Positions 1 through 64,000 of a stretch of DNA of 64,000 nt are shown piece by piece. Position 1 is the stretch's first letter; each line of letters begins with the position of its first letter. The translations under genes were made by a program, and so were the position numbers. The notes under the pieces are model-generated. The model made no database searches. It saw only the letters and a program-made list of their open reading frames with translations, and had not been told where the DNA came from. Source of the DNA: Chthonomonadaceae bacterium (GTDB lineage: Bacteria; Armatimonadota; Chthonomonadetes; Chthonomonadales; Chthonomonadaceae); contig DAIDHN010000007.1 of the NCBI GenBank assembly GCA_027459665.1, positions 1-64,000 of the forward strand. Reading direction: 5' to 3'.

Positions 1-23
1 ACCTCGCAGTTCGTGGCCGCTCT

Positions 24-1691
24 TCAGTTCATGGCTGAAGAAGCACTGCCTTCTTTTACCCGCACAATACGGTTGGCATGCAGCAGACCGGTATGCTCTA
101 CCAAACCAGAGGGCCAGTGAATAGTACACTGTGCCTGGCGCTCTGTATCTAGCCCGCAGTGCACACGACAATCTGAGGCAGACATATATGATCCGTCTGT
201 ATGGCACAGGCGAAGTCGAGTCTGTTTGCCTGTATGAAACAGTACGCTGGCTCCCAATGCATCCCGATTGCTTCTGGTGCCTTGCAGCTGCAGCTGCAGC
301 CAATTGCCTGCCTGACTGGTTTCATTGTGCAGCAGCAGCGGTCTTCCCTCACTATTTACAATAAGAATATCCATCCGTCCGTCATTGTCGTAATCGCCAA
401 TAGCCAGCCCTCGGCCTACAATCGGTTTCTGAAATACGCTGCCTGCCCCTGCCCCCGCAGAAACAAGGCGTTTTCCTTTCTGATTTATGAAGAGCAGAGG
501 GAGCTCATGGTAATTTTCAGAAGAGTCTGCTTCATGAATATTATCCTGAATATGGCCATTTGAAAGCACAAGATCAAGCCACCCGTTGTTGCTGCAGTCC
601 AGCCATTTTAATCCAAAAGAAATGTAAGCCAGTCCCTGGTCTGCCAGCGCAAGCTGCCCTGACATTTCAGTAAACAGGGAATTGCCATCATTGTGGTAGA
701 CGCATTTAGCCTGATGCTGAAAAGTTGCAACCGCCAGATCAAGCTTGCCATCATTGTCGTAATCTCCCCAGTCTACTCCCATCCCGCCATTAAAATTTCC
801 GTTTGCGTCACAGCAAACACCAGACTGGTATCCGATATTACGAAATGACGCCCCTCGGTTTTCCAGCAAGTCTGCTGCCACTCCATCGTTTGCCAGACAG
901 ATGCTCTGCCTGCCCGAATGGTTGTAATCTGCACATGCCACTCCCAGCGCCTTGCCATGTGTATCCTGCATTCCCCATACTTCAGACACATCCTGAAAGC
1001 GTTTACCTGCATGATTTTGATAAAGCCTGGCATACAGCGGCCTGTAGTGGCTTGGCCCGCAGGCGCCTTGCACAGCATTGGTGGCGCACAGGCGGGGCTG
1101 TGTGGCAGCATTGAACTGCACATAGTTGCAAATCAGCAGGGAAAGCCAAGGATCGTCAGGAGCAAGCTGCACCCATGCGGCTGATGTACCCCAGGGCTGG
1201 GCTGGGATGCCGGCCTCTTTTGTGATCTCAGTGAAACCTGATCCCCGTTCATTTTTCAGCAGCACCCCTCCCTCATACGCGGTGAGGTAGATGTCGGGAT
1301 AACCGTCGTTGTTAAAATCACCCACCGCACATCCCAAAAAATGCCCATTTATCCTGTGCAGTCCTGTTTGTCGGGTGACATCGGTAAAATTCCCTTTTCC
1401 ATCTCCTGCAAACAAAGCCGGCTGCGGCCCAACCAGCAGTATATCCAGATTGCCGTCCTGGTTAAAATCTAGAAAGGCACAGCCATTGCCTATGGTGCCC
1501 AGAATATCAAGGGGCCGCGCACCGGGCGCTTTCCAGAGATATGAAAGGCCAGAATCCTGCGCACATTCCCGGTAGTGTATGCCGTGAGCTGCCAGCGGCT
1601 TCTTTACAGATAATTCCGGCGCCCTGCATCCCGTACAAAATGCCGCCATTGCTGCAAGAAAGCGCCTTCGGCTATAGAGAGAAGAATTCAT
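24..1691 (-). CDS. Secreted ASPIC/UnbV and FG-GAP (VCBS) repeat lipoprotein, CRTAC1-like
   Basis: A 555-residue protein beginning with SRRRFLAAMAAFCTGC, which reads as a twin-arginine signal ending in a lipobox cysteine, so it is probably exported folded and lipid-anchored. From about residue 70 to 450 there are repeated D-x-D/N-x-D-G-x-x-D calcium-loop motifs (DFNQDGNLD, DFNNDGYPD, DYDNDGKLD, DYDNDGRMD), the mark of FG-GAP/VCBS beta-propeller blades. The last 100 residues (GNWLQLQLQG, then LGASV and IHWPSG) are the ASPIC/UnbV domain. The family is extracellular and of uncertain function, perhaps adhesion or carbohydrate binding. Its ATG overlaps the stop of the upstream TPR gene by four bases (ATGA), so the two are translationally coupled. 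It is the last gene seen of the LacI-headed cassette. A larger relative lies at 7481-9745. Confidence 0.85.
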   Translation of the reverse strand: MNSSLYSRRRFLAAMAAFCTGCRAPELSVKKPLAAHGIHYRECAQDSGLSYLWKAPGARPLDILGTIGNGCAFLDFNQDGNLDILLVGPQPALFAGDGKGNFTDVTRQTGLHRINGHFLGCAVGDFNNDGYPDIYLTAYEGGVLLKNERGSGFTEITKEAGIPAQPWGTSAAWVQLAPDDPWLSLLICNYVQFNAATQPRLCATNAVQGACGPSHYRPLYARLYQNHAGKRFQDVSEVWGMQDTHGKALGVACADYNHSGRQSICLANDGVAADLLENRGASFRNIGYQSGVCCDANGNFNGGMGVDWGDYDNDGKLDLAVATFQHQAKCVYHNDGNSLFTEMSGQLALADQGLAYISFGLKWLDCSNNGWLDLVLSNGHIQDNIHEADSSENYHELPLLFINQKGKRLVSAGAGAGSVFQKPIVGRGLAIGDYDNDGRMDILIVNSEGRPLLLHNETSQAGNWLQLQLQGTRSNRDALGASVLFHTGKQTRLRLCHTDGSYMSASDCRVHCGLDTERQAQCTIHWPSGLVEHTGLLHANRIVRVKEGSASSAMN

Positions 1692-4045
1692 TTTATAGCA
1701 GTAGAAGCCAGTATCATCGTATCTATCGTACTCTCTGAAGGCATCTGATGCACTGCCTTTAAGTGCTCTGTAAGGGCCTTCAGTTCTTTCTGCACGCCAG
1801 GCGCATTGTGATCCAGACTCAAGCAGACCTGGTACTGATTGATGGCTCGCAGGTAGTTACCGCTTTTTGCATACAGCCGCGCCAAACGCAGCCTAAGGCG
1901 AGGGTTTCTCAGATTCATGCGTGCCTGTTCTTCTGTATTGCTCAATTCTGTTCGGAAATGAGTGAGGGTATGAAAAAACCGCCTGCAGTCGGCTGACCTT
2001 GTTTGATCCCCCGTGATCAGGTAGGCCCTGGAAAGTTGAAACCATGCCTGCGCAAGATTGGGATTTGCAGAAACTGAGGCCATAAGATAGCGTACTGCCC
2101 GTTTGTTCTGATGCCGCAGCAATGCTACTTTTCCTAAACCGAGAAATGCATCTGCATTACCTGGATTCTGTTTTAGAAGACCTGTGTAGAGTTTTACCAC
2201 CTCCTTCTGATGTGCAGGCGTTGGCTCCTGGCTGAGAAGAAAGGAACAAAACTCTACAATCGTATCCCTGTCTTCTGGGTTGAGAGCCAGCGCCTGTCGA
2301 AAACTTTTTCTGGCAGCAGCAGTGTGATACATTTTGACTTCACATCTGGCCAGGTCTCTCTGCACGGCATAGTCATGCGGCTGAAGTGAAGCACACTTCT
2401 GCATCATCTTCTCGTTTGCCGCATAGTCTTCAGGGTCTTCTATGTCACAGGCTACCAGAGCATGCAGATAGAGCGGATTGTTGGGAGATTTCTGCAGAAG
2501 CAGTTTGATGCGCCGGGCAGCCTCATCCAAAAAACCTTCCTGGTAGTAGATGTGGGCAAGAAGATACTGGGTTTTTTTGTTGCCAGGCTCTGTTTGCAGG
2601 GCACGCTGAAAAGCCTTGAATGCATTCATCGTCTGGTTTTGCTGAAGCAGCACTTCTCCCAGCCCCTCGTTTGCCTGGGCATTTGCCGGATACTCAGACA
2701 ATATGTGCAGGTATGCACTGGCGGCTTCTGGCAAACGATTCTGGCGATACATGGTGGAAGCATCTTGAAGCAGCACAGGAATTTGCGGTGGAGATATGGG
2801 CAGGTCTGCGGTAATTACCGGCTGAGAGACAAGTGCAGGTGGATGCTGTTTTTGCAGAAGTTCCAGCTGTTTTTGCGCTCTTGCAGCCAGAGGGCTGTGC
2901 GCTACAAGGCTGCGAAGCTCTGCACGGGCAGCAGAATATTGGCCATGCCCAGCATACAGACGGGCAAGAGCAAGACCGCTGGACCAATTACCTGCTCTTG
3001 TCTGAGCGCCCAGTTCCAGCAGCTGTTCCTGATAGTTTTGCAATACCGCATGCAGCCGCATTTGCTGCTCTGCCTGACGCGGATGATGCAGATGCCTGTA
3101 CACGCGCGCAAGGGCAAAAGGAAACGCAGGATTGTCTGGGTCGCTGGCTGCTGCATTTTGCAAAAGTGACTGTGCCTGCTGATAGTTGCCCAGCGCAATT
3201 TCTGCCATGCCAAGCTGGCCCCCTGCTGCCGCTGCTCCTTCAGAGTCAGCTGTCTGCAGGGTAGCGGCAGCTGTTTGGTAATCTGTTTGCGAATGGGCCT
3301 GTGCAAGCTGCAGGCTGCCCAGATTCAAGGCTGTTTGGGCATTTTTCGAAGCAAGCGCGTTGGCTTTTACCGCTGCCTGCAATGCTGATGCCATATTATG
3401 CTGTGCCGCCTGCAGTTGTGAAAAGGCGAGCCAGGCCCTCCAGTTTTTCGGCGACAGGTGCACAGCCCGATTCAATGCCAGATAAGCCTGTGGAAAATAT
3501 TGCAGGTGCAGTTCTATAATGCCTTTCAGCCGCCAGGCATCTGCATCTCTCGGGGCAATCTTCACTGCGGTTTGCATTTGGCGGTCTGCTTCCCCCAGTG
3601 CGTCATGCATAAAACAAAACAGCGCCAGCGCCATACGCGGCCGCAATGCACCGGGATGAATTTGCACACACTTTTTGTAGGCTGAGTAGGCAGTCTGACT
3701 TTGATCAAGAAGAGTAGCTGCATTGCCCCAGGCAAGCATCGCCTCTTCATTGGTCGGATCAAGTTCAGCAGAGCGTGCGAAGGCAGCTGCTGCCGGCGCC
3801 GGCTCCCCCAAATTCTGCAGACGAATGCCGAGCCAGTAGAACACACGCGGATTATTTTTTTCTGTTTTGGTAAGTCGTAAAAGTTTCTGAAAAGACGCTG
3901 CCTGCAGCATGCGTTCCTGACGCCAGGGCGCAGACCAAAGCCATACTGCTGCCAGTGTGAGAAGCAGAAGCAACGCTGCTTCCAGGCGATATTTTAGGTT
4001 TTTTTTCGGCTTTTCAAGAGAAGAGGAACTCACTGTAGCATTCAT
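1688..4045 (-). CDS. Membrane-anchored TPR-repeat protein
   Basis: About 785 residues. A short cytoplasmic N-terminus (MNATVSSSSLEKPKK) is followed by one hydrophobic segment (LEAALLLLLTLAAVWLW), then a long outside domain made of tetratricopeptide repeats: the A-x-x-x-P-x-x-x-x-A-x-x-x-L spacing recurs throughout, for example PGNADAFLGLGKVALL and PNLAQAWFQLSRAYLITGD. Such proteins are scaffolds for protein complexes at the cell surface. The reading frame extends upstream to a GTG at 4099, but that codon follows the pilin hairpin directly and has no ribosome site; I prefer the ATG at 4045, although its own ribosome site is also poor, so the start is uncertain. It lies between the pseudopilin gene and an ASPIC/VCBS lipoprotein, and overlaps the latter by four bases. 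The TPR plus ASPIC pairing suggests a common surface complex. Confidence 0.8.
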   Translation of the reverse strand: MNATVSSSSLEKPKKNLKYRLEAALLLLLTLAAVWLWSAPWRQERMLQAASFQKLLRLTKTEKNNPRVFYWLGIRLQNLGEPAPAAAAFARSAELDPTNEEAMLAWGNAATLLDQSQTAYSAYKKCVQIHPGALRPRMALALFCFMHDALGEADRQMQTAVKIAPRDADAWRLKGIIELHLQYFPQAYLALNRAVHLSPKNWRAWLAFSQLQAAQHNMASALQAAVKANALASKNAQTALNLGSLQLAQAHSQTDYQTAAATLQTADSEGAAAAGGQLGMAEIALGNYQQAQSLLQNAAASDPDNPAFPFALARVYRHLHHPRQAEQQMRLHAVLQNYQEQLLELGAQTRAGNWSSGLALARLYAGHGQYSAARAELRSLVAHSPLAARAQKQLELLQKQHPPALVSQPVITADLPISPPQIPVLLQDASTMYRQNRLPEAASAYLHILSEYPANAQANEGLGEVLLQQNQTMNAFKAFQRALQTEPGNKKTQYLLAHIYYQEGFLDEAARRIKLLLQKSPNNPLYLHALVACDIEDPEDYAANEKMMQKCASLQPHDYAVQRDLARCEVKMYHTAAARKSFRQALALNPEDRDTIVEFCSFLLSQEPTPAHQKEVVKLYTGLLKQNPGNADAFLGLGKVALLRHQNKRAVRYLMASVSANPNLAQAWFQLSRAYLITGDQTRSADCRRFFHTLTHFRTELSNTEEQARMNLRNPRLRLRLARLYAKSGNYLRAINQYQVCLSLDHNAPGVQKELKALTEHLKAVHQMPSESTIDTMILASTAIK

Positions 4046-4107
4046 TTTGGCGCTCGCATTCAAAAATTTCCATAACAATGCAGTCTTTACTATCCGCACT
4101 CAGAATC

Positions 4108-4145
4108 TGTGTATCAGGCCGAAGCAAACCTTGGCCTGATACACA
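4108..4145 (-). other. Perfect 13-bp hairpin directly after the pseudopilin gene
   Basis: TGTGTATCAGGCC at 4108-4120 is exactly complementary to GGCCTGATACACA at 4133-4145, with a 12-base loop. It starts nine bases after the pilin stop codon and ahead of the TPR gene. No run of T follows on the minus strand, so it is unlikely to be a simple terminator. A role as a 3' stabiliser of the pilin message, with reduced read-through into the TPR gene, is my inference. A matching arrangement follows the second pilin gene at 50710-50740. Confidence 0.75.
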
Positions 4146-4154
4146 GCACTTAGG

Positions 4155-5063
4155 TCAATCCCAGTTTGCCTTGCCGCTTCCCGGGCCATCTCCGTAGCTC
4201 TTGTTGCATTCGTCTGCAGTATCAGAAGCGCCAGCCTGTGCAGGATCCATGCTCTTCCACCAGGGCAGTGTCGAACAGAGAGTTGGGTTTCCGCTCTGGT
4301 CAACCATTTTCACATAGCGCACATGTCCATCGGTGAAGGCTACTATGCCTCCCCCGTTGTAGAATGGTGCGCCAGTGGCTCTCTGGCCCCAGTCAGCGTA
4401 GCTTTTGCCTGCCAGAACAAATGTCTGCGCCCCTGAAATGGTCTGCTCACGATGCCACCTATTGTGAATGTTGGTACTGCCAGTAAGGTCTGGGCCATTG
4501 GCAGCAGCGCTGTTTTGGCCGCTCTGGGTGTTTACCTTGTCCCAGCCGCAATGCCCTTCTGCCAATAGCACACAGTCTGCAGGAGAATTCACGCCTGCCA
4601 ATGGCCGGCCGGCTGCCAGACGGCTCTGCAGGTTATTCAGGTCAGAATGCCCCAGCGCGTCTACACCTACCTGATGGGCCAAGAGATCGTTTATGAGCAG
4701 ACTCACATTACCGTCTGGCGCGTTGCCTATCGCAGGGTTGCTTGATGCGTCCCCAGGCGAAGTATACACTCCAGCATTCTTGATGTATGGGTTGATCGTG
4801 TTGATCCAGTTTGTTCCTCCGCATCCATTTTCGATTCCATTCACAATGGTGCAGTCCCATCCTGCTCTTGGAAACTGCTCATCGTAGTCTTGTACATACA
4901 TCAGAATGCCCAGGCCTACCTGTTTTGCATTGCTGGTGCCAGTTGCCTGGTATGCCTTTACTCTTGCCTGTGCAAAGACCGGGAAAAGAATGGCAGCCAG
5001 AATAGCGATAATGGCAATAACTACCAGCAGCTCAATGAGAGTGAAACCTTGCTTTCGATTCAT
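4155..5063 (-). CDS. Type IV pilin-like (pseudopilin) protein, DUF1559 / H-X9-DG type
   Basis: A 302-residue protein with the class III/type IV prepilin leader and helix: MNRKQG, cleavage before F, then TLIELLVVIAIIAILAAI with the conserved Glu at mature position 5. The helix runs straight into LFPVFAQARVKAYQAT, a sequence typical of Armatimonadota and planctomycete prepilin-like proteins. The C-terminal globular part holds VAFTDGHVRYVKM, the DG-H element of DUF1559. A prepilin peptidase would process it at the inner membrane, and it would assemble into a pilus- or type II secretion-like fibre; neither the peptidase nor assembly genes are in this window. The ribosome site AGAGGAT lies nine bases before ATG. 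It sits in the LacI-headed cassette after three small membrane proteins. Confidence 0.88.
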   Translation of the reverse strand: MNRKQGFTLIELLVVIAIIAILAAILFPVFAQARVKAYQATGTSNAKQVGLGILMYVQDYDEQFPRAGWDCTIVNGIENGCGGTNWINTINPYIKNAGVYTSPGDASSNPAIGNAPDGNVSLLINDLLAHQVGVDALGHSDLNNLQSRLAAGRPLAGVNSPADCVLLAEGHCGWDKVNTQSGQNSAAANGPDLTGSTNIHNRWHREQTISGAQTFVLAGKSYADWGQRATGAPFYNGGGIVAFTDGHVRYVKMVDQSGNPTLCSTLPWWKSMDPAQAGASDTADECNKSYGDGPGSGKANWD

Positions 5064-5151
5064 GTTTTTTATCCTCTTGAAACGGTTGGATTAATTATGA
5101 TGCTCAATGCAGTGCCGTAAATCGACCTGAACCGGCATCTGTCAGACAGAG

Positions 5152-5460
5152 TTACTGGCCCATGGAAGGGTTTTTGTACAGGTTCGCGATGGCCATGGCT
5201 GCGTACCCGCCAGCCATTCTGCGTGCAGTAGCCTGATCGTCGGGGCTGAGGTTGTTGTAGTTGCCCTTGCACTTTTTGGCCAGCCCAGCCAAAACAGATT
5301 GATTTGCCTTGCCTTGTGCATCCATGGGTGCAGAGGCAGGGGGTGCCAGGAAGTAGTGGTATGCCAATCCGCCCATAAGAGCCAGCGCTACCACAACTAT
5401 GGCTATCACTGCGGGCATCGGAAGTGCCATTGCACCTGTGCTGTTGCTTTTTGCGGCCAC
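5152..5460 (-). CDS. Small single-helix membrane protein, tandem paralogue 1
   Basis: About 102 residues. After a short polar start comes one membrane helix (AVIAIVVVALALMGGLAYHYF), then a soluble tail of about 60 residues beginning APPASAPMDAQGKAN. The tail carries KKCKGNYNNLSPDDQ and AGGYAAMAIANLYKNP, shared with the next two genes. The family is unknown to me; the tail is predicted outside the cytoplasm by the helix position, and has one conserved cysteine. The open frame begins at TTG 5463, but the ribosome site AAAGGAG is better spaced (seven bases) for the GTG at 5460. The gene is 33 bases downstream of paralogue 2 and upstream of the pseudopilin gene, in one apparent operon. Confidence 0.78.
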   Translation of the reverse strand: MAAKSNSTGAMALPMPAVIAIVVVALALMGGLAYHYFLAPPASAPMDAQGKANQSVLAGLAKKCKGNYNNLSPDDQATARRMAGGYAAMAIANLYKNPSMGQ

Positions 5461-5496
5461 CAAACGTCTCCTTTCTTTTTGTATTTCCCAGCCTGG

Positions 5497-5823
5497 TTAT
5501 TCCGGCTGGGTAGCCTTGGGGTTCTTGTAAAGCGTTTGTATTGCCATGCTCGACCACTCTTTGCCGCACATTCTGTTCACAATTTGCTGGTCATGAGCGC
5601 TCAATTTACTAAAACTGCCTTTGCATTTTTGTGCGTATCGTATGAGAAGCGCACGTCTTTTTTGGGCGGCGGCAGAGAGGGGCGGCTGTGCCGAAGACAC
5701 ATTCATGCTGCCTGCATACATGGTAAGCAGGAAAACAAATACTAACAGAAGCAGCAGAAACACCGGTGTACTGAGGCGCTCTGTCTGCCATTTGTTCCGA
5801 ATATTTTTGAGAGCTTCTATCAC
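5497..5823 (-). CDS. Small single-helix membrane protein, tandem paralogue 2 (divergent)
   Basis: I place the start at the GTG 5821-5823, one base after the stop of paralogue 3 and about six bases after GGGAG; this gives 108 residues, like its neighbours. A longer open frame exists but would read backwards into paralogue 3. Layout: charged start (MIEALKNIRNKWQTERL), one helix (STPVFLLLLLVFVFLLTMYAG), then a tail with AQKCKGSFSKLSAHDQ and SSMAIQTLYKNP. It keeps the KC-x-G, LS-x-x-DQ and MAI-x-x-L-x-KNP pattern but has lost the MDAQG and AGGYAAM blocks and gained a second tail cysteine (RMCGKEW). Function unknown. It is the most divergent of the three and so perhaps the oldest or most specialised copy. 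Confidence 0.75.
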   Translation of the reverse strand: MIEALKNIRNKWQTERLSTPVFLLLLLVFVFLLTMYAGSMNVSSAQPPLSAAAQKRRALLIRYAQKCKGSFSKLSAHDQQIVNRMCGKEWSSMAIQTLYKNPKATQPE

Positions 5824-5824
5824 C

Positions 5825-6124
5825 TCAATCTCCCATATGAGGATGCTTGTGCAGCATGGCAATAGCCATGGCGGCATATCCTCCGGCAAGCTGCCTGGCT
5901 CTTGCCTGATCGGAAGCGCTGAGCCTGCTGAAATTTCCCCCACACTTGTTTCCCAGTTCTATCAACACTTTTCGATTGGCACGCCCCTGCGCATCCATCG
6001 GTGCAGGACGCGGAGGTGCAAAAAAGTTGACATAAGTCAACCTTGCCAGAAACAGCAGTAAACAGCTCAGCAAAAGAACTGCCGCTGCAGGGGACGCCTT
6101 GGCCTGTGATATTTTGTTCAGCAT
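5825..6124 (-). CDS. Small single-helix membrane protein, tandem paralogue 3
   Basis: A 99-residue protein with one helix (AAAVLLLSCLLLFLARLTYV) and a tail APPRPAPMDAQGRANRKVL, then NKCGGNFSRLSASDQ and AGGYAAMAIAMLHKHP. The tail is close to that of paralogue 1 over its whole length and resembles paralogue 2 more weakly. It starts three bases after the LacI stop codon, with AAAGGG as ribosome site, so it is almost certainly cotranscribed with the regulator. No catalytic motif is visible. Its position between a sugar-type regulator and a pseudopilin suggests an accessory of a surface or secretion structure; that is inference. Confidence 0.78.
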   Translation of the reverse strand: MLNKISQAKASPAAAVLLLSCLLLFLARLTYVNFFAPPRPAPMDAQGRANRKVLIELGNKCGGNFSRLSASDQARARQLAGGYAAMAIAMLHKHPHMGD

Positions 6125-6126
6125 CT

Positions 6127-7227
6127 CTACACCCTTTCCATACTGCCCTTCTTCTCATATTCTGCAGAAGGCGGAGCCGTAGATTGTCGTATGTGCAGCT
6201 GCATGGGAAAACGATGCTCCATGCCGGCAGACAGCTTGCCTTCCAGTATCTCATCCAGAACATGAACAGCGGCGTTGCCGATTTCCGTGAGTGACTGTGC
6301 AACAGATGTAGTGGGCGGTGTGGTACGCTGACTGATGATTGTAGAGTTGAAGCCCAGCACGGAAATGTCTTCCGGCACACGCAAACCTGCCTCCGGCAAA
6401 TGTTCTGTAAACCAGCATGCCCTTGACTCATCGCAGCAAATGATCGCAGTTGGACGATTGGGGTCTTTGAGCAGTTTTTCCCGAACCTCCATCAGCCAGC
6501 AGGATTCCGGGTTCCTATTTTCCTGCCAGGAATAGGACACCAGCGCAGATTCGGGCAGGGAAGCTCTGCGCAGGGCATCCAGAACGCCTTCTTTTCTTTC
6601 CCACCCCCAGGAAGAATGGTCTCCTGGGTATAAAAACGCAATGCGGCGGTGCCCCAGACTCAACAGGTATTCCATGGCTCGATCACCCCCCTGCCTGTTT
6701 TCAGCGTCTACAAAGCAGCACCCAGGATGATCAATTCGATACGAGACACAGACGGTAGGGAAATTGGCCTCAACCAGACTGGTGGTCAACGGGTCGTCTG
6801 CAAAACGCGCAATCAAAATGCATCCGTCTGAAGCACCGCTGAGAATGTCATCTCGCAAATGCTGCCAGTCAGGATGCTCAATCGTATGTAGCAGGAGATT
6901 GTATCCTTTCTTCCATGCCCCGGTTTGAACCCCCGAAATAACTTCTGTAAAATAACGATCCATCATGGAAAAGCTGTTATGAAAGTTCTCAGGCAGATTC
7001 AGTACAACACTCAGACGATATGTTTTTCCGGTTACCAGCGAACGTGCGGTTGCATTGGGGCGGTACTGCATTTGTTCTGCGATTTTACGTACTTTTAGCC
7101 GGGTAACTTCTGGTATGGCACAGTCTTTGCCGCTTAGCACAAAAGATGCTGTTGTACGCGAGACCCCTGCCGCCTTGGCCACATCGCTCATTCGCACTCT
7201 TTTTTTATCCACCAGGTAATGCTCCAT
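6127..7227 (-). CDS. LacI/GalR-family transcriptional regulator
   Basis: About 366 residues. The DNA-binding helix-turn-helix reads VRMSDVAKAAGVSRTTASFVLSG-like, followed by a hinge helix (YRPNATARSLVTGK) and a periplasmic-binding-type sensor domain (residues about 75-345) with the usual GCILIARF, LSLGHRRIAFLYPG and PEDISVLGFN elements. Such proteins bind a sugar or related ligand and repress, or sometimes activate, nearby genes. The frame is open to GTG 7254, but that codon lies inside the operator and only seven bases from the predicted transcript start, so I take ATG 7227; ATG 7191, with AAAGAG upstream, is also possible. It heads an apparent operon of three small membrane proteins, a pseudopilin, a TPR protein and an ASPIC lipoprotein. 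The palindrome at its promoter implies self-regulation. Confidence 0.9.
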   Translation of the reverse strand: MEHYLVDKKRVRMSDVAKAAGVSRTTASFVLSGKDCAIPEVTRLKVRKIAEQMQYRPNATARSLVTGKTYRLSVVLNLPENFHNSFSMMDRYFTEVISGVQTGAWKKGYNLLLHTIEHPDWQHLRDDILSGASDGCILIARFADDPLTTSLVEANFPTVCVSYRIDHPGCCFVDAENRQGGDRAMEYLLSLGHRRIAFLYPGDHSSWGWERKEGVLDALRRASLPESALVSYSWQENRNPESCWLMEVREKLLKDPNRPTAIICCDESRACWFTEHLPEAGLRVPEDISVLGFNSTIISQRTTPPTTSVAQSLTEIGNAAVHVLDEILEGKLSAGMEHRFPMQLHIRQSTAPPSAEYEKKGSMERV

Positions 7228-7244
7228 TATTTCATTTACATGTG

Positions 7245-7264
7245 TTAGTAACACGCTTTACTAA
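7245..7264 (-). promoter_or_regulatory. LacI-type operator at the transcription start of the LacI gene
   Basis: On the minus strand the sequence is TTAGTAAAGCGTGTTACTAA: seven-base arms TTAGTAA and TTACTAA arranged symmetrically about a central CG step. The central CG and 18-20 bp symmetry are what LacI/GalR proteins recognise. It begins about three bases inside the predicted transcript, immediately after the -10 box, the classic position for repression. Confidence 0.72.
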
Positions 7265-7267
7265 TAC

Positions 7268-7296
7268 ATAATATCATACAATGGTTTTTCTGTCAA
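7268..7296 (-). promoter_or_regulatory. Sigma-70 promoter of the LacI-headed cassette
   Basis: On the minus strand TTGACA (7291-7296) and TATTAT (7268-7273) are separated by exactly 17 bases. The predicted transcript start is near 7261. The rest of the gap towards the next gene (7297-7480) is AT-rich and shows no gene. Confidence 0.8.
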
Positions 7297-7480
7297 TAAT
7301 AAATTTACAGGAATCAAAATTTAATTTTTTTTTAACTGAATAGAGGAGAAATACAGACACAATTTGTGAATTTAAAAATGATATGCAGGCACTCAATGTT
7401 TTTTATTTATGCACTTAAGATTGTTTGAAACTCATACTGCAGCAATGGCAGAAGCATGTGCTGCTTTTCTGCGTACCGGT

Positions 7481-9745
7481 TTACCCTGTGCCGCCAGGCA
7501 GCACAAACTGGGAAAGTTCCTGCCGGACAGCTTTCTCAACCCCTTCGATAAGCCGATAGAATGTGCGTGGCGCCAGACCATCCCACCGCTGATGCAAACC
7601 GCTGCCCGGCCAGACTACCTGCACAGAAACAGCCGATTCTGTTTTACCCAGGCCAATGTGCTGCCGAAGAGGGTTGCAGCCAAAACTGCCGCCTGTACCC
7701 ACAGTACGGTGTATCTGGCGCACTGCATACGCATCTGATACAGTTGCTGTAATGCGCGCGCCCAGTGCAGAACGGTTCGCCTTCACTCCCTGCAGTTCCA
7801 GTACTATCCAGGCGTTTTCGTTGCCAGGGTTTACAAAAAGACGGCTCCAGGCTGTATCGCCCTCGTACGCGCCACCCATTTTTTCAAAAACATCCTGAAA
7901 CCCGTTGTTGTTTATATCGCCAAAAGCAATGCCATGCCCTTTTTGCAGGTTTCCAAAATCACCTGACCAGGTTACATCCTGAAAAAACTTTCCTTCATGG
8001 TTTCTCCACATGCGATTAGGCATCAGTCCCAGCAAATCCGGTATGCCTGTGCCCAGATAAAAATCCAGCCAGCCATCGTTGTCCAGGTCGCCAAAATTAG
8101 CGGCCATAGCAGGCATTACATGGTACAGCCCCGTTTCTCTGGATACATCTGTAAAAGTGCCATCACCATTGTTGCGATATAGATGACAGCGGGGTGCAGA
8201 TACAGGCAGGCCAAGCATATCTGCGGCAACAGTGCCCGCGCTGTCTACATTGTATCCCGCTACAAACAGGTCTGACCAGCCGTTATTGTCATAGTCAAAG
8301 AAGAAAGAAGCAAACCCTGATGAGGGGTTGTGAATGCCCGCTTCCACACTGACATCGGTGAATTTCCAGGCGGATTTTGCATCGCCGCCAGGCTGTAGAG
8401 GGCCGTCGTTTCTCAAAAGAATGCCGATGCGGTCGCGCAATGACAAATAAAGGTCGGGTCTTCCATCATTGTTGTAGTCTGCGCACACCACCGACTTTAC
8501 CCAGCCGGTGATGCCCATATTGCACAGGTCTGTTACATTGGAAAAGGTTCCGTCTCCATTGTTACGAAACAGTTCACATGGATTCACATCCCCTTCTGTA
8601 CTCTCATTTCCTACAAACAGGTCGAGCAGACCATCTCCATTGTAATCAAACCACACAGCAGTCTGGGTAGGATGAAATCGAAGCAGGCCCGCCTCCAGCG
8701 TAACATCGGTAAAAACCCCTTTGCCGTTGTTGCGAAGCAGCGAAAGAGGGTGATGCCCCTCTTTGCCCAGCCATGCTCCACGCAGAACCAGCACGTCCAG
8801 GTTACCGTCGTTGTTGTAATCTGCGCTCAACAGATTCAGTCCGCCCCATTCTCCCTCCAGACCGGCTTCATGCGTGCGCTCTGTGAATGTGCCATTACCA
8901 TTGTTCCTAAAATAGCGCAGCTGGTCTGTCAATCCCCATTCAGATACCATGATGTCCAGATTGCCATCCCCATCCAGATCATCCAGCACAACACTGCCTG
9001 CCAGGCCAGACAGCAGCAGCCCCATTTCTGCTGATCGGTCGAAAAAGCGGGGAAATGAGGAAGAGACAAAACAAGAAGGAGGTATTAGCATGGCTGCCGG
9101 AAGCGAGTTGGGCCATTCTCCCAGTGTCATGGCAGTTATATTGAGAAGCCACCTTGTCGTAAGGTCGTCTGGATATTCGTGCAAAAGATGCAGCAGCAGG
9201 TGAAAGGCTTGCTGTCCTGCCTGTTTTTTCTGATATATTCCTCCGCCCCGCAGCGGCGCCAGGCAGCTTTCTGCATTGTGCATGGCACAGCAGTTCTGCT
9301 GTTCGCCCAGGCGCATATAGCAAAGCGCCTGATGCAGCCTCAACTCATAGTGGTTGTAAGGGTTTTGCAGTATCTTCGGGTTTGTGGCATTGAGCAAATG
9401 TTCCATTGCACTGTAAGCCCGTATGGCTTTGTCAGTTTCACCTGCATCCAGCAGCTCTACAGGCAGACGCGGAGCCAGCATTGCTATCTCTTTTTGAGTA
9501 GGGTGGTTTTGCAGCATATGTTGAATCAACGACGCACGTTCCCGATTTAAATAAAGGTTGTATCTGGGGTCTGCCTGCCGGGCAACTTCCTGGAGGATAT
9601 CCAGCATATTTCTGACTGGGGTTGCAGCAGAATGGGTTTCAGTTGCTGACTGGCTTGGCGCACTGCACCCTGGCAGCGACCACATGGCAGTTAAGCCAGC
9701 CAGCCATTTCAGAAATTCCCGGCGGGTACTGTTGCTGTTTTTCAT
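7481..9745 (-). CDS. Tat-exported ASPIC/UnbV and FG-GAP repeat lipoprotein with helical N-domain
   Basis: About 754 residues. The start is ATG 9745, eight bases after GGAGGAG; the open frame reaches TTG 9763 but without a ribosome site. The N-terminus STRREFLKWLAGLTAMWSLPGC is a twin-arginine signal with a lipobox cysteine. Residues of about 45-230 are helical and TPR-like (LLDAGETDKAIRAYSAMEHLL), then come at least seven calcium-binding FG-GAP/VCBS loops (DLDGDGNLD, DYNNDGNLD, DYNGDGLLD, DYNNDGRPD, DYDNNGWSD, DLDNDGWLD, DINNNGFQD) and an ASPIC/UnbV C-terminus (LELQGVKANRSALGARI, QVVWPGSG). It combines in one chain what the 1688-4045 and 24-1691 genes encode as two. The protein is probably a cell-surface propeller; substrate unknown. 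Confidence 0.85.
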   Translation of the reverse strand: MKNSNSTRREFLKWLAGLTAMWSLPGCSAPSQSATETHSAATPVRNMLDILQEVARQADPRYNLYLNRERASLIQHMLQNHPTQKEIAMLAPRLPVELLDAGETDKAIRAYSAMEHLLNATNPKILQNPYNHYELRLHQALCYMRLGEQQNCCAMHNAESCLAPLRGGGIYQKKQAGQQAFHLLLHLLHEYPDDLTTRWLLNITAMTLGEWPNSLPAAMLIPPSCFVSSSFPRFFDRSAEMGLLLSGLAGSVVLDDLDGDGNLDIMVSEWGLTDQLRYFRNNGNGTFTERTHEAGLEGEWGGLNLLSADYNNDGNLDVLVLRGAWLGKEGHHPLSLLRNNGKGVFTDVTLEAGLLRFHPTQTAVWFDYNGDGLLDLFVGNESTEGDVNPCELFRNNGDGTFSNVTDLCNMGITGWVKSVVCADYNNDGRPDLYLSLRDRIGILLRNDGPLQPGGDAKSAWKFTDVSVEAGIHNPSSGFASFFFDYDNNGWSDLFVAGYNVDSAGTVAADMLGLPVSAPRCHLYRNNGDGTFTDVSRETGLYHVMPAMAANFGDLDNDGWLDFYLGTGIPDLLGLMPNRMWRNHEGKFFQDVTWSGDFGNLQKGHGIAFGDINNNGFQDVFEKMGGAYEGDTAWSRLFVNPGNENAWIVLELQGVKANRSALGARITATVSDAYAVRQIHRTVGTGGSFGCNPLRQHIGLGKTESAVSVQVVWPGSGLHQRWDGLAPRTFYRLIEGVEKAVRQELSQFVLPGGTG

Positions 9746-9849
9746 CAGCAGACTCCTCCACAAATCTATGTCTGCTCACTCATTCGCAAGGCATAAGCAT
9801 AAATCCTGCAAGGCAACTCTTACCCCGGGCATATGCCACAGGGCTAAAA

Positions 9850-10062
9850 CCCGGCAGCATAGTTCTGCTCCCTCTCTCTCAAGGAGAGCAGCGACTGCCC
9901 GGGAGAGGGGGAACGACCGAAGGTCAAGGGGGTGAGGTTAAACAGTGAGCAGAAGGCTGGTGCAGCCCGGCAGCATAGTTCTGCAGCCCTCGAAGAGGGC
10001 TTGGAGCGTAAGAACGGGGATGAAAACCCCGTTCTTACAGATGGCCAGGGGGGTGAGGTGAA
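9850..10062. repeat. Two direct copies of an extragenic palindromic repeat
   Basis: The 306-base gap between two minus-strand genes holds two related units about 116 bases apart. Each starts on the plus strand with the identical 19-mer CCCGGCAGCATAGTTCTGC (9850-9868 and 9966-9984) and ends with GGGGGTGAGGT (near 9928-9938 and 10050-10059). The middle parts differ but each forms hairpins: GCCCTC-GAA-GAGGGC at 9986-10000 and a perfect 12-bp stem GTAAGAACGGGG/CCCCGTTCTTAC at 10008-10038 in the second unit; CTCTC and GAGAG arms in the first. Conserved ends with a variable hairpin core are typical of dispersed, non-coding REP-like elements. A short open frame runs through it but has no coding character. 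Confidence 0.7.
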
Positions 10063-10069
10063 CCCCCTG

Positions 10070-11911
10070 CTAAATGTAGAAGAAGAGAGTCTGCTGCAGA
10101 GAGCCGCTGCCATCGCTGATGTGAAGCAACAGTCTGCCCAAACCAGCCGCAGAATAGCCGGGGAAGTTGAGAGTGATGCTCTCGCTGCTGCCTGCCGCCA
10201 GAGTGGTTCCGTAACCGGAGGCGTTGCCCACCAATGCGCTGCTGCCGGCATGAAGCGCACTCGCGCCTGTCACCATAATACCGCTCACAGGCCCGGTGCC
10301 GGCATTGGTTAGCTGCAGAATTACCTGAAGGCTGCCACCCACTATCGCAGCGCTCTGCACTGAGGCGGTGAGGCGGCTCTGACCAATCAGCACGATATTG
10401 CCTGCCGTGGTGATGTCCATCAGGCTGTCCTGCACTGTCACCGTGCCGTTGCTGCCAGTAACCAGGTTCGCGGGGAGCTGTGCGGTCAGAGTGCCGCTCG
10501 CGCTGTTGTAGCTGGTACTGAGGGGCATTCCGTTCCAGTAAACGGTATCGTTCCCACTCAAGCCCGTACCGCTGATGGTGAGCTGCTGAGAACTGGAAGG
10601 GTTGGAGGCAAGGAAGTTGGGAGACACGCTGGTTATGCGCGGCCCCACGCGAAACACTATGCCGTAGCCGCTGCTGGCGCTGTTGGTAGAGCCGTACACG
10701 CAGCCATGCAGCCCAAAACCCAGTGCGCCAAGCGGCAGATCGCCATCGCCGTTGATGCCCGTGAATGCGTAGAGCAGGTCGTAGTTGTAACCGCCGCCAG
10801 GCTGATGCTTCAGTTCAAACACCCCGCCGTAATCGGCAGTCACCCCACTTTCAGCAGTTCCAAACACATCGCCAGCGCTGTTTTGTATCAGCCGACTTTG
10901 AAACAGACTGCCAGCCGAGTTGTTTGCAGGGTTGTATATGAGGGTGAGGGTGCTGCTGTAACCGGTAGCACTGGCGGGGTCGGGTGCGAGCTGCCACACT
11001 GTTCCGTTGCCTCCGCTGCCGTTGCTAGTACATTCCCCCAGCAGGCTGCCGTCTGCTGCAAGCAGCGGACGGTAATGTGAAAATGCCCCTTCACTGCCGT
11101 CTGCTGCAAACTGGTGCAGTACAGTAGCAGTGCTGCTGTAGCCGCTGCTGGTGTGTTTCAACTCGAATATTGCACCCTTGCCAAGCGCTCCCAATACAGT
11201 AGTGCCGAACAGGCTGCCGCTGCTGTTGATGGCAAGGCCGCCAATCGGTTCGTAACCCTCTGCGCCGTTTGTAGAGAATGAATAAATGGTTGTCATGCTG
11301 CCGTAGCCGGTGGTGCCGGAGCCTGTGTGAGGTATTTCCCAGATGGAGCCATTCGTGGATCCATCCCCTGATATGCCAAACAGGTCGCCGGCAGCATCCA
11401 GCGTGACGCCGCCGCTGTTGCTAGCAGTCAGCTGAGCCAGCACCACCAGGCTGCCATAGCCAGTGCTGCCTGTGCCGGTGTAAGGCAGCTCCCACACTGC
11501 ACCCGGACTGGACAGAATGCTGTTGCCTATGCCGGGGGGGCTGCTGGCAGGATGACCGGGCTGACTGATGCCGAACAGGTCACCTTTTGCATCCAGAGCA
11601 GGCGCCGACTGTGGGAATTCCCCATCTCCGTTGTTGAGAAACGAATAGAGTATGCTTTCCTCGCCGTCGGGCAGCACGCGGAAGATAGCACCGAGGCCGT
11701 TTGCACCTCCAAAATAAGTGGCTCCAAAGAGCGTGCCAGTGCTGCTGGAGACGAGGCCATCCGGGAAGTTGCCATCCGTGGCAAGTTGAAAGCTGTGTAC
11801 AATGGTGTCGTTTTCAGGCAGGGGCGGTTGCGCGTGGCAGAGCGATGGCAGCACTGCCAGGCAGAGCGTAGGCAAAAGCCTGGCGGCTGCGTTCAGAGTG
11901 TTGCGATGCAT
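10070..11911 (-). CDS. Secreted GloVer-repeat protein with C-terminal IPT/TIG-like domain
   Basis: A 613-residue protein with a Sec signal (LLPTLCLAVLPSLCHAQ). Residues about 40-410 contain repeats of about 50-60 residues built around L-x-x-F-x-x-x-x-DG-x-x-P-x-G-x-L-x-x-x-x-x-G-x-L-x-G-T-T (for example TLFGATYFGGANGLGAIF, SLFGTTVLGALGKGAIFEL, CVYGSTNSASSGYGIVF), the choice-of-anchor tandem repeat called GloVer. From about residue 425 (ITSVSPNFLASNPSSSQQL) an IPT/TIG-type Ig fold follows, then a last beta-rich domain. Probably an extracellular structural or binding protein; no catalytic residues seen. Ribosome site AAGGA lies eight to nine bases before ATG. Confidence 0.82.
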   Translation of the reverse strand: MHRNTLNAAARLLPTLCLAVLPSLCHAQPPLPENDTIVHSFQLATDGNFPDGLVSSSTGTLFGATYFGGANGLGAIFRVLPDGEESILYSFLNNGDGEFPQSAPALDAKGDLFGISQPGHPASSPPGIGNSILSSPGAVWELPYTGTGSTGYGSLVVLAQLTASNSGGVTLDAAGDLFGISGDGSTNGSIWEIPHTGSGTTGYGSMTTIYSFSTNGAEGYEPIGGLAINSSGSLFGTTVLGALGKGAIFELKHTSSGYSSTATVLHQFAADGSEGAFSHYRPLLAADGSLLGECTSNGSGGNGTVWQLAPDPASATGYSSTLTLIYNPANNSAGSLFQSRLIQNSAGDVFGTAESGVTADYGGVFELKHQPGGGYNYDLLYAFTGINGDGDLPLGALGFGLHGCVYGSTNSASSGYGIVFRVGPRITSVSPNFLASNPSSSQQLTISGTGLSGNDTVYWNGMPLSTSYNSASGTLTAQLPANLVTGSNGTVTVQDSLMDITTAGNIVLIGQSRLTASVQSAAIVGGSLQVILQLTNAGTGPVSGIMVTGASALHAGSSALVGNASGYGTTLAAGSSESITLNFPGYSAAGLGRLLLHISDGSGSLQQTLFFYI

Positions 11912-11990
11912 TGGTATTTTCCTTCAGGGAATAGTATTGGTACTGCAGTAAACAGGGCGGCATCGCCCAAACAAGCAAATTGGTTTTGCA

Positions 11991-12020
11991 ATTATAATGT
12001 AGATAGCAATTTTTGTTCCA
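11991..12020 (-). promoter_or_regulatory. Probable promoter of the GloVer-repeat gene
   Basis: A perfect -10 box TATAAT lies on the minus strand at 11991-11996. The best -35 match (TGGAAC at 12015-12020, 18-base spacing) is weak. The 311-base gap 11912-12222 otherwise holds this leader, an A/T-rich stretch around 12030-12070 and the terminator of the following gene. Confidence 0.5.
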
Positions 12021-12160
12021 AATTAGCGTTTACAGCGTTTTTTTTGCAAAAAACGAAAAAAAACACTGGGATATTCTATACAAAATTGTTGTGCCAGGAT
12101 GCAAGACACACAGTGACACCCTGTGCAATGGGAACAGAAACAGACACGTTGCCTGCGCAG

Positions 12161-12203
12161 AAGAAACAAAAATGTCCGGGCAGTTTTTACTGCCCGGACA
12201 TTT
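12161..12203 (-). terminator. Rho-independent terminator of the DUF1501-like gene
   Basis: On the minus strand a perfect 14-bp stem (AAATGTCCGGGCAG with CTGCCCGGACATTT, 12170-12203, six-base loop) is followed by TTTGTTTCTT. It lies 19 bases after the stop codon at 12223. Confidence 0.88.
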
Positions 12204-12222
12204 GCTGCAGTGCATGCCTATG

Positions 12223-13986
12223 CTACACGGTATTGCGCATGATGTAGGTCATGGGCGGGCGCTCATTGCGGCCATGCCCCTTGGGATTGATTCCACTGAG
12301 TGCAAGAGCGGTTGCGTACACGTCTCCGTGATCTGGCAGCCAGCTGCCTGAGGGGGTGCGGCCTGGTATCTGCACACCAGTAACAGGATGAAAAGCGGTG
12401 TCCATTGTTCCATCTGCCTTAAGGGGAATAGGCAGATGAGTAACGCTCCCCACGCCGCCCCACTGCGTATTGCCGCGTACATTGGGGCCAAGAAAAGCGG
12501 CGCCGGTTACATGCCAGTGCTGGGAGATATCCTGACCGTTGATCTGATCAACTTTTTTATCCATGGGAATGTTCATGCTTTGAATGCCTGCAACATCCCC
12601 GCTGATGGTGCGTCCAAACTCCGATGTAAGCACAATGTGTGTAAAATCCCAAAGGCTTTTGCCGGTGTTTTTGTAGGGCGTAGCCTTCAGCAGTTCTACC
12701 AGAGTATTCAGCGGCTGCCACATCTGCTCATTCATCCACTGCAGTTGATCGGTTTGGCCATAGGGCGTTTTTCCATCTGGCGACCAGAGGCTGCTGCGTC
12801 CCCTGTGGCTGTCGAACTGCCGAATGTTGCGCGTTTCAATAAAAAAGCAGGTAGAAAGACCGGCGCGCATCAGTTCATATGCCATCATTGCCTGCACATT
12901 GGTGGCAGGTGTAAACTTGGTGCGCGCCTTGTTGTTGTTGACGCTCGTGTAGGTAATGAGTTCATCTTCCGGCTTAATCTGAAACTTTTCTTTCAGCACA
13001 GGGTTTACAAACAGGTTTTCCAGCATGTCATGGCTCAAATTGCGGCCTGCCCCAGCCAGGTTCTGGTAAATGCCCAGTGCAGACTGATAGCTTTTTACCG
13101 CATCCATATGGCTGTCTTTAATAAATTCGGGCGACACATTGTTGAGAAAGGCATCTACCTGCTGATTGATAGGGTTGGTAGATACCGCCTGCATTCTAAG
13201 CAGAAAGCTTTTCAGGTTTGCCGGCGTGCCCGCGTAAATGGTGTGCGCCCAGCGCGGCCCCAGGTTGGCGTAAAACCCCTTGCGGCCAGTATACTGCTGT
13301 TCGTTCAGTTCGCCGTCCGACAGCCACCAGAACCAGCCAATGTTGGGCAGCACATAGGGGCGGCCGTATACTTCGGCAAACGCCTGCATTACATCTCTCT
13401 CATCTGGCTGGCGGTCATCGGTGAGGTTGTAGTTATAGTGCCCCATGTGGCAGTTGAGACGCTCGCCAGAGTGAAATTCACCGGTAGACATCGAGCTGAG
13501 CACCGCCATCTCCGGCATAAGGTTTTTGCCTCCCTCTGCCAGATAGCCGTAGCGAATGCCGCCCTGTTTGTATATGCCGTAATTGGCTTCGCCAAAATGC
13601 AGCACTCGGTACATTTCATCGCTGATCTGGCTGTAGGGCAAACGGTGTACTACATTGTTTGCAGTAAGAAGCGGGCTGAACATATCAAAGCTTTCCCAGC
13701 CGCCCTCAATGTACCAGTAAATCAGAAAATGCGGGTCATCACCCTCCTGCGCCATATCTTTCAGCCGTGCTTCATTTTTGGCCCCCAGCCGCGGAGCGCC
13801 TTCTGCCTGCATTGCTGCCAGAAAATCCATGGCGCTCAGGGCTGCCGTTGTGCCTGCTGCCTTGCGCAGCAGATCACGACGGTTGAGGCGCGCCTCGCTG
13901 GCAGGGTGCATGGCAGGAGGATGCGCCAGATAGATATCCGGGCTTACTTCACATTCTCCAGAGGATGGAATAAATTCTTCAGGCAT
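12223..13986 (-). CDS. DUF1501-like secreted protein (sulfatase-fold, Tat substrate)
   Basis: A 587-residue protein. After a 30-residue lead-in comes NRRDLLRKAAGTTAALSAM, a twin-arginine motif. The body has the features of DUF1501-type proteins: a tryptophan/glycine-rich opening (LIYWYIEGGWESFDMF), FHSGERLNCHMGHYNY, a late TSEFGRT motif (LTSEFGRTISGDV), a histidine segment GQDISQHWHVTGA and LPDHGDVYATALALSG near the end. The family is related to alkaline phosphatase and sulfatase folds but its reaction is not established. Such proteins are usually encoded beside large cytochrome c-type planctomycete proteins, and here it overlaps such a gene (13979-17242) by eight bases. A strong terminator follows. 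Confidence 0.75.
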   Translation of the reverse strand: MPEEFIPSSGECEVSPDIYLAHPPAMHPASEARLNRRDLLRKAAGTTAALSAMDFLAAMQAEGAPRLGAKNEARLKDMAQEGDDPHFLIYWYIEGGWESFDMFSPLLTANNVVHRLPYSQISDEMYRVLHFGEANYGIYKQGGIRYGYLAEGGKNLMPEMAVLSSMSTGEFHSGERLNCHMGHYNYNLTDDRQPDERDVMQAFAEVYGRPYVLPNIGWFWWLSDGELNEQQYTGRKGFYANLGPRWAHTIYAGTPANLKSFLLRMQAVSTNPINQQVDAFLNNVSPEFIKDSHMDAVKSYQSALGIYQNLAGAGRNLSHDMLENLFVNPVLKEKFQIKPEDELITYTSVNNNKARTKFTPATNVQAMMAYELMRAGLSTCFFIETRNIRQFDSHRGRSSLWSPDGKTPYGQTDQLQWMNEQMWQPLNTLVELLKATPYKNTGKSLWDFTHIVLTSEFGRTISGDVAGIQSMNIPMDKKVDQINGQDISQHWHVTGAAFLGPNVRGNTQWGGVGSVTHLPIPLKADGTMDTAFHPVTGVQIPGRTPSGSWLPDHGDVYATALALSGINPKGHGRNERPPMTYIMRNTV

Positions 13987-16900
13987 GACTGCCTCCTTTC
14001 CGGCCCGATTGCATCGCCAGGTGAGAGGGATGTTTCAAGCGCGCCGCCGCAGGATGCGGTGTGGTTCCATTGAGGTACTGCGGGCTGAGCATAATAGCGC
14101 GTATCAGCCCTTTGATGTTGTAGTTGTTTTTCTTTTCTATCAGCCACAAATGCCGGTACAGCCCGCGCTCTTCCTGATTGTAATGCATTTCGCGCCCAAA
14201 ATAGAACACGAAATGGGTTTGCATCATGGTGCGGATATACGCTTCTGTATTCACTGCCTTTGTTGCGAATGCCTGCATTCCCTCGCCCCGGTATGGGTAG
14301 GAAGGCACCAGGTCACGGTCGGAATCGTCGATTAGCTGATGCTGTTTGTTATACATGCGGTACACGCCGTCATCGGTAAAACGTCGTCTCTGGTAGGCAA
14401 GAGGCGTTAATACCTGGTGGCAGGTAAAGCAGACAGTGCCCGGCGTCACCGTAGAGGTAGCGGTGATGCCCTCGCGCATTTTGATAATTTTTTCTGACAC
14501 CACAAACACATACCCCATAAACTTCTCCATTACCTGTGCGGAATAGTTGAAGTGGGGAAGACTGGGCTTGCCCTGTATAAAGCCTGCCATGGTCAATACG
14601 CCGCTGTGGCCATAGTAGGCTGGACGGGAGGTTTTTTGCCAGTCGGCATTCACCGTGTAGTCGGCATCCAGAATCTGCTTGTACGACCGGTCGTGCAGCA
14701 TAATCCATGTCCACAGCCGTGCCGGTTCGTCATCTACAGGGGTACCGTGGCTTTCGAGGAAAAGCCGTACTCGGCGGAAGTAGAAGCGGCCAAACTCCGG
14801 CATCTCCATATACTTGTTGATCATATCTGCCAGTGAAACGCCATGGTCTACAGCAGCGATTTCTGATGGCATGGGGGGGCGGGCCACCAGGTCTTGGGCG
14901 ATTTTCACCAGCTGCAGCTGTTTGCGCACCACCGCATTTTTTTCGGTGGCCAAAGAGAGCGGGCGGGTAAAGAGAAAGTCGGGGTGTTTAATCAGCGCTT
15001 CGCACAGCCCCTGCCACACAGCCTGTTCTGGTGCAAGCACAGGTGCGCGGAATGTGATTTTGGCCGCATGAGGATCAGCAATCTGCACCCGCGGGCCGCC
15101 GAGCTGTTCCCAGGTAAGCTGCAGCGGAGTGTGCTGCACATCGTACGAGCCAGAGGCGTCGAGTGTTACCAAAGCGCCGGCGTGCGCTCGAATGGGGGTG
15201 GTAATGCTTAGTATGGGCGAAGAGGCGCTGGCATGAATAAAGACTGGCACACTGCGTGAATTCTGTTCGGTGGCAGGGTAGCCAAACTGCACATGGTAAA
15301 AGCCCTCTGGCTTCCAGAGCGGGCTGGAAGGGTGGTAGAAAAGAAAGAGGTGCCCTTTGGCTTTTCCTGTGCCCTTGTCGCTTACTACCCGCTTGCCCAC
15401 CGGCTGATAAAACAGGTAGGTTGGTTTTTGAAAAACCTGCCAGCTTTGCTGCCCGTCAGCCTGCAGCGTTGCTACCGTAAAACTGCCGGCATGGCTTACC
15501 GGCTGCGGTGGAAACACATCCTGTGCAGTTGGCGCTGCTGGTCTGAAGCGCACCACATCGGCTACTACCTGCCTGCGCGTTCCCTTGTCTGAAACCACCA
15601 GGCCGTCTTGTGCGCCAAAACGAAACAGCGGCGCAAATTTCCAGAATTTAACGGCATCGTTGCTCTGATCTATTATAAAGCGGGCAGTGCCTTTGGAGGG
15701 TACGGCAGGGGCAGAAGGCGTAGCCGTGCTGCTGGGGCTGTAACACTCTACGCGCACGGGCACGCTGCCGGCAAGTTTGCCAGTGTAGTGTGTTGTGCCG
15801 TTCACCTGCTCTGCTTTTCCGGGCCGGCTTTGCCACAGCAGTTCAATATTGTACTTTCCATCTGCACCTACCGAAAGCGGGAAGGTAAGAATGCTGTCTC
15901 CCTTGTTCTGGTTGCTGTCTGTAAAGCTTGCAACCCCGTTGGGGTATTCCAGCTTCCATGCCCCGGTAGCTTCCACTCCATGCCCTTTCACATCGATAAT
16001 CTGTGTTTGCGTAGAGGGCAGCGGGCCAACAATGGCAATGCCGCTCACAAGCACTTCGCCACTGGTATCCTGATTGCTCACTACAAGCTTCTGGCGGGTA
16101 TCTCCCGCTTTCAGCAGCACAGGGCCGTTCAAGGCATGCAGGGCCTCTTTGCCCGGCGGCAGGGTTTGAGTGCAGTTGTTTTCGTTTACGTTGCTTTGCA
16201 CTTCACCCAGTGCACCGTTTACCAGCGGAACTGCGCAGTCTTCTGTGGCAGTCTGGCCAAATTCATTGCGTGCGGTCAGCCTAAAGTCTACTGCTGCCGG
16301 CTGATCTGCCAGCAGCTTCTTTTGTGCGTACACTGCACGCATAAACCGCCAGGTCTGTTCCATTTCTACTGGCGTGGGCGGTCTGAAAAGCATTCGCTGG
16401 TACAGCAAAACAATGTTGTGCCTGTATGCTGCAGAGGGAACACTGCCGCTGGGCGGAGGCAGATTGGTATTGAGACCGTTGAATGGCCCTGTGTGATTGA
16501 GATAGGCTCTGGCTGAAACATCTGCAGCAAGCGAATCGAGTGCAGAAAGATACTCTGCGCTGGGGGTAGCGGTTTCATTGAAGCGCGCAACAAAATCTGC
16601 GCCTCCAAACTGTGCAATGTCCTGCTCAAACAGGTTTTTGCCGTTTCTGTTCCAATGGTCTCCAAATAGCGTATAAATTTTGTTGCGCAGCTGGTACCAG
16701 GTTAAAAATGTATTGTCGTTGCTCTGCGCCGGCCACGGCCCATGGTAGGGCTGCAGCAAAGCTGCCGGAAACCGGTCGGCATTGGCTGCCTGCAAATTAG
16801 CGCCTGTTCTCCCCGCATACAGTGCGCTGCAGAAGCTGCGCAGCACGTTGCACTGTGCTTCTGTCCACTTATGGTACGGCGCAGGCGGCATCAGGCTGGA

Positions 16901-17242
16901 AGGGATGGGAGAGGCAACTCTGGAAAGCAGCGACTCGGGGTTTTGCGGGTCGAGATACCCGCCGGCAAGCAGGCTGTGAAAACTGGAAACCGCAGTAGAA
17001 TTGAAATGCAGGCTGGATGGATTGGAAGCATTGTGACAGCCTGTGCAGCTGGTTTGCAGCATTGGCCAGATGGTTTTTACAAACTGGCTCTGAAACGCTA
17101 TGTTTTGGGCTGGGCTTGGCCCTCCTGCCGGAGCAGTAGTATCTGCGCCGCGCGCGCGGCTGACGGGCGCAAACCCCGCAGAAATCAGCAGTACAGCGCC
17201 CAAACATGCGCTGCCAGCAATACCCCAGTTTTTTTTCTGCAT
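13979..17242 (-). CDS. Large exported c-type cytochrome-like protein with PKD domain (DUF1588/DUF1585-type)
   Basis: A 1087-residue protein with a Sec signal (LGAVLLISAGFAPVSRARG). A first haem c motif CTGCHN is at about residue 67, in the setting WPMLQTSCTGCH usual for planctomycete cytochrome domains. The middle is beta-rich, with a PKD-like domain near residues 725-790 (RAHAGALVTLDASGSYDV, then LTWEQLGG). The C-terminal third has a second CxxCH (VCFTCHQVLTPLAYQRR) followed by FTDDGVYRMYNKQHQLIDD and a YFGREMHYN motif, like the DUF1588/DUF1585 part of planctomycete paralogues. Probably periplasmic or surface bound and redox active; partner of the DUF1501-like protein encoded in an overlapping frame. 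The exact function of these pairs is not known. Confidence 0.75.
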   Translation of the reverse strand: MQKKNWGIAGSACLGAVLLISAGFAPVSRARGADTTAPAGGPSPAQNIAFQSQFVKTIWPMLQTSCTGCHNASNPSSLHFNSTAVSSFHSLLAGGYLDPQNPESLLSRVASPIPSSLMPPAPYHKWTEAQCNVLRSFCSALYAGRTGANLQAANADRFPAALLQPYHGPWPAQSNDNTFLTWYQLRNKIYTLFGDHWNRNGKNLFEQDIAQFGGADFVARFNETATPSAEYLSALDSLAADVSARAYLNHTGPFNGLNTNLPPPSGSVPSAAYRHNIVLLYQRMLFRPPTPVEMEQTWRFMRAVYAQKKLLADQPAAVDFRLTARNEFGQTATEDCAVPLVNGALGEVQSNVNENNCTQTLPPGKEALHALNGPVLLKAGDTRQKLVVSNQDTSGEVLVSGIAIVGPLPSTQTQIIDVKGHGVEATGAWKLEYPNGVASFTDSNQNKGDSILTFPLSVGADGKYNIELLWQSRPGKAEQVNGTTHYTGKLAGSVPVRVECYSPSSTATPSAPAVPSKGTARFIIDQSNDAVKFWKFAPLFRFGAQDGLVVSDKGTRRQVVADVVRFRPAAPTAQDVFPPQPVSHAGSFTVATLQADGQQSWQVFQKPTYLFYQPVGKRVVSDKGTGKAKGHLFLFYHPSSPLWKPEGFYHVQFGYPATEQNSRSVPVFIHASASSPILSITTPIRAHAGALVTLDASGSYDVQHTPLQLTWEQLGGPRVQIADPHAAKITFRAPVLAPEQAVWQGLCEALIKHPDFLFTRPLSLATEKNAVVRKQLQLVKIAQDLVARPPMPSEIAAVDHGVSLADMINKYMEMPEFGRFYFRRVRLFLESHGTPVDDEPARLWTWIMLHDRSYKQILDADYTVNADWQKTSRPAYYGHSGVLTMAGFIQGKPSLPHFNYSAQVMEKFMGYVFVVSEKIIKMREGITATSTVTPGTVCFTCHQVLTPLAYQRRRFTDDGVYRMYNKQHQLIDDSDRDLVPSYPYRGEGMQAFATKAVNTEAYIRTMMQTHFVFYFGREMHYNQEERGLYRHLWLIEKKNNYNIKGLIRAIMLSPQYLNGTTPHPAAARLKHPSHLAMQSGRKGGSHA

Positions 17243-17364
17243 AACAAACCCCTCTCTGCAGCAATGCGTGCAATGTGGTTTTTCAAATGCATTGCTACAG
17301 ATTTGATTCTATTTTACGCTTGTTTTGTATGAATTTGACACCATTTTCAGAGAAAAGTTGCTAT

Positions 17365-20300
17365 TTACAGAATAAAACTGAACTGCAAATTGAGCATTAT
17401 GTCGTTTCGTTGCAGCGGAAGCACATAAAACTTGCCGTCATGCGTGAGCCAGGATGCACTGAGCGAAAAGAAATTGGAGGCATTCAGCTTCTGGTTCAAC
17501 TGCAGCTGCAGCTGGTCTGCCCTGTCGTACCCCGCAATATTCCCGTTCATGCTTTTGGTATACGAAAGCGAAAGCGTTGTGGCTTTCGACAAGCTGCCCT
17601 GCAAGCCTACGCCCAGCCCTCTGGTTAAAATGTGTGCCAGCGTATTTTCATTTTCTCTATAGAAAAAGCTTGCTGTAACCCCGTTGTGAAACGAGCGGTT
17701 CAGCGCCAAGTTGAGGTCGGTTTGCGGTATCACCGAGCCATGCCCGTCATCCATTGTACTATCGTAAGTATAGGTAAGGTGCGTGTTCTGCTGCAGTCTG
17801 GCATCTGCGCTGAATCTGCGTGTAGTAACCGCCTGCCCGTTCAGCATAGAATTGACCTGATAGAAAAATGAGCCATGCAGCCAGCGTTTTGGGTTGGGGT
17901 CAGTGGTAAACGAATAGGTGCGCATGGTCTGCGACTGCCCATTGGGAAGCGTATGCCCATTGTAGTCTATAAGAAGCGAATTTTTCCACAAAGAGAACTG
18001 CAAATGCGCCGTCATTGTCTCGTTCTGCAGTTTGCGCTGATCATTCAGCGAAGCATACCCGTAGCTCATGGTAAGGTTTTGCAGCGGCCCGATGTTTACC
18101 GGCTTGCTGTTGCTGATGGCAAAATTGGCTACCTCATGCGTATTGTGGTTCACATCGGTATGCACTGTATTGAACTGGGCTGTTACCGATACGTTGGGCA
18201 GAGGCTGACCGGTGAGGCCGACGGTAAGCCCCTGCCCGTTTTGATGGTCATTGGTAGTGGTGTTGCTGGCGCCAAAATCTACTACAAAGGTGGGGGTAGC
18301 CTGGTACTGCACGTTGTAGCCCTGCGTAGACTCGTGAGCTGGTATGCCGGCGGCTGCAGTGGTTGAGTTTGCGGGCTGAACCTGCCCCATTTCAGAATTT
18401 TGAAAGGCTACAGTAACCAGTTTATCGGGGTGTGCCTGCAGGCTGATGCTGGAAGTTTGCTGAAACTGCCCATTGAGCGAGGCTGCCTGCTGCACCTGAT
18501 AATCGAGTGTGGCCGAAGCGGTTTTTCGAGAAGTATCTATGTGCAGATTCTGCTGCTGCAGAGCCTGCTGCACAGCGCCGTTAGCCAGTATTACGCGAGA
18601 ATCCTGTGTAAGCGATACATGGGTGGTTTTGCCTACCAGGTCGGTAAACAGCAGATTGCTGTGGTGATACCCGTTTGTTTTGCCTATCTGCCCCGACATA
18701 TCTGCATCTGCCGCGTAGTTGAAGTGCATGGTTTTGCCGGGGGCAAATGCTAGGCTGCGCCTGTAAATGGTATGAAAAAGCTGCTGCAGAGTGTTGTCTG
18801 CCTGGTACTGATAGTCCTGTATGTTCAGGCCGTTTTTCCCGGTGTACTGCAGGGTGGTATCTGCGCTGTTGTAGCCGATTTCTGCCGCAATAGCCTGCTT
18901 TTCTGGTATAGGCAGCGCCAGGTCGGCAACACGGGTAAAGCCTTCTCCTACCTGCGATGTGTTGTGAGCAATGCTAAGGCCCGGCATGACAAAAGCTATG
19001 CTCTGCCTTACTACGCCAGCCTCTGCCTCCTGCTGTGCAAGCGTCTGGCTGGCGCCGGCATGCAGTGCACTCTGCAGATTGGATGCAGCCATCTGCGCGG
19101 TTGGAGAGATTTGCAGACTGCTGATTGTAAGATGTTCGGTTTTGTTCAGCTGCCAGCTGAGTGCAAGTTCCTGATGATTCAAACCGTACTCATTGCCGGT
19201 TTGAGCAGTATCAAGCGGCGACAGGTTCTGGTCGGGCACAAACTGCTGCGCGGTGCTCTGCCTCATCAGGCTCACCTGCAAAGCCGCCGTGCTGTATGAA
19301 AGCGTCTGGCGTGAGAAACCGCTGCCATCTGCAGCATTTGCATTGTTTTTGCCTATGTGCAGGCTGGCAAGCTGAATTTGTGCTGTTTTGCCGGGCTTGC
19401 CAAGCAGAAGCGAAGCGTTGAGAAGTGAGCGGTTGATGCCTGCTTCATGTGCCGCTGCCTCAGGCAGCAAAGCCGGCGCTGCCTGCGCAAGCTGCGCACC
19501 GGGGTTGTACTGCCGCATAATATCCAGCGCCAGATAACGCTTGTCTATGTCTGGCAGACTGGCTTCTTTGGCAAAATCGGCAGAAGCACTGCGCTGCATC
19601 AGACTCACCTGAAATCCCTTGTCTGCAAACTGCACGGTTTGGCGCGAAAACGAGGGCGCTGCCCCCTTGCTGCCTGCCGCCTGCAGCGCCTCGGTGGTCA
19701 TGCTGCTGTACTGCAGAGAGGCAGAATGGCCCAGCGGCAGTGCAAGGTCTGTGCCTGTGCGCTGCAGGCCCTGCTCCTGTGGAGTTTGTGCCAGATCGAC
19801 AGGAGACACAGCATTGGCAGGCGCAGAAGGATCGTACAGATGAATTACATCCAGCGCAAGGCCGGCTTTGTCTGCTGCAGACAGGTTGGCAAGCCGCTGA
19901 AACCCTTCAGAGGCAGCGCCCTGGTACATGGAAAGCGACACCCCCGCCCGCTGCAGCGACCAGAGAGAGCTTTGCATACTGCCGGTATGATCTGAAAACT
20001 GGCTGGTTTGAAACTGCAAACCGCCGCCTGCTGCGCCCTTTTTCAGCGGTGCAAATGCAATGCCGCCGCTCAGGGTTTGCATGTGCATTCCTTTTTCCTG
20101 CATCCAGTCGGTTTTCTGCGTTTCACGCAGGCCGTTGAAAAGCGAGAAATTCTGCCCAATGTCCTGGGTGTTGTAGTGCAGTTGCAGCGCCCCTGTTTGC
20201 AAATCGCCGCCCAGCTGCCGTATAGCGCCCTTGCCATCTGCAATCGTGTTGTAGTTGAAGCTGAGGCCGCTGGTTTTCCCCCCTGGCACGCCGCCGTAGC

Positions 20301-21165
20301 CCATGCTGAAGCCCATGCGCTGAATGCCTTTTTCAGCCTGCAGCTGGTTCAGTTCTGTAATTTGAGCCTGGTTTCCGGCGGCATTGGCGCGAAGTGAGGC
20401 AAAACCCCTAAACTTCTGCCCAACATTCTGGTAGGTAGCGCTCATGTGCAGACCGCCGCTTTGCAGGTTCAGGCTCTGCAGCAGAAGGTCACCATGTCCC
20501 AGCGCATTTTGCGCGGGGGCAGGCGCTGCTGCAGAGCCAAAATCGAATGCCAGGCTGTTGCTGCTCTGAACATTGGAGAAATACGCCATAGACTGCAGGG
20601 AAAGGCCGCTTTTTATTGAACCGGCGCTCATATTCAGGCCATTGATGCTCACACTGTGCCCACTGCCATCTGCAGAAGTCACGCCCAGTATAAGCCCCAT
20701 ACTGGCGTTTGTGCCAAAGTTAAGCGACATGCCCGGCAGAGCGCTCTGCTGCACAGGCGGCCCAGGCAGATACCGGTAGGAAACGGTAATTGAATGCCCC
20801 CGTGCAAGGGGTCTCAGCAGATACAGGTTGCCAGATGCAGGGTCAAGCTTGTAGTCTGTGCCGGGCTTGAGCGGCATACCGCCTTGTATTACCTGCAGCG
20901 AACCTGCCACTATGTTAGGGTGTGCAAGCACATAACTGAGGCCGGTAGCGCTGCGCAGTGTTTCCATGCAGGGCATGCCCGGGTTTTCGGTGGTAGCCTG
21001 CACATCGGTGCTGCCAGGCACCAGACCCAGCGTATCGGCCTGCCGAGCCTGTGCAGAGCTGCCTGTAAGGGTAGGTGCAGACTGGGCAGCTGCAAGCAAA
21101 GGCAGTACCAGCAGACCAGCCAGAGCCGCAGCGGTTATTTGGTTTTTTGCACCTGAAATTGCCAT
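17365..21165 (-). CDS. Very large repeat-rich putative outer-membrane beta-barrel protein
   Basis: A 1266-residue protein with a Sec signal (AAALAGLLVLPLLAAAQS). Residues about 70-135 form a small domain (GLSYVLAHPNIVAGSLQVI, TDYKLDPASGNLYLLRPLA). The rest alternates short polar/hydrophobic strands with internal repeats: an F-x-R/K-x-A-x-L helix element recurs (GFTRVADLALP, GFQRLANLSAADKAGLALD, DFAKEASLPDIDKRYLALD), each followed by beta strands of the kind LSLSYTKSMNGN. The chain ends MLNLQFSFIL, with aromatic residues at alternate positions as in outer-membrane insertion signals. I infer a surface barrel or an export channel; I cannot name a family. It ends near a 121-base gap, and its start is 21 bases downstream of an anti-sigma-like gene. 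Confidence 0.7.
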   Translation of the reverse strand: MAISGAKNQITAAALAGLLVLPLLAAAQSAPTLTGSSAQARQADTLGLVPGSTDVQATTENPGMPCMETLRSATGLSYVLAHPNIVAGSLQVIQGGMPLKPGTDYKLDPASGNLYLLRPLARGHSITVSYRYLPGPPVQQSALPGMSLNFGTNASMGLILGVTSADGSGHSVSINGLNMSAGSIKSGLSLQSMAYFSNVQSSNSLAFDFGSAAAPAPAQNALGHGDLLLQSLNLQSGGLHMSATYQNVGQKFRGFASLRANAAGNQAQITELNQLQAEKGIQRMGFSMGYGGVPGGKTSGLSFNYNTIADGKGAIRQLGGDLQTGALQLHYNTQDIGQNFSLFNGLRETQKTDWMQEKGMHMQTLSGGIAFAPLKKGAAGGGLQFQTSQFSDHTGSMQSSLWSLQRAGVSLSMYQGAASEGFQRLANLSAADKAGLALDVIHLYDPSAPANAVSPVDLAQTPQEQGLQRTGTDLALPLGHSASLQYSSMTTEALQAAGSKGAAPSFSRQTVQFADKGFQVSLMQRSASADFAKEASLPDIDKRYLALDIMRQYNPGAQLAQAAPALLPEAAAHEAGINRSLLNASLLLGKPGKTAQIQLASLHIGKNNANAADGSGFSRQTLSYSTAALQVSLMRQSTAQQFVPDQNLSPLDTAQTGNEYGLNHQELALSWQLNKTEHLTISSLQISPTAQMAASNLQSALHAGASQTLAQQEAEAGVVRQSIAFVMPGLSIAHNTSQVGEGFTRVADLALPIPEKQAIAAEIGYNSADTTLQYTGKNGLNIQDYQYQADNTLQQLFHTIYRRSLAFAPGKTMHFNYAADADMSGQIGKTNGYHHSNLLFTDLVGKTTHVSLTQDSRVILANGAVQQALQQQNLHIDTSRKTASATLDYQVQQAASLNGQFQQTSSISLQAHPDKLVTVAFQNSEMGQVQPANSTTAAAGIPAHESTQGYNVQYQATPTFVVDFGASNTTTNDHQNGQGLTVGLTGQPLPNVSVTAQFNTVHTDVNHNTHEVANFAISNSKPVNIGPLQNLTMSYGYASLNDQRKLQNETMTAHLQFSLWKNSLLIDYNGHTLPNGQSQTMRTYSFTTDPNPKRWLHGSFFYQVNSMLNGQAVTTRRFSADARLQQNTHLTYTYDSTMDDGHGSVIPQTDLNLALNRSFHNGVTASFFYRENENTLAHILTRGLGVGLQGSLSKATTLSLSYTKSMNGNIAGYDRADQLQLQLNQKLNASNFFSLSASWLTHDGKFYVLPLQRNDIMLNLQFSFIL

Positions 21166-21186
21166 GTTTTTATTGCCAAACTTAAG

Positions 21187-22164
21187 CTAGAAACGGGTGC
21201 CTATAAGCGGCACTCCAACCTCATGGTTGCGCAGATTGTCTCGCGTTGCCTGTGTGTAGTGTATGGTGGTAGGCTTGATTAGTTTTGCCATATTAATCTG
21301 GTAATTTCCACTGGAAACCGCAGAATTATTGTGAGCAGGCACTGGAGTGGGAATAATGTAGGCAGCTTGGCTGGCGGCGGGCACCGGCGCTGCAATTTTG
21401 ACGGCAGCAGGAGAGGCAGGCTGCGTTGAGCCATCACTGCCGCTCATGGGTGTCAGCATGCCTGCAGGCTGCAGCATAGGCTGGTTCAATGTATCAGAAC
21501 CTGCCGAGGGCACATAACTGGCAGGCTGCATCTGGGGCTGCGGCGCCGGTCTCTGTTTTGCCACATGAACCGCTGCATGTTCCACACTGAGTTTGCGCCG
21601 CTCTGCCGCTGCATGAATTTTATGCCGCACAGGTTTTACATAAGCGCTGTGAGAGGCAGCCGGAACATCTTGCAGCACAGAGGCGGAAATGTGAGGCTCG
21701 ACCATTGCGGGCAGCTGCGGGATGTCTGCTGCAATTTGTGCAGATGCAACAGGAGGAGGCGGAACAACGGCTATGCCTGCAGGATGCTGCTGTAGCGCTG
21801 GCAGATGAATAACAAAAAATACCAGAGCGGCTGCGCATGCGGCAGCGCCCAGCACAGGCGCCAAACGCCACGAACGAAACAGATACTGAAGGCGTGAAAC
21901 AGGTGTAGGCCGCATGGTGGTAGCAGACCTGATAGCAGCACGCAGGCTGGCAGGAGGCTCCAGCATCGGTGTTGCAGCTGCTGTGCTGGAAATATGCGCC
22001 ATCATTGCGTAGCGCTCTTTCCACTCAGCAGAAGACGACAGCAGCGCTTCCGCTTCTGCGCATTCTGCAGGGGAGGCTTCCCCATCTGCGTACAGGTACA
22101 ACAAATCCCAAAGCGCATCTTCGTTCTTACGATCCATCCTGTTTTGGTTGTACTCTTCTGCCAT
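21187..22164 (-). CDS. Anti-sigma-factor-like membrane protein
   Basis: About 325 residues from ATG 22164, which has AAAGGTG seven bases upstream; the frame opens at ATG 22191 with AGG too close to serve. The N-terminal 60 residues (LWDLLYLYADGEASPAECAEA, EALLSSSAEWKERYAMM) fit the anti-sigma fold, but the HxxxCxxC zinc cluster is absent. One membrane helix follows (LAPVLGAAACAAALVFFVIHL), then a long proline- and alanine-rich outer domain ending VGVPLIGTRF. In such proteins the inside domain holds an ECF sigma factor. No sigma gene is adjacent; the only one in the window is at 28225. Instead it precedes the giant barrel-like gene, suggesting that it senses or controls that protein. The gap 22165-22405 upstream holds the divergent promoter region with pgi. 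Confidence 0.68.
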   Translation of the reverse strand: MAEEYNQNRMDRKNEDALWDLLYLYADGEASPAECAEAEALLSSSAEWKERYAMMAHISSTAAATPMLEPPASLRAAIRSATTMRPTPVSRLQYLFRSWRLAPVLGAAACAAALVFFVIHLPALQQHPAGIAVVPPPPVASAQIAADIPQLPAMVEPHISASVLQDVPAASHSAYVKPVRHKIHAAAERRKLSVEHAAVHVAKQRPAPQPQMQPASYVPSAGSDTLNQPMLQPAGMLTPMSGSDGSTQPASPAAVKIAAPVPAASQAAYIIPTPVPAHNNSAVSSGNYQINMAKLIKPTTIHYTQATRDNLRNHEVGVPLIGTRF

Positions 22165-22402
22165 CGCTTTCACCTTTTCAACGCCCTGCATCCTGCAGAA
22201 GCGCTTTATACGCCATATCTATGTACTTGTGACACTCATCTGCTGTTTTTGTTGCAGTTTTCTGCGTAAATTTACTCAACAGTCAGTGCAGAGGAATATA
22301 TGCTTTGTACGAAGAACATAAAAAACGGCCCTATGAACACTGGCAAGATGCTTCCTGTTGCGGAAGTTTTCTTCACTTGAGATAGTTATGAGGAGTTTTT
22401 GA

Positions 22403-24052
<1,650 letters not shown>

Positions 24053-24059
24053 CTGCAGG

Positions 24060-24108
24060 CAATGCGCATGCCTGGTCTGCAATGCACCGAAACCAGGCAG
24101 GCGCATTG
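24060..24108 (+). terminator. Hairpin after pgi
   Basis: CAATGCGCATGCCTGGT (24060-24076) pairs with ACCAGGCAGGCGCATTG (24092-24108) with one mismatch. There is no T run, so termination may be Rho-assisted or the hairpin may stabilise the message. A 16-base palindrome GCTTCAGCGCTGAAGC follows at 24142-24157. Confidence 0.6.
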
Positions 24109-24244
24109 TCGTCTATACCAAAACACTCTGAATTAAGCCCGCTTCAGCGCTGAAGCAAAACCGGTCTGCCGCTCACCAGCAGCAGCCCTCTTTGCCCTGA
24201 TTTCCACATTACCTGCCACTTAAAGAAAGGACATCCCACCCATC

Positions 24245-26914
24245 ATGATGTTTTTCACCTTTCCAAAACGCACTGCGCTTCTAACCGCAGCGCTGCTGCT
24301 CTGTATGCTGCCGCACCGCACAGCCTGTGCCGACCCCACTCTGCAGCAGTCGGTACTGCAGTCTATGCAATGGCGCAGCGTTGGCCCTGCCAACATGGGC
24401 GGGCGCATTTCAGACATTGCCGTAGACCCCCAAAACAGTTACACATGGTACATCGCCCTGGCTACCGGCGGAGTGCTGAAAACCACCAACAACGGCACCA
24501 CCTGGCAGGCCGTATTCGACCACGAACCAGTTGGTTCGGTGGGCGCAGTTGCGATAGCGCCTTCCAACCCCAAAATCGTCTGGGTGGGAACTGGCGAGGC
24601 AAACGGGCGCAACAGCTCTTCCTGGGGAGACGGGGTTTATAAATCGACCGATGGCGGGCAGAGCTGGACGCATATGGGGCTGAATAAAACCAGGGAAATA
24701 GGGCGCATAGTAATCGACCCCAAAAACCCGGATATCGTCTATGTTGCCGCCGCAGGCGACCTGTGGGGATACCACAAGGCGCGAGGGGTATATAAAACAA
24801 CAGACGGTGGCAAAACATGGCAGCACGTGCTAAACCTCGGCCCCGAAACTGGAGCCATTGACGTAGCCCTCGGCCCCGAAGGAAGTCATGTGGTGCTAGC
24901 CGCAGCATACTCGCGCCTGCGCACCCCCTGGGGATACCGCTCGCTGAACGACCGCAATGGCATTTACCGATCTGACAACGATGGCAAAACCTGGACGCAC
25001 ATTACCAGCGGGCTGCCTGTACAGGAAGTAGGCCGCATCGGGTTCAACTGCTCTGCATCCAAACCAGGCCTGGTATTTGCTGTAGTGGAAAGCGATGAGG
25101 GCGGCGCACGAAACCTGTTTGACATCAACAGCAAATTTGGGGGCGTATTTGTTTCTAAAAACAACGGCCTCACCTGGAAAAGACGCAGCAATGTAGCCCC
25201 GCGCGGCTTCTATTTCGGGCAGATACGCGTAGACCCCCTCAACCCCAAAAACGTATATGTGCTGGGATTTGGCCTCAGTATCTCAAAAGACGGCGGCAGG
25301 CATTTCAAAACACCGGGTTATGGTTCACCCGGAGTGCATCCCGATCTGCATGCCATGTGGATAGACCCTGCAAACCCTGCGCATATGCTGCTTGGCAACG
25401 ACGGCGGCCTTTACGTTACCTACGACAAAGCAAAAACCTGGCAGGAAATCAATAACTTTGCAGCAGGCGAATTTTATGAGGTAAGCGTAGACAATCGGCA
25501 GCCCTACTGGATTTACGGCGGCCTGCAAGACAACAGCTGCTGGATGGGGCCTTCCAACAGCCTCAGCTACCCCGGCATCTCAAACCGAGACTGGCAGGAC
25601 ATCAACGGAGGCGACGGTTTTTATGCGTTCGCCGACTATGCCGACCCAAACATTGTCTACTCCGAATCGCAAAACGGGTCTATCACCCGCTGGAACCGAC
25701 TCACAAATCAGCGCAGAGACCTTTCTGCCAAAGCGCCCGAAGGCTATCCAGACTACCGGTTCAATTGGAACACCCCCATGCTGCTCTCGCATTACAACCA
25801 TGACATGCTCTATGTGGGTGGCAGCCATCTGCTGGCATTTACCAACCATGGCCGCGACTGGACGCAAATCAGCCCAGACCTTTCCAAACAAATTGGCCCG
25901 CGCATTAGCTCAAACGGGTCTGGGGCAGAAGTGTACGGCACCATTGTATGCATTGCAGAATCGAGCATAAAACAGGGGGAAATATGGTGTGGCACAGATG
26001 ACGGCAACGTACAGCTTACGCTTGACCAGGGAAAAACCTGGACCAATCTCACCGATAATCTGCCGGCAAAAGTGCGCAACTACTGGGTCACACGCATTGC
26101 TGCTTCGCGGTATGAGCCAGGAACAGCCTATGTTTCTATAGACGGCCACCGCTCTGACGATCTGGCGCCCTACCTGTTTAAAACCACCGACTACGGAAAA
26201 ACATGGCGCTCTATAACAGGAGACCTGCCCAAACACGGCCCCATACAGGCGCTGCAGGAAGACCCGGTCAACCCTTCCATGCTGTTTGCAGGCACCGAAT
26301 TCGGCGCCTATGTTACCTGGGATGGAGGAAACCACTGGAGCAAGCTGGGAGACAACCTTCCCACGGTAGCGGTAGATGACCTGGCACTGCAGGCAGAAGA
26401 CCATGCTCTGGTAGCAGGCACGCACGGCCGCAGCATCTGGGTGCTTGACAACATTGCACCGCTTGAGGGCCTCACCGCCAAAACAGATGCAAAACTGCCC
26501 CTGCTTTTTGCAGTGCCCCCTGCCCTGGAATTTATCCCCTCTTTTACCGGCAGACAGGGACAGGGGCGTTTCACAGCCCCCAATCCGCCTTCCGGCGTGC
26601 AAATGGTCTACTGGCTGCCCGCGCTTGTCTCCTCACCCCCCGCCTTCGCCATTTCAAACAGCAAAGGCAAGGTAATCACCACCCTGTACGGCACACGCTA
26701 CCCCGGCCTGCACAACATCAGCTGGGATATGCGCATACAGGGAGGAGGGGGAGGACCATTTGGAAGAAGAGGATCATCGCGCTTCACACAACCAGGTGAG
26801 TATACCGTTACATTTACCATTGGCAAGGTGAAGCAGGTGCATCATTTTATGATAGAGGGCAACCCTGCACTCTCCCAAAAAAGTACTGCCGAACAAAGGC
26901 AGGACAAACACTAA
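24245..26914 (+). CDS. Exported VPS10/BNR-repeat (sortilin-like) protein
   Basis: An 889-residue protein with a Sec signal (TALLTAALLLCMLPHRTACA). Residues about 40-730 are beta-propeller blades carrying the Asp-box S/T-x-D-x-G-x-x-W: STDGGQSWTHM, TTDGGKTWQHV, SDNDGKTWTHI, LDQGKTWTNL, TTDYGKTWRSI, and WVGTGEANGRNSSSWGDG near residue 115. This is the sortilin/VPS10 and photosystem II stability factor (Ycf48-like) type of propeller, often labelled glycosyl hydrolase although no hydrolase activity is proven for most members. The last 130 residues are a separate beta domain (NISWDMRIQGGGGGPFG). Extracellular; ligand unknown. Confidence 0.82.
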   Translation: MMFFTFPKRTALLTAALLLCMLPHRTACADPTLQQSVLQSMQWRSVGPANMGGRISDIAVDPQNSYTWYIALATGGVLKTTNNGTTWQAVFDHEPVGSVGAVAIAPSNPKIVWVGTGEANGRNSSSWGDGVYKSTDGGQSWTHMGLNKTREIGRIVIDPKNPDIVYVAAAGDLWGYHKARGVYKTTDGGKTWQHVLNLGPETGAIDVALGPEGSHVVLAAAYSRLRTPWGYRSLNDRNGIYRSDNDGKTWTHITSGLPVQEVGRIGFNCSASKPGLVFAVVESDEGGARNLFDINSKFGGVFVSKNNGLTWKRRSNVAPRGFYFGQIRVDPLNPKNVYVLGFGLSISKDGGRHFKTPGYGSPGVHPDLHAMWIDPANPAHMLLGNDGGLYVTYDKAKTWQEINNFAAGEFYEVSVDNRQPYWIYGGLQDNSCWMGPSNSLSYPGISNRDWQDINGGDGFYAFADYADPNIVYSESQNGSITRWNRLTNQRRDLSAKAPEGYPDYRFNWNTPMLLSHYNHDMLYVGGSHLLAFTNHGRDWTQISPDLSKQIGPRISSNGSGAEVYGTIVCIAESSIKQGEIWCGTDDGNVQLTLDQGKTWTNLTDNLPAKVRNYWVTRIAASRYEPGTAYVSIDGHRSDDLAPYLFKTTDYGKTWRSITGDLPKHGPIQALQEDPVNPSMLFAGTEFGAYVTWDGGNHWSKLGDNLPTVAVDDLALQAEDHALVAGTHGRSIWVLDNIAPLEGLTAKTDAKLPLLFAVPPALEFIPSFTGRQGQGRFTAPNPPSGVQMVYWLPALVSSPPAFAISNSKGKVITTLYGTRYPGLHNISWDMRIQGGGGGPFGRRGSSRFTQPGEYTVTFTIGKVKQVHHFMIEGNPALSQKSTAEQRQDKH

Positions 26915-27115
26915 TGCCTGCCGAAAAACTCTGAAAGGTGCAAGTCAAACAAACATAAACCCTTTTTTTGCATCAAACGCATTTTCAGCAGGAATAATGC
27001 GTCATTATATAGAATAGTGTTGCACCGATACACTTTTCGGTGCGAGAAGGAAGGGCGCTGGAAACACAGGACGCAGCGCCAAACCACTACGCTATCCACA
27101 AGGAGGACTCTCTCT

Positions 27116-27646
27116 GTGAAAAGAATCGCAGCCCTCTGGCCTCTTCTCACGGCGCTGGCGCTCATGGGTACGGGCCTGCTGTCTGCTACCCCTGCAAAGG
27201 CACAATTCAACGACAACGGCACCTCTGAACTGTCTAGAAACTGGAGCCTGCGGCTGGGACTTTGGATTCCCCAAAGTCAGACTACACGCAATGCCATGGG
27301 AACTGTAGGCATCAGCGGTGCGCTACAGCGGCAAGTCTATACCGCTACCAACTACTCACTGCTGCTGGGCATTGGGTACAATGGCTACAACAGAGTATAC
27401 AGCGTGCCAGTTATGATGGATATGGTGCTTCATCACCATAACCTTCTGTACGGCGGTGGAGTTGGCTACTCTTTTGGCAAACGCGACAATGGCAGAGGTA
27501 CGAATGGAGTTGCAATAGACCTTATGGTGGGCTACCAGCTTACCCATACCACCAACCCGCTCGACGTTGATCTGCGCTACTTTTTCGTATCAGGTTCAAG
27601 CAATGAACTGGATGGGTACGGAATTACTCTCGGTTACCACTTCTAA
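27116..27646 (+). CDS. Small outer-membrane beta-barrel-like protein
   Basis: I place the start at GTG 27116, ten bases after AAGGAGG, giving 176 residues; the open frame reaches back to 27017 but without a signal. The N-terminus is a Sec signal (IAALWPLLTALALMGTGLL, cleavage after ATPAKA). The mature part is a series of amphipathic strands (WSLRLGLWIPQSQ, YSLLLGIGYNGYNRVY, LLYGGGVGYSFGKR, GYGITLGYHF) and ends in phenylalanine, the usual end of an outer-membrane barrel. No family name is offered. It stands alone between the VPS10-like gene and the sigma factor gene; a weak promoter-like pair TTTCAG/TATATA lies at 26983-27011. Confidence 0.72.
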   Translation: MKRIAALWPLLTALALMGTGLLSATPAKAQFNDNGTSELSRNWSLRLGLWIPQSQTTRNAMGTVGISGALQRQVYTATNYSLLLGIGYNGYNRVYSVPVMMDMVLHHHNLLYGGGVGYSFGKRDNGRGTNGVAIDLMVGYQLTHTTNPLDVDLRYFFVSGSSNELDGYGITLGYHF

Positions 27647-27653
27647 ACTCAAC

Positions 27654-27694
27654 CGGTTTCAGGGCAGTGCTACCCCATGCATGCCCTGAAACCG
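27654..27694 (+). terminator. Hairpin after the barrel-like gene
   Basis: A perfect 13-bp stem: CGGTTTCAGGGCA at 27654-27666 with TGCCCTGAAACCG at 27682-27694, eight bases after the stop codon. There is no long T run, so it may act as a Rho-dependent site or 3' protector. Confidence 0.65.
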
Positions 27695-27850
27695 ATTATC
27701 ATCACCTTGCGCAAAGTGAACATTAAACATTTTTGTACTCTGCATCGTCTAATTAATTAATATACTACGCAGCAGACTGCAGAAATAAAAACACTGCATC
27801 TGTATTTTCTGGTACAGCGGAAAGGCAGTACAGAGGAACCAAAGCTTATT

Positions 27851-27880
27851 CTGAAAACCATGTCCAACCGGCATTATATT
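27851..27880 (+). promoter_or_regulatory. Candidate promoter of the structured RNA
   Basis: CTGAAA (27851-27856) and TATATT (27875-27880) are spaced by 18 bases and would start a transcript near 27887, at the 5' limb of the RNA fold described next. The match to consensus is moderate. Confidence 0.4.
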
Positions 27881-27886
27881 TCTCAT

Positions 27887-28093
27887 ACAAAACTAGTCGG
27901 CATGGTCCTCGTAAAGTAAGCCCCCCACCTCCATCTGCTCCCGTTCAGAAAGCGGGAAAGGAGAATAGCAGCATCTGTGGCATATTTCACACATGCTCAG
28001 TGCTTTCTATCACACATAGAAGAGCACAGTATGTGTCTGCCTTGCGTCATACTGCTATAGCAGTAGATGCTCTGGCGTAAGTGCCGGTTTTTT
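27887..28093 (+). ncRNA. Candidate structured small RNA of about 200 nt, possibly 6S-like
   Basis: The 578-base gap before the sigma factor gene contains no credible gene but is densely structured. AAAAC and CGGCA at 27889-27902 can pair with TGCCG and GTTTT at 28082-28091, closing both ends. Inside are CTGCT-CCCG/CGGG-AGCAG (27935-27971), a long hairpin ACACAT...GTGCTTTCTAT/ATAGAAGAGCAC...ATGTGT (27989-28036), a near-perfect 13-bp hairpin (28044-28070) centred on the palindrome TACTGCTATAGCAGTA, and a terminator-like stem CTGGC/GCCGG followed by six T (28072-28093). Size and closed ends recall 6S RNA, but I see no conserved sequence that would prove it. It could instead be a leader of the sigma gene. 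Confidence 0.45.
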
Positions 28094-28224
28094 GCTCATA
28101 AAGCCACTGTATGTCGGTAATTCATACCCGGTTGTGGAACAAACCTGTCGTTATATTATCTGCATCACAACAACCCGACAACAAGGCTGCTCTGAATATT
28201 CTCCAGAGGGAGAGGTGCCATACA

Positions 28225-29118
28225 ATGAATGCCAGTCAGAATGCGAAACAAAACAACAAGCCTGCAGCCATTGCATCAGATGCCCTGCGCTCAGGCACCG
28301 ACTTCGCATCTTATCTCATACAACTCACACGCAAGCCCCTGCTTGAATGGGAAGAAGAGCGGGAACTTGCCAGACGCAGCAGGGATGGAGACCAGGAGGC
28401 GCGAAACCGGCTTGTAGAAGCCAATATGCGCCTGGTGGTAAATGTTGTGCGCAATTATCACACCACACTCATTCCATTTGAAGACCTGGTGCAGGAAGGC
28501 GCTATCGGCCTGATGACTGCAGCAGAACGTTTCGACCCTGAAAGGGGTTTTCGTTTCAGCACCTATGCAACTCATTGGATACGCCAATCTATCAGCAGAG
28601 CGCTTGATAACAAGGCAAAAGCCATTCGAGTGCCCGCACATATCTCCGAATCGCTGCGCAGACTGGAGCGCACAAGAGCGGCGCTGATTCGGCAAACAGG
28701 AGAAGACCCCGCCCCGGATGCGCTGGCAGAAGCCATGGGTATCTCTCTGCGCAAGGTGCATGCGCTCCTCAGCGCATCTCAGGAGCCTGTTTCACTCGAT
28801 ATGCTTGTGGGAGAAGAAGACAACACCACCCTGGTGAATATTCTAAACGATGAAAACGCCGCCGACCCGCAGGCAATGGTGTTGATGGAAGAAAAATCGC
28901 AGGAACTTGACAGTTTGTTTGAAGTACTCACCCCGCGGGAAGCGGAAGTGATGCGCAAACGCCTCGGCTTTGAAGAAGAGGCGGCACAGGTACTACAGGA
29001 GATTGGCGAGGCCATGCAGATATCGCGGGAAAGAGTGAGGCAAATTGAAATACTTGCCCTCAAAAAAATGAAGCAGGCAGCGCGCTACAAGGGTCTGCGC
29101 ATCTACCTTACCAGCTAA
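28225..29118 (+). CDS. RNA polymerase sigma factor, sigma-70 group (SigA/RpoD-like, no region 1.1)
   Basis: About 297 residues from ATG 28225, eight bases after GGAGAGG; the longer frame from 28111 lacks a ribosome site and runs through the terminator-like region. Region 1.2 (SYLIQLTRKPLLEWEEERELA), region 2 (MRLVVNVVRNY, FEDLVQEGAIGLMTAAERFD, FRFSTYATHWIRQSISRAL), region 3 (AIRVPAHISESLRRLER) and region 4 (LTPREAEVMRKRLGF, ISRERVRQIEILALKKMK) are complete. It lacks the long acidic region 1.1 of housekeeping RpoD, so it is probably a group 2 factor, although short primary factors exist. It directs the polymerase to -10/-35 promoters. It has its own terminator and precedes argS. Confidence 0.93.
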   Translation: MNASQNAKQNNKPAAIASDALRSGTDFASYLIQLTRKPLLEWEEERELARRSRDGDQEARNRLVEANMRLVVNVVRNYHTTLIPFEDLVQEGAIGLMTAAERFDPERGFRFSTYATHWIRQSISRALDNKAKAIRVPAHISESLRRLERTRAALIRQTGEDPAPDALAEAMGISLRKVHALLSASQEPVSLDMLVGEEDNTTLVNILNDENAADPQAMVLMEEKSQELDSLFEVLTPREAEVMRKRLGFEEEAAQVLQEIGEAMQISRERVRQIEILALKKMKQAARYKGLRIYLTS

Positions 29119-29135
29119 CTGCTTTCAAACACACG

Positions 29136-29179
29136 GCCCGGCTCCAGCCTTTGCAGGCTTCTTGCCGGGCTTTGTTTTT
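29136..29179 (+). terminator. Rho-independent terminator of the sigma factor gene
   Basis: Nested stems GCCCGGC/GCCGGGC (29136-29142 and 29164-29170) and AGCCT/AGGCT are followed at once by TTTGTTTTT. It lies 17 bases after the stop codon. Confidence 0.88.
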
Positions 29180-29198
29180 GAGAAGGCAGCCCTACTGC

Positions 29199-29227
29199 TT
29201 TACAGAGAAGCCTTTTTCAGATATAAT
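29199..29227 (+). promoter_or_regulatory. Sigma-70 promoter of argS
   Basis: TTTACA (29199-29204) and a perfect TATAAT (29222-29227) with 17-base spacing. The transcript would start near 29234 and carry a leader of about 160 nt before the argS GTG; I found no T-box or other known riboswitch in it. Confidence 0.8.
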
Positions 29228-29393
29228 ACCTTCTCCTGTTGTTTACAAAGCAGCATATCAACCATGCACTTTGCCGCACAACTCTCTGCACTCACTCTAC
29301 AAGGCAGCGCTGGGCAGAAATTGCAAACGGCAGAGCCGCGGGCAGGCATAGCTGCAATATGCAGGCAGGAATATGGTATCAAGGAGCTTTTGT

Positions 29394-31214
29394 GTGATCA
29401 CCGATCAGTTAGCGCAGGTACTGCAAACAGCCATGGAAAGCGCACGCACACATGGAGATTTGCCCGCTGGCACAGACACTGCAATTCCCATTCGCCTAGA
29501 AACACCACCCGATAAACGCTTTGGAGATTACTCTACCAACATAGCCCTTGCCCTCAAGCGCTCTACAGGCATCTCAGATGGACGGGTAATAGCCTCTGTG
29601 CTGTGCAAACATATTCCAGCCCAGCATGATCTGCTTGAAAAAGTGGAAGTGGCAGGCCCGGGCTTTATCAACCTGTTTCTAAAACCCTTCTGGCTGCACA
29701 ATGCTCTCTTTACCATAGAGCAGGAGGGGGTATGCTATGGCAGAACCAGTGCGCGCAAAGGCGAACGCATTCTGCTGGAATTTGTGAGCGCAAACCCTAC
29801 CGGGCCAATCAGCGTGGTGAATGGAAGAGCAGCCGCCCTGGGAGATGTGCTGGCCAACCTGCTTGCAGCGCAGGGATGCGAAGTGCAAAGAGAATTTTAT
29901 GTAAATGATGCACTCAACTCTTCGCAAATAGAAAAATTTGCGCTTACAGTACAGGCGCGTTACCTGCAGCTGATGGGGCATCCGCTTATTATGCCAGACG
30001 GACGGCTTGAGCCAGGGGCGCCAGCGGCACACGAATGCGAACCGGTAGAATTTCCTCAAAACGGGTACCCAGGTGAGTACGTAACCGACATCGCACGTGC
30101 CATTCTGCAAGAAACAAAAGGCAGATACTACCAGATACTCCTCCAGCAGGCAGCAGGAGAAGAGCCGCAAAACCCGCAGGATAAACAAGAGCAGGAAGCA
30201 TTTTTTCGCAGCGCTACGCTGCAGCATATGGTGCTGGCCCAAAGAAATGCGCTCGAAGCCTTTGGCGTAACCTATCAGACCTGGTTTTATGAAAGCAGCC
30301 TCTACGAAAATGGAGAGGTAGAAAAAACCATTGCCTGCCTCACAGACAGAGGGTACACCTACCCACAGGAAGACGCACTCTGGCTGCGCTCTACAGAGTT
30401 TGGCGACTCTAAAGACCGTGTACTCGTTCGTTCCAACGAAAAAGCCACCTACATCGCCGCAGATGCCGCCTACCATGCCAACAAGTTTGAACGGGGTTTT
30501 ACATCGCTTATAGACATACTGGGGGCAGACCACCACGGTTACGTTGCGCGCCTCAAGGCATCGGTAGCAGCCCTTGGCCTGCCGGTAGAACAACTGAACG
30601 TTATTCTCACTCAGATGGTTTCGCTTATGCGAGATGGAGAAGCCGTAATAGGCGGCAAGCGCAAGGGCGTAGTGCTCGAACTCAAGGAAGACCTGATAGA
30701 CGATATTGGCAGAGATGCAGCCAGATTTTACTTTTTGCTCAATTCGTATGAAACCCCTGCCACGGTAGATGTTGAGCTTGCTAAGCGCCAAACAAACGAA
30801 AACCCGGTTTTTTATGTGCAGTATGCCCATGCCAGGCTGTGCAATATTCTGCGCCGTGCAGAGGAGATGCAGGTCGCAGTGCCCACAGCGAGAGAGGCCA
30901 GCCTCAACCTTCTGCAGCACACGCGCGAAATTGATGTGCTGCGCAAACTCACCGACTATCCGGGCGAAATCACCCTTGCCGCCGACCGCATTGCCCCGCA
31001 CCGGCTCACACGATTTGCCATGGACCTGGCCGGCCTGCTCAACCTTTTCTACGAAAACTGCAGAGTGCTGCCCTCTCAGGAAGCTCCACAGCCAGTAGAA
31101 CTTACACAGGCACGGCTGGTGCTGGTAAACGGAGCACGCATTGTGCTGGCAAATCTGCTTGGCCTGCTTGGCATTTCCGCTCCAGAACGCATGGAACGAC
31201 AGGAAAATTTGTAA
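29394..31214 (+). CDS. argS: Arginyl-tRNA synthetase
   Basis: About 606 residues starting at GTG 29394, eight bases after AAGGAG; the frame opens at ATG 29373 but the ribosome site lies inside that extension. It charges tRNA-Arg with arginine. Family features: N-terminal Add-1 domain, the segment EFVSANPTGP, the insertion-domain region, QMVSLMRDGE before the KMSKS position, IGRDAARFYFLLNSYE, and the DALR anticodon-binding domain starting VQYAHARLCNILRRA. Unusually, the HIGH motif after NPTGP reads SVVN and the KMSKS site reads IGGKR. ArgRS enzymes often lack a canonical KMSKS and some bacterial groups have altered HIGH motifs, so I still take it as functional because the frame is full length. 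Confidence 0.93.
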   Translation: MITDQLAQVLQTAMESARTHGDLPAGTDTAIPIRLETPPDKRFGDYSTNIALALKRSTGISDGRVIASVLCKHIPAQHDLLEKVEVAGPGFINLFLKPFWLHNALFTIEQEGVCYGRTSARKGERILLEFVSANPTGPISVVNGRAAALGDVLANLLAAQGCEVQREFYVNDALNSSQIEKFALTVQARYLQLMGHPLIMPDGRLEPGAPAAHECEPVEFPQNGYPGEYVTDIARAILQETKGRYYQILLQQAAGEEPQNPQDKQEQEAFFRSATLQHMVLAQRNALEAFGVTYQTWFYESSLYENGEVEKTIACLTDRGYTYPQEDALWLRSTEFGDSKDRVLVRSNEKATYIAADAAYHANKFERGFTSLIDILGADHHGYVARLKASVAALGLPVEQLNVILTQMVSLMRDGEAVIGGKRKGVVLELKEDLIDDIGRDAARFYFLLNSYETPATVDVELAKRQTNENPVFYVQYAHARLCNILRRAEEMQVAVPTAREASLNLLQHTREIDVLRKLTDYPGEITLAADRIAPHRLTRFAMDLAGLLNLFYENCRVLPSQEAPQPVELTQARLVLVNGARIVLANLLGLLGISAPERMERQENL

Positions 31215-31240
31215 CTCAGCCGGAAAGGGAACATGCCCTC

Positions 31241-31603
31241 ATGTTTGCTCTTAATTTCTACTCTGAATATTATGAAGAAGTCCTCAGAAACGGCCGTAAA
31301 ACTGTTACCATTCGCCTGGGAGACAAAAGCGGCAAATACCAAACCGGCATGCTGGTATGGGTAACTATCGGACCACGGTTCGCGCGCAGGCAGCGATTGT
31401 TTACCGCCATCATCGACAGGGTGGAGATAAAAACAATTGACCAGCTTTCTCCACGGGAAATTCAGAAAGAAAACCCCGAATTTAGAACAGTAGAAGACCT
31501 GGTTACTCTGATGCGGAGAATATACTCTGAAGACGTCTCAGTAGAAGATACCGTCACATTGATACACTTCTCACCTGTAGAAGAGTATTCCCTGCCAGGA
31601 TAA
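31241..31603 (+). CDS. ASCH-domain protein
   Basis: A 120-residue protein in which nearly the whole chain matches the ASCH fold: an opening LNFYSEYYEEVLRNGRKTVTIRLG, a beta barrel with GMLVWVTIGPRF and AIIDRVEIKTIDQL, and a C-terminal VTLIHFSPVEE. The G-x-K-T-x-T-x-R pattern near residues 18-25 is the conserved nucleic-acid-binding edge. ASCH proteins bind RNA or act on nucleosides (some are amidohydrolases on acetylcytidine). It starts 26 bases after argS and 22 bases before the next gene, so the three are probably cotranscribed. The link to argS suggests an RNA role, which is inference. Confidence 0.8.
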   Translation: MFALNFYSEYYEEVLRNGRKTVTIRLGDKSGKYQTGMLVWVTIGPRFARRQRLFTAIIDRVEIKTIDQLSPREIQKENPEFRTVEDLVTLMRRIYSEDVSVEDTVTLIHFSPVEEYSLPG

Positions 31604-31625
31604 GGCAGAGTACAGGACAGCACCT

Positions 31626-34283
31626 ATGTCTTATATGCGCACCATTTCCCTTGCTGCGGTCTGCATGGCCCTCTCTTCTTTTAGTTTCGCCGCACCGGCG
31701 CCCCCTCCCTCTTCGCCGCCTGCTGCAGTTCCACCCCGTTCAGGCACCTACACCCCTGCAGCAGGCACAGCGATACCCTGGCGCATCAATCGTGCCGGCA
31801 CACTTATCTGGAACGATTTGCCCTGGCTGCCTACAGGCGGGTATTTTACTCCCCAATCACTTTTCAACAGCTCGGCACAGGCATGGCAGGCAGATCAGAA
31901 TGCTCTCAATACACTGCTCAAAGCCGGCATACGCGACCTGGTGATATGGCCATCCCACGCGCTCACTCTGGCGAGCCAGCAGGCTCTGCAGCGCCTGCTC
32001 GACCTGCTCAACAGCCAGGGCTTTCACTACGGCATTGCGTTTGGGCAGACCCCCCTGCCGCCGCTCTCAGGTTTTCTGGTGCATCCCTCCATCTACCGAT
32101 TCGATAATCCAAATGTCACTGTGGCTCACTGGCAGGTAGACAACTCTGATGCAGCAGCATGGTTCACATTCGACCCCAAAAACAACAGCCGAATACTGCA
32201 AGACGGCATGGCGCAAATGGATGGCAGCACGGCGTCTGCGCCCAACACAGGCAGCCCCGATGTATCGCACCCCATTACGCTGCTGCTGCCTCACGTTGTA
32301 CTTCCGCCGGCACAGCATCTCCCCGATGTCTGGAGCGGTTTCGATTCTTACCGTGATGCCCTGCTGCAGCTGTTTGCAAAAATCAAATTCGGGCCGGGGC
32401 TGCGCTTCTTTCTCGACCCGCTCGGCCCCAGCGCCTCGCTCCCTGCCAGTGACGATCTGGTGGTGCCCGACTCGCTCATGTTTCATCTGGAATGGCAGCA
32501 GTACCTGCAGCAGAAATATGGCAGCGGCAGACAGATATCCAGCCACTGGGTGCTTTCAGACACCATTAAAGACATTGGGCTGCTTTCGCGGCTGGTGCCC
32601 CTCTGGAGCCGCGGAAGAGGCATACCCTACCTGTACGACCCATCTACAGGCAAGACCTGGCAGGTACTGGGCGGCACATCTCCGGGCAGCGGCTGGTGGG
32701 CAGATTTTTACACATGGCGCAATAAAACGCTTAGAGCTAGCCTCAACAGCATGGCAAACCTGCTCAAAAAGCGGGTTGCCGATGTTCCTGTAGTATGTAC
32801 AGAACAACCTAACAGCTTTCTACTTACACAGCGACACCCAGACGGATACGATGGCATTGCAGTGCAAACCACTGCCATGCAGCCCTGGCGCACAGCGCGG
32901 GTTACAGGCGCCGCATATGCATCGGCAGCATGGTCTTCGCAGCCGCTCTGGTTCATTGCTTCCCCCATACAGGGTGTGCCCGCAGAGAGCAGCAGCAGCG
33001 CATCCATAGGCTATCCCAGCCTCTCTGCACTTGACCAGGATATAACCGATATGCGACGCATTGGGCTGAAGGCTTTTTTCTTCGATGGCTTTCAAACCCC
33101 TGCCTCACAGCTGCAAACTACCCCAGACTGGCTGCAAAAACCAGATCAGCTTGCATGGCTAAATATTGCACACCACGATTTTGATTCAGACAGCCTGGCA
33201 GCAACGCTGCTGCCGCGTGTATTCTATTACCCTGTCAATGCTCCTGGCGGAGCGCAGATCGGCATCACCCCCTCTACCGCAGGTGTTTACTGGCTTCCTT
33301 CAGACACATCCGGTTCATCACTCAACTTTTGGCCCTCATTCAACGGCTATACAATACAAATGCCAGATGATTCCAGCCGTACCGTGCTTTGGTCGCTTTT
33401 TGGCCCGCGTACAGTGCGATTTGAATTGGCAAAACCGCGCCTGCTTCAGGTATTCACCCCAGGCGGAAACCCGGTACCAGTAAAATACGAGGGCAAAAAC
33501 GATGTGCTGGTGCCTTTTGGCACAGAACCCCTGGTGTTTCAAACCAGCGGCCAGACTCTCTTTCCTGTGCAGGCCGCTACCGATGTACAACAGCTGCTTA
33601 TCCTGCTGCTTAATGAAAGCAGAGGCAAAAAAATACCAGTAGCAGCTTTTGCAGGCATGCAGGCAGACCAGGATATACGGCTGCTGAAAGAACACGATTA
33701 CCTCGGCGTATATGCCGGAGCAATGCACCAGGTAAATTTGCTTGCGCCTCTGCTCAGCCCATACAGGTGGATAGAGGGAGAAGACTCGGTTGGCTCAAAC
33801 TTTCCCAATATTGTGCAAAACCCCGCAGCCAGCAACGGAGCCTATCTGCACCTTGATACCATACAGCAGCCGGCGCTTGCCAGCGCCTATGCAGCACGGT
33901 ATGTGTTTGATCTGCCGTCGAGCGGTTCATACACCATTTGGGTAGCTGGCACTCCACCCGGCTCCGGAACGTCGCCCTTAGGCTGGTATATCGATCATAA
34001 CCCGGAAAACGATCCTTTGCACAGCCAATTGTACAGCGCACGCTACCTTGACAGCTACTTTGCCTGGTATCCACTGGGCACAGTAAATATGAAAGCCGGC
34101 CCCCACGCTCTCACGCTGCATGTAAGAAAACCCGTAAACGGCAGGTACCGCTTTTCTATAGACGCCATTGCCATTTCCCCTCAGAATACACCCTTTGTGC
34201 CAGATGCAGCGGTACGGCCTCTGCCCCTGGACAACCGGCTTGCAGTTGCTTTTACTACTGCACTGCTCAAGCAAAAACCCTGA
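31626..34283 (+). CDS. Large secreted protein, putative glycoside hydrolase-like barrel
   Basis: An 885-residue protein with a Sec signal (SLAAVCMALSSFSFAAPAP) and a proline-rich linker (PPPSSPPAAVPPRSG). The first half resembles a beta/alpha barrel of a beta-galactosidase-like family: RINRAGTLIWNDLPWLPTGGYF, helices with LLKAGIRDLVIWPSHA, LRFFLDPLGP, WWADFYTWRNKTLRASLNSM and VVCTEQPNSFL (a possible acidic catalytic residue). The last 170 residues (RWIEGEDSVGSNFPNIV, SGSYTIWVAGTPPG, FSIDAIAISP) look like a carbohydrate-binding beta sandwich. I cannot assign a CAZy family. Its position with argS and ASCH does not explain its job. A bidirectional terminator separates it from the convergent oxidase genes. 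Confidence 0.6.
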   Translation: MSYMRTISLAAVCMALSSFSFAAPAPPPSSPPAAVPPRSGTYTPAAGTAIPWRINRAGTLIWNDLPWLPTGGYFTPQSLFNSSAQAWQADQNALNTLLKAGIRDLVIWPSHALTLASQQALQRLLDLLNSQGFHYGIAFGQTPLPPLSGFLVHPSIYRFDNPNVTVAHWQVDNSDAAAWFTFDPKNNSRILQDGMAQMDGSTASAPNTGSPDVSHPITLLLPHVVLPPAQHLPDVWSGFDSYRDALLQLFAKIKFGPGLRFFLDPLGPSASLPASDDLVVPDSLMFHLEWQQYLQQKYGSGRQISSHWVLSDTIKDIGLLSRLVPLWSRGRGIPYLYDPSTGKTWQVLGGTSPGSGWWADFYTWRNKTLRASLNSMANLLKKRVADVPVVCTEQPNSFLLTQRHPDGYDGIAVQTTAMQPWRTARVTGAAYASAAWSSQPLWFIASPIQGVPAESSSSASIGYPSLSALDQDITDMRRIGLKAFFFDGFQTPASQLQTTPDWLQKPDQLAWLNIAHHDFDSDSLAATLLPRVFYYPVNAPGGAQIGITPSTAGVYWLPSDTSGSSLNFWPSFNGYTIQMPDDSSRTVLWSLFGPRTVRFELAKPRLLQVFTPGGNPVPVKYEGKNDVLVPFGTEPLVFQTSGQTLFPVQAATDVQQLLILLLNESRGKKIPVAAFAGMQADQDIRLLKEHDYLGVYAGAMHQVNLLAPLLSPYRWIEGEDSVGSNFPNIVQNPAASNGAYLHLDTIQQPALASAYAARYVFDLPSSGSYTIWVAGTPPGSGTSPLGWYIDHNPENDPLHSQLYSARYLDSYFAWYPLGTVNMKAGPHALTLHVRKPVNGRYRFSIDAIAISPQNTPFVPDAAVRPLPLDNRLAVAFTTALLKQKP

Positions 34284-34329
34284 ACCGCCCTGCCCTGCGG
34301 CCCAGCAGGCTGCATTCTTATCTGCAAAA

Positions 34330-34362
34330 AAATCAGCCCGGCACTTAGTGCCGGGCTGATTT
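34330..34362. terminator. Bidirectional terminator between convergent genes
   Basis: A perfect 15-bp stem, AAATCAGCCCGGCAC with GTGCCGGGCTGATTT, and a three-base loop, flanked by a run of seven A on the left (T run for the minus strand). It lies between the plus-strand glycosidase-like gene and the minus-strand oxidase operon, serving both. Confidence 0.9.
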
Positions 34363-34376
34363 ACAAACCACTCGTC

Positions 34377-34718
34377 TTACCAGCCGATTGGCAGGTGAAC
34401 CCACTGCCTGGTAACATAGTCGCCTAGCGTTAGGAAGAGGGCAAAAAGCCATATAAAACCAACAGATGCCCAAAACCATGTGAGCCTGGAGTTATATTTC
34501 ACCCCCATGAAGATGAGAACTACTGCGGAGGTTTTTATAACCGAAATCAGCACTGCCACCACAATGTTCAGCGCCCCCAGGTCTACCTGTGCTACTGCAA
34601 AGGTAAGCACTAGCATCACCATGAGAAAGACATAGTTCGCCAGGTAGGTAGATACCTTGGGAATATGGTGATTGCCATGGCCTCCATGACCATGATCATC
34701 ATGCGGTACAGATGCCAT
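34377..34718 (-). CDS. ctaF: Cytochrome c oxidase subunit IV, prokaryotic type
   Basis: About 113 residues from ATG 34718, which overlaps the ctaE stop as TAATG and has AGGGAGG upstream; the longer frame to 34763 is rejected. A histidine-rich start (HDDHGHGGHGNHH) precedes three membrane helices (YVFLMVMLVLTFAVAQV, LNIVVAVLISVIKTSAVVL, FWASVGFIWLFALFLTLG). This is the small helper subunit of caa3-type oxidases, without cofactors. Last gene of the respiratory cluster. Confidence 0.88.
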   Translation of the reverse strand: MASVPHDDHGHGGHGNHHIPKVSTYLANYVFLMVMLVLTFAVAQVDLGALNIVVAVLISVIKTSAVVLIFMGVKYNSRLTWFWASVGFIWLFALFLTLGDYVTRQWVHLPIGW

Positions 34719-35479
34719 TATTGCCTCCCTATGAGGTAGACCAGCGGATAGAGAAATATCCACACAATGTCTACAAAGTGCCAGTACAGCCCCGCCAATT
34801 CCAGCGTCATGTAATCATCTACCGACGGATGCTTGTACCTGATAAGAAACCAGATAGAACCCAGCACCAGTATCCCAATGATTACATGCAAACCATGTAG
34901 CCCTGTCATCACAAAGTAGAGACTGAAGAAGAGCTGCCTCTTGTGCAGTTCGAGCTGCTGGGGGTGGTACCCCGCCGGAAAGTCTCTTGAGCTGATGTTG
35001 GGCTGCCCCGAAGCTACCTGCGAGTTGGCGCTCAGGTCTCCGCCAGGCGGCTGGGTTGCTACAAAGTGAAAATTGGGGCCAGGGAAGTGATGCTCTCGAA
35101 ACTCTGCAGAATACTCTACATATTTCACCCCTAAAAACCCGAATGCACAAAGTATTGTAAGCCCCAGCCAAAACTGCGTTGCGCTGTTTTGCCCCAGCAT
35201 TTTTGCGCGCACCCCCATGGCCACAAAGAAGCTGCTGGTAAGCAGAATAAAGGTGTTGAGCAGTCCCAGCCATTTGTTGAGAGCCAGATGAGCCTCAAAA
35301 AATGAGTTGGGATATACGCTGCGGTATACCGTAAGCGCAAGGAAGAGCGCACCGAAGAACATGATTTCTGTTACCAGAAACGTCCACATGCCAACAATAT
35401 AGCACTCATTCTGCTGATCTATGTCCTCAAACTGGTGTGCCAGTCTCTGAGGCGCTACTTCCAGCTGTGCACTGCTCAT
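34718..35479 (-). CDS. ctaE: Cytochrome c oxidase subunit III
   Basis: A 253-residue membrane protein. Helices and family landmarks include [20 protein letters not shown], the [16 protein letters not shown] segment, [19 protein letters not shown] and the closing [20 protein letters not shown]. The TGLHGLHV and WHFVDIVW motifs are diagnostic. It stabilises subunit I in the haem-copper oxygen reductase. It overlaps ctaD by four bases (ATGA) and ctaF by one. Confidence 0.96.
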
Positions 35480-37230
35480 AAACTCTCCTCGGTAGAGGAA
35501 TGATCCTCAAGGGTTTTCTGGTCTGGCTGTTCTGTATTCAAAGGAGATACCGGTCTGTCTACTTGAGAGTCAGAGTAGTCTCCAGCCAATTCTCTCGCAT
35601 ATATCTCTTCGTAAGCATAGGCTTCTTCAGTTACTATGGGCACGCTATCAAAGTTGTGCGAGGGCGGCGGAGAGGGTATTGCCCACTCCAGGCCTTTTGC
35701 TCCCCATGGGTTTGGCCCGGCCAGCTCTCCGTATTTGAGCGACCACATCCAGTAAAAGAACGGAATGGCAAACCCAACAGCAAGCACGCTGGCTCCTGCC
35801 GAAGAGAGAATGTTCCACATTTGATACTCGGGCGGGTAGAAGTGGTACCGTCGCGGCATACCCAGGAAGCCAAGAATAAACTGGGGGAAGAAAGTGAGGT
35901 TGAACCCCACGAACATGATGATGCAGGCGAGTTTTGCCCAGCCTTCAGGGTACATGCGACCGGTAATTTTTGGCCACCAGAAATGCATGCCAGCCATGTA
36001 GCCGAAAATAGCGCCGCCTACCATAACATAGTGAAAGTGAGCCACCACAAAGTAGGTCATGTTGAGGTGCACATCTACCGCCAGCGAAGCAAGGTACAGG
36101 CCGGTTAGCCCGCCAATGGTAAAGAGAAAAATAAAGCCGATGGCATATAGCAGCGGCGCTGAAAGCCATACGTTTCCCTTGTACATGGTAGCCGACCAGT
36201 TGAACACCTTGATGGCGGAGGGCACTGCGATGAGGAAGGTAATAATAGAGAATACCATGCCTCCATACATCGATTCGCCGGTAACAAACATATGGTGTCC
36301 CCACACAAAGAAGCCAAGCAGTGCAATGGCCATGCTAGAAAACGCCACAAATTCGTAGCCGAATACTCTTTTTCGCGAGAAGCAGGTAATCACTTCGCTG
36401 ATTACACCCATAGAGGGCAAAATCATAATGTATACTGCCGGGTGCGAGTAGAACCAGAACAGGTGTTCAAACAGAATGGGATCGCCGCCGCAGGCTGGGT
36501 TAAAAATACAGACCCCAAACACGCGTTCAAGCACTACCAGCAGCAGGGTGATGGCAACAACCGGCGTGCCAAGCACCATTACAATGCTGGTAGCATACAT
36601 GGCCCACACAAACAGCGGCATTCGAAACCAGGTCATCCCTGGGGCACGCATTTTATGTACCGTTACAAGAAAATTGATTCCGGTAAAAATAGAAGCAAAC
36701 CCTGCAAAGAAAACCCCCACAATTACTGCAACTACATCGGTATTGCTGTATACCGAGCTGTACGGAACATAGAAGGTCCATCCGGTATCTATGCCTCCGG
36801 TTGCAATTGCACCTAGTGTAATTAGCGCCCCTATAATGTAAATGTACCAGCTGAGCAGGTTGAGGCGCGGAAAGGCGAGGTCGCGGGCGCCTATCATGAT
36901 AGGAAGCAGAAAGTTTCCCAGTGTTGCCGGTATAGATGGCACCAGAAAGAAGAAGACCATAATGATGCCATGTGCCGAGAAGAGTTTGTTGTATGCCTCT
37001 GAAGAGAAAAAAGTATCATGCGGGCGCACCAGTGCGACTCGAATGCCCGCCGCTGCCAATCCACCCAGAAAAAACATAATCGAGATGGAAAGGCCGTACA
37101 GCACTGCAATGCGCTTGTGGTCTTTGGTAAGTAGCCAGGAAGCAACAGTATGCTTGATATTCAGATAATTCTCTCTGGCCTGTTCATTAGGAGTACCCAA
37201 AGCTCCTGGCTGAAGAGGTATGCTGCTCAT
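35476..37230 (-). CDS. ctaD: Cytochrome c oxidase subunit I, type A2 (caa3)
   Basis: A 584-residue protein with about 12 membrane helices that holds haem a and the haem a3-CuB site where oxygen is reduced. Seen: [21 protein letters not shown] with the low-spin haem His, [19 protein letters not shown] with the CuB His and the cross-linked Tyr region, [16 protein letters not shown] with the two CuB histidines, and [17 protein letters not shown] with the haem ligands. The YSHPAVY sequence in place of GHPEVY marks the A2 subgroup, which uses a Tyr-Ser pair instead of the D-channel glutamate. Overlaps ctaC by four bases. Confidence 0.97.
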
Positions 37231-38336
37231 TGTAATTTTCCTTCACTTTTATGTAAAGTAGACTGCACGGTATCTGTATGTGCAAGCAGTGCCACGTGAG
37301 TATTGCCTGCATGATGCGCAGCGAGATGATGAGAGGTTTTTGGGGCAGCCCCCTGTTTGCCCGTATGCGAAAAACTGTTGTTGGGGCTGAGCGACTTGAT
37401 ATATGCTATGAGATCGAGCATTTCCTCTTCCGACATCTCACCTGCTGCATTGCCTACCGGATACCCTTCCATGGTGGGAGGCCAGCCGGAAATACGCTGC
37501 TTCTGCGGGAAGACAATAGCAGTTCGCAGGAAATTGGTGTCTACATGCGCAACTCCGCCTCCCTGCAGTTGTACCTGTGTTCCATACAGGCCCACCAGTG
37601 AGGGGCCATGCACATTGTCCTTGTCAGCGTGGCAGTTTGAGCAGCCATACTTCTGAAATACCCCCTGCCCTATCTCCACCGGGGTTTCGTGCTGCTGAGT
37701 TTCTGTAGAGCCTCCGGTAGTACGCCATTTGGCATAATCCTGCGGGGTCATTACATACACATAGCCGCCCATTTCAGAGTGATTGGTTCCACAGTATTCA
37801 CTGCAAAACAGATAGTATTTGCCTACTCGCGTTGGGGTGAACCATACCGTATTGTAGCGCCCTGGCAGGCAGTCGCGTTTCACACGAAAGGCGGGCACAT
37901 AAAACCCATGTATCACATCCTGAGAAATCATGGTGACTTTTACTGGCTTGCCTACTTCCAGATGCAGCTGATTGTTCTCTCGAATTCCGCTGCGCGTATG
38001 CTGAAAGTGCCACATCCATCTTTTGCCTATCAAAAAGATGTTGTTGCACCCGTGCGGAGGAGAATATACCTCGGCGTAAGGCTTGCATGACCAGGCATAG
38101 ATAAACAATCCCAAAATCATGGGAATGATAGACCAGGTAAGCTCAAGATAGAGATTGCCTGTAGATGGATTGCTCCGGTTGACTTTGGCACCCCTGCGAA
38201 ACCTTACAATGCAGAAAAGCATGATAAAGGTAACCAGCAGAGTAAAAACAATGGTCAGTATCACCATCGTCCAGAAAATGGGATCCATTTGCTGCGCGTA
38301 GGTCGATGCCTGCTCAGGGATCACTGGAAGGTTCAT
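37227..38336 (-). CDS. ctaC: Cytochrome c oxidase subunit II with fused cytochrome c (caa3 type)
   Basis: A 369-residue protein. Two N-terminal helices ([21 protein letters not shown]-like and [15 protein letters not shown]) anchor a periplasmic cupredoxin domain with the CuA ligands DVIHGFYVP and [14 protein letters not shown]. From about residue 225 a cytochrome c domain follows with the haem site [18 protein letters not shown]. The CuA centre takes electrons from the fused haem and passes them to haem a. An extra His-rich tail of about 45 residues ([19 protein letters not shown]) is not part of the family core. No signal peptidase site was identified before the first helix. Confidence 0.95.
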
Positions 38337-38354
38337 AAATACTTGGCTCCCGGT

Positions 38355-39248
38355 TTATACCGTGAATGAAGTGTCATTGGGAATACCAGCTCCTGGCGCT
38401 GGCAATTTGGGCTGCTTCTTCTCCCAATAGAGCATTGCGCCAATGGCCAGCACAAGAATAGCTACGGTGCTGCAGCCAGAAATTACAATCACGCGCTGAA
38501 TCACCAGACCATAATGCCCTTTGGTAGGGTTCCAGGTACAGCAGTACGCTATTACCTGGTCGATCACTGTGCCGATCTGGTTTTGCGACGCTTTTGTGAG
38601 TGCAATTTTCAAATCGTTCGGGTCGTAGTCCGACCCATAGATGTAGCGAAATATCTTACCCTGCGGCGTCATTATAACAACCCCAAGCGGGTGGTTGAAC
38701 TGCTGGTGCCTGAGGTCTTGCACCCAGTGGTCGCCTATTGCTTCCCCCAGCGCTGTTATGTTGTTCTCCTGCCCCGTCATAAAGTGCCAGCCTGCACTGC
38801 CTGCTGCCTGATTTTTCATCAGGCCAACATATTCTTTTTTGTTGGTTGCAGCAAGCGCACTGTTTTCATAGGGGTTGATAGAGATGGTAAGCATCTGAAA
38901 ATCTTTGCCGGGCTGATAGCTCAAATGATTGAATGCAGCGGCTATGCCTCTCATTTCCAGCAGGCAGCCCCCGGTACACTTATAGAATGGCATCATAAGA
39001 ATAACAGGATGTTTGCCATCAAAAAAAGATTTGAGCGGTACTGTTTGCCCATCTGATCTTGTGAAAGTGAGATTGAGGGGCAGCTGATGATTCACCAGCT
39101 GATCAAAATGTACGTCTGCGGCAGGCGTCAGAAAACTGCCCGTGTTGGTATTTCCCTGCGCATAAGCAAACGGCGCAGCAACCAGCAGTACTGCTGCTGC
39201 AATTATTTTTCCTAATCCTTTTTGTTTACCTGAAATGATGTTTCTCAT
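38355..39248 (-). CDS. SCO1/SenC-type copper chaperone with C-terminal membrane helix
   Basis: About 297 residues from ATG 39248 (the frame opens at 39320 without a signal). A Sec signal (GKIIAAAVLLVAAPFAYAQ) leads to a thioredoxin-like domain with the copper site YKCTGGCLLEM (CxxxC) and the distal His in RHQQFNHPLGVVI. SCO proteins deliver copper to, and reduce, the CuA site of subunit II. Unlike short SCO proteins it carries a C-terminal helix (VIVISGCSTVAILVLAIGAML), so it is anchored at that end, as in SCO homologues of ACIII clusters. It lies directly upstream of ctaC. Confidence 0.92.
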   Translation of the reverse strand: MRNIISGKQKGLGKIIAAAVLLVAAPFAYAQGNTNTGSFLTPAADVHFDQLVNHQLPLNLTFTRSDGQTVPLKSFFDGKHPVILMMPFYKCTGGCLLEMRGIAAAFNHLSYQPGKDFQMLTISINPYENSALAATNKKEYVGLMKNQAAGSAGWHFMTGQENNITALGEAIGDHWVQDLRHQQFNHPLGVVIMTPQGKIFRYIYGSDYDPNDLKIALTKASQNQIGTVIDQVIAYCCTWNPTKGHYGLVIQRVIVISGCSTVAILVLAIGAMLYWEKKQPKLPAPGAGIPNDTSFTV

Positions 39249-39270
39249 AGTACAGCTTTCCGGGGAAGTT

Positions 39271-40005
39271 TTAATGTTTCCCCATTCCTCCGGCAGGAGG
39301 AGCAGAAGGCATGGCCCCATGCTGCATGCCAGCGGGACCAGATGCGGGCATTTTTGGCATAGCCCCGTGCTGCATGCCGGCGGGACCAGATGCGGGCATT
39401 TTTGGCATAGAGCCGGGCTGCATGCCGGCAGGAGGAGCAGAAGCGGGCATTCTCATCATGGGGCGCTGTGAAGGTACAGGCGCTGCCTGAGATGCTGTTA
39501 CGCTGACTTTGGGCAGCGGCTTTTCAGAGGCAAAGCCAAACTCGTTTTCCTGGGCTGTAGCCTGCCCGCTTGTAAATGCAGGCTCATTCGGGCTGTTTTT
39601 ATCTGGCGTAACAGGGTTGGGACGCGTGGGCAGCCCCTGCTGTTCTACCAGCAGCATTGCCTGCTTGATCGGAATGTGCAGGTGCCCTTTCGGCCCTACA
39701 TAATATGATGTTTCTTCTTTTCTATCTTGCGCCCGCAACTGCCTTATATCTACACGCGGGTTTGCCTGCAGCACCGGAGGAGCAGGCAGCGTTCGCACGG
39801 TTGGCAGCGGATATGCGCTCAGGTTTTTGCCATTGTAGGGCGAAGCAAACAGGCGAAATATCCCCAGAGCACTTACCGAGGCAACCGCCACAAAAACCAC
39901 AATTCCAAACAGCCAGGGCAGCATCTTTACAGGGTCTAAATCACGCTGTTCAAAGCCTCTGCTCGGGTCCAGGCCAGGGTCGGGGCCAGTAGGCTTAGTG
40001 TGCAT
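39271..40005 (-). CDS. Single-helix membrane protein with Met/His/Pro-rich tandem repeats
   Basis: A 244-residue protein. A 28-residue inside segment, one helix (LPWLFGIVVFVAVASVSALG), then an outside domain. Residues of about 55-115 (PRVDIRQLRAQDRKEETSYY, HIPIKQAMLLVEQQG) resemble the short periplasmic region often encoded beside ACIII and oxidase genes. The last 60 residues are Pro/Met/Gly repeats: GPAGMQHGAMPKMPAS occurs almost twice, plus a diverged copy (PAGMQPGSMPKMPAS). Methionine with histidine spaced like this often binds copper(I). It sits between actF and the SCO gene, and its ATG overlaps the actF end by 11 bases with GGAGGTGAT as ribosome site. Function inferred, not known. Confidence 0.7.
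   Translation of the reverse strand: MHTKPTGPDPGLDPSRGFEQRDLDPVKMLPWLFGIVVFVAVASVSALGIFRLFASPYNGKNLSAYPLPTVRTLPAPPVLQANPRVDIRQLRAQDRKEETSYYVGPKGHLHIPIKQAMLLVEQQGLPTRPNPVTPDKNSPNEPAFTSGQATAQENEFGFASEKPLPKVSVTASQAAPVPSQRPMMRMPASAPPAGMQPGSMPKMPASGPAGMQHGAMPKMPASGPAGMQHGAMPSAPPAGGMGKH
39311..39454 (-). repeat. Three tandem 48-bp in-frame units inside the Met-rich gene
   Basis: Units at 39311-39358, 39359-39406 and 39407-39454. The first two differ at only a few bases; the third is diverged in its second half. Each encodes 16 residues, so copy number changes would keep the frame. Confidence 0.85.
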
Positions 40006-41221
40006 GTTCCATCACCTCCAGAATCTGCGGATCAAGATTAGGAATAAGAGACGCCCGCTTTATGTTTCTAACAAACAGAGCCATCCAGATGCCCCCCATA
40101 AACAGCAGGGCGCCCAGATACCCCATTCCCCCCTGAAACTGCACAACGAATCCGCTGTCTGAACCGTGCCAGCTGTGAAACATTGGGATAACCTCCCAGG
40201 CTACTTCGAGAATGCGTGTAAAAAAGATAAGCAGGGCCGTATTGCGCAGCATGCGTGCATATCTTTTTAGGCGTGAAGAGAGCAGCAGCAGAAAGGGCAG
40301 AAAAAACTGGCAGATAATCAGGGTGCTGGTAAACCATGCCAGGGTGCGCACATTGCGCTGCACGTAGAAAGTGACCTCAAGCGGCAGGTTGCCCGACCAG
40401 TAAATCATATACTGCGATATAGAAAAGTATGCCCATACCATGGTCATCATGAGCATCAGGTTGCCCCAGTCTTTGGTAGCTTTGGGGTTTGCCATCTGCG
40501 CATACTCGCCTTCACCAGCCAGTTTCATGGTAGTTGCCAGCGCTACAGCAAACGACATTCCGCAGAGCGCCGCGCCGATCAGAAAGTGAAAACCGAATAT
40601 AGTAGAGTACCAGTGCGGGTCAAGCGACATAATCCAGTCGGTGGCAGCAGAGGTAACCGCAAACACCATCAACAAAAAGCAGGGTGCTGCAATGCTGGCC
40701 CGCATGGTAGCAATCTGCTTGGCAGTCTGCACATTCTTTTCCAGGTCCTGCTTGAGGGCAAGGCTTCGAATAATGTATGCGATGCCTGTAAGCACCACGA
40801 AAAACACGATATTGCGTATCGTGAAGAAAAGTGGATTGAACCAGACAGCGCGGCTCTGCAGAATGGGGTCGGATGCTACTGTAGAAGGATGCGCCCAGGG
40901 GAAAAGATGCCGCGTGAATGCTGCATAGACAATGGGAAGCACGCAGAGCGCCATAAAAGCAAGGTTCAGCGCTCCCGCTTCAAAAATGCGCAAAATGGGT
41001 CTGCACCATTCAGCGCGCACCATATTGCTCAACAGCATCAGACCAAAGCAGCCTATGGTGAGGCACATCAAATAGTCGAAGGCAAATGTCCAGGCATGGT
41101 AAAAGTTTTGCACCGAATGCAGAGAATCAAAGATGAGCAGGATCAGTCCCAGCACAGAAGCCGGCACAGCCATAACTCCAAGGCGCTGTAGTGTGGCCGG
41201 GAAACGCTGGTTATTGTCCAT
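39995..41221 (-). CDS. actF: Alternative complex III subunit F (quinone-interacting membrane subunit)
   Basis: About 408 residues from ATG 41221 with GGGAG upstream; the open frame extends to 41419 into actE and is rejected. Roughly ten membrane helices, for example VPASVLGLILLIFDSLHSV, DYLMCLTIGCFGLMLL, AAPCFLLMVFAVTSAATDW and TLAWFTSTLIICQFFLPFL. Typical ActF segments WIMSLDPHWYSTIFG and YMIYWSGNLPLEVTFY are present. ActF resembles half of the NrfD-type ActC and forms part of the membrane core of the quinol:acceptor oxidoreductase. Overlaps actE by 11 bases. Confidence 0.92.
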   Translation of the reverse strand: MDNNQRFPATLQRLGVMAVPASVLGLILLIFDSLHSVQNFYHAWTFAFDYLMCLTIGCFGLMLLSNMVRAEWCRPILRIFEAGALNLAFMALCVLPIVYAAFTRHLFPWAHPSTVASDPILQSRAVWFNPLFFTIRNIVFFVVLTGIAYIIRSLALKQDLEKNVQTAKQIATMRASIAAPCFLLMVFAVTSAATDWIMSLDPHWYSTIFGFHFLIGAALCGMSFAVALATTMKLAGEGEYAQMANPKATKDWGNLMLMMTMVWAYFSISQYMIYWSGNLPLEVTFYVQRNVRTLAWFTSTLIICQFFLPFLLLLSSRLKRYARMLRNTALLIFFTRILEVAWEVIPMFHSWHGSDSGFVVQFQGGMGYLGALLFMGGIWMALFVRNIKRASLIPNLDPQILEVMEHAH

Positions 41222-41933
41222 TATTACCACTCCCGTTCTTGGTAGTGTTCGTTGTTCCGTTTTGCTGCGGTGCGCCCTGCGCACTGATCTGCTGCAGCAA
41301 TGAGGCTTTTTGAGGGTAGCTGTCGGGTATATCAGAGGGCTTTGCATCTGCGGCGCGCTGCAACACTCTAATCCACGCTGCAATGCGCCAGCGGTCATCC
41401 GGGGTGATGCGCGATGCATAGGAGTACATGACTCCGTAGCCGTTTGTAATCACGTCATAAAAATGTCCGATGGGCATTTTGCGCAGCCTGGCGGTGCTGT
41501 AGTCGGCAGGCTGCCGCCTGAGGGCAAGGCCGCGCATTGCAATTTCTCCCTCGCCATTTCCCAACACCCCATGGCAGGGTGAGCAGAAGATGTTGAAGCG
41601 TGAGCGTCCGCGCTTCAGGTCTGCCGGTGTGATGGTGAACGGAAAGCGCGTTACCATTCTGCCTGGTATCAGTTTGCCGTTTACTATGCGGGTACCTACG
41701 TAGCCGGTATACCGCCCCTCATCTGTCCAGAAGTGCGCCTGGTCTACCGTATGAGGCACAGGCGGCCGGTCGGATGATCCGTTGGTAAAAAACACAGATT
41801 GATGATAGGGCGACAGCTTTGGCTGGTTCCACATGTCCTGGTGGCAGCCTGCCAGCAGCAAAAGCCCTGTGCCTGCCGCCGCCAGAGAAACCGCCTGTTT
41901 TACAGCATGGATATGTATTTTTGTTCTGCTCAC
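41211..41933 (-). CDS. actE: Alternative complex III subunit E, monohaem cytochrome c lipoprotein
   Basis: A 240-residue protein with a lipoprotein signal (AAAGTGLLLLAGC). The body has DMWNQPKLSPYHQSVFF near the N-terminus and one haem c site FNIFCSPCHGVLGNGEG, with Met ligands in the region IAMRGLALR/LRKMPIGHFYDVI and the ActE landmark TNGYGVMYSYASRI. It carries electrons from ActB/ActA towards the oxidase. The last 35 residues are Asn/Gly/Gln-rich and probably disordered. Overlaps actD by four bases. Confidence 0.93.
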   Translation of the reverse strand: MSRTKIHIHAVKQAVSLAAAGTGLLLLAGCHQDMWNQPKLSPYHQSVFFTNGSSDRPPVPHTVDQAHFWTDEGRYTGYVGTRIVNGKLIPGRMVTRFPFTITPADLKRGRSRFNIFCSPCHGVLGNGEGEIAMRGLALRRQPADYSTARLRKMPIGHFYDVITNGYGVMYSYASRITPDDRWRIAAWIRVLQRAADAKPSDIPDSYPQKASLLQQISAQGAPQQNGTTNTTKNGSGNNGQ

Positions 41934-42460
41934 TTCTCCACCTCAGAAACCAGTTGCGCGCCCAGGTCCTGCAGCATCTGCGCCGTCTCCTCCCTGTCAA
42001 AGAGGCCGTCTTTCGCTTCTATTGCCAGAAAGAATAGGTCGGAAGAGGCTCGTTCAAATCTTGGGGTATTGAAAATGGGGTGGTGCAGCCTGGGCAGTCC
42101 ATTCAGAATCAGCATTCCCAGCCCGGCTGTAAATGCCGAAAACAGAATTGTAAGCTCATATGCCACAGGAATAAAGTTTGGCCAGCTGAAATAGGGTTTC
42201 CCTCCCACATTCCATGGGTAGTTCATGGTAGCCGTCCAGGTCTCCAGGCCAAATCCTGTAGCGCATCCCAGCACCCCCATGATAAACACCGACCAGGGCA
42301 GGCGCGGGTCATCAAAATCGAGTACATCCGCCAGCCCTTCTATCGGTATAGGGGAGTATGCCTCAACCTTGCGGTATCCTTTTTCCCTCACCGCGATGGC
42401 TGCATTCATCAGTTCTTCCGGGGAAGCAAATTCTCCCACCATTGCGTACATTTTGCTCAT
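41930..42460 (-). CDS. actD: Alternative complex III subunit D (DUF3341)
   Basis: About 176 residues from ATG 42460; the open frame to 42544 would overlap actC deeply. The N-terminal MYAMVGEFASPEELMNAA and YSPIPIEGLADVL are typical of DUF3341. Two membrane helices follow (WSVFIMGVLGCATGFGLE and YELTILFSAFTAGLGML), with the PWNVGGKPYFSWPNFIPV segment between them. A structural subunit without cofactors. Confidence 0.93.
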   Translation of the reverse strand: MSKMYAMVGEFASPEELMNAAIAVREKGYRKVEAYSPIPIEGLADVLDFDDPRLPWSVFIMGVLGCATGFGLETWTATMNYPWNVGGKPYFSWPNFIPVAYELTILFSAFTAGLGMLILNGLPRLHHPIFNTPRFERASSDLFFLAIEAKDGLFDREETAQMLQDLGAQLVSEVEK

Positions 42461-42464
42461 GGCG

Positions 42465-43904
42465 TTATTCTGCAGCCTCCACAGCGTGTGTTGCATCTTC
42501 TGTGTGCGCCCCGTGCCCGTGGTGGAACTTGTGCAGAAGTTCACGCATTTCGAACACGTTGATCATGGGCATTACGCGCACAAACATGAAGAAGAGAAAA
42601 ATAAACTGCCCCATAGTGCCCAGGTACATCAGGGCATCCCACATGGTATTGGTGAAGTATCCCCAGGAAGAAGGCAGGTAGTCTCGGGTAAGGCTCACCA
42701 CAACAATCACGTATCTTTCCAGCCACATCCCTATGCTCACAACTACAGAGATGATAAACAGCGCAGAGTTGCTTCTGCGTATGCGAGGTATCCAGAGCAG
42801 CTGCGGGGTTACTCCATTGCAGCAAATCAGCAGCCAGTACGCCCAGCCATAGGGGCCGAACTGCCTGAAGTGCATCATCGCAATTTCGTAGGGGTCTCCG
42901 CTCAGGTAGCTGTAGAACAATTCCATCAGGTAGCCGTAGAATACTATGAGGCCGGTGGTCAGCATCAGCTTGGCCATCCAGTCCATATGTTTCTGGGTAA
43001 TGTACTCCTCCAGGTGATACCATTTGCGCAGGGGCACTGCCAGCATAATTACCATGGCAAACCCTGCATACACGGCGCCTGCCACAAAGTAGGGCGGCGA
43101 TATAGTGGTATGCCAGCCGGGCACTATGCCCACAGAGAAGTCGAAGCTGATGATAGAGTGTACCGAAAGCACCAGGGGTGTAGAGATGCCTGCCAGAATA
43201 AGCGAAGCGACTTCATAGCGCCGCCAGTGTTCTGCAGAACCACGCCAGCCCAAACAGAGGCAGGCGAAGGTTTTTTTGGCCAGTATGTTTTCTGAGCGGT
43301 CGCGAAGGCTTGCGAAGTCTGGAATAAGACCTATGAACCAGAAGAGTACAGATACCGATGCATAGGTGGATACCGCAAATACGTCCCACAGCAGCGGGCT
43401 TCTCCACTGGGGCCACATGGCAAGAATGTTTGGATAGGGGAAGAGCCAGTAGGCGCACCATGGCCGGCCTGTGTGCAGCAGGGGATAGATGCCGGCGCAG
43501 ACTACTGCGAATATGGTCATGGCTTCTGCAAACCGGTTGATGGCATTGCGCCAGTTTTGACGCATAAGAAGAAGGAAGGCAGAAATAAGCGTTCCTGCGT
43601 GTCCAATTCCAATCCACCACACAAAGTTGATAATCGGCCAGCCCCACCCTACAGGCTCGTTGTTGCCAAACATGCCTATGCCAGTGAAGAGCAGTTTCAA
43701 AATAACAGAGAAGAGCACGTTGTAGAGCACAAAGCCAATACCAATCATAATCCACCAGGGCAGACCATGCCTGTCCTGGCGAAGCACTATTGAGGTGAGC
43801 TTTTCTGTAATGCTCTCATACGTATGCTCGCCTTCCATCATCCCTGCTACCGCCGGGTCTACGAGATGGTTGCTGCCGGAAGAGTCGGGCAGGGAATTAC
43901 TCAT
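42465..43904 (-). CDS. actC: Alternative complex III subunit C (NrfD-like membrane subunit)
   Basis: A 479-residue protein with about ten helices. Landmarks: WIMIGIGFVLYNVLFSVIL, NFVWWIGIGHAGTLISA (NrfD/PsrC signature with GHAG), HTGRPWCAYWLFPYPNI, SIISFDFSVGIVPGWH and YEIAMMHFRQFGPYGWAYW. It holds the quinol site and would pass electrons to the iron-sulfur clusters of ActB. Its start overlaps the actB end by eight bases. Confidence 0.94.
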   Translation of the reverse strand: MSNSLPDSSGSNHLVDPAVAGMMEGEHTYESITEKLTSIVLRQDRHGLPWWIMIGIGFVLYNVLFSVILKLLFTGIGMFGNNEPVGWGWPIINFVWWIGIGHAGTLISAFLLLMRQNWRNAINRFAEAMTIFAVVCAGIYPLLHTGRPWCAYWLFPYPNILAMWPQWRSPLLWDVFAVSTYASVSVLFWFIGLIPDFASLRDRSENILAKKTFACLCLGWRGSAEHWRRYEVASLILAGISTPLVLSVHSIISFDFSVGIVPGWHTTISPPYFVAGAVYAGFAMVIMLAVPLRKWYHLEEYITQKHMDWMAKLMLTTGLIVFYGYLMELFYSYLSGDPYEIAMMHFRQFGPYGWAYWLLICCNGVTPQLLWIPRIRRSNSALFIISVVVSIGMWLERYVIVVVSLTRDYLPSSWGYFTNTMWDALMYLGTMGQFIFLFFMFVRVMPMINVFEMRELLHKFHHGHGAHTEDATHAVEAAE

Positions 43905-46900
43905 TTTTCGGCTCCGTATCTGGTGTTACAGTCTCGTTTGGGTTTGTAATACGCGCCAGGTAAGTAAGGCGCGGGCGTGTATTCAGATCTGCAAGCAGGC
44001 CGTAGTTGTGCGGCTGCTGCTTCAGGCTGGTTACCTTGGCGCGGGTATCATTGATGTTGCCAAACACAATTGCGTTGGTTGGGCATGCCTGCTGGCAGGC
44101 AGTGATTATCTCACCATCACGTACCGGCCGGTTCTCAATTTTCGCCTTCTGCCGCACTTCATCAATACGCTGTATGCAAAACATACATTTTTCCATTACA
44201 CCGCGGCTTCGCACAGTGACATCCGGGTTGAATGCCATTTCCAGGGTAGTAACGTTGCGCCCAAACCTGTCTCTGTTGAAGTGATTGTTGTAGTTGAGGA
44301 AGTTGAAGCGGCGCACCTTGTAGGGGCAGTTGTTTGAGCAGTACCTGGTGCCAACACAGCGGTTGTACACCATCTGGTTTATCCCCTCTACGCTGTGCAT
44401 GGTAGCCCCTACCGGGCATACCGGCTCACAGGGGGCCTGTTCGCACTGCATGCAGGTTACCGGTTGAAAGTACACTTTGGGGTGCGTCATGTAGGTTTCA
44501 AGTTCACCCGGTACGCTCTCATAGTAGGTATCTATGCGTATCCAGTTCATATGGCGGCCGCGCATTACCTGATTTTTGCCAATCACCGGAATGTTGTTTT
44601 CCGATTGACAGGCAATCAGGCAGGCGCTGCAGCCTATGCACACAGAGAGATCGATAGAAAGCCCCCATGCATAGTCATATGCGCTGCCATCCCACTCGAA
44701 GCCGGGATACATGTTTGGCTGCTGCAGGTTGCGCCCCATGTCGGCTGCGCCTGCAGATGCTTCTTCTGTGTCCTTGTCTGGCGCCATGCGCTTGTCTTTC
44801 ATAAACTGCGCAATAGAACCCGATCGTACAATATCGCGGCCTTCCATGAGGTGGTGATGCTGGGTAGTGGCTATATCGTAGCCTTCCCCTTTGTAATCTA
44901 CCGTACCCAGCACATTCCAGCCGTTTTTAGTGTTGAGCAGCGGGTAAACATTGTGCCCAACGTTTCCTATGTGGCCTGCATCGGTGCGCCCATACCCCAG
45001 GTACACTGTGAGGCTGTCTTCGGGATGCCCTGGCACAGTCCATACAGGTATTTTTGCTGTAGAGCCGCCCACGCTGATTTCAACAACTGGTGAAGCATAT
45101 GCGCCTTCCTTGTTGATGGGTACGTTCATGCGTGCTGCAGTAAGCGGGCTTATCAGCGCCACATTGTCCCAGGTCACTTTGGTAAACGGCTTGGGCAGTT
45201 CCTGCAGCCATCCGTTGTTTGCAAAACGGCCGTCCCATATGGTCGGGTCTGGCCGCAGCATGATTTCCAGGCTGCTGCCGCCTGCCTGCACTGTTGCAGG
45301 AGCCGGCAGAGCAGAAATGCTGCCAGGGTTTACGGTAACAGCCACGGGTTTGGCTGCCGTGTTGGGAACTACTCCTTCATAAAGAAGGCGCTTGAAGTCA
45401 AAATCGAAAGGCTCCTGATTGTCGGAGAAGCCATGGTTTTCCCAGTAGCTGCGCACCAGGTGGTAGCCTTCTGCCGTGCCATCTCCCAGCAGGGCGGCAA
45501 TCATCTCCAGCGCAGAGCGGGTATCGTAGAGAGGTTCTATCAGGGGCTGCACAATAGAGGCGGTACCATCGAAGGCGCGCAAATCTCCCCAGGCTTCCAG
45601 AAAATGCGACTCAGGCAGCTGCCACTCGCACTGCAGAGCAGTTTCGTTTTCATACTGCCCCATGTAGACGCGGTTGGTTACTTTTACCAAAGCCGAAGCG
45701 AAATCGAGATCAGCAGGAGTATCAAACAGCGGGTTGCCGCCCAGTATCAGCAGCATTTGCACTGTGCCCTGGTTCATCTCCTGCACCAGTGCCGCCATCT
45801 CTGCTTTCGGGTCGGCTGGCTGAGCAGTTACAGGTTCCACATGCTGCACTGAAACGCCTACATTGCCCAGCTTCTCGTTGATTGCATGAGCAAGCACATG
45901 CACTGCAGCAGGCTGAAATTCGCCTGGTATCACCACCGAGGCCGCCGAATGAGCTTGCAGGTCGCTTACGAGGCCGCTTACAAACTTGGCTGCATCTGCA
46001 TCCAGACCAGACGGGGCAGAAACTCCGTTCACCCCCACTGCCGCTGCCACGGCCTGTGCAATGAGCTGCACCTGGCTGGCGCGCACGCTAAGGCGGTTGT
46101 CTGCCATGGCACCTGTTATTGAGGGCGCAGAATCTACAACATAGAGCCTGTTGAGATCGGCTTTAACCGTAGTGCCGCGCACCCTTCGCCCGTCTGCAAA
46201 GTCATGTGCATACCGCACGCTGTTTGGAGAGGTAAGTAAGATGTCGGCATCGAGGCAGAGAATGCGTTTTGCTTTCGAAATATTGTACACAGTGTGTACC
46301 GGCCTGCCAAATGCAGCCATGGCTGCCAGGTATGCGCTGCGGCGGTTCACCGGTTCATACTGCACCCATTTTGCATTGGGGTAGAGCTGCAGTGCATTTT
46401 GCATCTGCTGAATCAGCGAGGGAGAGGTTATTGTTGGGGTAAGGAAGCGAAGACCTGCTCCTCCATCCTTCTTAAACCCTTCCAGCAGCGGCTGCGCATA
46501 GCTGTAAAAATCAGACCATGAGGCGGTGCTGCTCTGCTGGGTTACCAGCTGGGCGCGGTCGGGGTCGTACAACGCAATGAGCTGTGCCTGCGAGATTGCA
46601 TCCAGCGCTCCCATGCTGGCCGGGTGGCTTGGGTTGCCGTCTAGTTTGGTAGGCCTGCCTTCATTGCTGGTTGCCAGCACTCCTACCCCGTAGCCCCATG
46701 GGTCTGGCATCGAGGAGGCGTAGGTTAGTGGAATCGACGGTATCTGAATTTCCGGCTGCACTACATAGGGCACCAGTTTTTTCTGGGGCAGATAGCGGCA
46801 TCCGCTCAGCCCGGCCAGGGCAAGCGAGGCTGCCCCCAGGGTAAGAAACTGTTTTCTATCAAGGTGCAGATCGCTGGTTCGGGCAGCCTGGGGCACTTCA

Positions 46901-47040
46901 TTGTGCAGCGCCTCCATAAACTCGGGGGTTTCTGCCAGTTCCTCCAGTGTGCGCCAGTATCGCTTGCCCCTGCTCTGGCTCAGCTTTTCGCGTATTGCGG
47001 CCAGGTCGAGCGTATTGTTTTCGTTTTTATCTTTCGGCAT
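43897..47040 (-). CDS. actB: Alternative complex III subunit B (molybdopterin-like domain plus iron-sulfur domain)
   Basis: About 1047 residues from ATG 47040 with AGAGAGGG upstream; the frame extends to 47283 into actA and is rejected. DRKQFLTLGAASLALAGLSGC near residue 60 is the Tat-like segment with a lipobox usual in ActB. A central region resembles molybdopterin enzymes but binds no cofactor in known ACIII. The C-terminal 260 residues are an NrfC/HybA-like ferredoxin with four clusters: CIGCSACLIACQ, CMQCEQAPCEPVCPVGA, CVGTRYCSNNCPY and CMFCIQRI...CQQACPTNAI. It links the quinol site to the haem subunits. Confidence 0.95.
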   Translation of the reverse strand: MPKDKNENNTLDLAAIREKLSQSRGKRYWRTLEELAETPEFMEALHNEVPQAARTSDLHLDRKQFLTLGAASLALAGLSGCRYLPQKKLVPYVVQPEIQIPSIPLTYASSMPDPWGYGVGVLATSNEGRPTKLDGNPSHPASMGALDAISQAQLIALYDPDRAQLVTQQSSTASWSDFYSYAQPLLEGFKKDGGAGLRFLTPTITSPSLIQQMQNALQLYPNAKWVQYEPVNRRSAYLAAMAAFGRPVHTVYNISKAKRILCLDADILLTSPNSVRYAHDFADGRRVRGTTVKADLNRLYVVDSAPSITGAMADNRLSVRASQVQLIAQAVAAAVGVNGVSAPSGLDADAAKFVSGLVSDLQAHSAASVVIPGEFQPAAVHVLAHAINEKLGNVGVSVQHVEPVTAQPADPKAEMAALVQEMNQGTVQMLLILGGNPLFDTPADLDFASALVKVTNRVYMGQYENETALQCEWQLPESHFLEAWGDLRAFDGTASIVQPLIEPLYDTRSALEMIAALLGDGTAEGYHLVRSYWENHGFSDNQEPFDFDFKRLLYEGVVPNTAAKPVAVTVNPGSISALPAPATVQAGGSSLEIMLRPDPTIWDGRFANNGWLQELPKPFTKVTWDNVALISPLTAARMNVPINKEGAYASPVVEISVGGSTAKIPVWTVPGHPEDSLTVYLGYGRTDAGHIGNVGHNVYPLLNTKNGWNVLGTVDYKGEGYDIATTQHHHLMEGRDIVRSGSIAQFMKDKRMAPDKDTEEASAGAADMGRNLQQPNMYPGFEWDGSAYDYAWGLSIDLSVCIGCSACLIACQSENNIPVIGKNQVMRGRHMNWIRIDTYYESVPGELETYMTHPKVYFQPVTCMQCEQAPCEPVCPVGATMHSVEGINQMVYNRCVGTRYCSNNCPYKVRRFNFLNYNNHFNRDRFGRNVTTLEMAFNPDVTVRSRGVMEKCMFCIQRIDEVRQKAKIENRPVRDGEIITACQQACPTNAIVFGNINDTRAKVTSLKQQPHNYGLLADLNTRPRLTYLARITNPNETVTPDTEPKNE

Positions 47041-47060
47041 AGGTACCCTCTCTGCGCCTC

Positions 47061-47825
47061 TTAGTGATGACAGACCGAGCAGTTTGTAAGCTGCACAGAG
47101 TGTATGTGATAATCGCGTTTGAGCTGTTCGCCCACTACCAGGTCTTTGCCCTGGTTTTCCCAGTATTCGCCTTGTGCCAATGCGTACTCCCTTGCTGTAA
47201 GGCCGGGGCGGTAATCCGGCTCGCCCGGTTCGCCCACCTGCTTCTTGTAGCCATAGCGCTGCACATCTCGATACAGTTTCCATACATCCTTGCGCGGCGC
47301 CAGGAACTTGCTTGGCTGGCGGTGGCAGTTAAGACAGAAAGACATCCAGAAGGCTTTGGCCTTGTACGTAATCATCATGTGCTGAATGGGGCCGTGGCAG
47401 TTGTTGCAGCTAATGCCGCGCGCTATATGAATATCATGCGGAAAATAAACGAAGCGCGGAAGCCAGTTGAGACGGTTCCAAACAACAGGCTGATTGTCTC
47501 TGTAGCTTCTGCGTATCGGTGCAATGAGCGGGCTGTCTGTCCAGATTTGCGAATGACATGACATGCATATCTGAGTAGAAGGAAGGCCGGGGTTTGGAGA
47601 TTTCTCCACGTAGTTGTGGCAATATCGGCAGTCTATGCCAAGTTCCACTGCATGATGTTCATGGCTGAAAGGTACGGGTTGGGCAAGCGGGGTTCCGACA
47701 TTGGTATTGTAGGGAGATCGGGTAATTGCGCTCCCTACAACCAGCGTGGAGAGAGGCCCAACTACCAGGCCAAGCATAGCTACTTTGGCAATGGTATTAC
47801 TAACCGGACTAAAAACTTGTGCCAT
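47061..47825 (-). CDS. actA: Alternative complex III subunit A, pentahaem cytochrome c
   Basis: A 254-residue protein with an N-terminal membrane helix (AKVAMLGLVVGPLSTLVVG) and five CxxCH sites: CRYCH, CMSCH, CNNCH, CLNCH and, at the very end, CSVCHH. Typical ActA blocks QPVPFSHEHHAVELGIDC and PRFVYFPHDIHIARGISC are present. It is exported and haem-loaded, and carries electrons out of ActB. First gene of the respiratory cluster, preceded by a promoter at 48062-48091. Confidence 0.95.
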   Translation of the reverse strand: MAQVFSPVSNTIAKVAMLGLVVGPLSTLVVGSAITRSPYNTNVGTPLAQPVPFSHEHHAVELGIDCRYCHNYVEKSPNPGLPSTQICMSCHSQIWTDSPLIAPIRRSYRDNQPVVWNRLNWLPRFVYFPHDIHIARGISCNNCHGPIQHMMITYKAKAFWMSFCLNCHRQPSKFLAPRKDVWKLYRDVQRYGYKKQVGEPGEPDYRPGLTAREYALAQGEYWENQGKDLVVGEQLKRDYHIHSVQLTNCSVCHH

Positions 47826-48061
47826 CTACAACACTCCAGGCCGCTCAGGCAGCCCACCAGATTGATTTGTTTTGCGCCATTGTGCCAGCGCTCTCAAGTT
47901 TGTGCATTTTTTCACGATATGAAAAACACATCACCACTACACGATATTTCCCTCATTATTCCCATCCCATGGGGGCATTCAAGCCGAGGGAGATGCCTTT
48001 TCTGTCATGCGATTGGTGCAAAAGGCAACATGGGGTGCTTGCCTTTCTACGCACGGAACAA

Positions 48062-48091
48062 AGTATAGCACATACTCGTAAGGTGATGCAA
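48062..48091 (-). promoter_or_regulatory. Promoter of the alternative complex III / caa3 operon
   Basis: On the minus strand TTGCAT (48086-48091) and TATACT (48062-48067) are spaced by 18 bases, with TG one base upstream of the -10 (extended -10). The transcript would start near 48055, leaving a leader of about 230 nt before actA. The gap 47826-48200 holds this leader and an AT-rich stretch after the GH52 gene; I see no gene or recognised riboswitch in it. Confidence 0.68.
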
Positions 48092-48200
48092 CACTTTTTT
48101 CCCCATTATTTATTTCGAGGTGTCTACCACACTCCCCGTATAATTATTGGCAAAGCTCCCTTATTCCTCTTTATTTTTCTCAGGAGTTTATTTTTTTTGT

Positions 48201-50330
48201 TCATCTTGCATTTTCTTTTTCCAGAAGCCAGAGTACTGCCGTCACTCCGCGCGGATAGTAACGGCTGCCGCACACAACCCCATCGAGTATCTGGTCACTC
48301 CAGCCCCAGTAAATATTGCGTTTATCAAGCAGCCAGTTCACATGGGCGCGGTCGGCATCTGCGCTCACGCTCCTGCCCAGAATGTGGCGCGCAATAAACT
48401 GGCACAGGTATATTTTGCTCAGCCATGAATTGCGTGCGGTGCTGGAAAGTTTCCAGCCCCCGTCTGGAAAAAGGCATATGCCCGGCTTGAGTATAGAATC
48501 GAGGTGTGCGCCCAGCTGGCGTATCAGCACACCAAATTTGCCACCTGCATCCAGCGCTTCCGGGCAGCCTGCAAACAATGGAAATATCAGGCCTTCTATG
48601 GCAGGAATAATGCGAGCAGGCGTTTCTCCTTCCAGAATGGCAGGCAGCGAGCCGTCGGGCTGTATGCATCGGCCAAGCGCACCGGCAGAGCGCACCGCCT
48701 GTTCTGCGGCCTGGCCTGCAGCTTCAATATGCCCTGCAGAGCGAAACAGCTTCTCAAGAGCCACGCAGGCGGCCCATATCTTCAGGGTAAGGTATGCATT
48801 GGCGCGTGCCTGCCCAAGCGACTCGTTCAAGCTGTCGTATGTAGTAATTTCAGCGCCGCCTGCGGTACGGCTGCTTTCCATCTGCATCATGCCTGTGCGC
48901 CTGGCTGGTTCGGGATGATCACGGTTGAGAAGCGACTGCAGGCACTCTTGCAGCAATCCAAGACGGGAATCGCGCCAAGCTGTGTCTCCTGATGCTGCAC
49001 AATACACTGTAGCACAGCAAATCCAGTTCACCAGTTGTTCGCATGTCATATGTGAAAAACAGCCTTTTTTGCCCGACTGCTCGTAAGAAGAGTGGCCCGG
49101 CCTTGAAAAGATGTTTGCCACCCCCATATCGTGTGTAAAGCTGATACCGCCCGGATGCATGGCTGCATCGCCGCAAGCGCTCACCTGGTCGTGATAGCTG
49201 TACCTTTCTGCCCAAAGGTCTAGTGCATTGCGTACCACCCACGGGTTCTGCTTCATCTCAAAAAACAGATGGTCTACGGTGAGGTCGAGGGTGTTCATCA
49301 TTCTGTACTCTCCCTCGTTCACCACCCACAGAGGCTTTGCTTCATGTTCCAGCAGCTGGGTGCTGCCATAATAGGCATGCAGTGCGTGTGCCAGCATCCA
49401 TTTCTGGTCATCAGAAAGGTGTGCAGGTGCAAAATTTGCATCCGCCTCTTCTGCCTGCTGCTTCAATGAATCAAAGTGCTGCAGAGCATATTCGGCAGCT
49501 TCTTCAATGTTGCCAAAATACTTTGTGTACAAGTAGCGCGCAGGCAGGTTTGCGGTGACAATGCCCTCGCGGTAGAAGCAGAAAGCCATGCGAAACGTAC
49601 AGATCTCCCCAGGTGGCACAGTAAACAATACAGCGCCGGTGCTGCCTATGCCAAAGGCTCGGTTTTGGCTGGGAAATGCATTCAGCAGGTCTTCCAGTGT
49701 AAACCCAAGCGCCCCTTCAGCCCCATCATGCCGCGTTGCCATTGCGCTCCAAAGCCCCTGCCCCACGCCCTTCAAGTCGTATCCAGAGTCTTCTATGCGG
49801 CGCATGCCCAGCCCCTGTGGGTCGCCGCCAAACCCGGCAAAAGCAATGCGTTCACGACTGCAGCCGCGGTTGTCTACAACAAGTTCTGCCAGAATCGCGG
49901 GCAGAAGCGCATGACGCAGCTCCGCCTCAGAGGCATCGCGAGGGTCAGGAAGGCATGGAACAGGCGTATAAAGAGCAAAACTCATATCGGGCGCCTGCCA
50001 GACATCGGTTCCTGCTCCAAGCCGCCTCTGCAGCACAGAGTCGGCAAAAGCATTCAATGGAATGCGGTCTCGTTTCGCTTCTTCTATGCCTTCTCCCGAT
50101 TCTGCATCTCCCAAATAGCGTTCTGCCTCCTGGGCAGCCTCTGCGCCGTGGTAAAAGGGAAGGGCCTCAAAACAGTCTCCCAATCTGCTCTGCAAACCTA
50201 TATACACCGACTGGCCTGCAGGTGCGCCTGCTTCCAGCCCAAACCCTCCTGAAGCGCCCTTGCACCCCAGCGTGAAACTGGCGAATGCTCCTGCGGGAGA
50301 GTGGTGTGCATTGTAGAAAAGCGGCTGCAT
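48201..50330 (-). CDS. Glycoside hydrolase family 52 beta-xylosidase
   Basis: A 709-residue protein, the size of GH52 enzymes (about 705). It starts LFYNAHHSPAGAFASFTLG, the family opening, and keeps LLEHEAKPLWVVNEGEYRMM and GGAEITTYDSLNESLGQAR. By comparison with Geobacillus XynB2 (nucleophile Glu335, acid/base Asp495), Glu339 and Asp499 here are the catalytic pair. The enzyme cuts xylose from the non-reducing end of xylo-oligosaccharides with retention. No signal peptide is visible, so it acts in the cytoplasm on imported oligomers. It follows a pseudopilin and a small lipoprotein gene under a LacI regulator, and xylA lies 4.5 kb away. GH52 is a small family, mostly known from Bacillales, so lateral origin is possible. 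Confidence 0.95.
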   Translation of the reverse strand: MQPLFYNAHHSPAGAFASFTLGCKGASGGFGLEAGAPAGQSVYIGLQSRLGDCFEALPFYHGAEAAQEAERYLGDAESGEGIEEAKRDRIPLNAFADSVLQRRLGAGTDVWQAPDMSFALYTPVPCLPDPRDASEAELRHALLPAILAELVVDNRGCSRERIAFAGFGGDPQGLGMRRIEDSGYDLKGVGQGLWSAMATRHDGAEGALGFTLEDLLNAFPSQNRAFGIGSTGAVLFTVPPGEICTFRMAFCFYREGIVTANLPARYLYTKYFGNIEEAAEYALQHFDSLKQQAEEADANFAPAHLSDDQKWMLAHALHAYYGSTQLLEHEAKPLWVVNEGEYRMMNTLDLTVDHLFFEMKQNPWVVRNALDLWAERYSYHDQVSACGDAAMHPGGISFTHDMGVANIFSRPGHSSYEQSGKKGCFSHMTCEQLVNWICCATVYCAASGDTAWRDSRLGLLQECLQSLLNRDHPEPARRTGMMQMESSRTAGGAEITTYDSLNESLGQARANAYLTLKIWAACVALEKLFRSAGHIEAAGQAAEQAVRSAGALGRCIQPDGSLPAILEGETPARIIPAIEGLIFPLFAGCPEALDAGGKFGVLIRQLGAHLDSILKPGICLFPDGGWKLSSTARNSWLSKIYLCQFIARHILGRSVSADADRAHVNWLLDKRNIYWGWSDQILDGVVCGSRYYPRGVTAVLWLLEKENAR

Positions 50331-50403
50331 AAAAACTCCTGTCTTTGTGGTTATGTACGGGGGCCGGCATATGCTGGCAGATGTTTAGAGGTTTGTCAGA
50401 ATG

Positions 50404-50438
50404 ATACCCGTGCCGCATAAAGAAATCGGTACGGGTAT
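50404..50438 (-). other. Hairpin between the small lipoprotein gene and the GH52 gene
   Basis: ATACCCGTGCCG (50404-50415) pairs with CGGTACGGGTAT (50427-50438) through 12 pairs including one G-T. It lies in the 131-base gap and has no T run, so it may modulate rather than end transcription. Confidence 0.6.
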
Positions 50439-50461
50439 TGCTGCCAAGTTTGGCTTACAGA

Positions 50462-50689
50462 TTATTTGCTGTTTCCCTGGCCCTGCATGTTTGCCACAGA
50501 GTCATGTGCTTTCAGCTGGCCCAGCGCCATTGCCTTTGCCTGGGGAGGCATATGGGGGTTGTTCTGAATTGCCTGCACCTGCTGCTGGTATGTTTGCTGT
50601 ATGGTTTGCTTGCGCTGCCCCTGCTGATGACAGCCTGCCGCCATAAGCATAACTGCTGCCAGCAGACAAAGGGCATGGTTTTTTTGCAT
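50462..50689 (-). CDS. Small lipoprotein
   Basis: A 75-residue protein. KNHALCLLAAVMLMAAGC is a lipoprotein signal with the lipobox MAAGC. The mature part is about 57 polar residues (QTYQQQVQAIQNNPHMPPQ, then AKAMALGQLKAHDS), rich in glutamine and probably helical. ATG has AGGAG eight bases upstream. It lies between the pseudopilin and the GH52 gene, in the place where the other LacI cassette has small single-helix proteins, although the sequences do not match. Unknown family; a small partner of the pseudopilin is a guess from position. Confidence 0.75.
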   Translation of the reverse strand: MQKNHALCLLAAVMLMAAGCHQQGQRKQTIQQTYQQQVQAIQNNPHMPPQAKAMALGQLKAHDSVANMQGQGNSK

Positions 50690-50709
50690 AGGTTTCTCCT
50701 GTGTGCCCT

Positions 50710-50740
50710 GCCTGCCTCTGCACTTGCTGCAGAGGCAGGC
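50710..50740 (-). other. Perfect 13-bp hairpin directly after the second pseudopilin gene
   Basis: GCCTGCCTCTGCA (50710-50722) is exactly complementary to TGCAGAGGCAGGC (50728-50740), with a five-base loop. It begins ten bases after the pilin stop codon. Arm length and distance match the hairpin after the first pilin gene (4108-4145), while the sequence is unrelated. No T run follows. Confidence 0.78.
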
Positions 50741-50750
50741 GAGAGGTTAT

Positions 50751-51542
50751 TTAGTACGGGTACCAGCCCTGTGAAGTCCATGTAGCTGCCGGTCCGCAGT
50801 CTATGTAGATATTCTTGTACCACATAATGCTGCCCTTGGCCATCGCTTTCACATGCCCGTCTGCAAAGGCAACATTGGTGGTATTGGTATGCCGGTACCT
50901 CGGATGCATATTGCAGTCTGCCCATGCCGGATTGTTGTAGCCCTGCATGTCGCAGTCGAATTTGTTTGCAATCTCACTTCCATCCCGCACCTGCGGCTTG
51001 CCTATGTACGCGGTCCAGTCCCACTCCCAGGTAGTAAAGTATGGGTAGCTCCAGGTTGCCGCATTGCGCCCTTTTTCACAGAGGATAATTTTATCTGCAG
51101 GGGTATCTACAATGGCCAGCGAGTTACTTGCGTTGGTGCCGCCATTCCAGTTATCAGGAAACAGGTCGTGATGCACGCCATAGATTTCGCCCTGGTTTGG
51201 GTCTGGGAAACTGGGGCAGCGATAAATGCCGCTTGTTCCCCAGCTTTCGCCGTTTGCAGCATGGTCTCCGTTTTTCACGTAGGGCCATATCAGTGCATAC
51301 CAGTCCATCTGCACTACGTTGGTGCTGCCCCCTCCATACTGCGATTGCGGGTAGTACTCGTCGTAGTCTTGCACGTACATGGCAATGCCCAGGCTGATCT
51401 GTTTTTCGTTTGAGACGCAGGTTATGGCGCGGGCCTTTTCACGTGCCTGTGCAAACACTGGGAAGAGAATGGCCGCCAAGATTGCGATGATTGCGATTAC
51501 TACCAGCAGTTCAATCAGAGTAAATGCATGTTTTCGTTGCAT
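50751..51542 (-). CDS. Type IV pilin-like (pseudopilin) protein, DUF1559 / H-X9-DG type
   Basis: About 263 residues from ATG 51542, which has AGGAGG eight bases before it; the frame opens seven codons earlier. The leader MQRKHA is followed by FTLIELLVVIAIIAILAAIL, then FPVFAQAREKARAITC, and soon MYVQDYDEYYPQ. The C-terminal motif RHTNTTNVAFADGHV fits H-X9-DG exactly. The helix region is nearly identical to that of the 4155-5063 gene, while the globular part differs, as expected if the outer domain is adapted to different ligands. It is the first gene after the LacI regulator and precedes a lipoprotein and the GH52 xylosidase. Confidence 0.9.
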   Translation of the reverse strand: MQRKHAFTLIELLVVIAIIAILAAILFPVFAQAREKARAITCVSNEKQISLGIAMYVQDYDEYYPQSQYGGGSTNVVQMDWYALIWPYVKNGDHAANGESWGTSGIYRCPSFPDPNQGEIYGVHHDLFPDNWNGGTNASNSLAIVDTPADKIILCEKGRNAATWSYPYFTTWEWDWTAYIGKPQVRDGSEIANKFDCDMQGYNNPAWADCNMHPRYRHTNTTNVAFADGHVKAMAKGSIMWYKNIYIDCGPAATWTSQGWYPY

Positions 51543-51616
51543 TGTGAAACCTCCTGACCACAATGGCCGTTTTTGATGATGGTTACCCCTGTTATTAGAA
51601 GTATTGCCTTGCCCTT

Positions 51617-52642
51617 TCAGGCGCTTTTGCCGACAGCCAGTTTCACCGGCAGTCGAACATGGGTTGGAAGTTTTGCACCCCCGAGTGCGTCTTCCAGTAA
51701 ATGTATTGCTGTGCGCGCCACCTCATGCCAGGGAGCTTCTATGGTAGTGAGCTGCCCTTTCAGCCCTGGCGGGGGCGGCAAATGGTCAAACCCTGTCACT
51801 GCAATATCATGCGGGTTTTTAATGCCCTGGTTTCTGCAGTACTGCAACAGCATATACGCCCTGTGATCGCACCAGCACAAAGCAGCAGTCGGCCTTTGCT
51901 GGCCGGGGCGTTTTTTCCATTCTGCAAGCCAGTTCTCCATTTTGGCAGGCCATTTGCCAGAAACATCATCTGGCTGACCTGCCGGTTCCAACTCTACTTC
52001 TAATCGCAAACCATGTGCGGCGGCGAAGTTTTCTACCGTCTGCCGCCTTGTTTGCAGAGAAGAAATCACCCTGCTGCTGTCAAAATAAACTAGACGCCTA
52101 TGCCCGTTTGCATAGAGCCTCTGCAGCAACAACAGCATGCCTGCCTCGTCGTCCACTTCTACGGTGCAAAAAGAAGCAAGACGCGCCTCCATGCTGATGA
52201 TGGGCAGGGTTTCGGGCCGAAGCCCCTGCAAAACCGGGTCTTGCGGGTACGTCCAGAGTACCAGTCCATCTACCCTTCGGTCGGTAAGGCGGGCACGTGT
52301 TTCAAGTGCAGTAAGGCTGGGGCGTTTCTGAAAAAAGAGCAGTTCCCGGCCAATTTCATGGCATCCATCGAAAAGCCCTCCCAGAATTGCATGAAAAAAC
52401 GGGTTGTCGCCTCCCAGGTAATTGTAGCCTGCATAGAAGCCGATTACTTCGGTGCTCTGTGTTCTCAGCGAACGTGCTACAGCGTTGGGCTGGTACTCCA
52501 GCTGCCGCACTGCTTCTTCTACACGCAGTCGCGTCGCCTCGGATATACGCGATCGCTCTGCCTGCCCGCGCACAACAGCTGAGGCAGTCATGATGCTCAC
52601 GCCGGCGTTTTCGGCAACATCCCTGAGTGTAATGCGTTTCAC
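51617..52642 (-). CDS. LacI/GalR-family transcriptional regulator, probably of xylo-oligosaccharide use
   Basis: A 341-residue protein starting at GTG 52642 with AAAGGTG upstream. The helix-turn-helix is ITLRDVAENAGVSIMTASAVV, the hinge YQPNAVARSLRTQSTEV, and the sensor domain runs from about residue 60 (VIGFYAGYNYLGGDNPFF, VDGLVLWTYP, NGHRRLVYFDSSR, PHDIAVTGFDHLPPP). Glu, Asp and aromatic residues line such pockets, but the ligand cannot be read from sequence. The GH52 xylosidase downstream suggests a xylose-related effector. Promoter and operator overlap (52682-52720), implying self-control. 74 bases separate it from the pseudopilin gene. Confidence 0.92.
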   Translation of the reverse strand: MKRITLRDVAENAGVSIMTASAVVRGQAERSRISEATRLRVEEAVRQLEYQPNAVARSLRTQSTEVIGFYAGYNYLGGDNPFFHAILGGLFDGCHEIGRELLFFQKRPSLTALETRARLTDRRVDGLVLWTYPQDPVLQGLRPETLPIISMEARLASFCTVEVDDEAGMLLLLQRLYANGHRRLVYFDSSRVISSLQTRRQTVENFAAAHGLRLEVELEPAGQPDDVSGKWPAKMENWLAEWKKRPGQQRPTAALCWCDHRAYMLLQYCRNQGIKNPHDIAVTGFDHLPPPPGLKGQLTTIEAPWHEVARTAIHLLEDALGGAKLPTHVRLPVKLAVGKSA

Positions 52643-52681
52643 CGTTCACCTTTTACACAATTGGAACTGCTTTAATGATAA

Positions 52682-52720
52682 AGCATAGTGTATTGTAACG
52701 CACAATGCTCTAAATGTCAA
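52682..52720 (-). promoter_or_regulatory. Sigma-70 promoter with overlapping LacI-type operator
   Basis: On the minus strand TTGACA (52715-52720) and TACAAT (52692-52697) have 17-base spacing. The -10 box lies inside the palindrome ATTGTGCGTTACAAT (52692-52706, plus-strand form ATTGTAACGCACAAT), and a wider imperfect repeat AGCATAGTG / CACAATGCT (52682-52690, 52701-52709) surrounds it. A repressor bound here would block the polymerase. The remaining 260-base gap 52643-52902 is AT-rich and shows no gene. Confidence 0.78.
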
Positions 52721-52902
52721 TAAGAATACGATTAATATTGATTGTTTTTTTGATATTTTATAATTTATTTAAATGAACGCAGCGTTTTACTGTGTAAATT
52801 ATTCGGCAATTTCTGAATATATACCTGCATTTTTTTGCATTAAAAATCAACAGCTTCTTCAACAAGCGCCAAACAGAGCGATATTTACAGCAGCAGAATT
52901 TG

Positions 52903-53793
52903 CTACACAGAACTTTGCCAAATATTGGCAATGCGTGCAAACTCTTGCAGCGACAAGGTTTCTCCCCGCCTGCCTCCATCTATGCCAGCCAGCTGCAGCA
53001 GCGTTTCAGCTTTTGCCCTGTCTTGCATGGTCAGCCCTAATTCAAACGAAGCGGGAGCTCTCAGCAGCGCATTGAGCAGTGTTTTGCGTCTCTGGCCAAA
53101 GGCCGCACGCACAAGATGAAAAAACAGGCGCTCATCTGCCACTGCAATGGCGCCCTCGGCAAGGGGTTCCAGCACCAATATAGATGAGGTAATCTCTGGG
53201 GCAGGATAGAATACAGATGGAGAAACTGATCCGGCTATAAAAGCACGTGCCTGAAACTGCACAAACAGCGAAAGCGAACCATACTCAGGGGTGTCGGGCA
53301 ATGCGGTGGCGCGTTTTGCAACTTCCTGCTGTACCAGAAGCACTATGCGCTCTATGCGAGTTCGATGGTTCAGCAGCTTCTCCAAAATCGGTGTGGTGAT
53401 GTAGTAGGGAATGTTTGCGGCCACTATGCCGCGTTTTACTCCGAAAGCCTTGTCGAGCAAAGCGGCCGTGTCTTGCAGCATAAAGTCGGCATGCATGCGT
53501 TCCAGCCTGGGCGCCTGCGCCAGGGTCTCATCCAATGCAGGCAGCAAATGCCTGTCTATTTCTAGTGTTAACACATGTTCGGCCTGATCGCACAAGGCAA
53601 GAGTGAGCGCGCCCAGCCCGGTTCCTATCTCAAGCACGGGGGTTTGCGGGGTAATTCTGGCAGATGCTGCAATGCGGTCGCGTACATTGCGGTCTATTAA
53701 AAAGTTTTGCCCCAGTCTTTTTTGAGGGCGCATTCCATGCCGCTGCATAAGCGCGCGCACCTCGGTGGGCACAAGAGGGTCTGGTGTTGTCAT
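52903..53793 (-). CDS. rsmA: 16S rRNA dimethyladenosine transferase (m6,2-A1518/A1519)
   Basis: About 296 residues from ATG 53793, aligning with the start of the Bacillus enzyme. It dimethylates two adjacent adenines near the 3' end of 16S rRNA with S-adenosylmethionine. Seen: KRLGQNFLIDRNVRDRI (family opening), VLEIGTGLGALTLAL (SAM loop), VLTLEIDRHLLPAL (acidic SAM-ribose residue), AANIPYYITTPILEKLL (N-x-P-Y catalytic motif), and the C-terminal RAAFGQRRKTLLNAL. The gene sits immediately after the terminator-like hairpin of the G5/3D gene, with no ribosome site visible, so its expression may be unusual. The pair G5/3D-rsmA matches the Bacillus yabE-rnmV-ksgA order without rnmV. Confidence 0.96.
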   Translation of the reverse strand: MTTPDPLVPTEVRALMQRHGMRPQKRLGQNFLIDRNVRDRIAASARITPQTPVLEIGTGLGALTLALCDQAEHVLTLEIDRHLLPALDETLAQAPRLERMHADFMLQDTAALLDKAFGVKRGIVAANIPYYITTPILEKLLNHRTRIERIVLLVQQEVAKRATALPDTPEYGSLSLFVQFQARAFIAGSVSPSVFYPAPEITSSILVLEPLAEGAIAVADERLFFHLVRAAFGQRRKTLLNALLRAPASFELGLTMQDRAKAETLLQLAGIDGGRRGETLSLQEFARIANIWQSSV

Positions 53794-53804
53794 AAGCAAT
53801 TAGA

Positions 53805-53833
53805 AAACGGCTTCTGCAATGCAGAAGCCGTTT
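53805..53833 (-). terminator. Terminator-like hairpin 11 bases before rsmA
   Basis: On the minus strand a perfect 13-bp stem, AAACGGCTTCTGC with GCAGAAGCCGTTT (three-base loop), is followed by TCTAATTGCTT. It lies 18 bases after the stop of the G5/3D gene and ends 11 bases before the rsmA ATG, too close to leave room for a separate promoter. Confidence 0.78.
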
Positions 53834-53851
53834 GTTTGGCAAGAACAATGA

Positions 53852-54508
53852 TCAGTTGAGTATATGTACGCACACCATGCCTCTGTCTGAAAGATTGCGG
53901 CAGGGATGTGCAGCAGAGATGCATAAATCGATGCGGTCGCCTTTGATAGCGCCGCCGGTATCGCCTGCTACAGCGTAACCATAACCGTCTATGTAAAGAC
54001 GAGTGCCTAAAGGAATCACTCGCGGGTCTACTGCTACCACCCCAAATCTGCTCCTAAGGCCGCTTGCTGTTCTTCGACCATTGGCGCGGTATTTAGTGGC
54101 CATAAGCCAAAGCACCCGCCTGCCGGAGAAATAGCCTCTGGAAGGCAGACGACGGTTGACTCCTTCACGCAGTATTTCTGGCCGGGAATGTTTCAGAATG
54201 TGCAGGGCCGTTTCTTTTCGCACCCCGTCTGAATACACCCGGTACACGCGTTCTGCAAGACCATTGCGGCCATGCTGAATTATTTTTCTAACCCCGGTAC
54301 GCATGTTAAGCGTGTGATGTATCACTACGCTATAGCGTATGGGTATTCGCACTACCACTTTATGCGCACGCGCATCCGGGTGGTGTTTCCGGGCAGAACT
54401 AGCCTCACGGGTATGTGAGGGAGGCGCAGCATCTACAGGGGATGCCATGCAGAGCGCTGTCATACCGGCAAAAGCCAGCAGTACAGGCGCTGCGAAAATG
54501 CGGGGCAT
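53852..54508 (-). CDS. Secreted G5 and 3D domain protein (YabE/RpfB-like)
   Basis: A 218-residue protein with a Sec signal (LLAFAGMTALCMASPVDAA). Residues about 48-110 (KVVVRIPIRYSVVIHHTLN, YRVYSDGVRKETALHIL) form a G5 domain, which binds peptidoglycan or zinc. Residues about 135-215 are a 3D domain with MATKYRANGRRTASG, VAVDPRVIPLGTRLYIDG and AGDTGGAIKGDRIDLC, including the three aspartates of the family (double-psi beta barrel, like lytic transglycosylase MltA). It probably cuts or remodels peptidoglycan during growth or resuscitation. GGAGGAC lies six to seven bases before ATG. Upstream neighbour of rsmA as in Firmicutes. Confidence 0.88.
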   Translation of the reverse strand: MPRIFAAPVLLAFAGMTALCMASPVDAAPPSHTREASSARKHHPDARAHKVVVRIPIRYSVVIHHTLNMRTGVRKIIQHGRNGLAERVYRVYSDGVRKETALHILKHSRPEILREGVNRRLPSRGYFSGRRVLWLMATKYRANGRRTASGLRSRFGVVAVDPRVIPLGTRLYIDGYGYAVAGDTGGAIKGDRIDLCISAAHPCRNLSDRGMVCVHILN

Positions 54509-54558
54509 TTCGCAGTCCTCCTTTCCATTCTTTCGGTGGTTCTGTCTTGCCGGGGCAC

Positions 54559-54587
54559 AGTTTACCAGTTTGCATTGCTGTTGTCAA
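54559..54587 (-). promoter_or_regulatory. Sigma-70 promoter of the G5/3D gene
   Basis: On the minus strand TTGACA (54582-54587) and TAAACT (54559-54564) are spaced by 17 bases; the start would be near 54552 with a leader of about 44 nt. Confidence 0.8.
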
Positions 54588-54732
54588 GTAAAAAATGTAT
54601 AATTATGTCTGTATAAATACTATTAATGATATTTGTTTTTATTTGATGCCCAATAAACATACTGTAAAAAAGTATTTGAATCTACTGTTTTTTTAAATAA
54701 TTTGTTCTGGCAGCAGTTTTATGGCACAAAGC

Positions 54733-54774
54733 AAACAGTGCAGCGGCGCAATTGCATAAGCCGCCGCACTGTTT
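54733..54774 (-). terminator. Terminator after xylA
   Basis: AAACAGTGCAGCGGC (54733-54747) pairs with GCCGCCGCACTGTTT (54760-54774) with one mismatch; TTTGCTTTG follows on the minus strand. It lies 30 bases after the xylA stop. Confidence 0.78.
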
Positions 54775-54803
54775 TATTCAAGCAGACACAGCGCCTGTGC
54801 TGC

Positions 54804-55970
54804 TCAGCGCATCCCCAGCAGCAGTTCGGTGGTCAGCTGATCCAAACGTTCGTAGCGGTACCCTCTGCTGCCCAGTATTTCACGGTTAAATTGCGTTGCA
54901 TTCAGTTTGCTGCGATTTTCAGCGGTGGGGGCGGCCAGCAGTTGTGCATAGCCTTCAGCATCTGAGTGTACATCTTGCAGAATAGCCTGAATCTCGGCAT
55001 CTTGCTGGAACTGATGCGCTTTTTCCTTCAGCAGCAGGTAGGTGCGCATGCATCCGCGTGCAAAATCCCACACGCCCTCCTCGTCTTCTGTGCGATATGC
55101 GTGTGCATCAAAATGCAGGCTTCCCTGGTAGCCGCTTTCCTCAAGCAGTTTTACCAAAAAGAAGTTCGCTTTTATGTCTTCAGCGCCAAAGCGATAGTCC
55201 TGGTCATACCGGCCTGGTTTCTGGCCGTTCAGGTCTATATGAAAGAGCTTGCCTGCATCCAGCGCCTGCCCTACAGCATGTACAAAGTTGAGACCGGCCA
55301 TGGTGTCGTGGGCGTATTCGGGGTTGACTCCGAATTTATCAGACTTATCCAGTGTGCTGATAAAACCCAGCGCTGCACCCACTGTGGGCAGATAGATATC
55401 TCCACGCGGTTCATTGGGTTTTGGCTCTATGGCAAAGCGGTAGTTGTATCCCTGCTCTTCGTCGTATGCTGCCAGAAAGTTCAGGCACTCCCTGTAGCGT
55501 TTTATGCCGTCGCGAGGGTCTTTGCAGGCATCGGTTTCGGTTCCTTCTCTTCCGCCCCAAAACACATATACCTTCGCCCCCAGTTCTGCCCCAAGGTCCA
55601 TGGCGCGCATGGTTTTTTGTACAGCATAGGCTCGCACTTTCGGGTCGTTGGCTGTAAACGCTCCTTCTTTGAAGGCAGGGTCGTAAAACAGGTTGGTGGT
55701 GGCCATTGGCACTTTCATATCGTAGTCGGCAAGCGCTTTTTTGAATTCGCTCACAATGCTGTCTCGTTCTGCAGGCGCAGCATCTATGGGCACCAGGTCG
55801 TTGTCATGCAGGTTTACCCCGTACGCCCCCAGTTCGCTGAGTTTGCGCACAATGGAAACCGCCGACAAAGAAGAACGTACCGCAGTGCCAAACGGATCGC
55901 GGCCTATGTTGCCTACGGTCCAAAGGCCGAAGGTAAATCTGTCTGTTTTTTTTGGAACATACTGGCTCAT
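54804..55970 (-). CDS. xylA: Xylose isomerase, class I
   Basis: A 388-residue protein, the length of the short actinobacterial/Thermus type. It converts D-xylose to D-xylulose (also glucose to fructose) in the cytoplasm with two divalent metals. Seen: [17 protein letters not shown], the catalytic [11 protein letters not shown] (His55, Asp58, matching His54/Asp57 of Streptomyces), [29 protein letters not shown] with the metal glutamate, [16 protein letters not shown] and [20 protein letters not shown] with metal aspartates. It stands alone between terminators. Together with the GH52 xylosidase it makes xylo-oligosaccharide use likely; xylulokinase is not in the window. Confidence 0.97.
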
Positions 55971-56061
55971 GCATTCACTCCCATGTGTTGATTTTGTTTT
56001 GTATGTTTCGCTCTTTATGCCTGCTATTCCTGCCTCTTTTGTTCAGCAGGTGTCAGAGCTA

Positions 56062-56097
56062 CAAGCGCCTGCCCCTAACTGAGGCAGAACAGGCGCT
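56062..56097 (-). other. Hairpin and repeat in the xylA upstream region
   Basis: The 350-base gap 55971-56320 contains AGCGCCTG/CAGGCGCT arms (56064-56071, 56090-56097) that can form a hairpin in the xylA leader, and a second copy of the 10-mer CAAGCGCCTG at 56193-56202 (first copy 56062-56071). I found no convincing -35/-10 pair and no palindrome like either LacI operator here. Confidence 0.45.
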
Positions 56098-56265
56098 CTC
56101 GGCATAAATACATGCTGCACTTTCCTCTGCATCTGGCCCTGCAGCAGAAAAAAATGGAAGGCAGCTTGAGGCTCCATGCCAGCCATTGGGCGCAAGCGCC
56201 TGTACAAAGAATAAGTACTCGCAAAATCAGTGCGTTTTCTATCAGGCCGGCCACCCCGCAACAAG

Positions 56266-56297
56266 AAGAGAGGGTGTGCTTTCGCACACCCTCTCTT
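56266..56297 (-). terminator. Terminator of the secreted TPR gene
   Basis: A perfect 14-bp stem AAGAGAGGGTGTGC with GCACACCCTCTCTT, closed on the minus strand by a GAAA tetraloop and followed by CTTGTTG. It lies 23 bases after the stop codon at 56321. Confidence 0.8.
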
Positions 56298-56320
56298 TCA
56301 GCACACCCTTTTTGCAGTGT

Positions 56321-58762
56321 TTAGTGCGGCAGTACGGCAAACCGCTGCAGGTTAGCTCGTGCAATGGCGTTTTGCGGGTCAAGCTGCACTGCCTTGTGGT
56401 AATCGGCTATGGCAAGCTTAATTTTTCGCAGTTTCTCGTAGCATACACCCCGGGCCACATAAAGAGAAGCATCGCTGGGCTGCTGATGTATGGCAGCAGT
56501 GTAGTATGCCAGTGCGTGGTCGTATGCACCCAGTTTTTCAGAGATAACCCCCAGCCCGCGCAGCGTATTTACGTTGTGTGGTTCAAGCTGCCTTGAGAGC
56601 TGGTAAAAGCGTTCTGCCATTTGCTCGCTGTGGCGCATGTTCTGAGGGTTTGTTGTGCTTTTCAGGTAGAGCTGGTACCCCAGCATTTGGTAAAGCAGTG
56701 CGCGGTCTTGCGGATTGTTGGCAAGAGGCGCTGTCTGCTGCATCAAACTGACTGCCTGGTTCTGTCTGTTCAAATGCAGCAGGGCGTTCACTTGGTTTAT
56801 TGCCGTCTTGCTGTCGGCAGGGTCTTGCTGCAGAATTGTCTGATTAACAGGCACTGCATCCTGATAATCTGTCAGGGTCATGTATGTGCCAGCCAGCTGG
56901 CGCATTACAACCAGGTTGTCTGGCTGTTTTGCAAGCACGGTTTTCAGCGTGCCTGCCGCTGCATTCAGGTGCCCGGCATTCATTTGGGTTTGTGCCAGCG
57001 CTTCCAGCGCGGCAATGCTGCCGGGGTCGCGCTGCACAAGCTGCTGCATGGTTGCCTCTGCCGCCGGAAAGCTTTGCGTTTTCATTTGTGCTTTTGCCAG
57101 TGCAATAGAAAGCTGTACATCATTTTGATTCTGCGCCACGGCCTGCTGTAGAGAAATCTCAGCCTGATGCCACTGGTCAGGTGCATTGCCCTGCAGTGCA
57201 AGCTGATAGCGTGTAATGGCAAGCCCGCGAAGGGCATCCTGGTTTTTCGGGTTTTGCTCACTGGCGAATGAATATGCATTGGCGGCAGCACTGTACTCTT
57301 TTTGTGCAAGCAAAGCATAGCCCAGCGCGCTATATGCCTGCCCGCCGGGTATGTCTGTGCCATGCGGGTCTAACTGAACTGCCTTCTGATAGGCTGTCTG
57401 TGCCATCTGCAGCTTGTTCTGTTTCAACAGCGCATTGCCCAGATAGTATTCTGGCCAGGCTGCGTGCGGCTGCAGCTTTACCAGCTGCTGAAATCGTGTT
57501 TCTGCTGCTGGGTAGTCGCCGCTCTGAAACAGCGCGCTGCCCAGGTTGAGATTGACATCTGCTGAATTTGGCTGCAAAAGCAGTGCATGCTGCAGGCTTT
57601 TTATTGCCTGCGGATACTGCTTTTGCTGCAGCTGCATATATCCCTGCCAGTGCCATGCTTCTGCCAGAGAGGGGTCTGCAGCAGAGGCTTGCTGCATCAG
57701 GTTCACTGCCTCTGTGCGGCTGCCGGCATGCATGGCTGCCAGGCCGTAATGAAACAGCGCCTGCGGGCTTGCACCGGCGCTTTTTCCTGCTGCGCTCCGA
57801 TCGGCTTCCGCCTGCTTAAATGCCTCCATTCCCTTCTGATAGTGCCCCATTTCAACCAGGGCTATTCCCATGTTTTCACGTATGGCATAATTGTGCGGTT
57901 CGAGATTCAGCGCTGCAGCATATGCATTTTCAGCCTGCCGCCATGCTGTTTTTTGATCAGCAGAACCCACTGGCTGAGCAAGTGCAAGGTCGTGGCTGGC
58001 ATTGCCGAGGTGACGCAGCCATACTGCATTGCCAGGCTGCGCCGATGCTGCTTTTTGCAAAGCATTTACCGCTTCGGCAAAATGTTTTTGTGCAAGCAGT
58101 GCTACACCCAGTGCGTTGTATGCCTTTGCTGTGCGGTAAGCGGCTGGCTGTATGCCCAGATAGGCCAGTTTTTTCTCTTTCGATATGTTTTGGGGCAGTT
58201 GTTTATTAAAGGCAAGCGCCTGCTGGTAGGCAGTTTCTGCTGCCGCATACTGGTGCAGCTGATAGCGCACATTGCCAAGATCGAAGGCGCTTTGAAACAG
58301 GCTGGCCTGCAATACTGGGTTGTTTCGCGATTTTTGCTCTGTTTGCAGCACATCTATTGCACGGCTGTATGCCAGTGCAGCCTCGGTGTAATGCTGCAGC
58401 GCATTGTTGCAGTACCCCAGGTTGATGAGCGGCTGATACAAACGGTGGTTTAGCTCAGCGGCTTTTGTGAGAGGAGGCAGCGCCTGTTCATAGCTGCCCT
58501 GCTTCATATAGAGAAACCCCTGCCACTGCAAAACGGTGGTATTTGCAGGGGCAGCTTTGGCGGCAAGGCCCAGTTCATGCAGTGCATCTTCCAGATCAGA
58601 CGCCTGATGGGTTTGCTCCCACTTAAGATAGAGTCCATGCGCTCGGTTGAAGCGCTCCCGAATACTTGTTGCCATGGCAGTACGCGGCAGCAGCGCGGCA
58701 CCGCACATTGCAAACAGCACAACAGCTGCGCGGGTTGAGGTGTTTTGAGATAACAGAGCCAC
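56321..58762 (-). CDS. Secreted TPR-repeat protein
   Basis: An 813-residue protein with a signal-like start (AAVVLFAMCGAALLPRTAMA). Almost all the rest is tetratricopeptide repeats in about 20 copies, for example AEAWHWQGYMQLQQKQYPQA, DVNLNLGSALFQSGDYPAAE and LYVARGVCYEKLRKIKLAIA. It is a periplasmic or surface scaffold. Unlike the TPR protein at 1688-4045 it is exported by a cleavable signal and is not followed by an ASPIC gene. Flanked by terminators on both sides, so it is its own transcription unit. No specific partner can be named. Confidence 0.82.
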   Translation of the reverse strand: MALLSQNTSTRAAVVLFAMCGAALLPRTAMATSIRERFNRAHGLYLKWEQTHQASDLEDALHELGLAAKAAPANTTVLQWQGFLYMKQGSYEQALPPLTKAAELNHRLYQPLINLGYCNNALQHYTEAALAYSRAIDVLQTEQKSRNNPVLQASLFQSAFDLGNVRYQLHQYAAAETAYQQALAFNKQLPQNISKEKKLAYLGIQPAAYRTAKAYNALGVALLAQKHFAEAVNALQKAASAQPGNAVWLRHLGNASHDLALAQPVGSADQKTAWRQAENAYAAALNLEPHNYAIRENMGIALVEMGHYQKGMEAFKQAEADRSAAGKSAGASPQALFHYGLAAMHAGSRTEAVNLMQQASAADPSLAEAWHWQGYMQLQQKQYPQAIKSLQHALLLQPNSADVNLNLGSALFQSGDYPAAETRFQQLVKLQPHAAWPEYYLGNALLKQNKLQMAQTAYQKAVQLDPHGTDIPGGQAYSALGYALLAQKEYSAAANAYSFASEQNPKNQDALRGLAITRYQLALQGNAPDQWHQAEISLQQAVAQNQNDVQLSIALAKAQMKTQSFPAAEATMQQLVQRDPGSIAALEALAQTQMNAGHLNAAAGTLKTVLAKQPDNLVVMRQLAGTYMTLTDYQDAVPVNQTILQQDPADSKTAINQVNALLHLNRQNQAVSLMQQTAPLANNPQDRALLYQMLGYQLYLKSTTNPQNMRHSEQMAERFYQLSRQLEPHNVNTLRGLGVISEKLGAYDHALAYYTAAIHQQPSDASLYVARGVCYEKLRKIKLAIADYHKAVQLDPQNAIARANLQRFAVLPH

Positions 58763-58808
58763 GGGGACATTCTCCCTGTCGCATTTGCGACAGCTACATT
58801 ACAAATGA

Positions 58809-58851
58809 TGCAGGGCGGGCCGAAGGCAGGCTTCGGCGTTTCAGCCCTGCA
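58809..58851 (-). terminator. Nested hairpin between the PEP-CTERM gene and the TPR gene
   Basis: Outer arms TGCAGGGC/GCCCTGCA (58809-58816, 58844-58851) enclose GCCGAAG/CTTCGGC (58819-58825, 58831-58837). It lies 16 bases after the PEP-CTERM stop. No T run, so strength is uncertain. Confidence 0.65.
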
Positions 58852-58867
58852 CAAGTTTTTGCAAAGA

Positions 58868-59719
58868 TTATTTTCTGATTCGTTTGCGAGCCACTATCCC
58901 CAGAGCGCCCACTCCAATGATAAGCCCTGCCAGAGTAGATGCTTCTGGGGCGGGAGGAGGTCCAAAAAGAAACGGCTGTGAGCCGCCGCTGCTGGCGGGC
59001 GGAGAAGTGAGCGGAGGAAGAATAGGAATATTGCGGCTGCCGCCGCCGCCTGTTGCAGCAGATACCCCTGCCGCAGGAGGTAGCAGCCAGAGCAGGCCCA
59101 GTTCCCAGTTGGAATTGCCTGACATGAGCGGTGGGACGATAGAGTTGACGCCCTGCGTATTCAGGTTGACTGCAGAAACCATATCACCAGGAACTGCGGT
59201 GGTGTTTGCCATGGCAATTTCAGGCTGAAGAGAAGCAGCCATATGTGGAGAGACATTGTTTACCGTAAGGCTGGGAGTTATGTTTACAGAAGCGCTACGC
59301 GGTATGTATGAAATCAGGTTGCCGCACACCTGAGCCAGTATGGGTGCATTGTTGGGGGCTACAAATACCAGTTCGCCCTTTCGCAGGTTAACCGTGTGAA
59401 AACCGGCATATTCTCCACTCCCGTTTTTGTGAATGAACCATACCTCCAGCAGATGCCGCTGGGAAAGCGGTTTCAGTCGCAAACTGGCAAACATGTTGAG
59501 CAGCTGGCTGCGCGACATGTTGAATACCATTTGATAGCGGTGAAGAACAGTAGGGTTAGACTGCACCTCATGCAGCAGTTCGCTGGTAGAGTGCACGGGC
59601 GACATAAGAAATGAGCCGGGCAGCATCTTGGCACTGGCTTTTACAGATGGCAGCAGTAGTGCGGAGCATACGCCGGTGAATGCCAGGGCAGAGCTGAATT
59701 TTTTATTGTAGTTAATCAT
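58868..59719 (-). CDS. PEP-CTERM-type exported protein
   Basis: A 283-residue protein with a Sec signal (FSSALAFTGVCSALLLPSV). The middle (residues about 30-215) is a mixed domain of unknown family, with QSNPTVLHRYQMVFNMS and LLEVWFIHKNGSGEYAGF. A Gly/Pro/Ser-rich linker leads to the C-terminus APEASTLAGLIIGVGALGIV followed by ARKRIRK: a PEP-CTERM sorting signal, here with PEAS instead of PEPS, a helix and a basic tail. Such proteins are cleaved by an exosortase and displayed with exopolysaccharide. No exosortase is in the window. It follows an Ig-like lipoprotein gene by 38 bases, so the two may be cotranscribed. Confidence 0.8.
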   Translation of the reverse strand: MINYNKKFSSALAFTGVCSALLLPSVKASAKMLPGSFLMSPVHSTSELLHEVQSNPTVLHRYQMVFNMSRSQLLNMFASLRLKPLSQRHLLEVWFIHKNGSGEYAGFHTVNLRKGELVFVAPNNAPILAQVCGNLISYIPRSASVNITPSLTVNNVSPHMAASLQPEIAMANTTAVPGDMVSAVNLNTQGVNSIVPPLMSGNSNWELGLLWLLPPAAGVSAATGGGGSRNIPILPPLTSPPASSGGSQPFLFGPPPAPEASTLAGLIIGVGALGIVARKRIRK

Positions 59720-59757
59720 GTATACATTCCTCCCAGAACACAGGAAAGTTGGTACAG

Positions 59758-60675
59758 TTATTGAACAGTTACTGTACTGGTAGCTTTCACAGACGGTACA
59801 GCGTTGCTTTGCACGGTTATATAGTAGGTTCCCGGGGTAGCTGGGGCGGTATAGTGACCGCTCTGATCCAGTTTGGTGCCATCAGGATACGTAGTTACTC
59901 CACCTGATGTTATTCCACCTGACAAGGGATTACCGGAAGAATCAGACTCAAACCAGGTAATTGTATTGTCTGAAGACCCTTCAACCTTGATGTTGTAACC
60001 AAATGTTCCAGACTGCCCATGTTGAATGGTAAGAGTGGCGGGCAAAATACTTATCTGGGCATTTTCTACCGTAATTGTGATGTAATCGTTTTGAGTAGGA
60101 TCGGCGGCGCTGCTTACCTGAACCAGATCGGTGCCGATGCCAGAGGCTGCAGCAGGAGCGGTAAACACCCCTGTCTGTGTAATAGTTCCTGGTGTAGAAC
60201 CTGTGCTTGATGAAATCAGCGCCCATGTCAGCGCGGTATTGGCGCTGCCTGTTACCGAGACTGCAGATGCAAGAGATACGCTGCCCCCGGGCAGCACGGT
60301 AAAATTGTGCTGGCTGACATTCAACGAAACCCCGCTGCTTTGCACCGTTATGTTTGCAGTACTAAACTTGGTAGGGTCTGCCTGGCTGGTTACAACCAGA
60401 TGATACAGGCCTGGCGCTGTCGGAGCCGTATACAAGCCTGTCTGGGTAACAGTACCGCCTGCTGCTTCCTGTACGCTCCATGTAACGTTCAGGTTTGAGC
60501 TGCTCCCCTTGATCACATAAAAGAAGGCGCGCTGCACCCCTGGGGCCATGGTAATAGATATTGGCGAGATATTGATAGATGAAACAGGCGCCGAACCGCT
60601 TCCGCCGCCACACCCGGCCAGGCCGGAAAAAGCAATCAGAAGCAGCAGCCCTGCAATACCTCTCATGCTCTGCAT
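59758..60675 (-). CDS. Ig-like-domain lipoprotein
   Basis: About 305 residues from ATG 60675; the open frame reaches GTG 60699, so the start is not certain. The signal (MRGIAGLLLLIAFSGLAGC) has the lipobox LAGC followed by GGGSGS. Three bacterial Ig-like (BIG2/YVTN-type) domains follow, each with a VxxxxxxTVLPGGSVSL or ISITMAPGVQRAF strand pair, a central W (VTWSVQE, LTWALIS, ITWFESD) and a TxTGxYTAPxxPGxYxxxV end. Such repeats occur in surface lipoproteins of polysaccharide-degrading bacteria. The gap 60700-60909 upstream is AT-rich and shows no gene. Confidence 0.82.
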   Translation of the reverse strand: MQSMRGIAGLLLLIAFSGLAGCGGGSGSAPVSSINISPISITMAPGVQRAFFYVIKGSSSNLNVTWSVQEAAGGTVTQTGLYTAPTAPGLYHLVVTSQADPTKFSTANITVQSSGVSLNVSQHNFTVLPGGSVSLASAVSVTGSANTALTWALISSSTGSTPGTITQTGVFTAPAAASGIGTDLVQVSSAADPTQNDYITITVENAQISILPATLTIQHGQSGTFGYNIKVEGSSDNTITWFESDSSGNPLSGGITSGGVTTYPDGTKLDQSGHYTAPATPGTYYITVQSNAVPSVKATSTVTVQ

Positions 60676-60909
60676 AGTACAGGTTCTCACTTTCTCCACA
60701 CTAAAATACTGAAAGTCACAGAATCATATGTACAAACATGCAACAGCCATTTTTGTTTGGGGTGTGCTCACTTCGGTATTTACCCACAAGGCTTTTGCAG
60801 CCACATTATATCACTCTGTCAACACATTATCTAGCCTGTTTTCTTCGAAATGCTGTGAACTTTTTCACACATCAATGCAAAAAAATTTAAAATCTCATAA
60901 CTACTCTGC

Positions 60910-61983
60910 TTATAATCTCTTCAGCGCTTCTTCTGCTGCGTCCAGTCCGCTTTGCCACGCCTGGTGAATGCGTCCGCGTTCGGGGCGCAAACCATCACCT
61001 GCCACCAGAATGCGCGGAGCTATCTCGCTGTCATTTGCCTGCATAAAATCTGCCTTGCCGACAGGCTGCGCGTAACGCCATTTTTTTACCTGCACCCAGG
61101 CTGGCTGTGAAAACGCAGTGCCAAACAATTTCTCTATCTCTGCCAGTGTGCGGCCAGCAATCATTGCATCTTCTTCTTCGTAACAGTACTGGCTGAAACG
61201 ATGCCCCATCTGGGCAATCAGCAGTGCCTGCAGACCGGGAGCACGCAGGGGGCTTTTTACGTGTTCAAAAGCAAGCCAGAGCAAATCGGCGCTTCTGTTT
61301 TCTGCCAGCAGAGCATAGGCGGGGGCAGCGGGGGCAGTGTAATAGCCTAGCATAACACTAAGGCACTGGGTGTATTCTACAGTACGCAAAATGCGTACTC
61401 TGTCGAGCAGCGGCAGTGCAGGGGTATTGAGCAGGGGAATGCTTTCAGCCAGCAAAACAGCCGTTTGAGGCAGCGGCGCAGTGAGTATGACAACTCGGGC
61501 ATCTGCTGCCACTTCACCGGTATCTGTAAGCAGCTGCACACTTTCGTGGGCATCTTTCAGCCGATGTATTCTGGTTTGCAGCTGCAGTGTTGTATGGGCT
61601 GGGCTGAGTTGTGCAGCCGCCAGTTTTGGCAAAGAAACTATGCCTCTGCCGTATGTATAGCGGGGCTGTGCCTCATGATCGGGGTCTGGGGGCAGCAATG
61701 CGCCGTTTTCTGCATACAGCAGCACAGGCTGCTCTATTTTCAGCAGGTCTGTTGTATCCAGTTCCTGCAGCATCATCTGCTCAAGCGCACTGTTTGCCGG
61801 CTTAATGTTCTGTGCGCCGTGGTCTGCCAAACACCCTTCCACCCGGCTTGTAGCAACTCGTCCTCCCACCCCGCGGCTTTTTTCACACAGCACAACCTGC
61901 AGCCCCTGCTGCTGCAGCCGCCGGGCCGCAGCAAGGCCGGCTATGCCTGCGCCTACAATGGCAGCATCGGCAATTGTTTTCAT
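60910..61983 (-). CDS. FAD-dependent amine oxidase/renalase-like oxidoreductase
   Basis: A 357-residue protein. The N-terminus AAIVGAGIAGLAAARRLQ is a dinucleotide-binding fold, with LCEKSRGVGGRVATSR as the acidic-end and flavin-binding GG loop. Near the C-terminus RILVAGDGLRPERGRIHQAW is the second FAD motif. This matches the NAD(P)/FAD-dependent family around renalase, most bacterial members of which have no proven substrate. Cytoplasmic. Its ATG overlaps the stop of the RNase E/G gene by one base (TAATG), so both are translated together; the functional link is not obvious. Confidence 0.87.
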   Translation of the reverse strand: MKTIADAAIVGAGIAGLAAARRLQQQGLQVVLCEKSRGVGGRVATSRVEGCLADHGAQNIKPANSALEQMMLQELDTTDLLKIEQPVLLYAENGALLPPDPDHEAQPRYTYGRGIVSLPKLAAAQLSPAHTTLQLQTRIHRLKDAHESVQLLTDTGEVAADARVVILTAPLPQTAVLLAESIPLLNTPALPLLDRVRILRTVEYTQCLSVMLGYYTAPAAPAYALLAENRSADLLWLAFEHVKSPLRAPGLQALLIAQMGHRFSQYCYEEEDAMIAGRTLAEIEKLFGTAFSQPAWVQVKKWRYAQPVGKADFMQANDSEIAPRILVAGDGLRPERGRIHQAWQSGLDAAEEALKRL

Positions 61984-63896
61984 TACTTCTCAACAACGCG
62001 AGCCGTTGCATAAGCGCGGCGCGCCATCAGTACGCGGACGCGAGTGCGCTGCCCCGCCATTTTCACTCCATCATCCAGGTCGAGTAAATGCCCGTCGCTC
62101 CAGCCAACGCAGTGCCCAGGCTCTTTCAGTATAGAGCGCATCACAAGGCATTCTACCACCTGTGCTTTTCGCAGTGCAGTTCTTTTCTCCATATCTGCCA
62201 GATCAACGCCTTCAATGGCATATTTTTCCACATGCAGGTTCAGGTCGGCCTTCACAAAGAGCGCGCGTCGCAGACATCGCTCCAGTTCTTCAATATTGTT
62301 GCCGTCTGTGCCAATCATCAGCTCGGCCACATCGGGATGACAGGTGATGAGAAATGCATCGCGCCGGGCATTGCGAGAATCGGCAGCCATTCGGTTCAGA
62401 TCGCGCTCTACAAAAAGCGAAACGCTTTCTGCAGAAGCCAAATGCCCCCGCCCATGACAGTAAGGGCATTCTTCGGTTAAAAATGCATTCAGGGTTTCTC
62501 CGGTGCGCTTGCGTGTCATTTCAACCAGGCCCAGCGCACTAATAGAGCTGATCTTGGTACGTGAGCGGTCACGCTTCAGAGCAGATTCCAAACCTTTTAT
62601 TACCGCCTGCTTGTCACGCTGGTTATTCATGTCTATAAAGTCTATAACAATAATGCCGCCAATATCGCGCAAGCGCATCTGGCGTGCAACTTCTGCTGCC
62701 GCTTCAAGGTTAGTGCGCACTATGGTTTCTGTCAGGCTGCTACCCCCTACGCTTTTGCTGGTATTTACATCAATTACCGTAAGTGCTTCTGTTTCATCAA
62801 TGATCAGCGATCCACCCGACTTCAGGTTGACCTTGCGTCTGGTAAGACGTTCTATTTCTTCTTCAATGCGATAGCTGTCAAACACAGGCACTGAGCCATC
62901 GTACAGATGAATGCGTCCGGTGAGTCGGGGAGAGATGCGTTCTAGCAGCTCGTTGGCTTTTTCATATTCAACGGGGTCATCTATCACCAGTTTTTGCACA
63001 TCCGATCCAAAAATATCCCGTATGGTTTTGTACAGCAGGGTAAGGTCTTGCAAAACAAGCGAAGGTGCGCGGGCAGCGCGCGATTTCTGCTGCACCTCCT
63101 GCCACGACTGCAGCAGAAACTCCATATCAGCCCTCAGTTCCTGCTCGCTTTTTTCCTCTGCTTCCGTGCGTATAATCAGCCCGTACCCTTCGGGGCGAAT
63201 GGTCTCACCTACTTTTTTCAGCCGGTCGCGCTCACGCGAGTCTTCAATTTTGCGCGAAACTCCCAGGTGATCACCTTCGGGCATCAGTACCAGGTACCTG
63301 CCGGGAAGCGATATGCGAGTAGAAACTCTGGCCCCTTTGGTGCCTCTCGGCCCTTTAATTACCTGCACCAGCAGTTCCTGGCCAATATGCAAAACATCCT
63401 TTATTCTCTGCTGGCGCAGCACAGAGCGCCTGAAGCGTTTTTGCGGCCTGCGGTTTTTCACCCCTGCATCAGCGCCATCTTCTTCTGCCCCTTCTTCTTC
63501 CAGCTCCTCCGACTCATCCATATCGGTCAGTTCAGCCATTGCCTCCACTGCTTCCTGCTCTATAGAGACCAGAGGGGCTGCAGAAGGCTCGGCGCTGTCA
63601 TGCCGTACGCGCCCATAACTAATGCGCTCACCGGTATCTGCATTTGATTCGCTTTGTGTGGGCAGCACATCTCCCACATACAAAAAAGCGTTGCGTTCCA
63701 GGCCAATATCTACAAACGCAGCATCCATACCCTGCAGCACATTGGCAACCCTGCACTTAAAAATACTGCCCACCACGCGTTCTGCGCGTTCTATGTGCAG
63801 TTCAACAAGGCGGTTGTCTTCCAGAACGGCGATGCGTGTTTCACGTTCGCCTACATTCACCACAATCTCCTTAACGGGAGTAGGATTTACTGTCAA
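61983..63896 (-). CDS. Ribonuclease E/G family protein
   Basis: A 637-residue protein starting at TTG 63896, ten bases after AGGAG. It cleaves single-stranded RNA in mRNA decay and rRNA/tRNA processing. The S1 domain (VGSIFKCRVANVLQGMDAAFV, DIGLERNAFLYVGDVLP) is split by an acidic insert of about 80 residues (DESEELEEEGAEEDGAD) before it resumes (LHIGQELLVQVIKGPRGTKG). The catalytic magnesium aspartates are in LTVIDVNTSKSVGGSS and IIVIDFIDM, and the zinc link CPYCHGRGH is present. A C-terminal extension of about 60 residues (GWSDGHLLDLDDGVKMAG) looks like a TRAM-type RNA-binding domain. Either rng or rne could be meant, so I leave the symbol blank. Confidence 0.94.
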   Translation of the reverse strand: MTVNPTPVKEIVVNVGERETRIAVLEDNRLVELHIERAERVVGSIFKCRVANVLQGMDAAFVDIGLERNAFLYVGDVLPTQSESNADTGERISYGRVRHDSAEPSAAPLVSIEQEAVEAMAELTDMDESEELEEEGAEEDGADAGVKNRRPQKRFRRSVLRQQRIKDVLHIGQELLVQVIKGPRGTKGARVSTRISLPGRYLVLMPEGDHLGVSRKIEDSRERDRLKKVGETIRPEGYGLIIRTEAEEKSEQELRADMEFLLQSWQEVQQKSRAARAPSLVLQDLTLLYKTIRDIFGSDVQKLVIDDPVEYEKANELLERISPRLTGRIHLYDGSVPVFDSYRIEEEIERLTRRKVNLKSGGSLIIDETEALTVIDVNTSKSVGGSSLTETIVRTNLEAAAEVARQMRLRDIGGIIVIDFIDMNNQRDKQAVIKGLESALKRDRSRTKISSISALGLVEMTRKRTGETLNAFLTEECPYCHGRGHLASAESVSLFVERDLNRMAADSRNARRDAFLITCHPDVAELMIGTDGNNIEELERCLRRALFVKADLNLHVEKYAIEGVDLADMEKRTALRKAQVVECLVMRSILKEPGHCVGWSDGHLLDLDDGVKMAGQRTRVRVLMARRAYATARVVEK

Positions 63897-64000
63897 TTCT
63901 CGTTTTCTCCTGATTCAGCAAAAATGGGGTTATCCAGTGCATCTCTCCCTTCGGCATCTGTGAGGCGAATACGATGAGAACGCCTCAGCGCCAGACCAGG
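63893..64000 (-). CDS. C-terminal end of a gene upstream of RNase E/G (partial)
   Basis: An open frame enters from the right edge and ends at TGA 63893-63895, overlapping the TTG start of RNase E/G as TTGA. The visible 35 residues include LRRSHRIRLTDAEGRDALDN and end in an acidic GENEN. No family can be recognised from this piece. In many bacteria a DUF2344 or radical-SAM gene precedes rng, which is a guess by position only. Confidence 0.6.
   Translation of the reverse strand, partial: PGLALRRSHRIRLTDAEGRDALDNPIFAESGENEN

Follow-up and report, generated by a model that had tools for sequence, protein, structure and literature searches.

Small membrane-anchored proteins of an apparently undescribed family encoded beside type IV pilin genes in Armatimonadota

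Introduction

Planctomycetes and Armatimonadota encode tens of pilin-like proteins per genome, most without an assigned function. Pilotins and TPR pilus lipoproteins (GspS/AspS, PilF/PilW and Tgl) are small helical envelope proteins that serve type IV filament machines. Excerpts of published accounts describe 68 DUF1559 proteins in Planctopirus limnophila, with their function called unknown (PMC10632474), and 79 pseudopilin genes in Fimbriimonas ginsengisoli, with the pili suggested to act in attachment (PMC4072686). The window analyzed here, a 64,000-nt stretch of a Chthonomonadaceae genome (contig DAIDHN010000007.1), encodes three small membrane proteins, S1–S3, beside a type IV pilin and behind a LacI-type repressor.

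Operon structure

The operon is on the minus strand, in the order LacI-type repressor, S1, S2, S3, pilin, TPR protein and FG-GAP/ASPIC protein.

6127..7254, minus strand: LacI-family repressor with HTH (PF00356) and sugar-binding-type (PF13377) domains, first gene of the operon
5825..6124, minus strand: S1, 99 aa, ATG start, one-helix membrane protein with a predicted helical-hairpin tail
5497..5823, minus strand: S2, 108 aa, most divergent paralogue, with a GTG start immediately behind the S1 stop codon
5152..5460, minus strand: S3, 102 aa, GTG start, paralogue
4155..5063, minus strand: pilin with a prepilin N-terminal motif
1688..4099, minus strand: TPR protein, 803 aa, hydrophobic stretch at the N terminus
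24..1691, minus strand: FG-GAP/ASPIC-UnbV protein, start overlapping the TPR stop

The LacI stop and S1 start are 2 nt apart and the S1 stop and S2 start 1 nt apart; S3 follows S2 after 36 nt. Translation of the repressor probably begins slightly within its ORF, and S3 has an alternative TTG start one codon earlier (103 aa). The initial annotation placed a pilin gene next to the triplet, and the gene 88 bp downstream of S3 is a type IV pilin by its N_methyl motif (PF07963, E 1.5e-10). Another FG-GAP/ASPIC protein, for which a Tat signal scores weakly, is encoded just upstream of the operon (7481-9763). Elsewhere in the window (34718-47825), the translations of an ORF cluster resemble subunits of alternative complex III and of cytochrome oxidase.

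Coordinates and pairwise BLASTP agree with the annotated tandem paralogues of 99, 108 and 102 residues, one transmembrane helix each. E values of 5e-30 (S1-S3), 7e-16 (S2-S3) and 4e-13 (S1-S2) are far beyond chance. S1 and S3 share 63% identity across 70 residues, and S2 is more distant. Ka/Ks gave no value because synonymous sites are saturated. The tail patterns KCxGxxxxLSxxDQ and MAIxxLxKxP recur in all three proteins as annotated, and MDAQG and AGGYAAMAIA are common to copies 1 and 3. An AlphaFold2 model of S3 (8 sequences, mean pLDDT 78) places a membrane helix at 15-38 and tail helices at 48-64 and 73-96, with the predicted tail hairpin confident (pLDDT 85-92). S1–S3 contain no prepilin cleavage/methylation motif and no N_methyl match, so they are not type IV pilins.

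The S family in Armatimonadota

Searching with a profile of S1–S3 recovered relatives both in this genome and in the phylum. A wider profile detected the family in 59 of 291 Armatimonadota genomes at E <= 0.001, of which weak matches (E above about 1e-7) may include false positives. Named bacterial genomes were scanned with two patterns. The first gave no match; the second gave four loci, all from Armatimonadota (Chthonomonadaceae, Chthonomonadia, Fimbriimonas and another Armatimonadetes MAG), which is a weak test of absence outside the phylum because broader alignments were too variable to use. No match was found in the plasmids searched. Triplication is not general: a single copy is usual, and a pair occurs in one relative (L062). 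A fourth, divergent member of the same genome (L071, 8307-8690 of contig C6) lies beside a set of LacI, pilin, TPR and FG-GAP genes.

Forty-three members, chosen by sequence alone and not by neighborhood, were examined. Behind an N-terminal anchor they share the signature GG[DN][WFY][NS]K[LV]S..[DE][QKR], with variation, and S1–S3 carry it. The tail cysteine that had been called invariant is present in S1–S3 and a few relatives but does not extend to the family: the position holds Ser in 19 members, Thr in 10 and Cys in 8, and cysteine was rejected as a family hallmark.

The suggestion that the family was undescribed held up, and a profile search placed the tail in no known family. Searches of Pfam, NCBIfam, PHROGs and PDB gave no match to the S proteins. 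No Pfam or NCBIfam model reached its curated cut-off (best E about 0.0015 among 18 members, chance-level), and the best PHROGs hit, where no cut-off exists, had E 0.034, also chance-level. A PDB sequence search with the family found no match, and Foldseek with the S3 model found none at E <= 0.001 (best E 3.5), a short hairpin being a weak query. With the search terms used, no published account of a small pilin partner or of a pilin-LacI link was found. The S family is real, apparently undescribed and tied to pilins.

Gene neighborhoods

A same-strand pilin gene lies within 700 bp of 36 of the 43 members and within 2 kb of 40, as it does in the window; about 0.8 would be expected from genomic pilin density. 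Related loci of one phylum are not independent samples, and a binomial probability exaggerates the enrichment, though gene orders and sequences differ widely. Coupling of the S family to pilins, conserved across the phylum, is well supported. A LacI-type gene occurs within 2.5 kb of 34 of the 43.

Two kinds of members were distinguished by gene order. Where the pilin precedes the S gene (25 loci), sequence reading classes 21 members as clear lipoproteins; in 3 the cysteine is less typical, and 1 has a membrane helix. Where the S gene precedes the pilin, as in the window (15 loci), all members have a membrane helix, and a lipobox-like cysteine occurs in 0 of 15 versus 21–24 of 25 downstream members. 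Since the lipoprotein tails are outside the cytoplasm and both kinds share the same tail, that of the membrane form should be outside too.

The genome (3.67 Mb) has 55 genes with a prepilin motif; six relatives have 58-122. A recognizable small partner is present at about a third of its pilin loci, so most pilins do without one. Several pilin genes (L131-L170) adjoin short membrane or lipoprotein-like ORFs that lack the hairpin tail. These hairpin-less proteins resemble the family at the N terminus, a putative kinship, and at one locus (L100) such a protein adjoins a full family member.

Control region

Four sequence and structure features were located in the operon and at its upstream end.

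7268..7296, minus strand: promoter-like site, TTGACA, 17 nt, TATTAT, 11/12 consensus, TG before the -10
7245..7264, no strand assigned: palindromic operator-like site TTAGTAAAGCGTGTTACTAA, CG-centered, directly downstream of the -10
5487..5510, minus strand: small hairpin that spans the stop codon of S2, ahead of S3, z -2.7
4107..4146, minus strand: 14-bp perfect stem-loop between the pilin and TPR genes, -28.9 kcal/mol, z -5.1

The promoter-like site is a consensus match rather than a mapped start, the best of 5 in the region where 3.5 are expected. The palindrome places an operator-like site at the repressor's own promoter, the mark of a LacI-autoregulated operon, and autoregulation through this putative operator would be the natural reading. 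No second match to TTAGTAAAGCGTGTTACTAA occurs in the 3.67 Mb genome at <=2 mismatches. A CG-centered palindrome with at least 8 of 10 positions matched precedes 16 of 36 related LacI-like genes at family loci and is found in about 6% of shuffled sequences, a contrast that is approximate because plain base shuffles were used. Genes for GH42 beta-galactosidase and ABC sugar-binding proteins are found near some of the cassettes on the Fimbriimonas side, and ABC permease genes near L062; these neighbors fit a sugar inducer and do not prove one.

The stem-loop at 4107..4146 can be read as a putative brake between the pilin and TPR genes. At the same position, two relatives (L171 and L172) carry strong stems that differ in sequence and precede U-rich runs.

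Repressor genes are often paired with pilins in this genome. A same-strand pilin lies downstream of 11 of the 17 LacI-HTH genes (10 by the nearest-pilin rule, plus C11:65148, whose pilin is 1,086 bp downstream), so the majority of its LacI repressors seem to be pilin regulators. The window itself holds a second LacI-then-pilin pair (50751-52642), followed by a 709-aa ORF (48201-50330).

Proposed role and alternatives

The best explanation of the whole, to which we give a probability of about 0.5, is that S1–S3 are dedicated membrane-anchored partners of the neighboring pseudopilin, switched by the LacI-type repressor. Each S protein would be held in the cytoplasmic membrane by its one helix, N terminus inside, with the predicted hairpin reaching into the periplasm. 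The repressor would bind the palindrome at the promoter of its own gene, and a ligand, probably a sugar or a similar molecule, would act as inducer and relieve repression of the repressor gene, S1–S3 and the pilin together. With the genes abutting, S proteins and pilin would be produced coordinately. Downstream of the pilin gene, the stem-loop would reduce how much TPR and FG-GAP protein is made. The hairpins may bind the pilin, or oligomerize around it, and so keep it membrane-bound until, or while, the general type IV filament machine assembles it; genes for prepilin peptidase, a platform protein and secretins are present elsewhere in the genome. Alternatively, the hairpins may form the base of a surface structure that contains the pilin. 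Assembly, retention and base factors are thus all candidate roles, and the step from traveling with a pilin to binding and assembling it is one that we infer.

Co-expression with the pilin could also serve a separate envelope task. The S, TPR and FG-GAP/ASPIC proteins might then form a complex of their own, with the pilin merely co-regulated. Members with a membrane helix often have a TPR gene in the operon (12 of 43 loci, all with the S gene before the pilin), sometimes with FG-GAP. However, the common neighbor is the pilin and not TPR, and the 25 members directly downstream of a pilin have no TPR gene within 3 kb. We regard this arrangement as unlikely.

A pilotin-like or secretin-linked role, in which the S proteins guide a channel for secretion or for a pilus, as lipoproteins of the GspS and PilF types do, would suit a family that is small, predicted to be alpha-helical, often lipoprotein and tied to the type IV filament superfamily. 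It is made improbable by linkage to pilin rather than secretin genes, by the presence of just two secretin genes, on other contigs, in a genome with several S genes, and by the lack of a convincing lipobox in the window copies.

Small one-helix proteins often modulate larger machines, and the S genes are co-encoded with a regulator. They could on those grounds be envelope sensors or modulators that report on a LacI-controlled pathway and are not structural partners. There is no cytoplasmic signaling part, with about 14 residues before the membrane helix in S3 and none in lipoprotein members, and a sensor role appears similarly improbable.

The initial annotation proposed a hetero-oligomer of the three S subunits joined through the cysteine. 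K-C-x-G does occur in all three copies, S2 has a second tail cysteine, and disulfides can form outside the cytoplasm, on which side the tail is placed. Yet with Cys in 8 of 43 members and Ser or Thr in 29, a cysteine-joined complex is not supported and is very improbable. That the S proteins, being short with one membrane helix, are a small hydrophobic toxin (holin-like or type I) is scarcely credible given their long conserved soluble tail, the lipoprotein members and the stable phylum-wide pilin linkage.

Returning to the S proteins as LacI-switched pilin partners, a broader and more tentative suggestion, which we consider possible but not likely, is that Armatimonadota keep sugar-switched surface fibers, with many pilins, many LacI repressors for them and cassettes that have their own S-type anchor. 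If so, the cell would change its pilin coat or uptake fiber with the available sugar. As a small family that accompanies pilins under its own repressor switch, the S proteins offer a way in to pilin function: members would mark the pilins that form self-contained units, and the ligands of the repressors could reveal the purpose of each pilin.

Comparison with known systems

The S proteins have no sequence or fold match to GspS/AspS, PilF/PilW or Tgl. They also differ from these in genetic linkage, which is to pilins and not secretins, and the window copies are membrane-helix proteins. Like the Verru_Chthon cassette proteins (TIGR02596, TIGR02599), the operon has a pilin-like gene in a repeated cassette. 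However, the Verru_Chthon families are pilin-like and the S proteins are not, and only the generic N terminus of the neighboring pilin scores against their models, far below cut-off.

That pilin is of the same broad kind as the DUF1559/H-X9-DG pseudopilins (PF07596, TIGR04294) but falls under both curated cut-offs, with 17.9 bits against a gathering score of 23.3 for PF07596 and 14.0 bits against 19 for TIGR04294. The second pilin of the window, in the LacI-pilin pair at 50751-52642, passes the TIGR04294 cut-off with 26.2. A structure model of the operon's pilin (mean pLDDT 34.5) was too low in confidence for use. Neither a small anchored partner nor a LacI-type repressor within the cassette is mentioned in the excerpts of PMC10632474 and PMC4072686. 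The arrangement resembles LacI-family autoregulated sugar operons in that the repressor gene comes first and a CG-centered palindrome lies at its promoter, but this operon mainly yields a pilin cassette and not a catabolic pathway.
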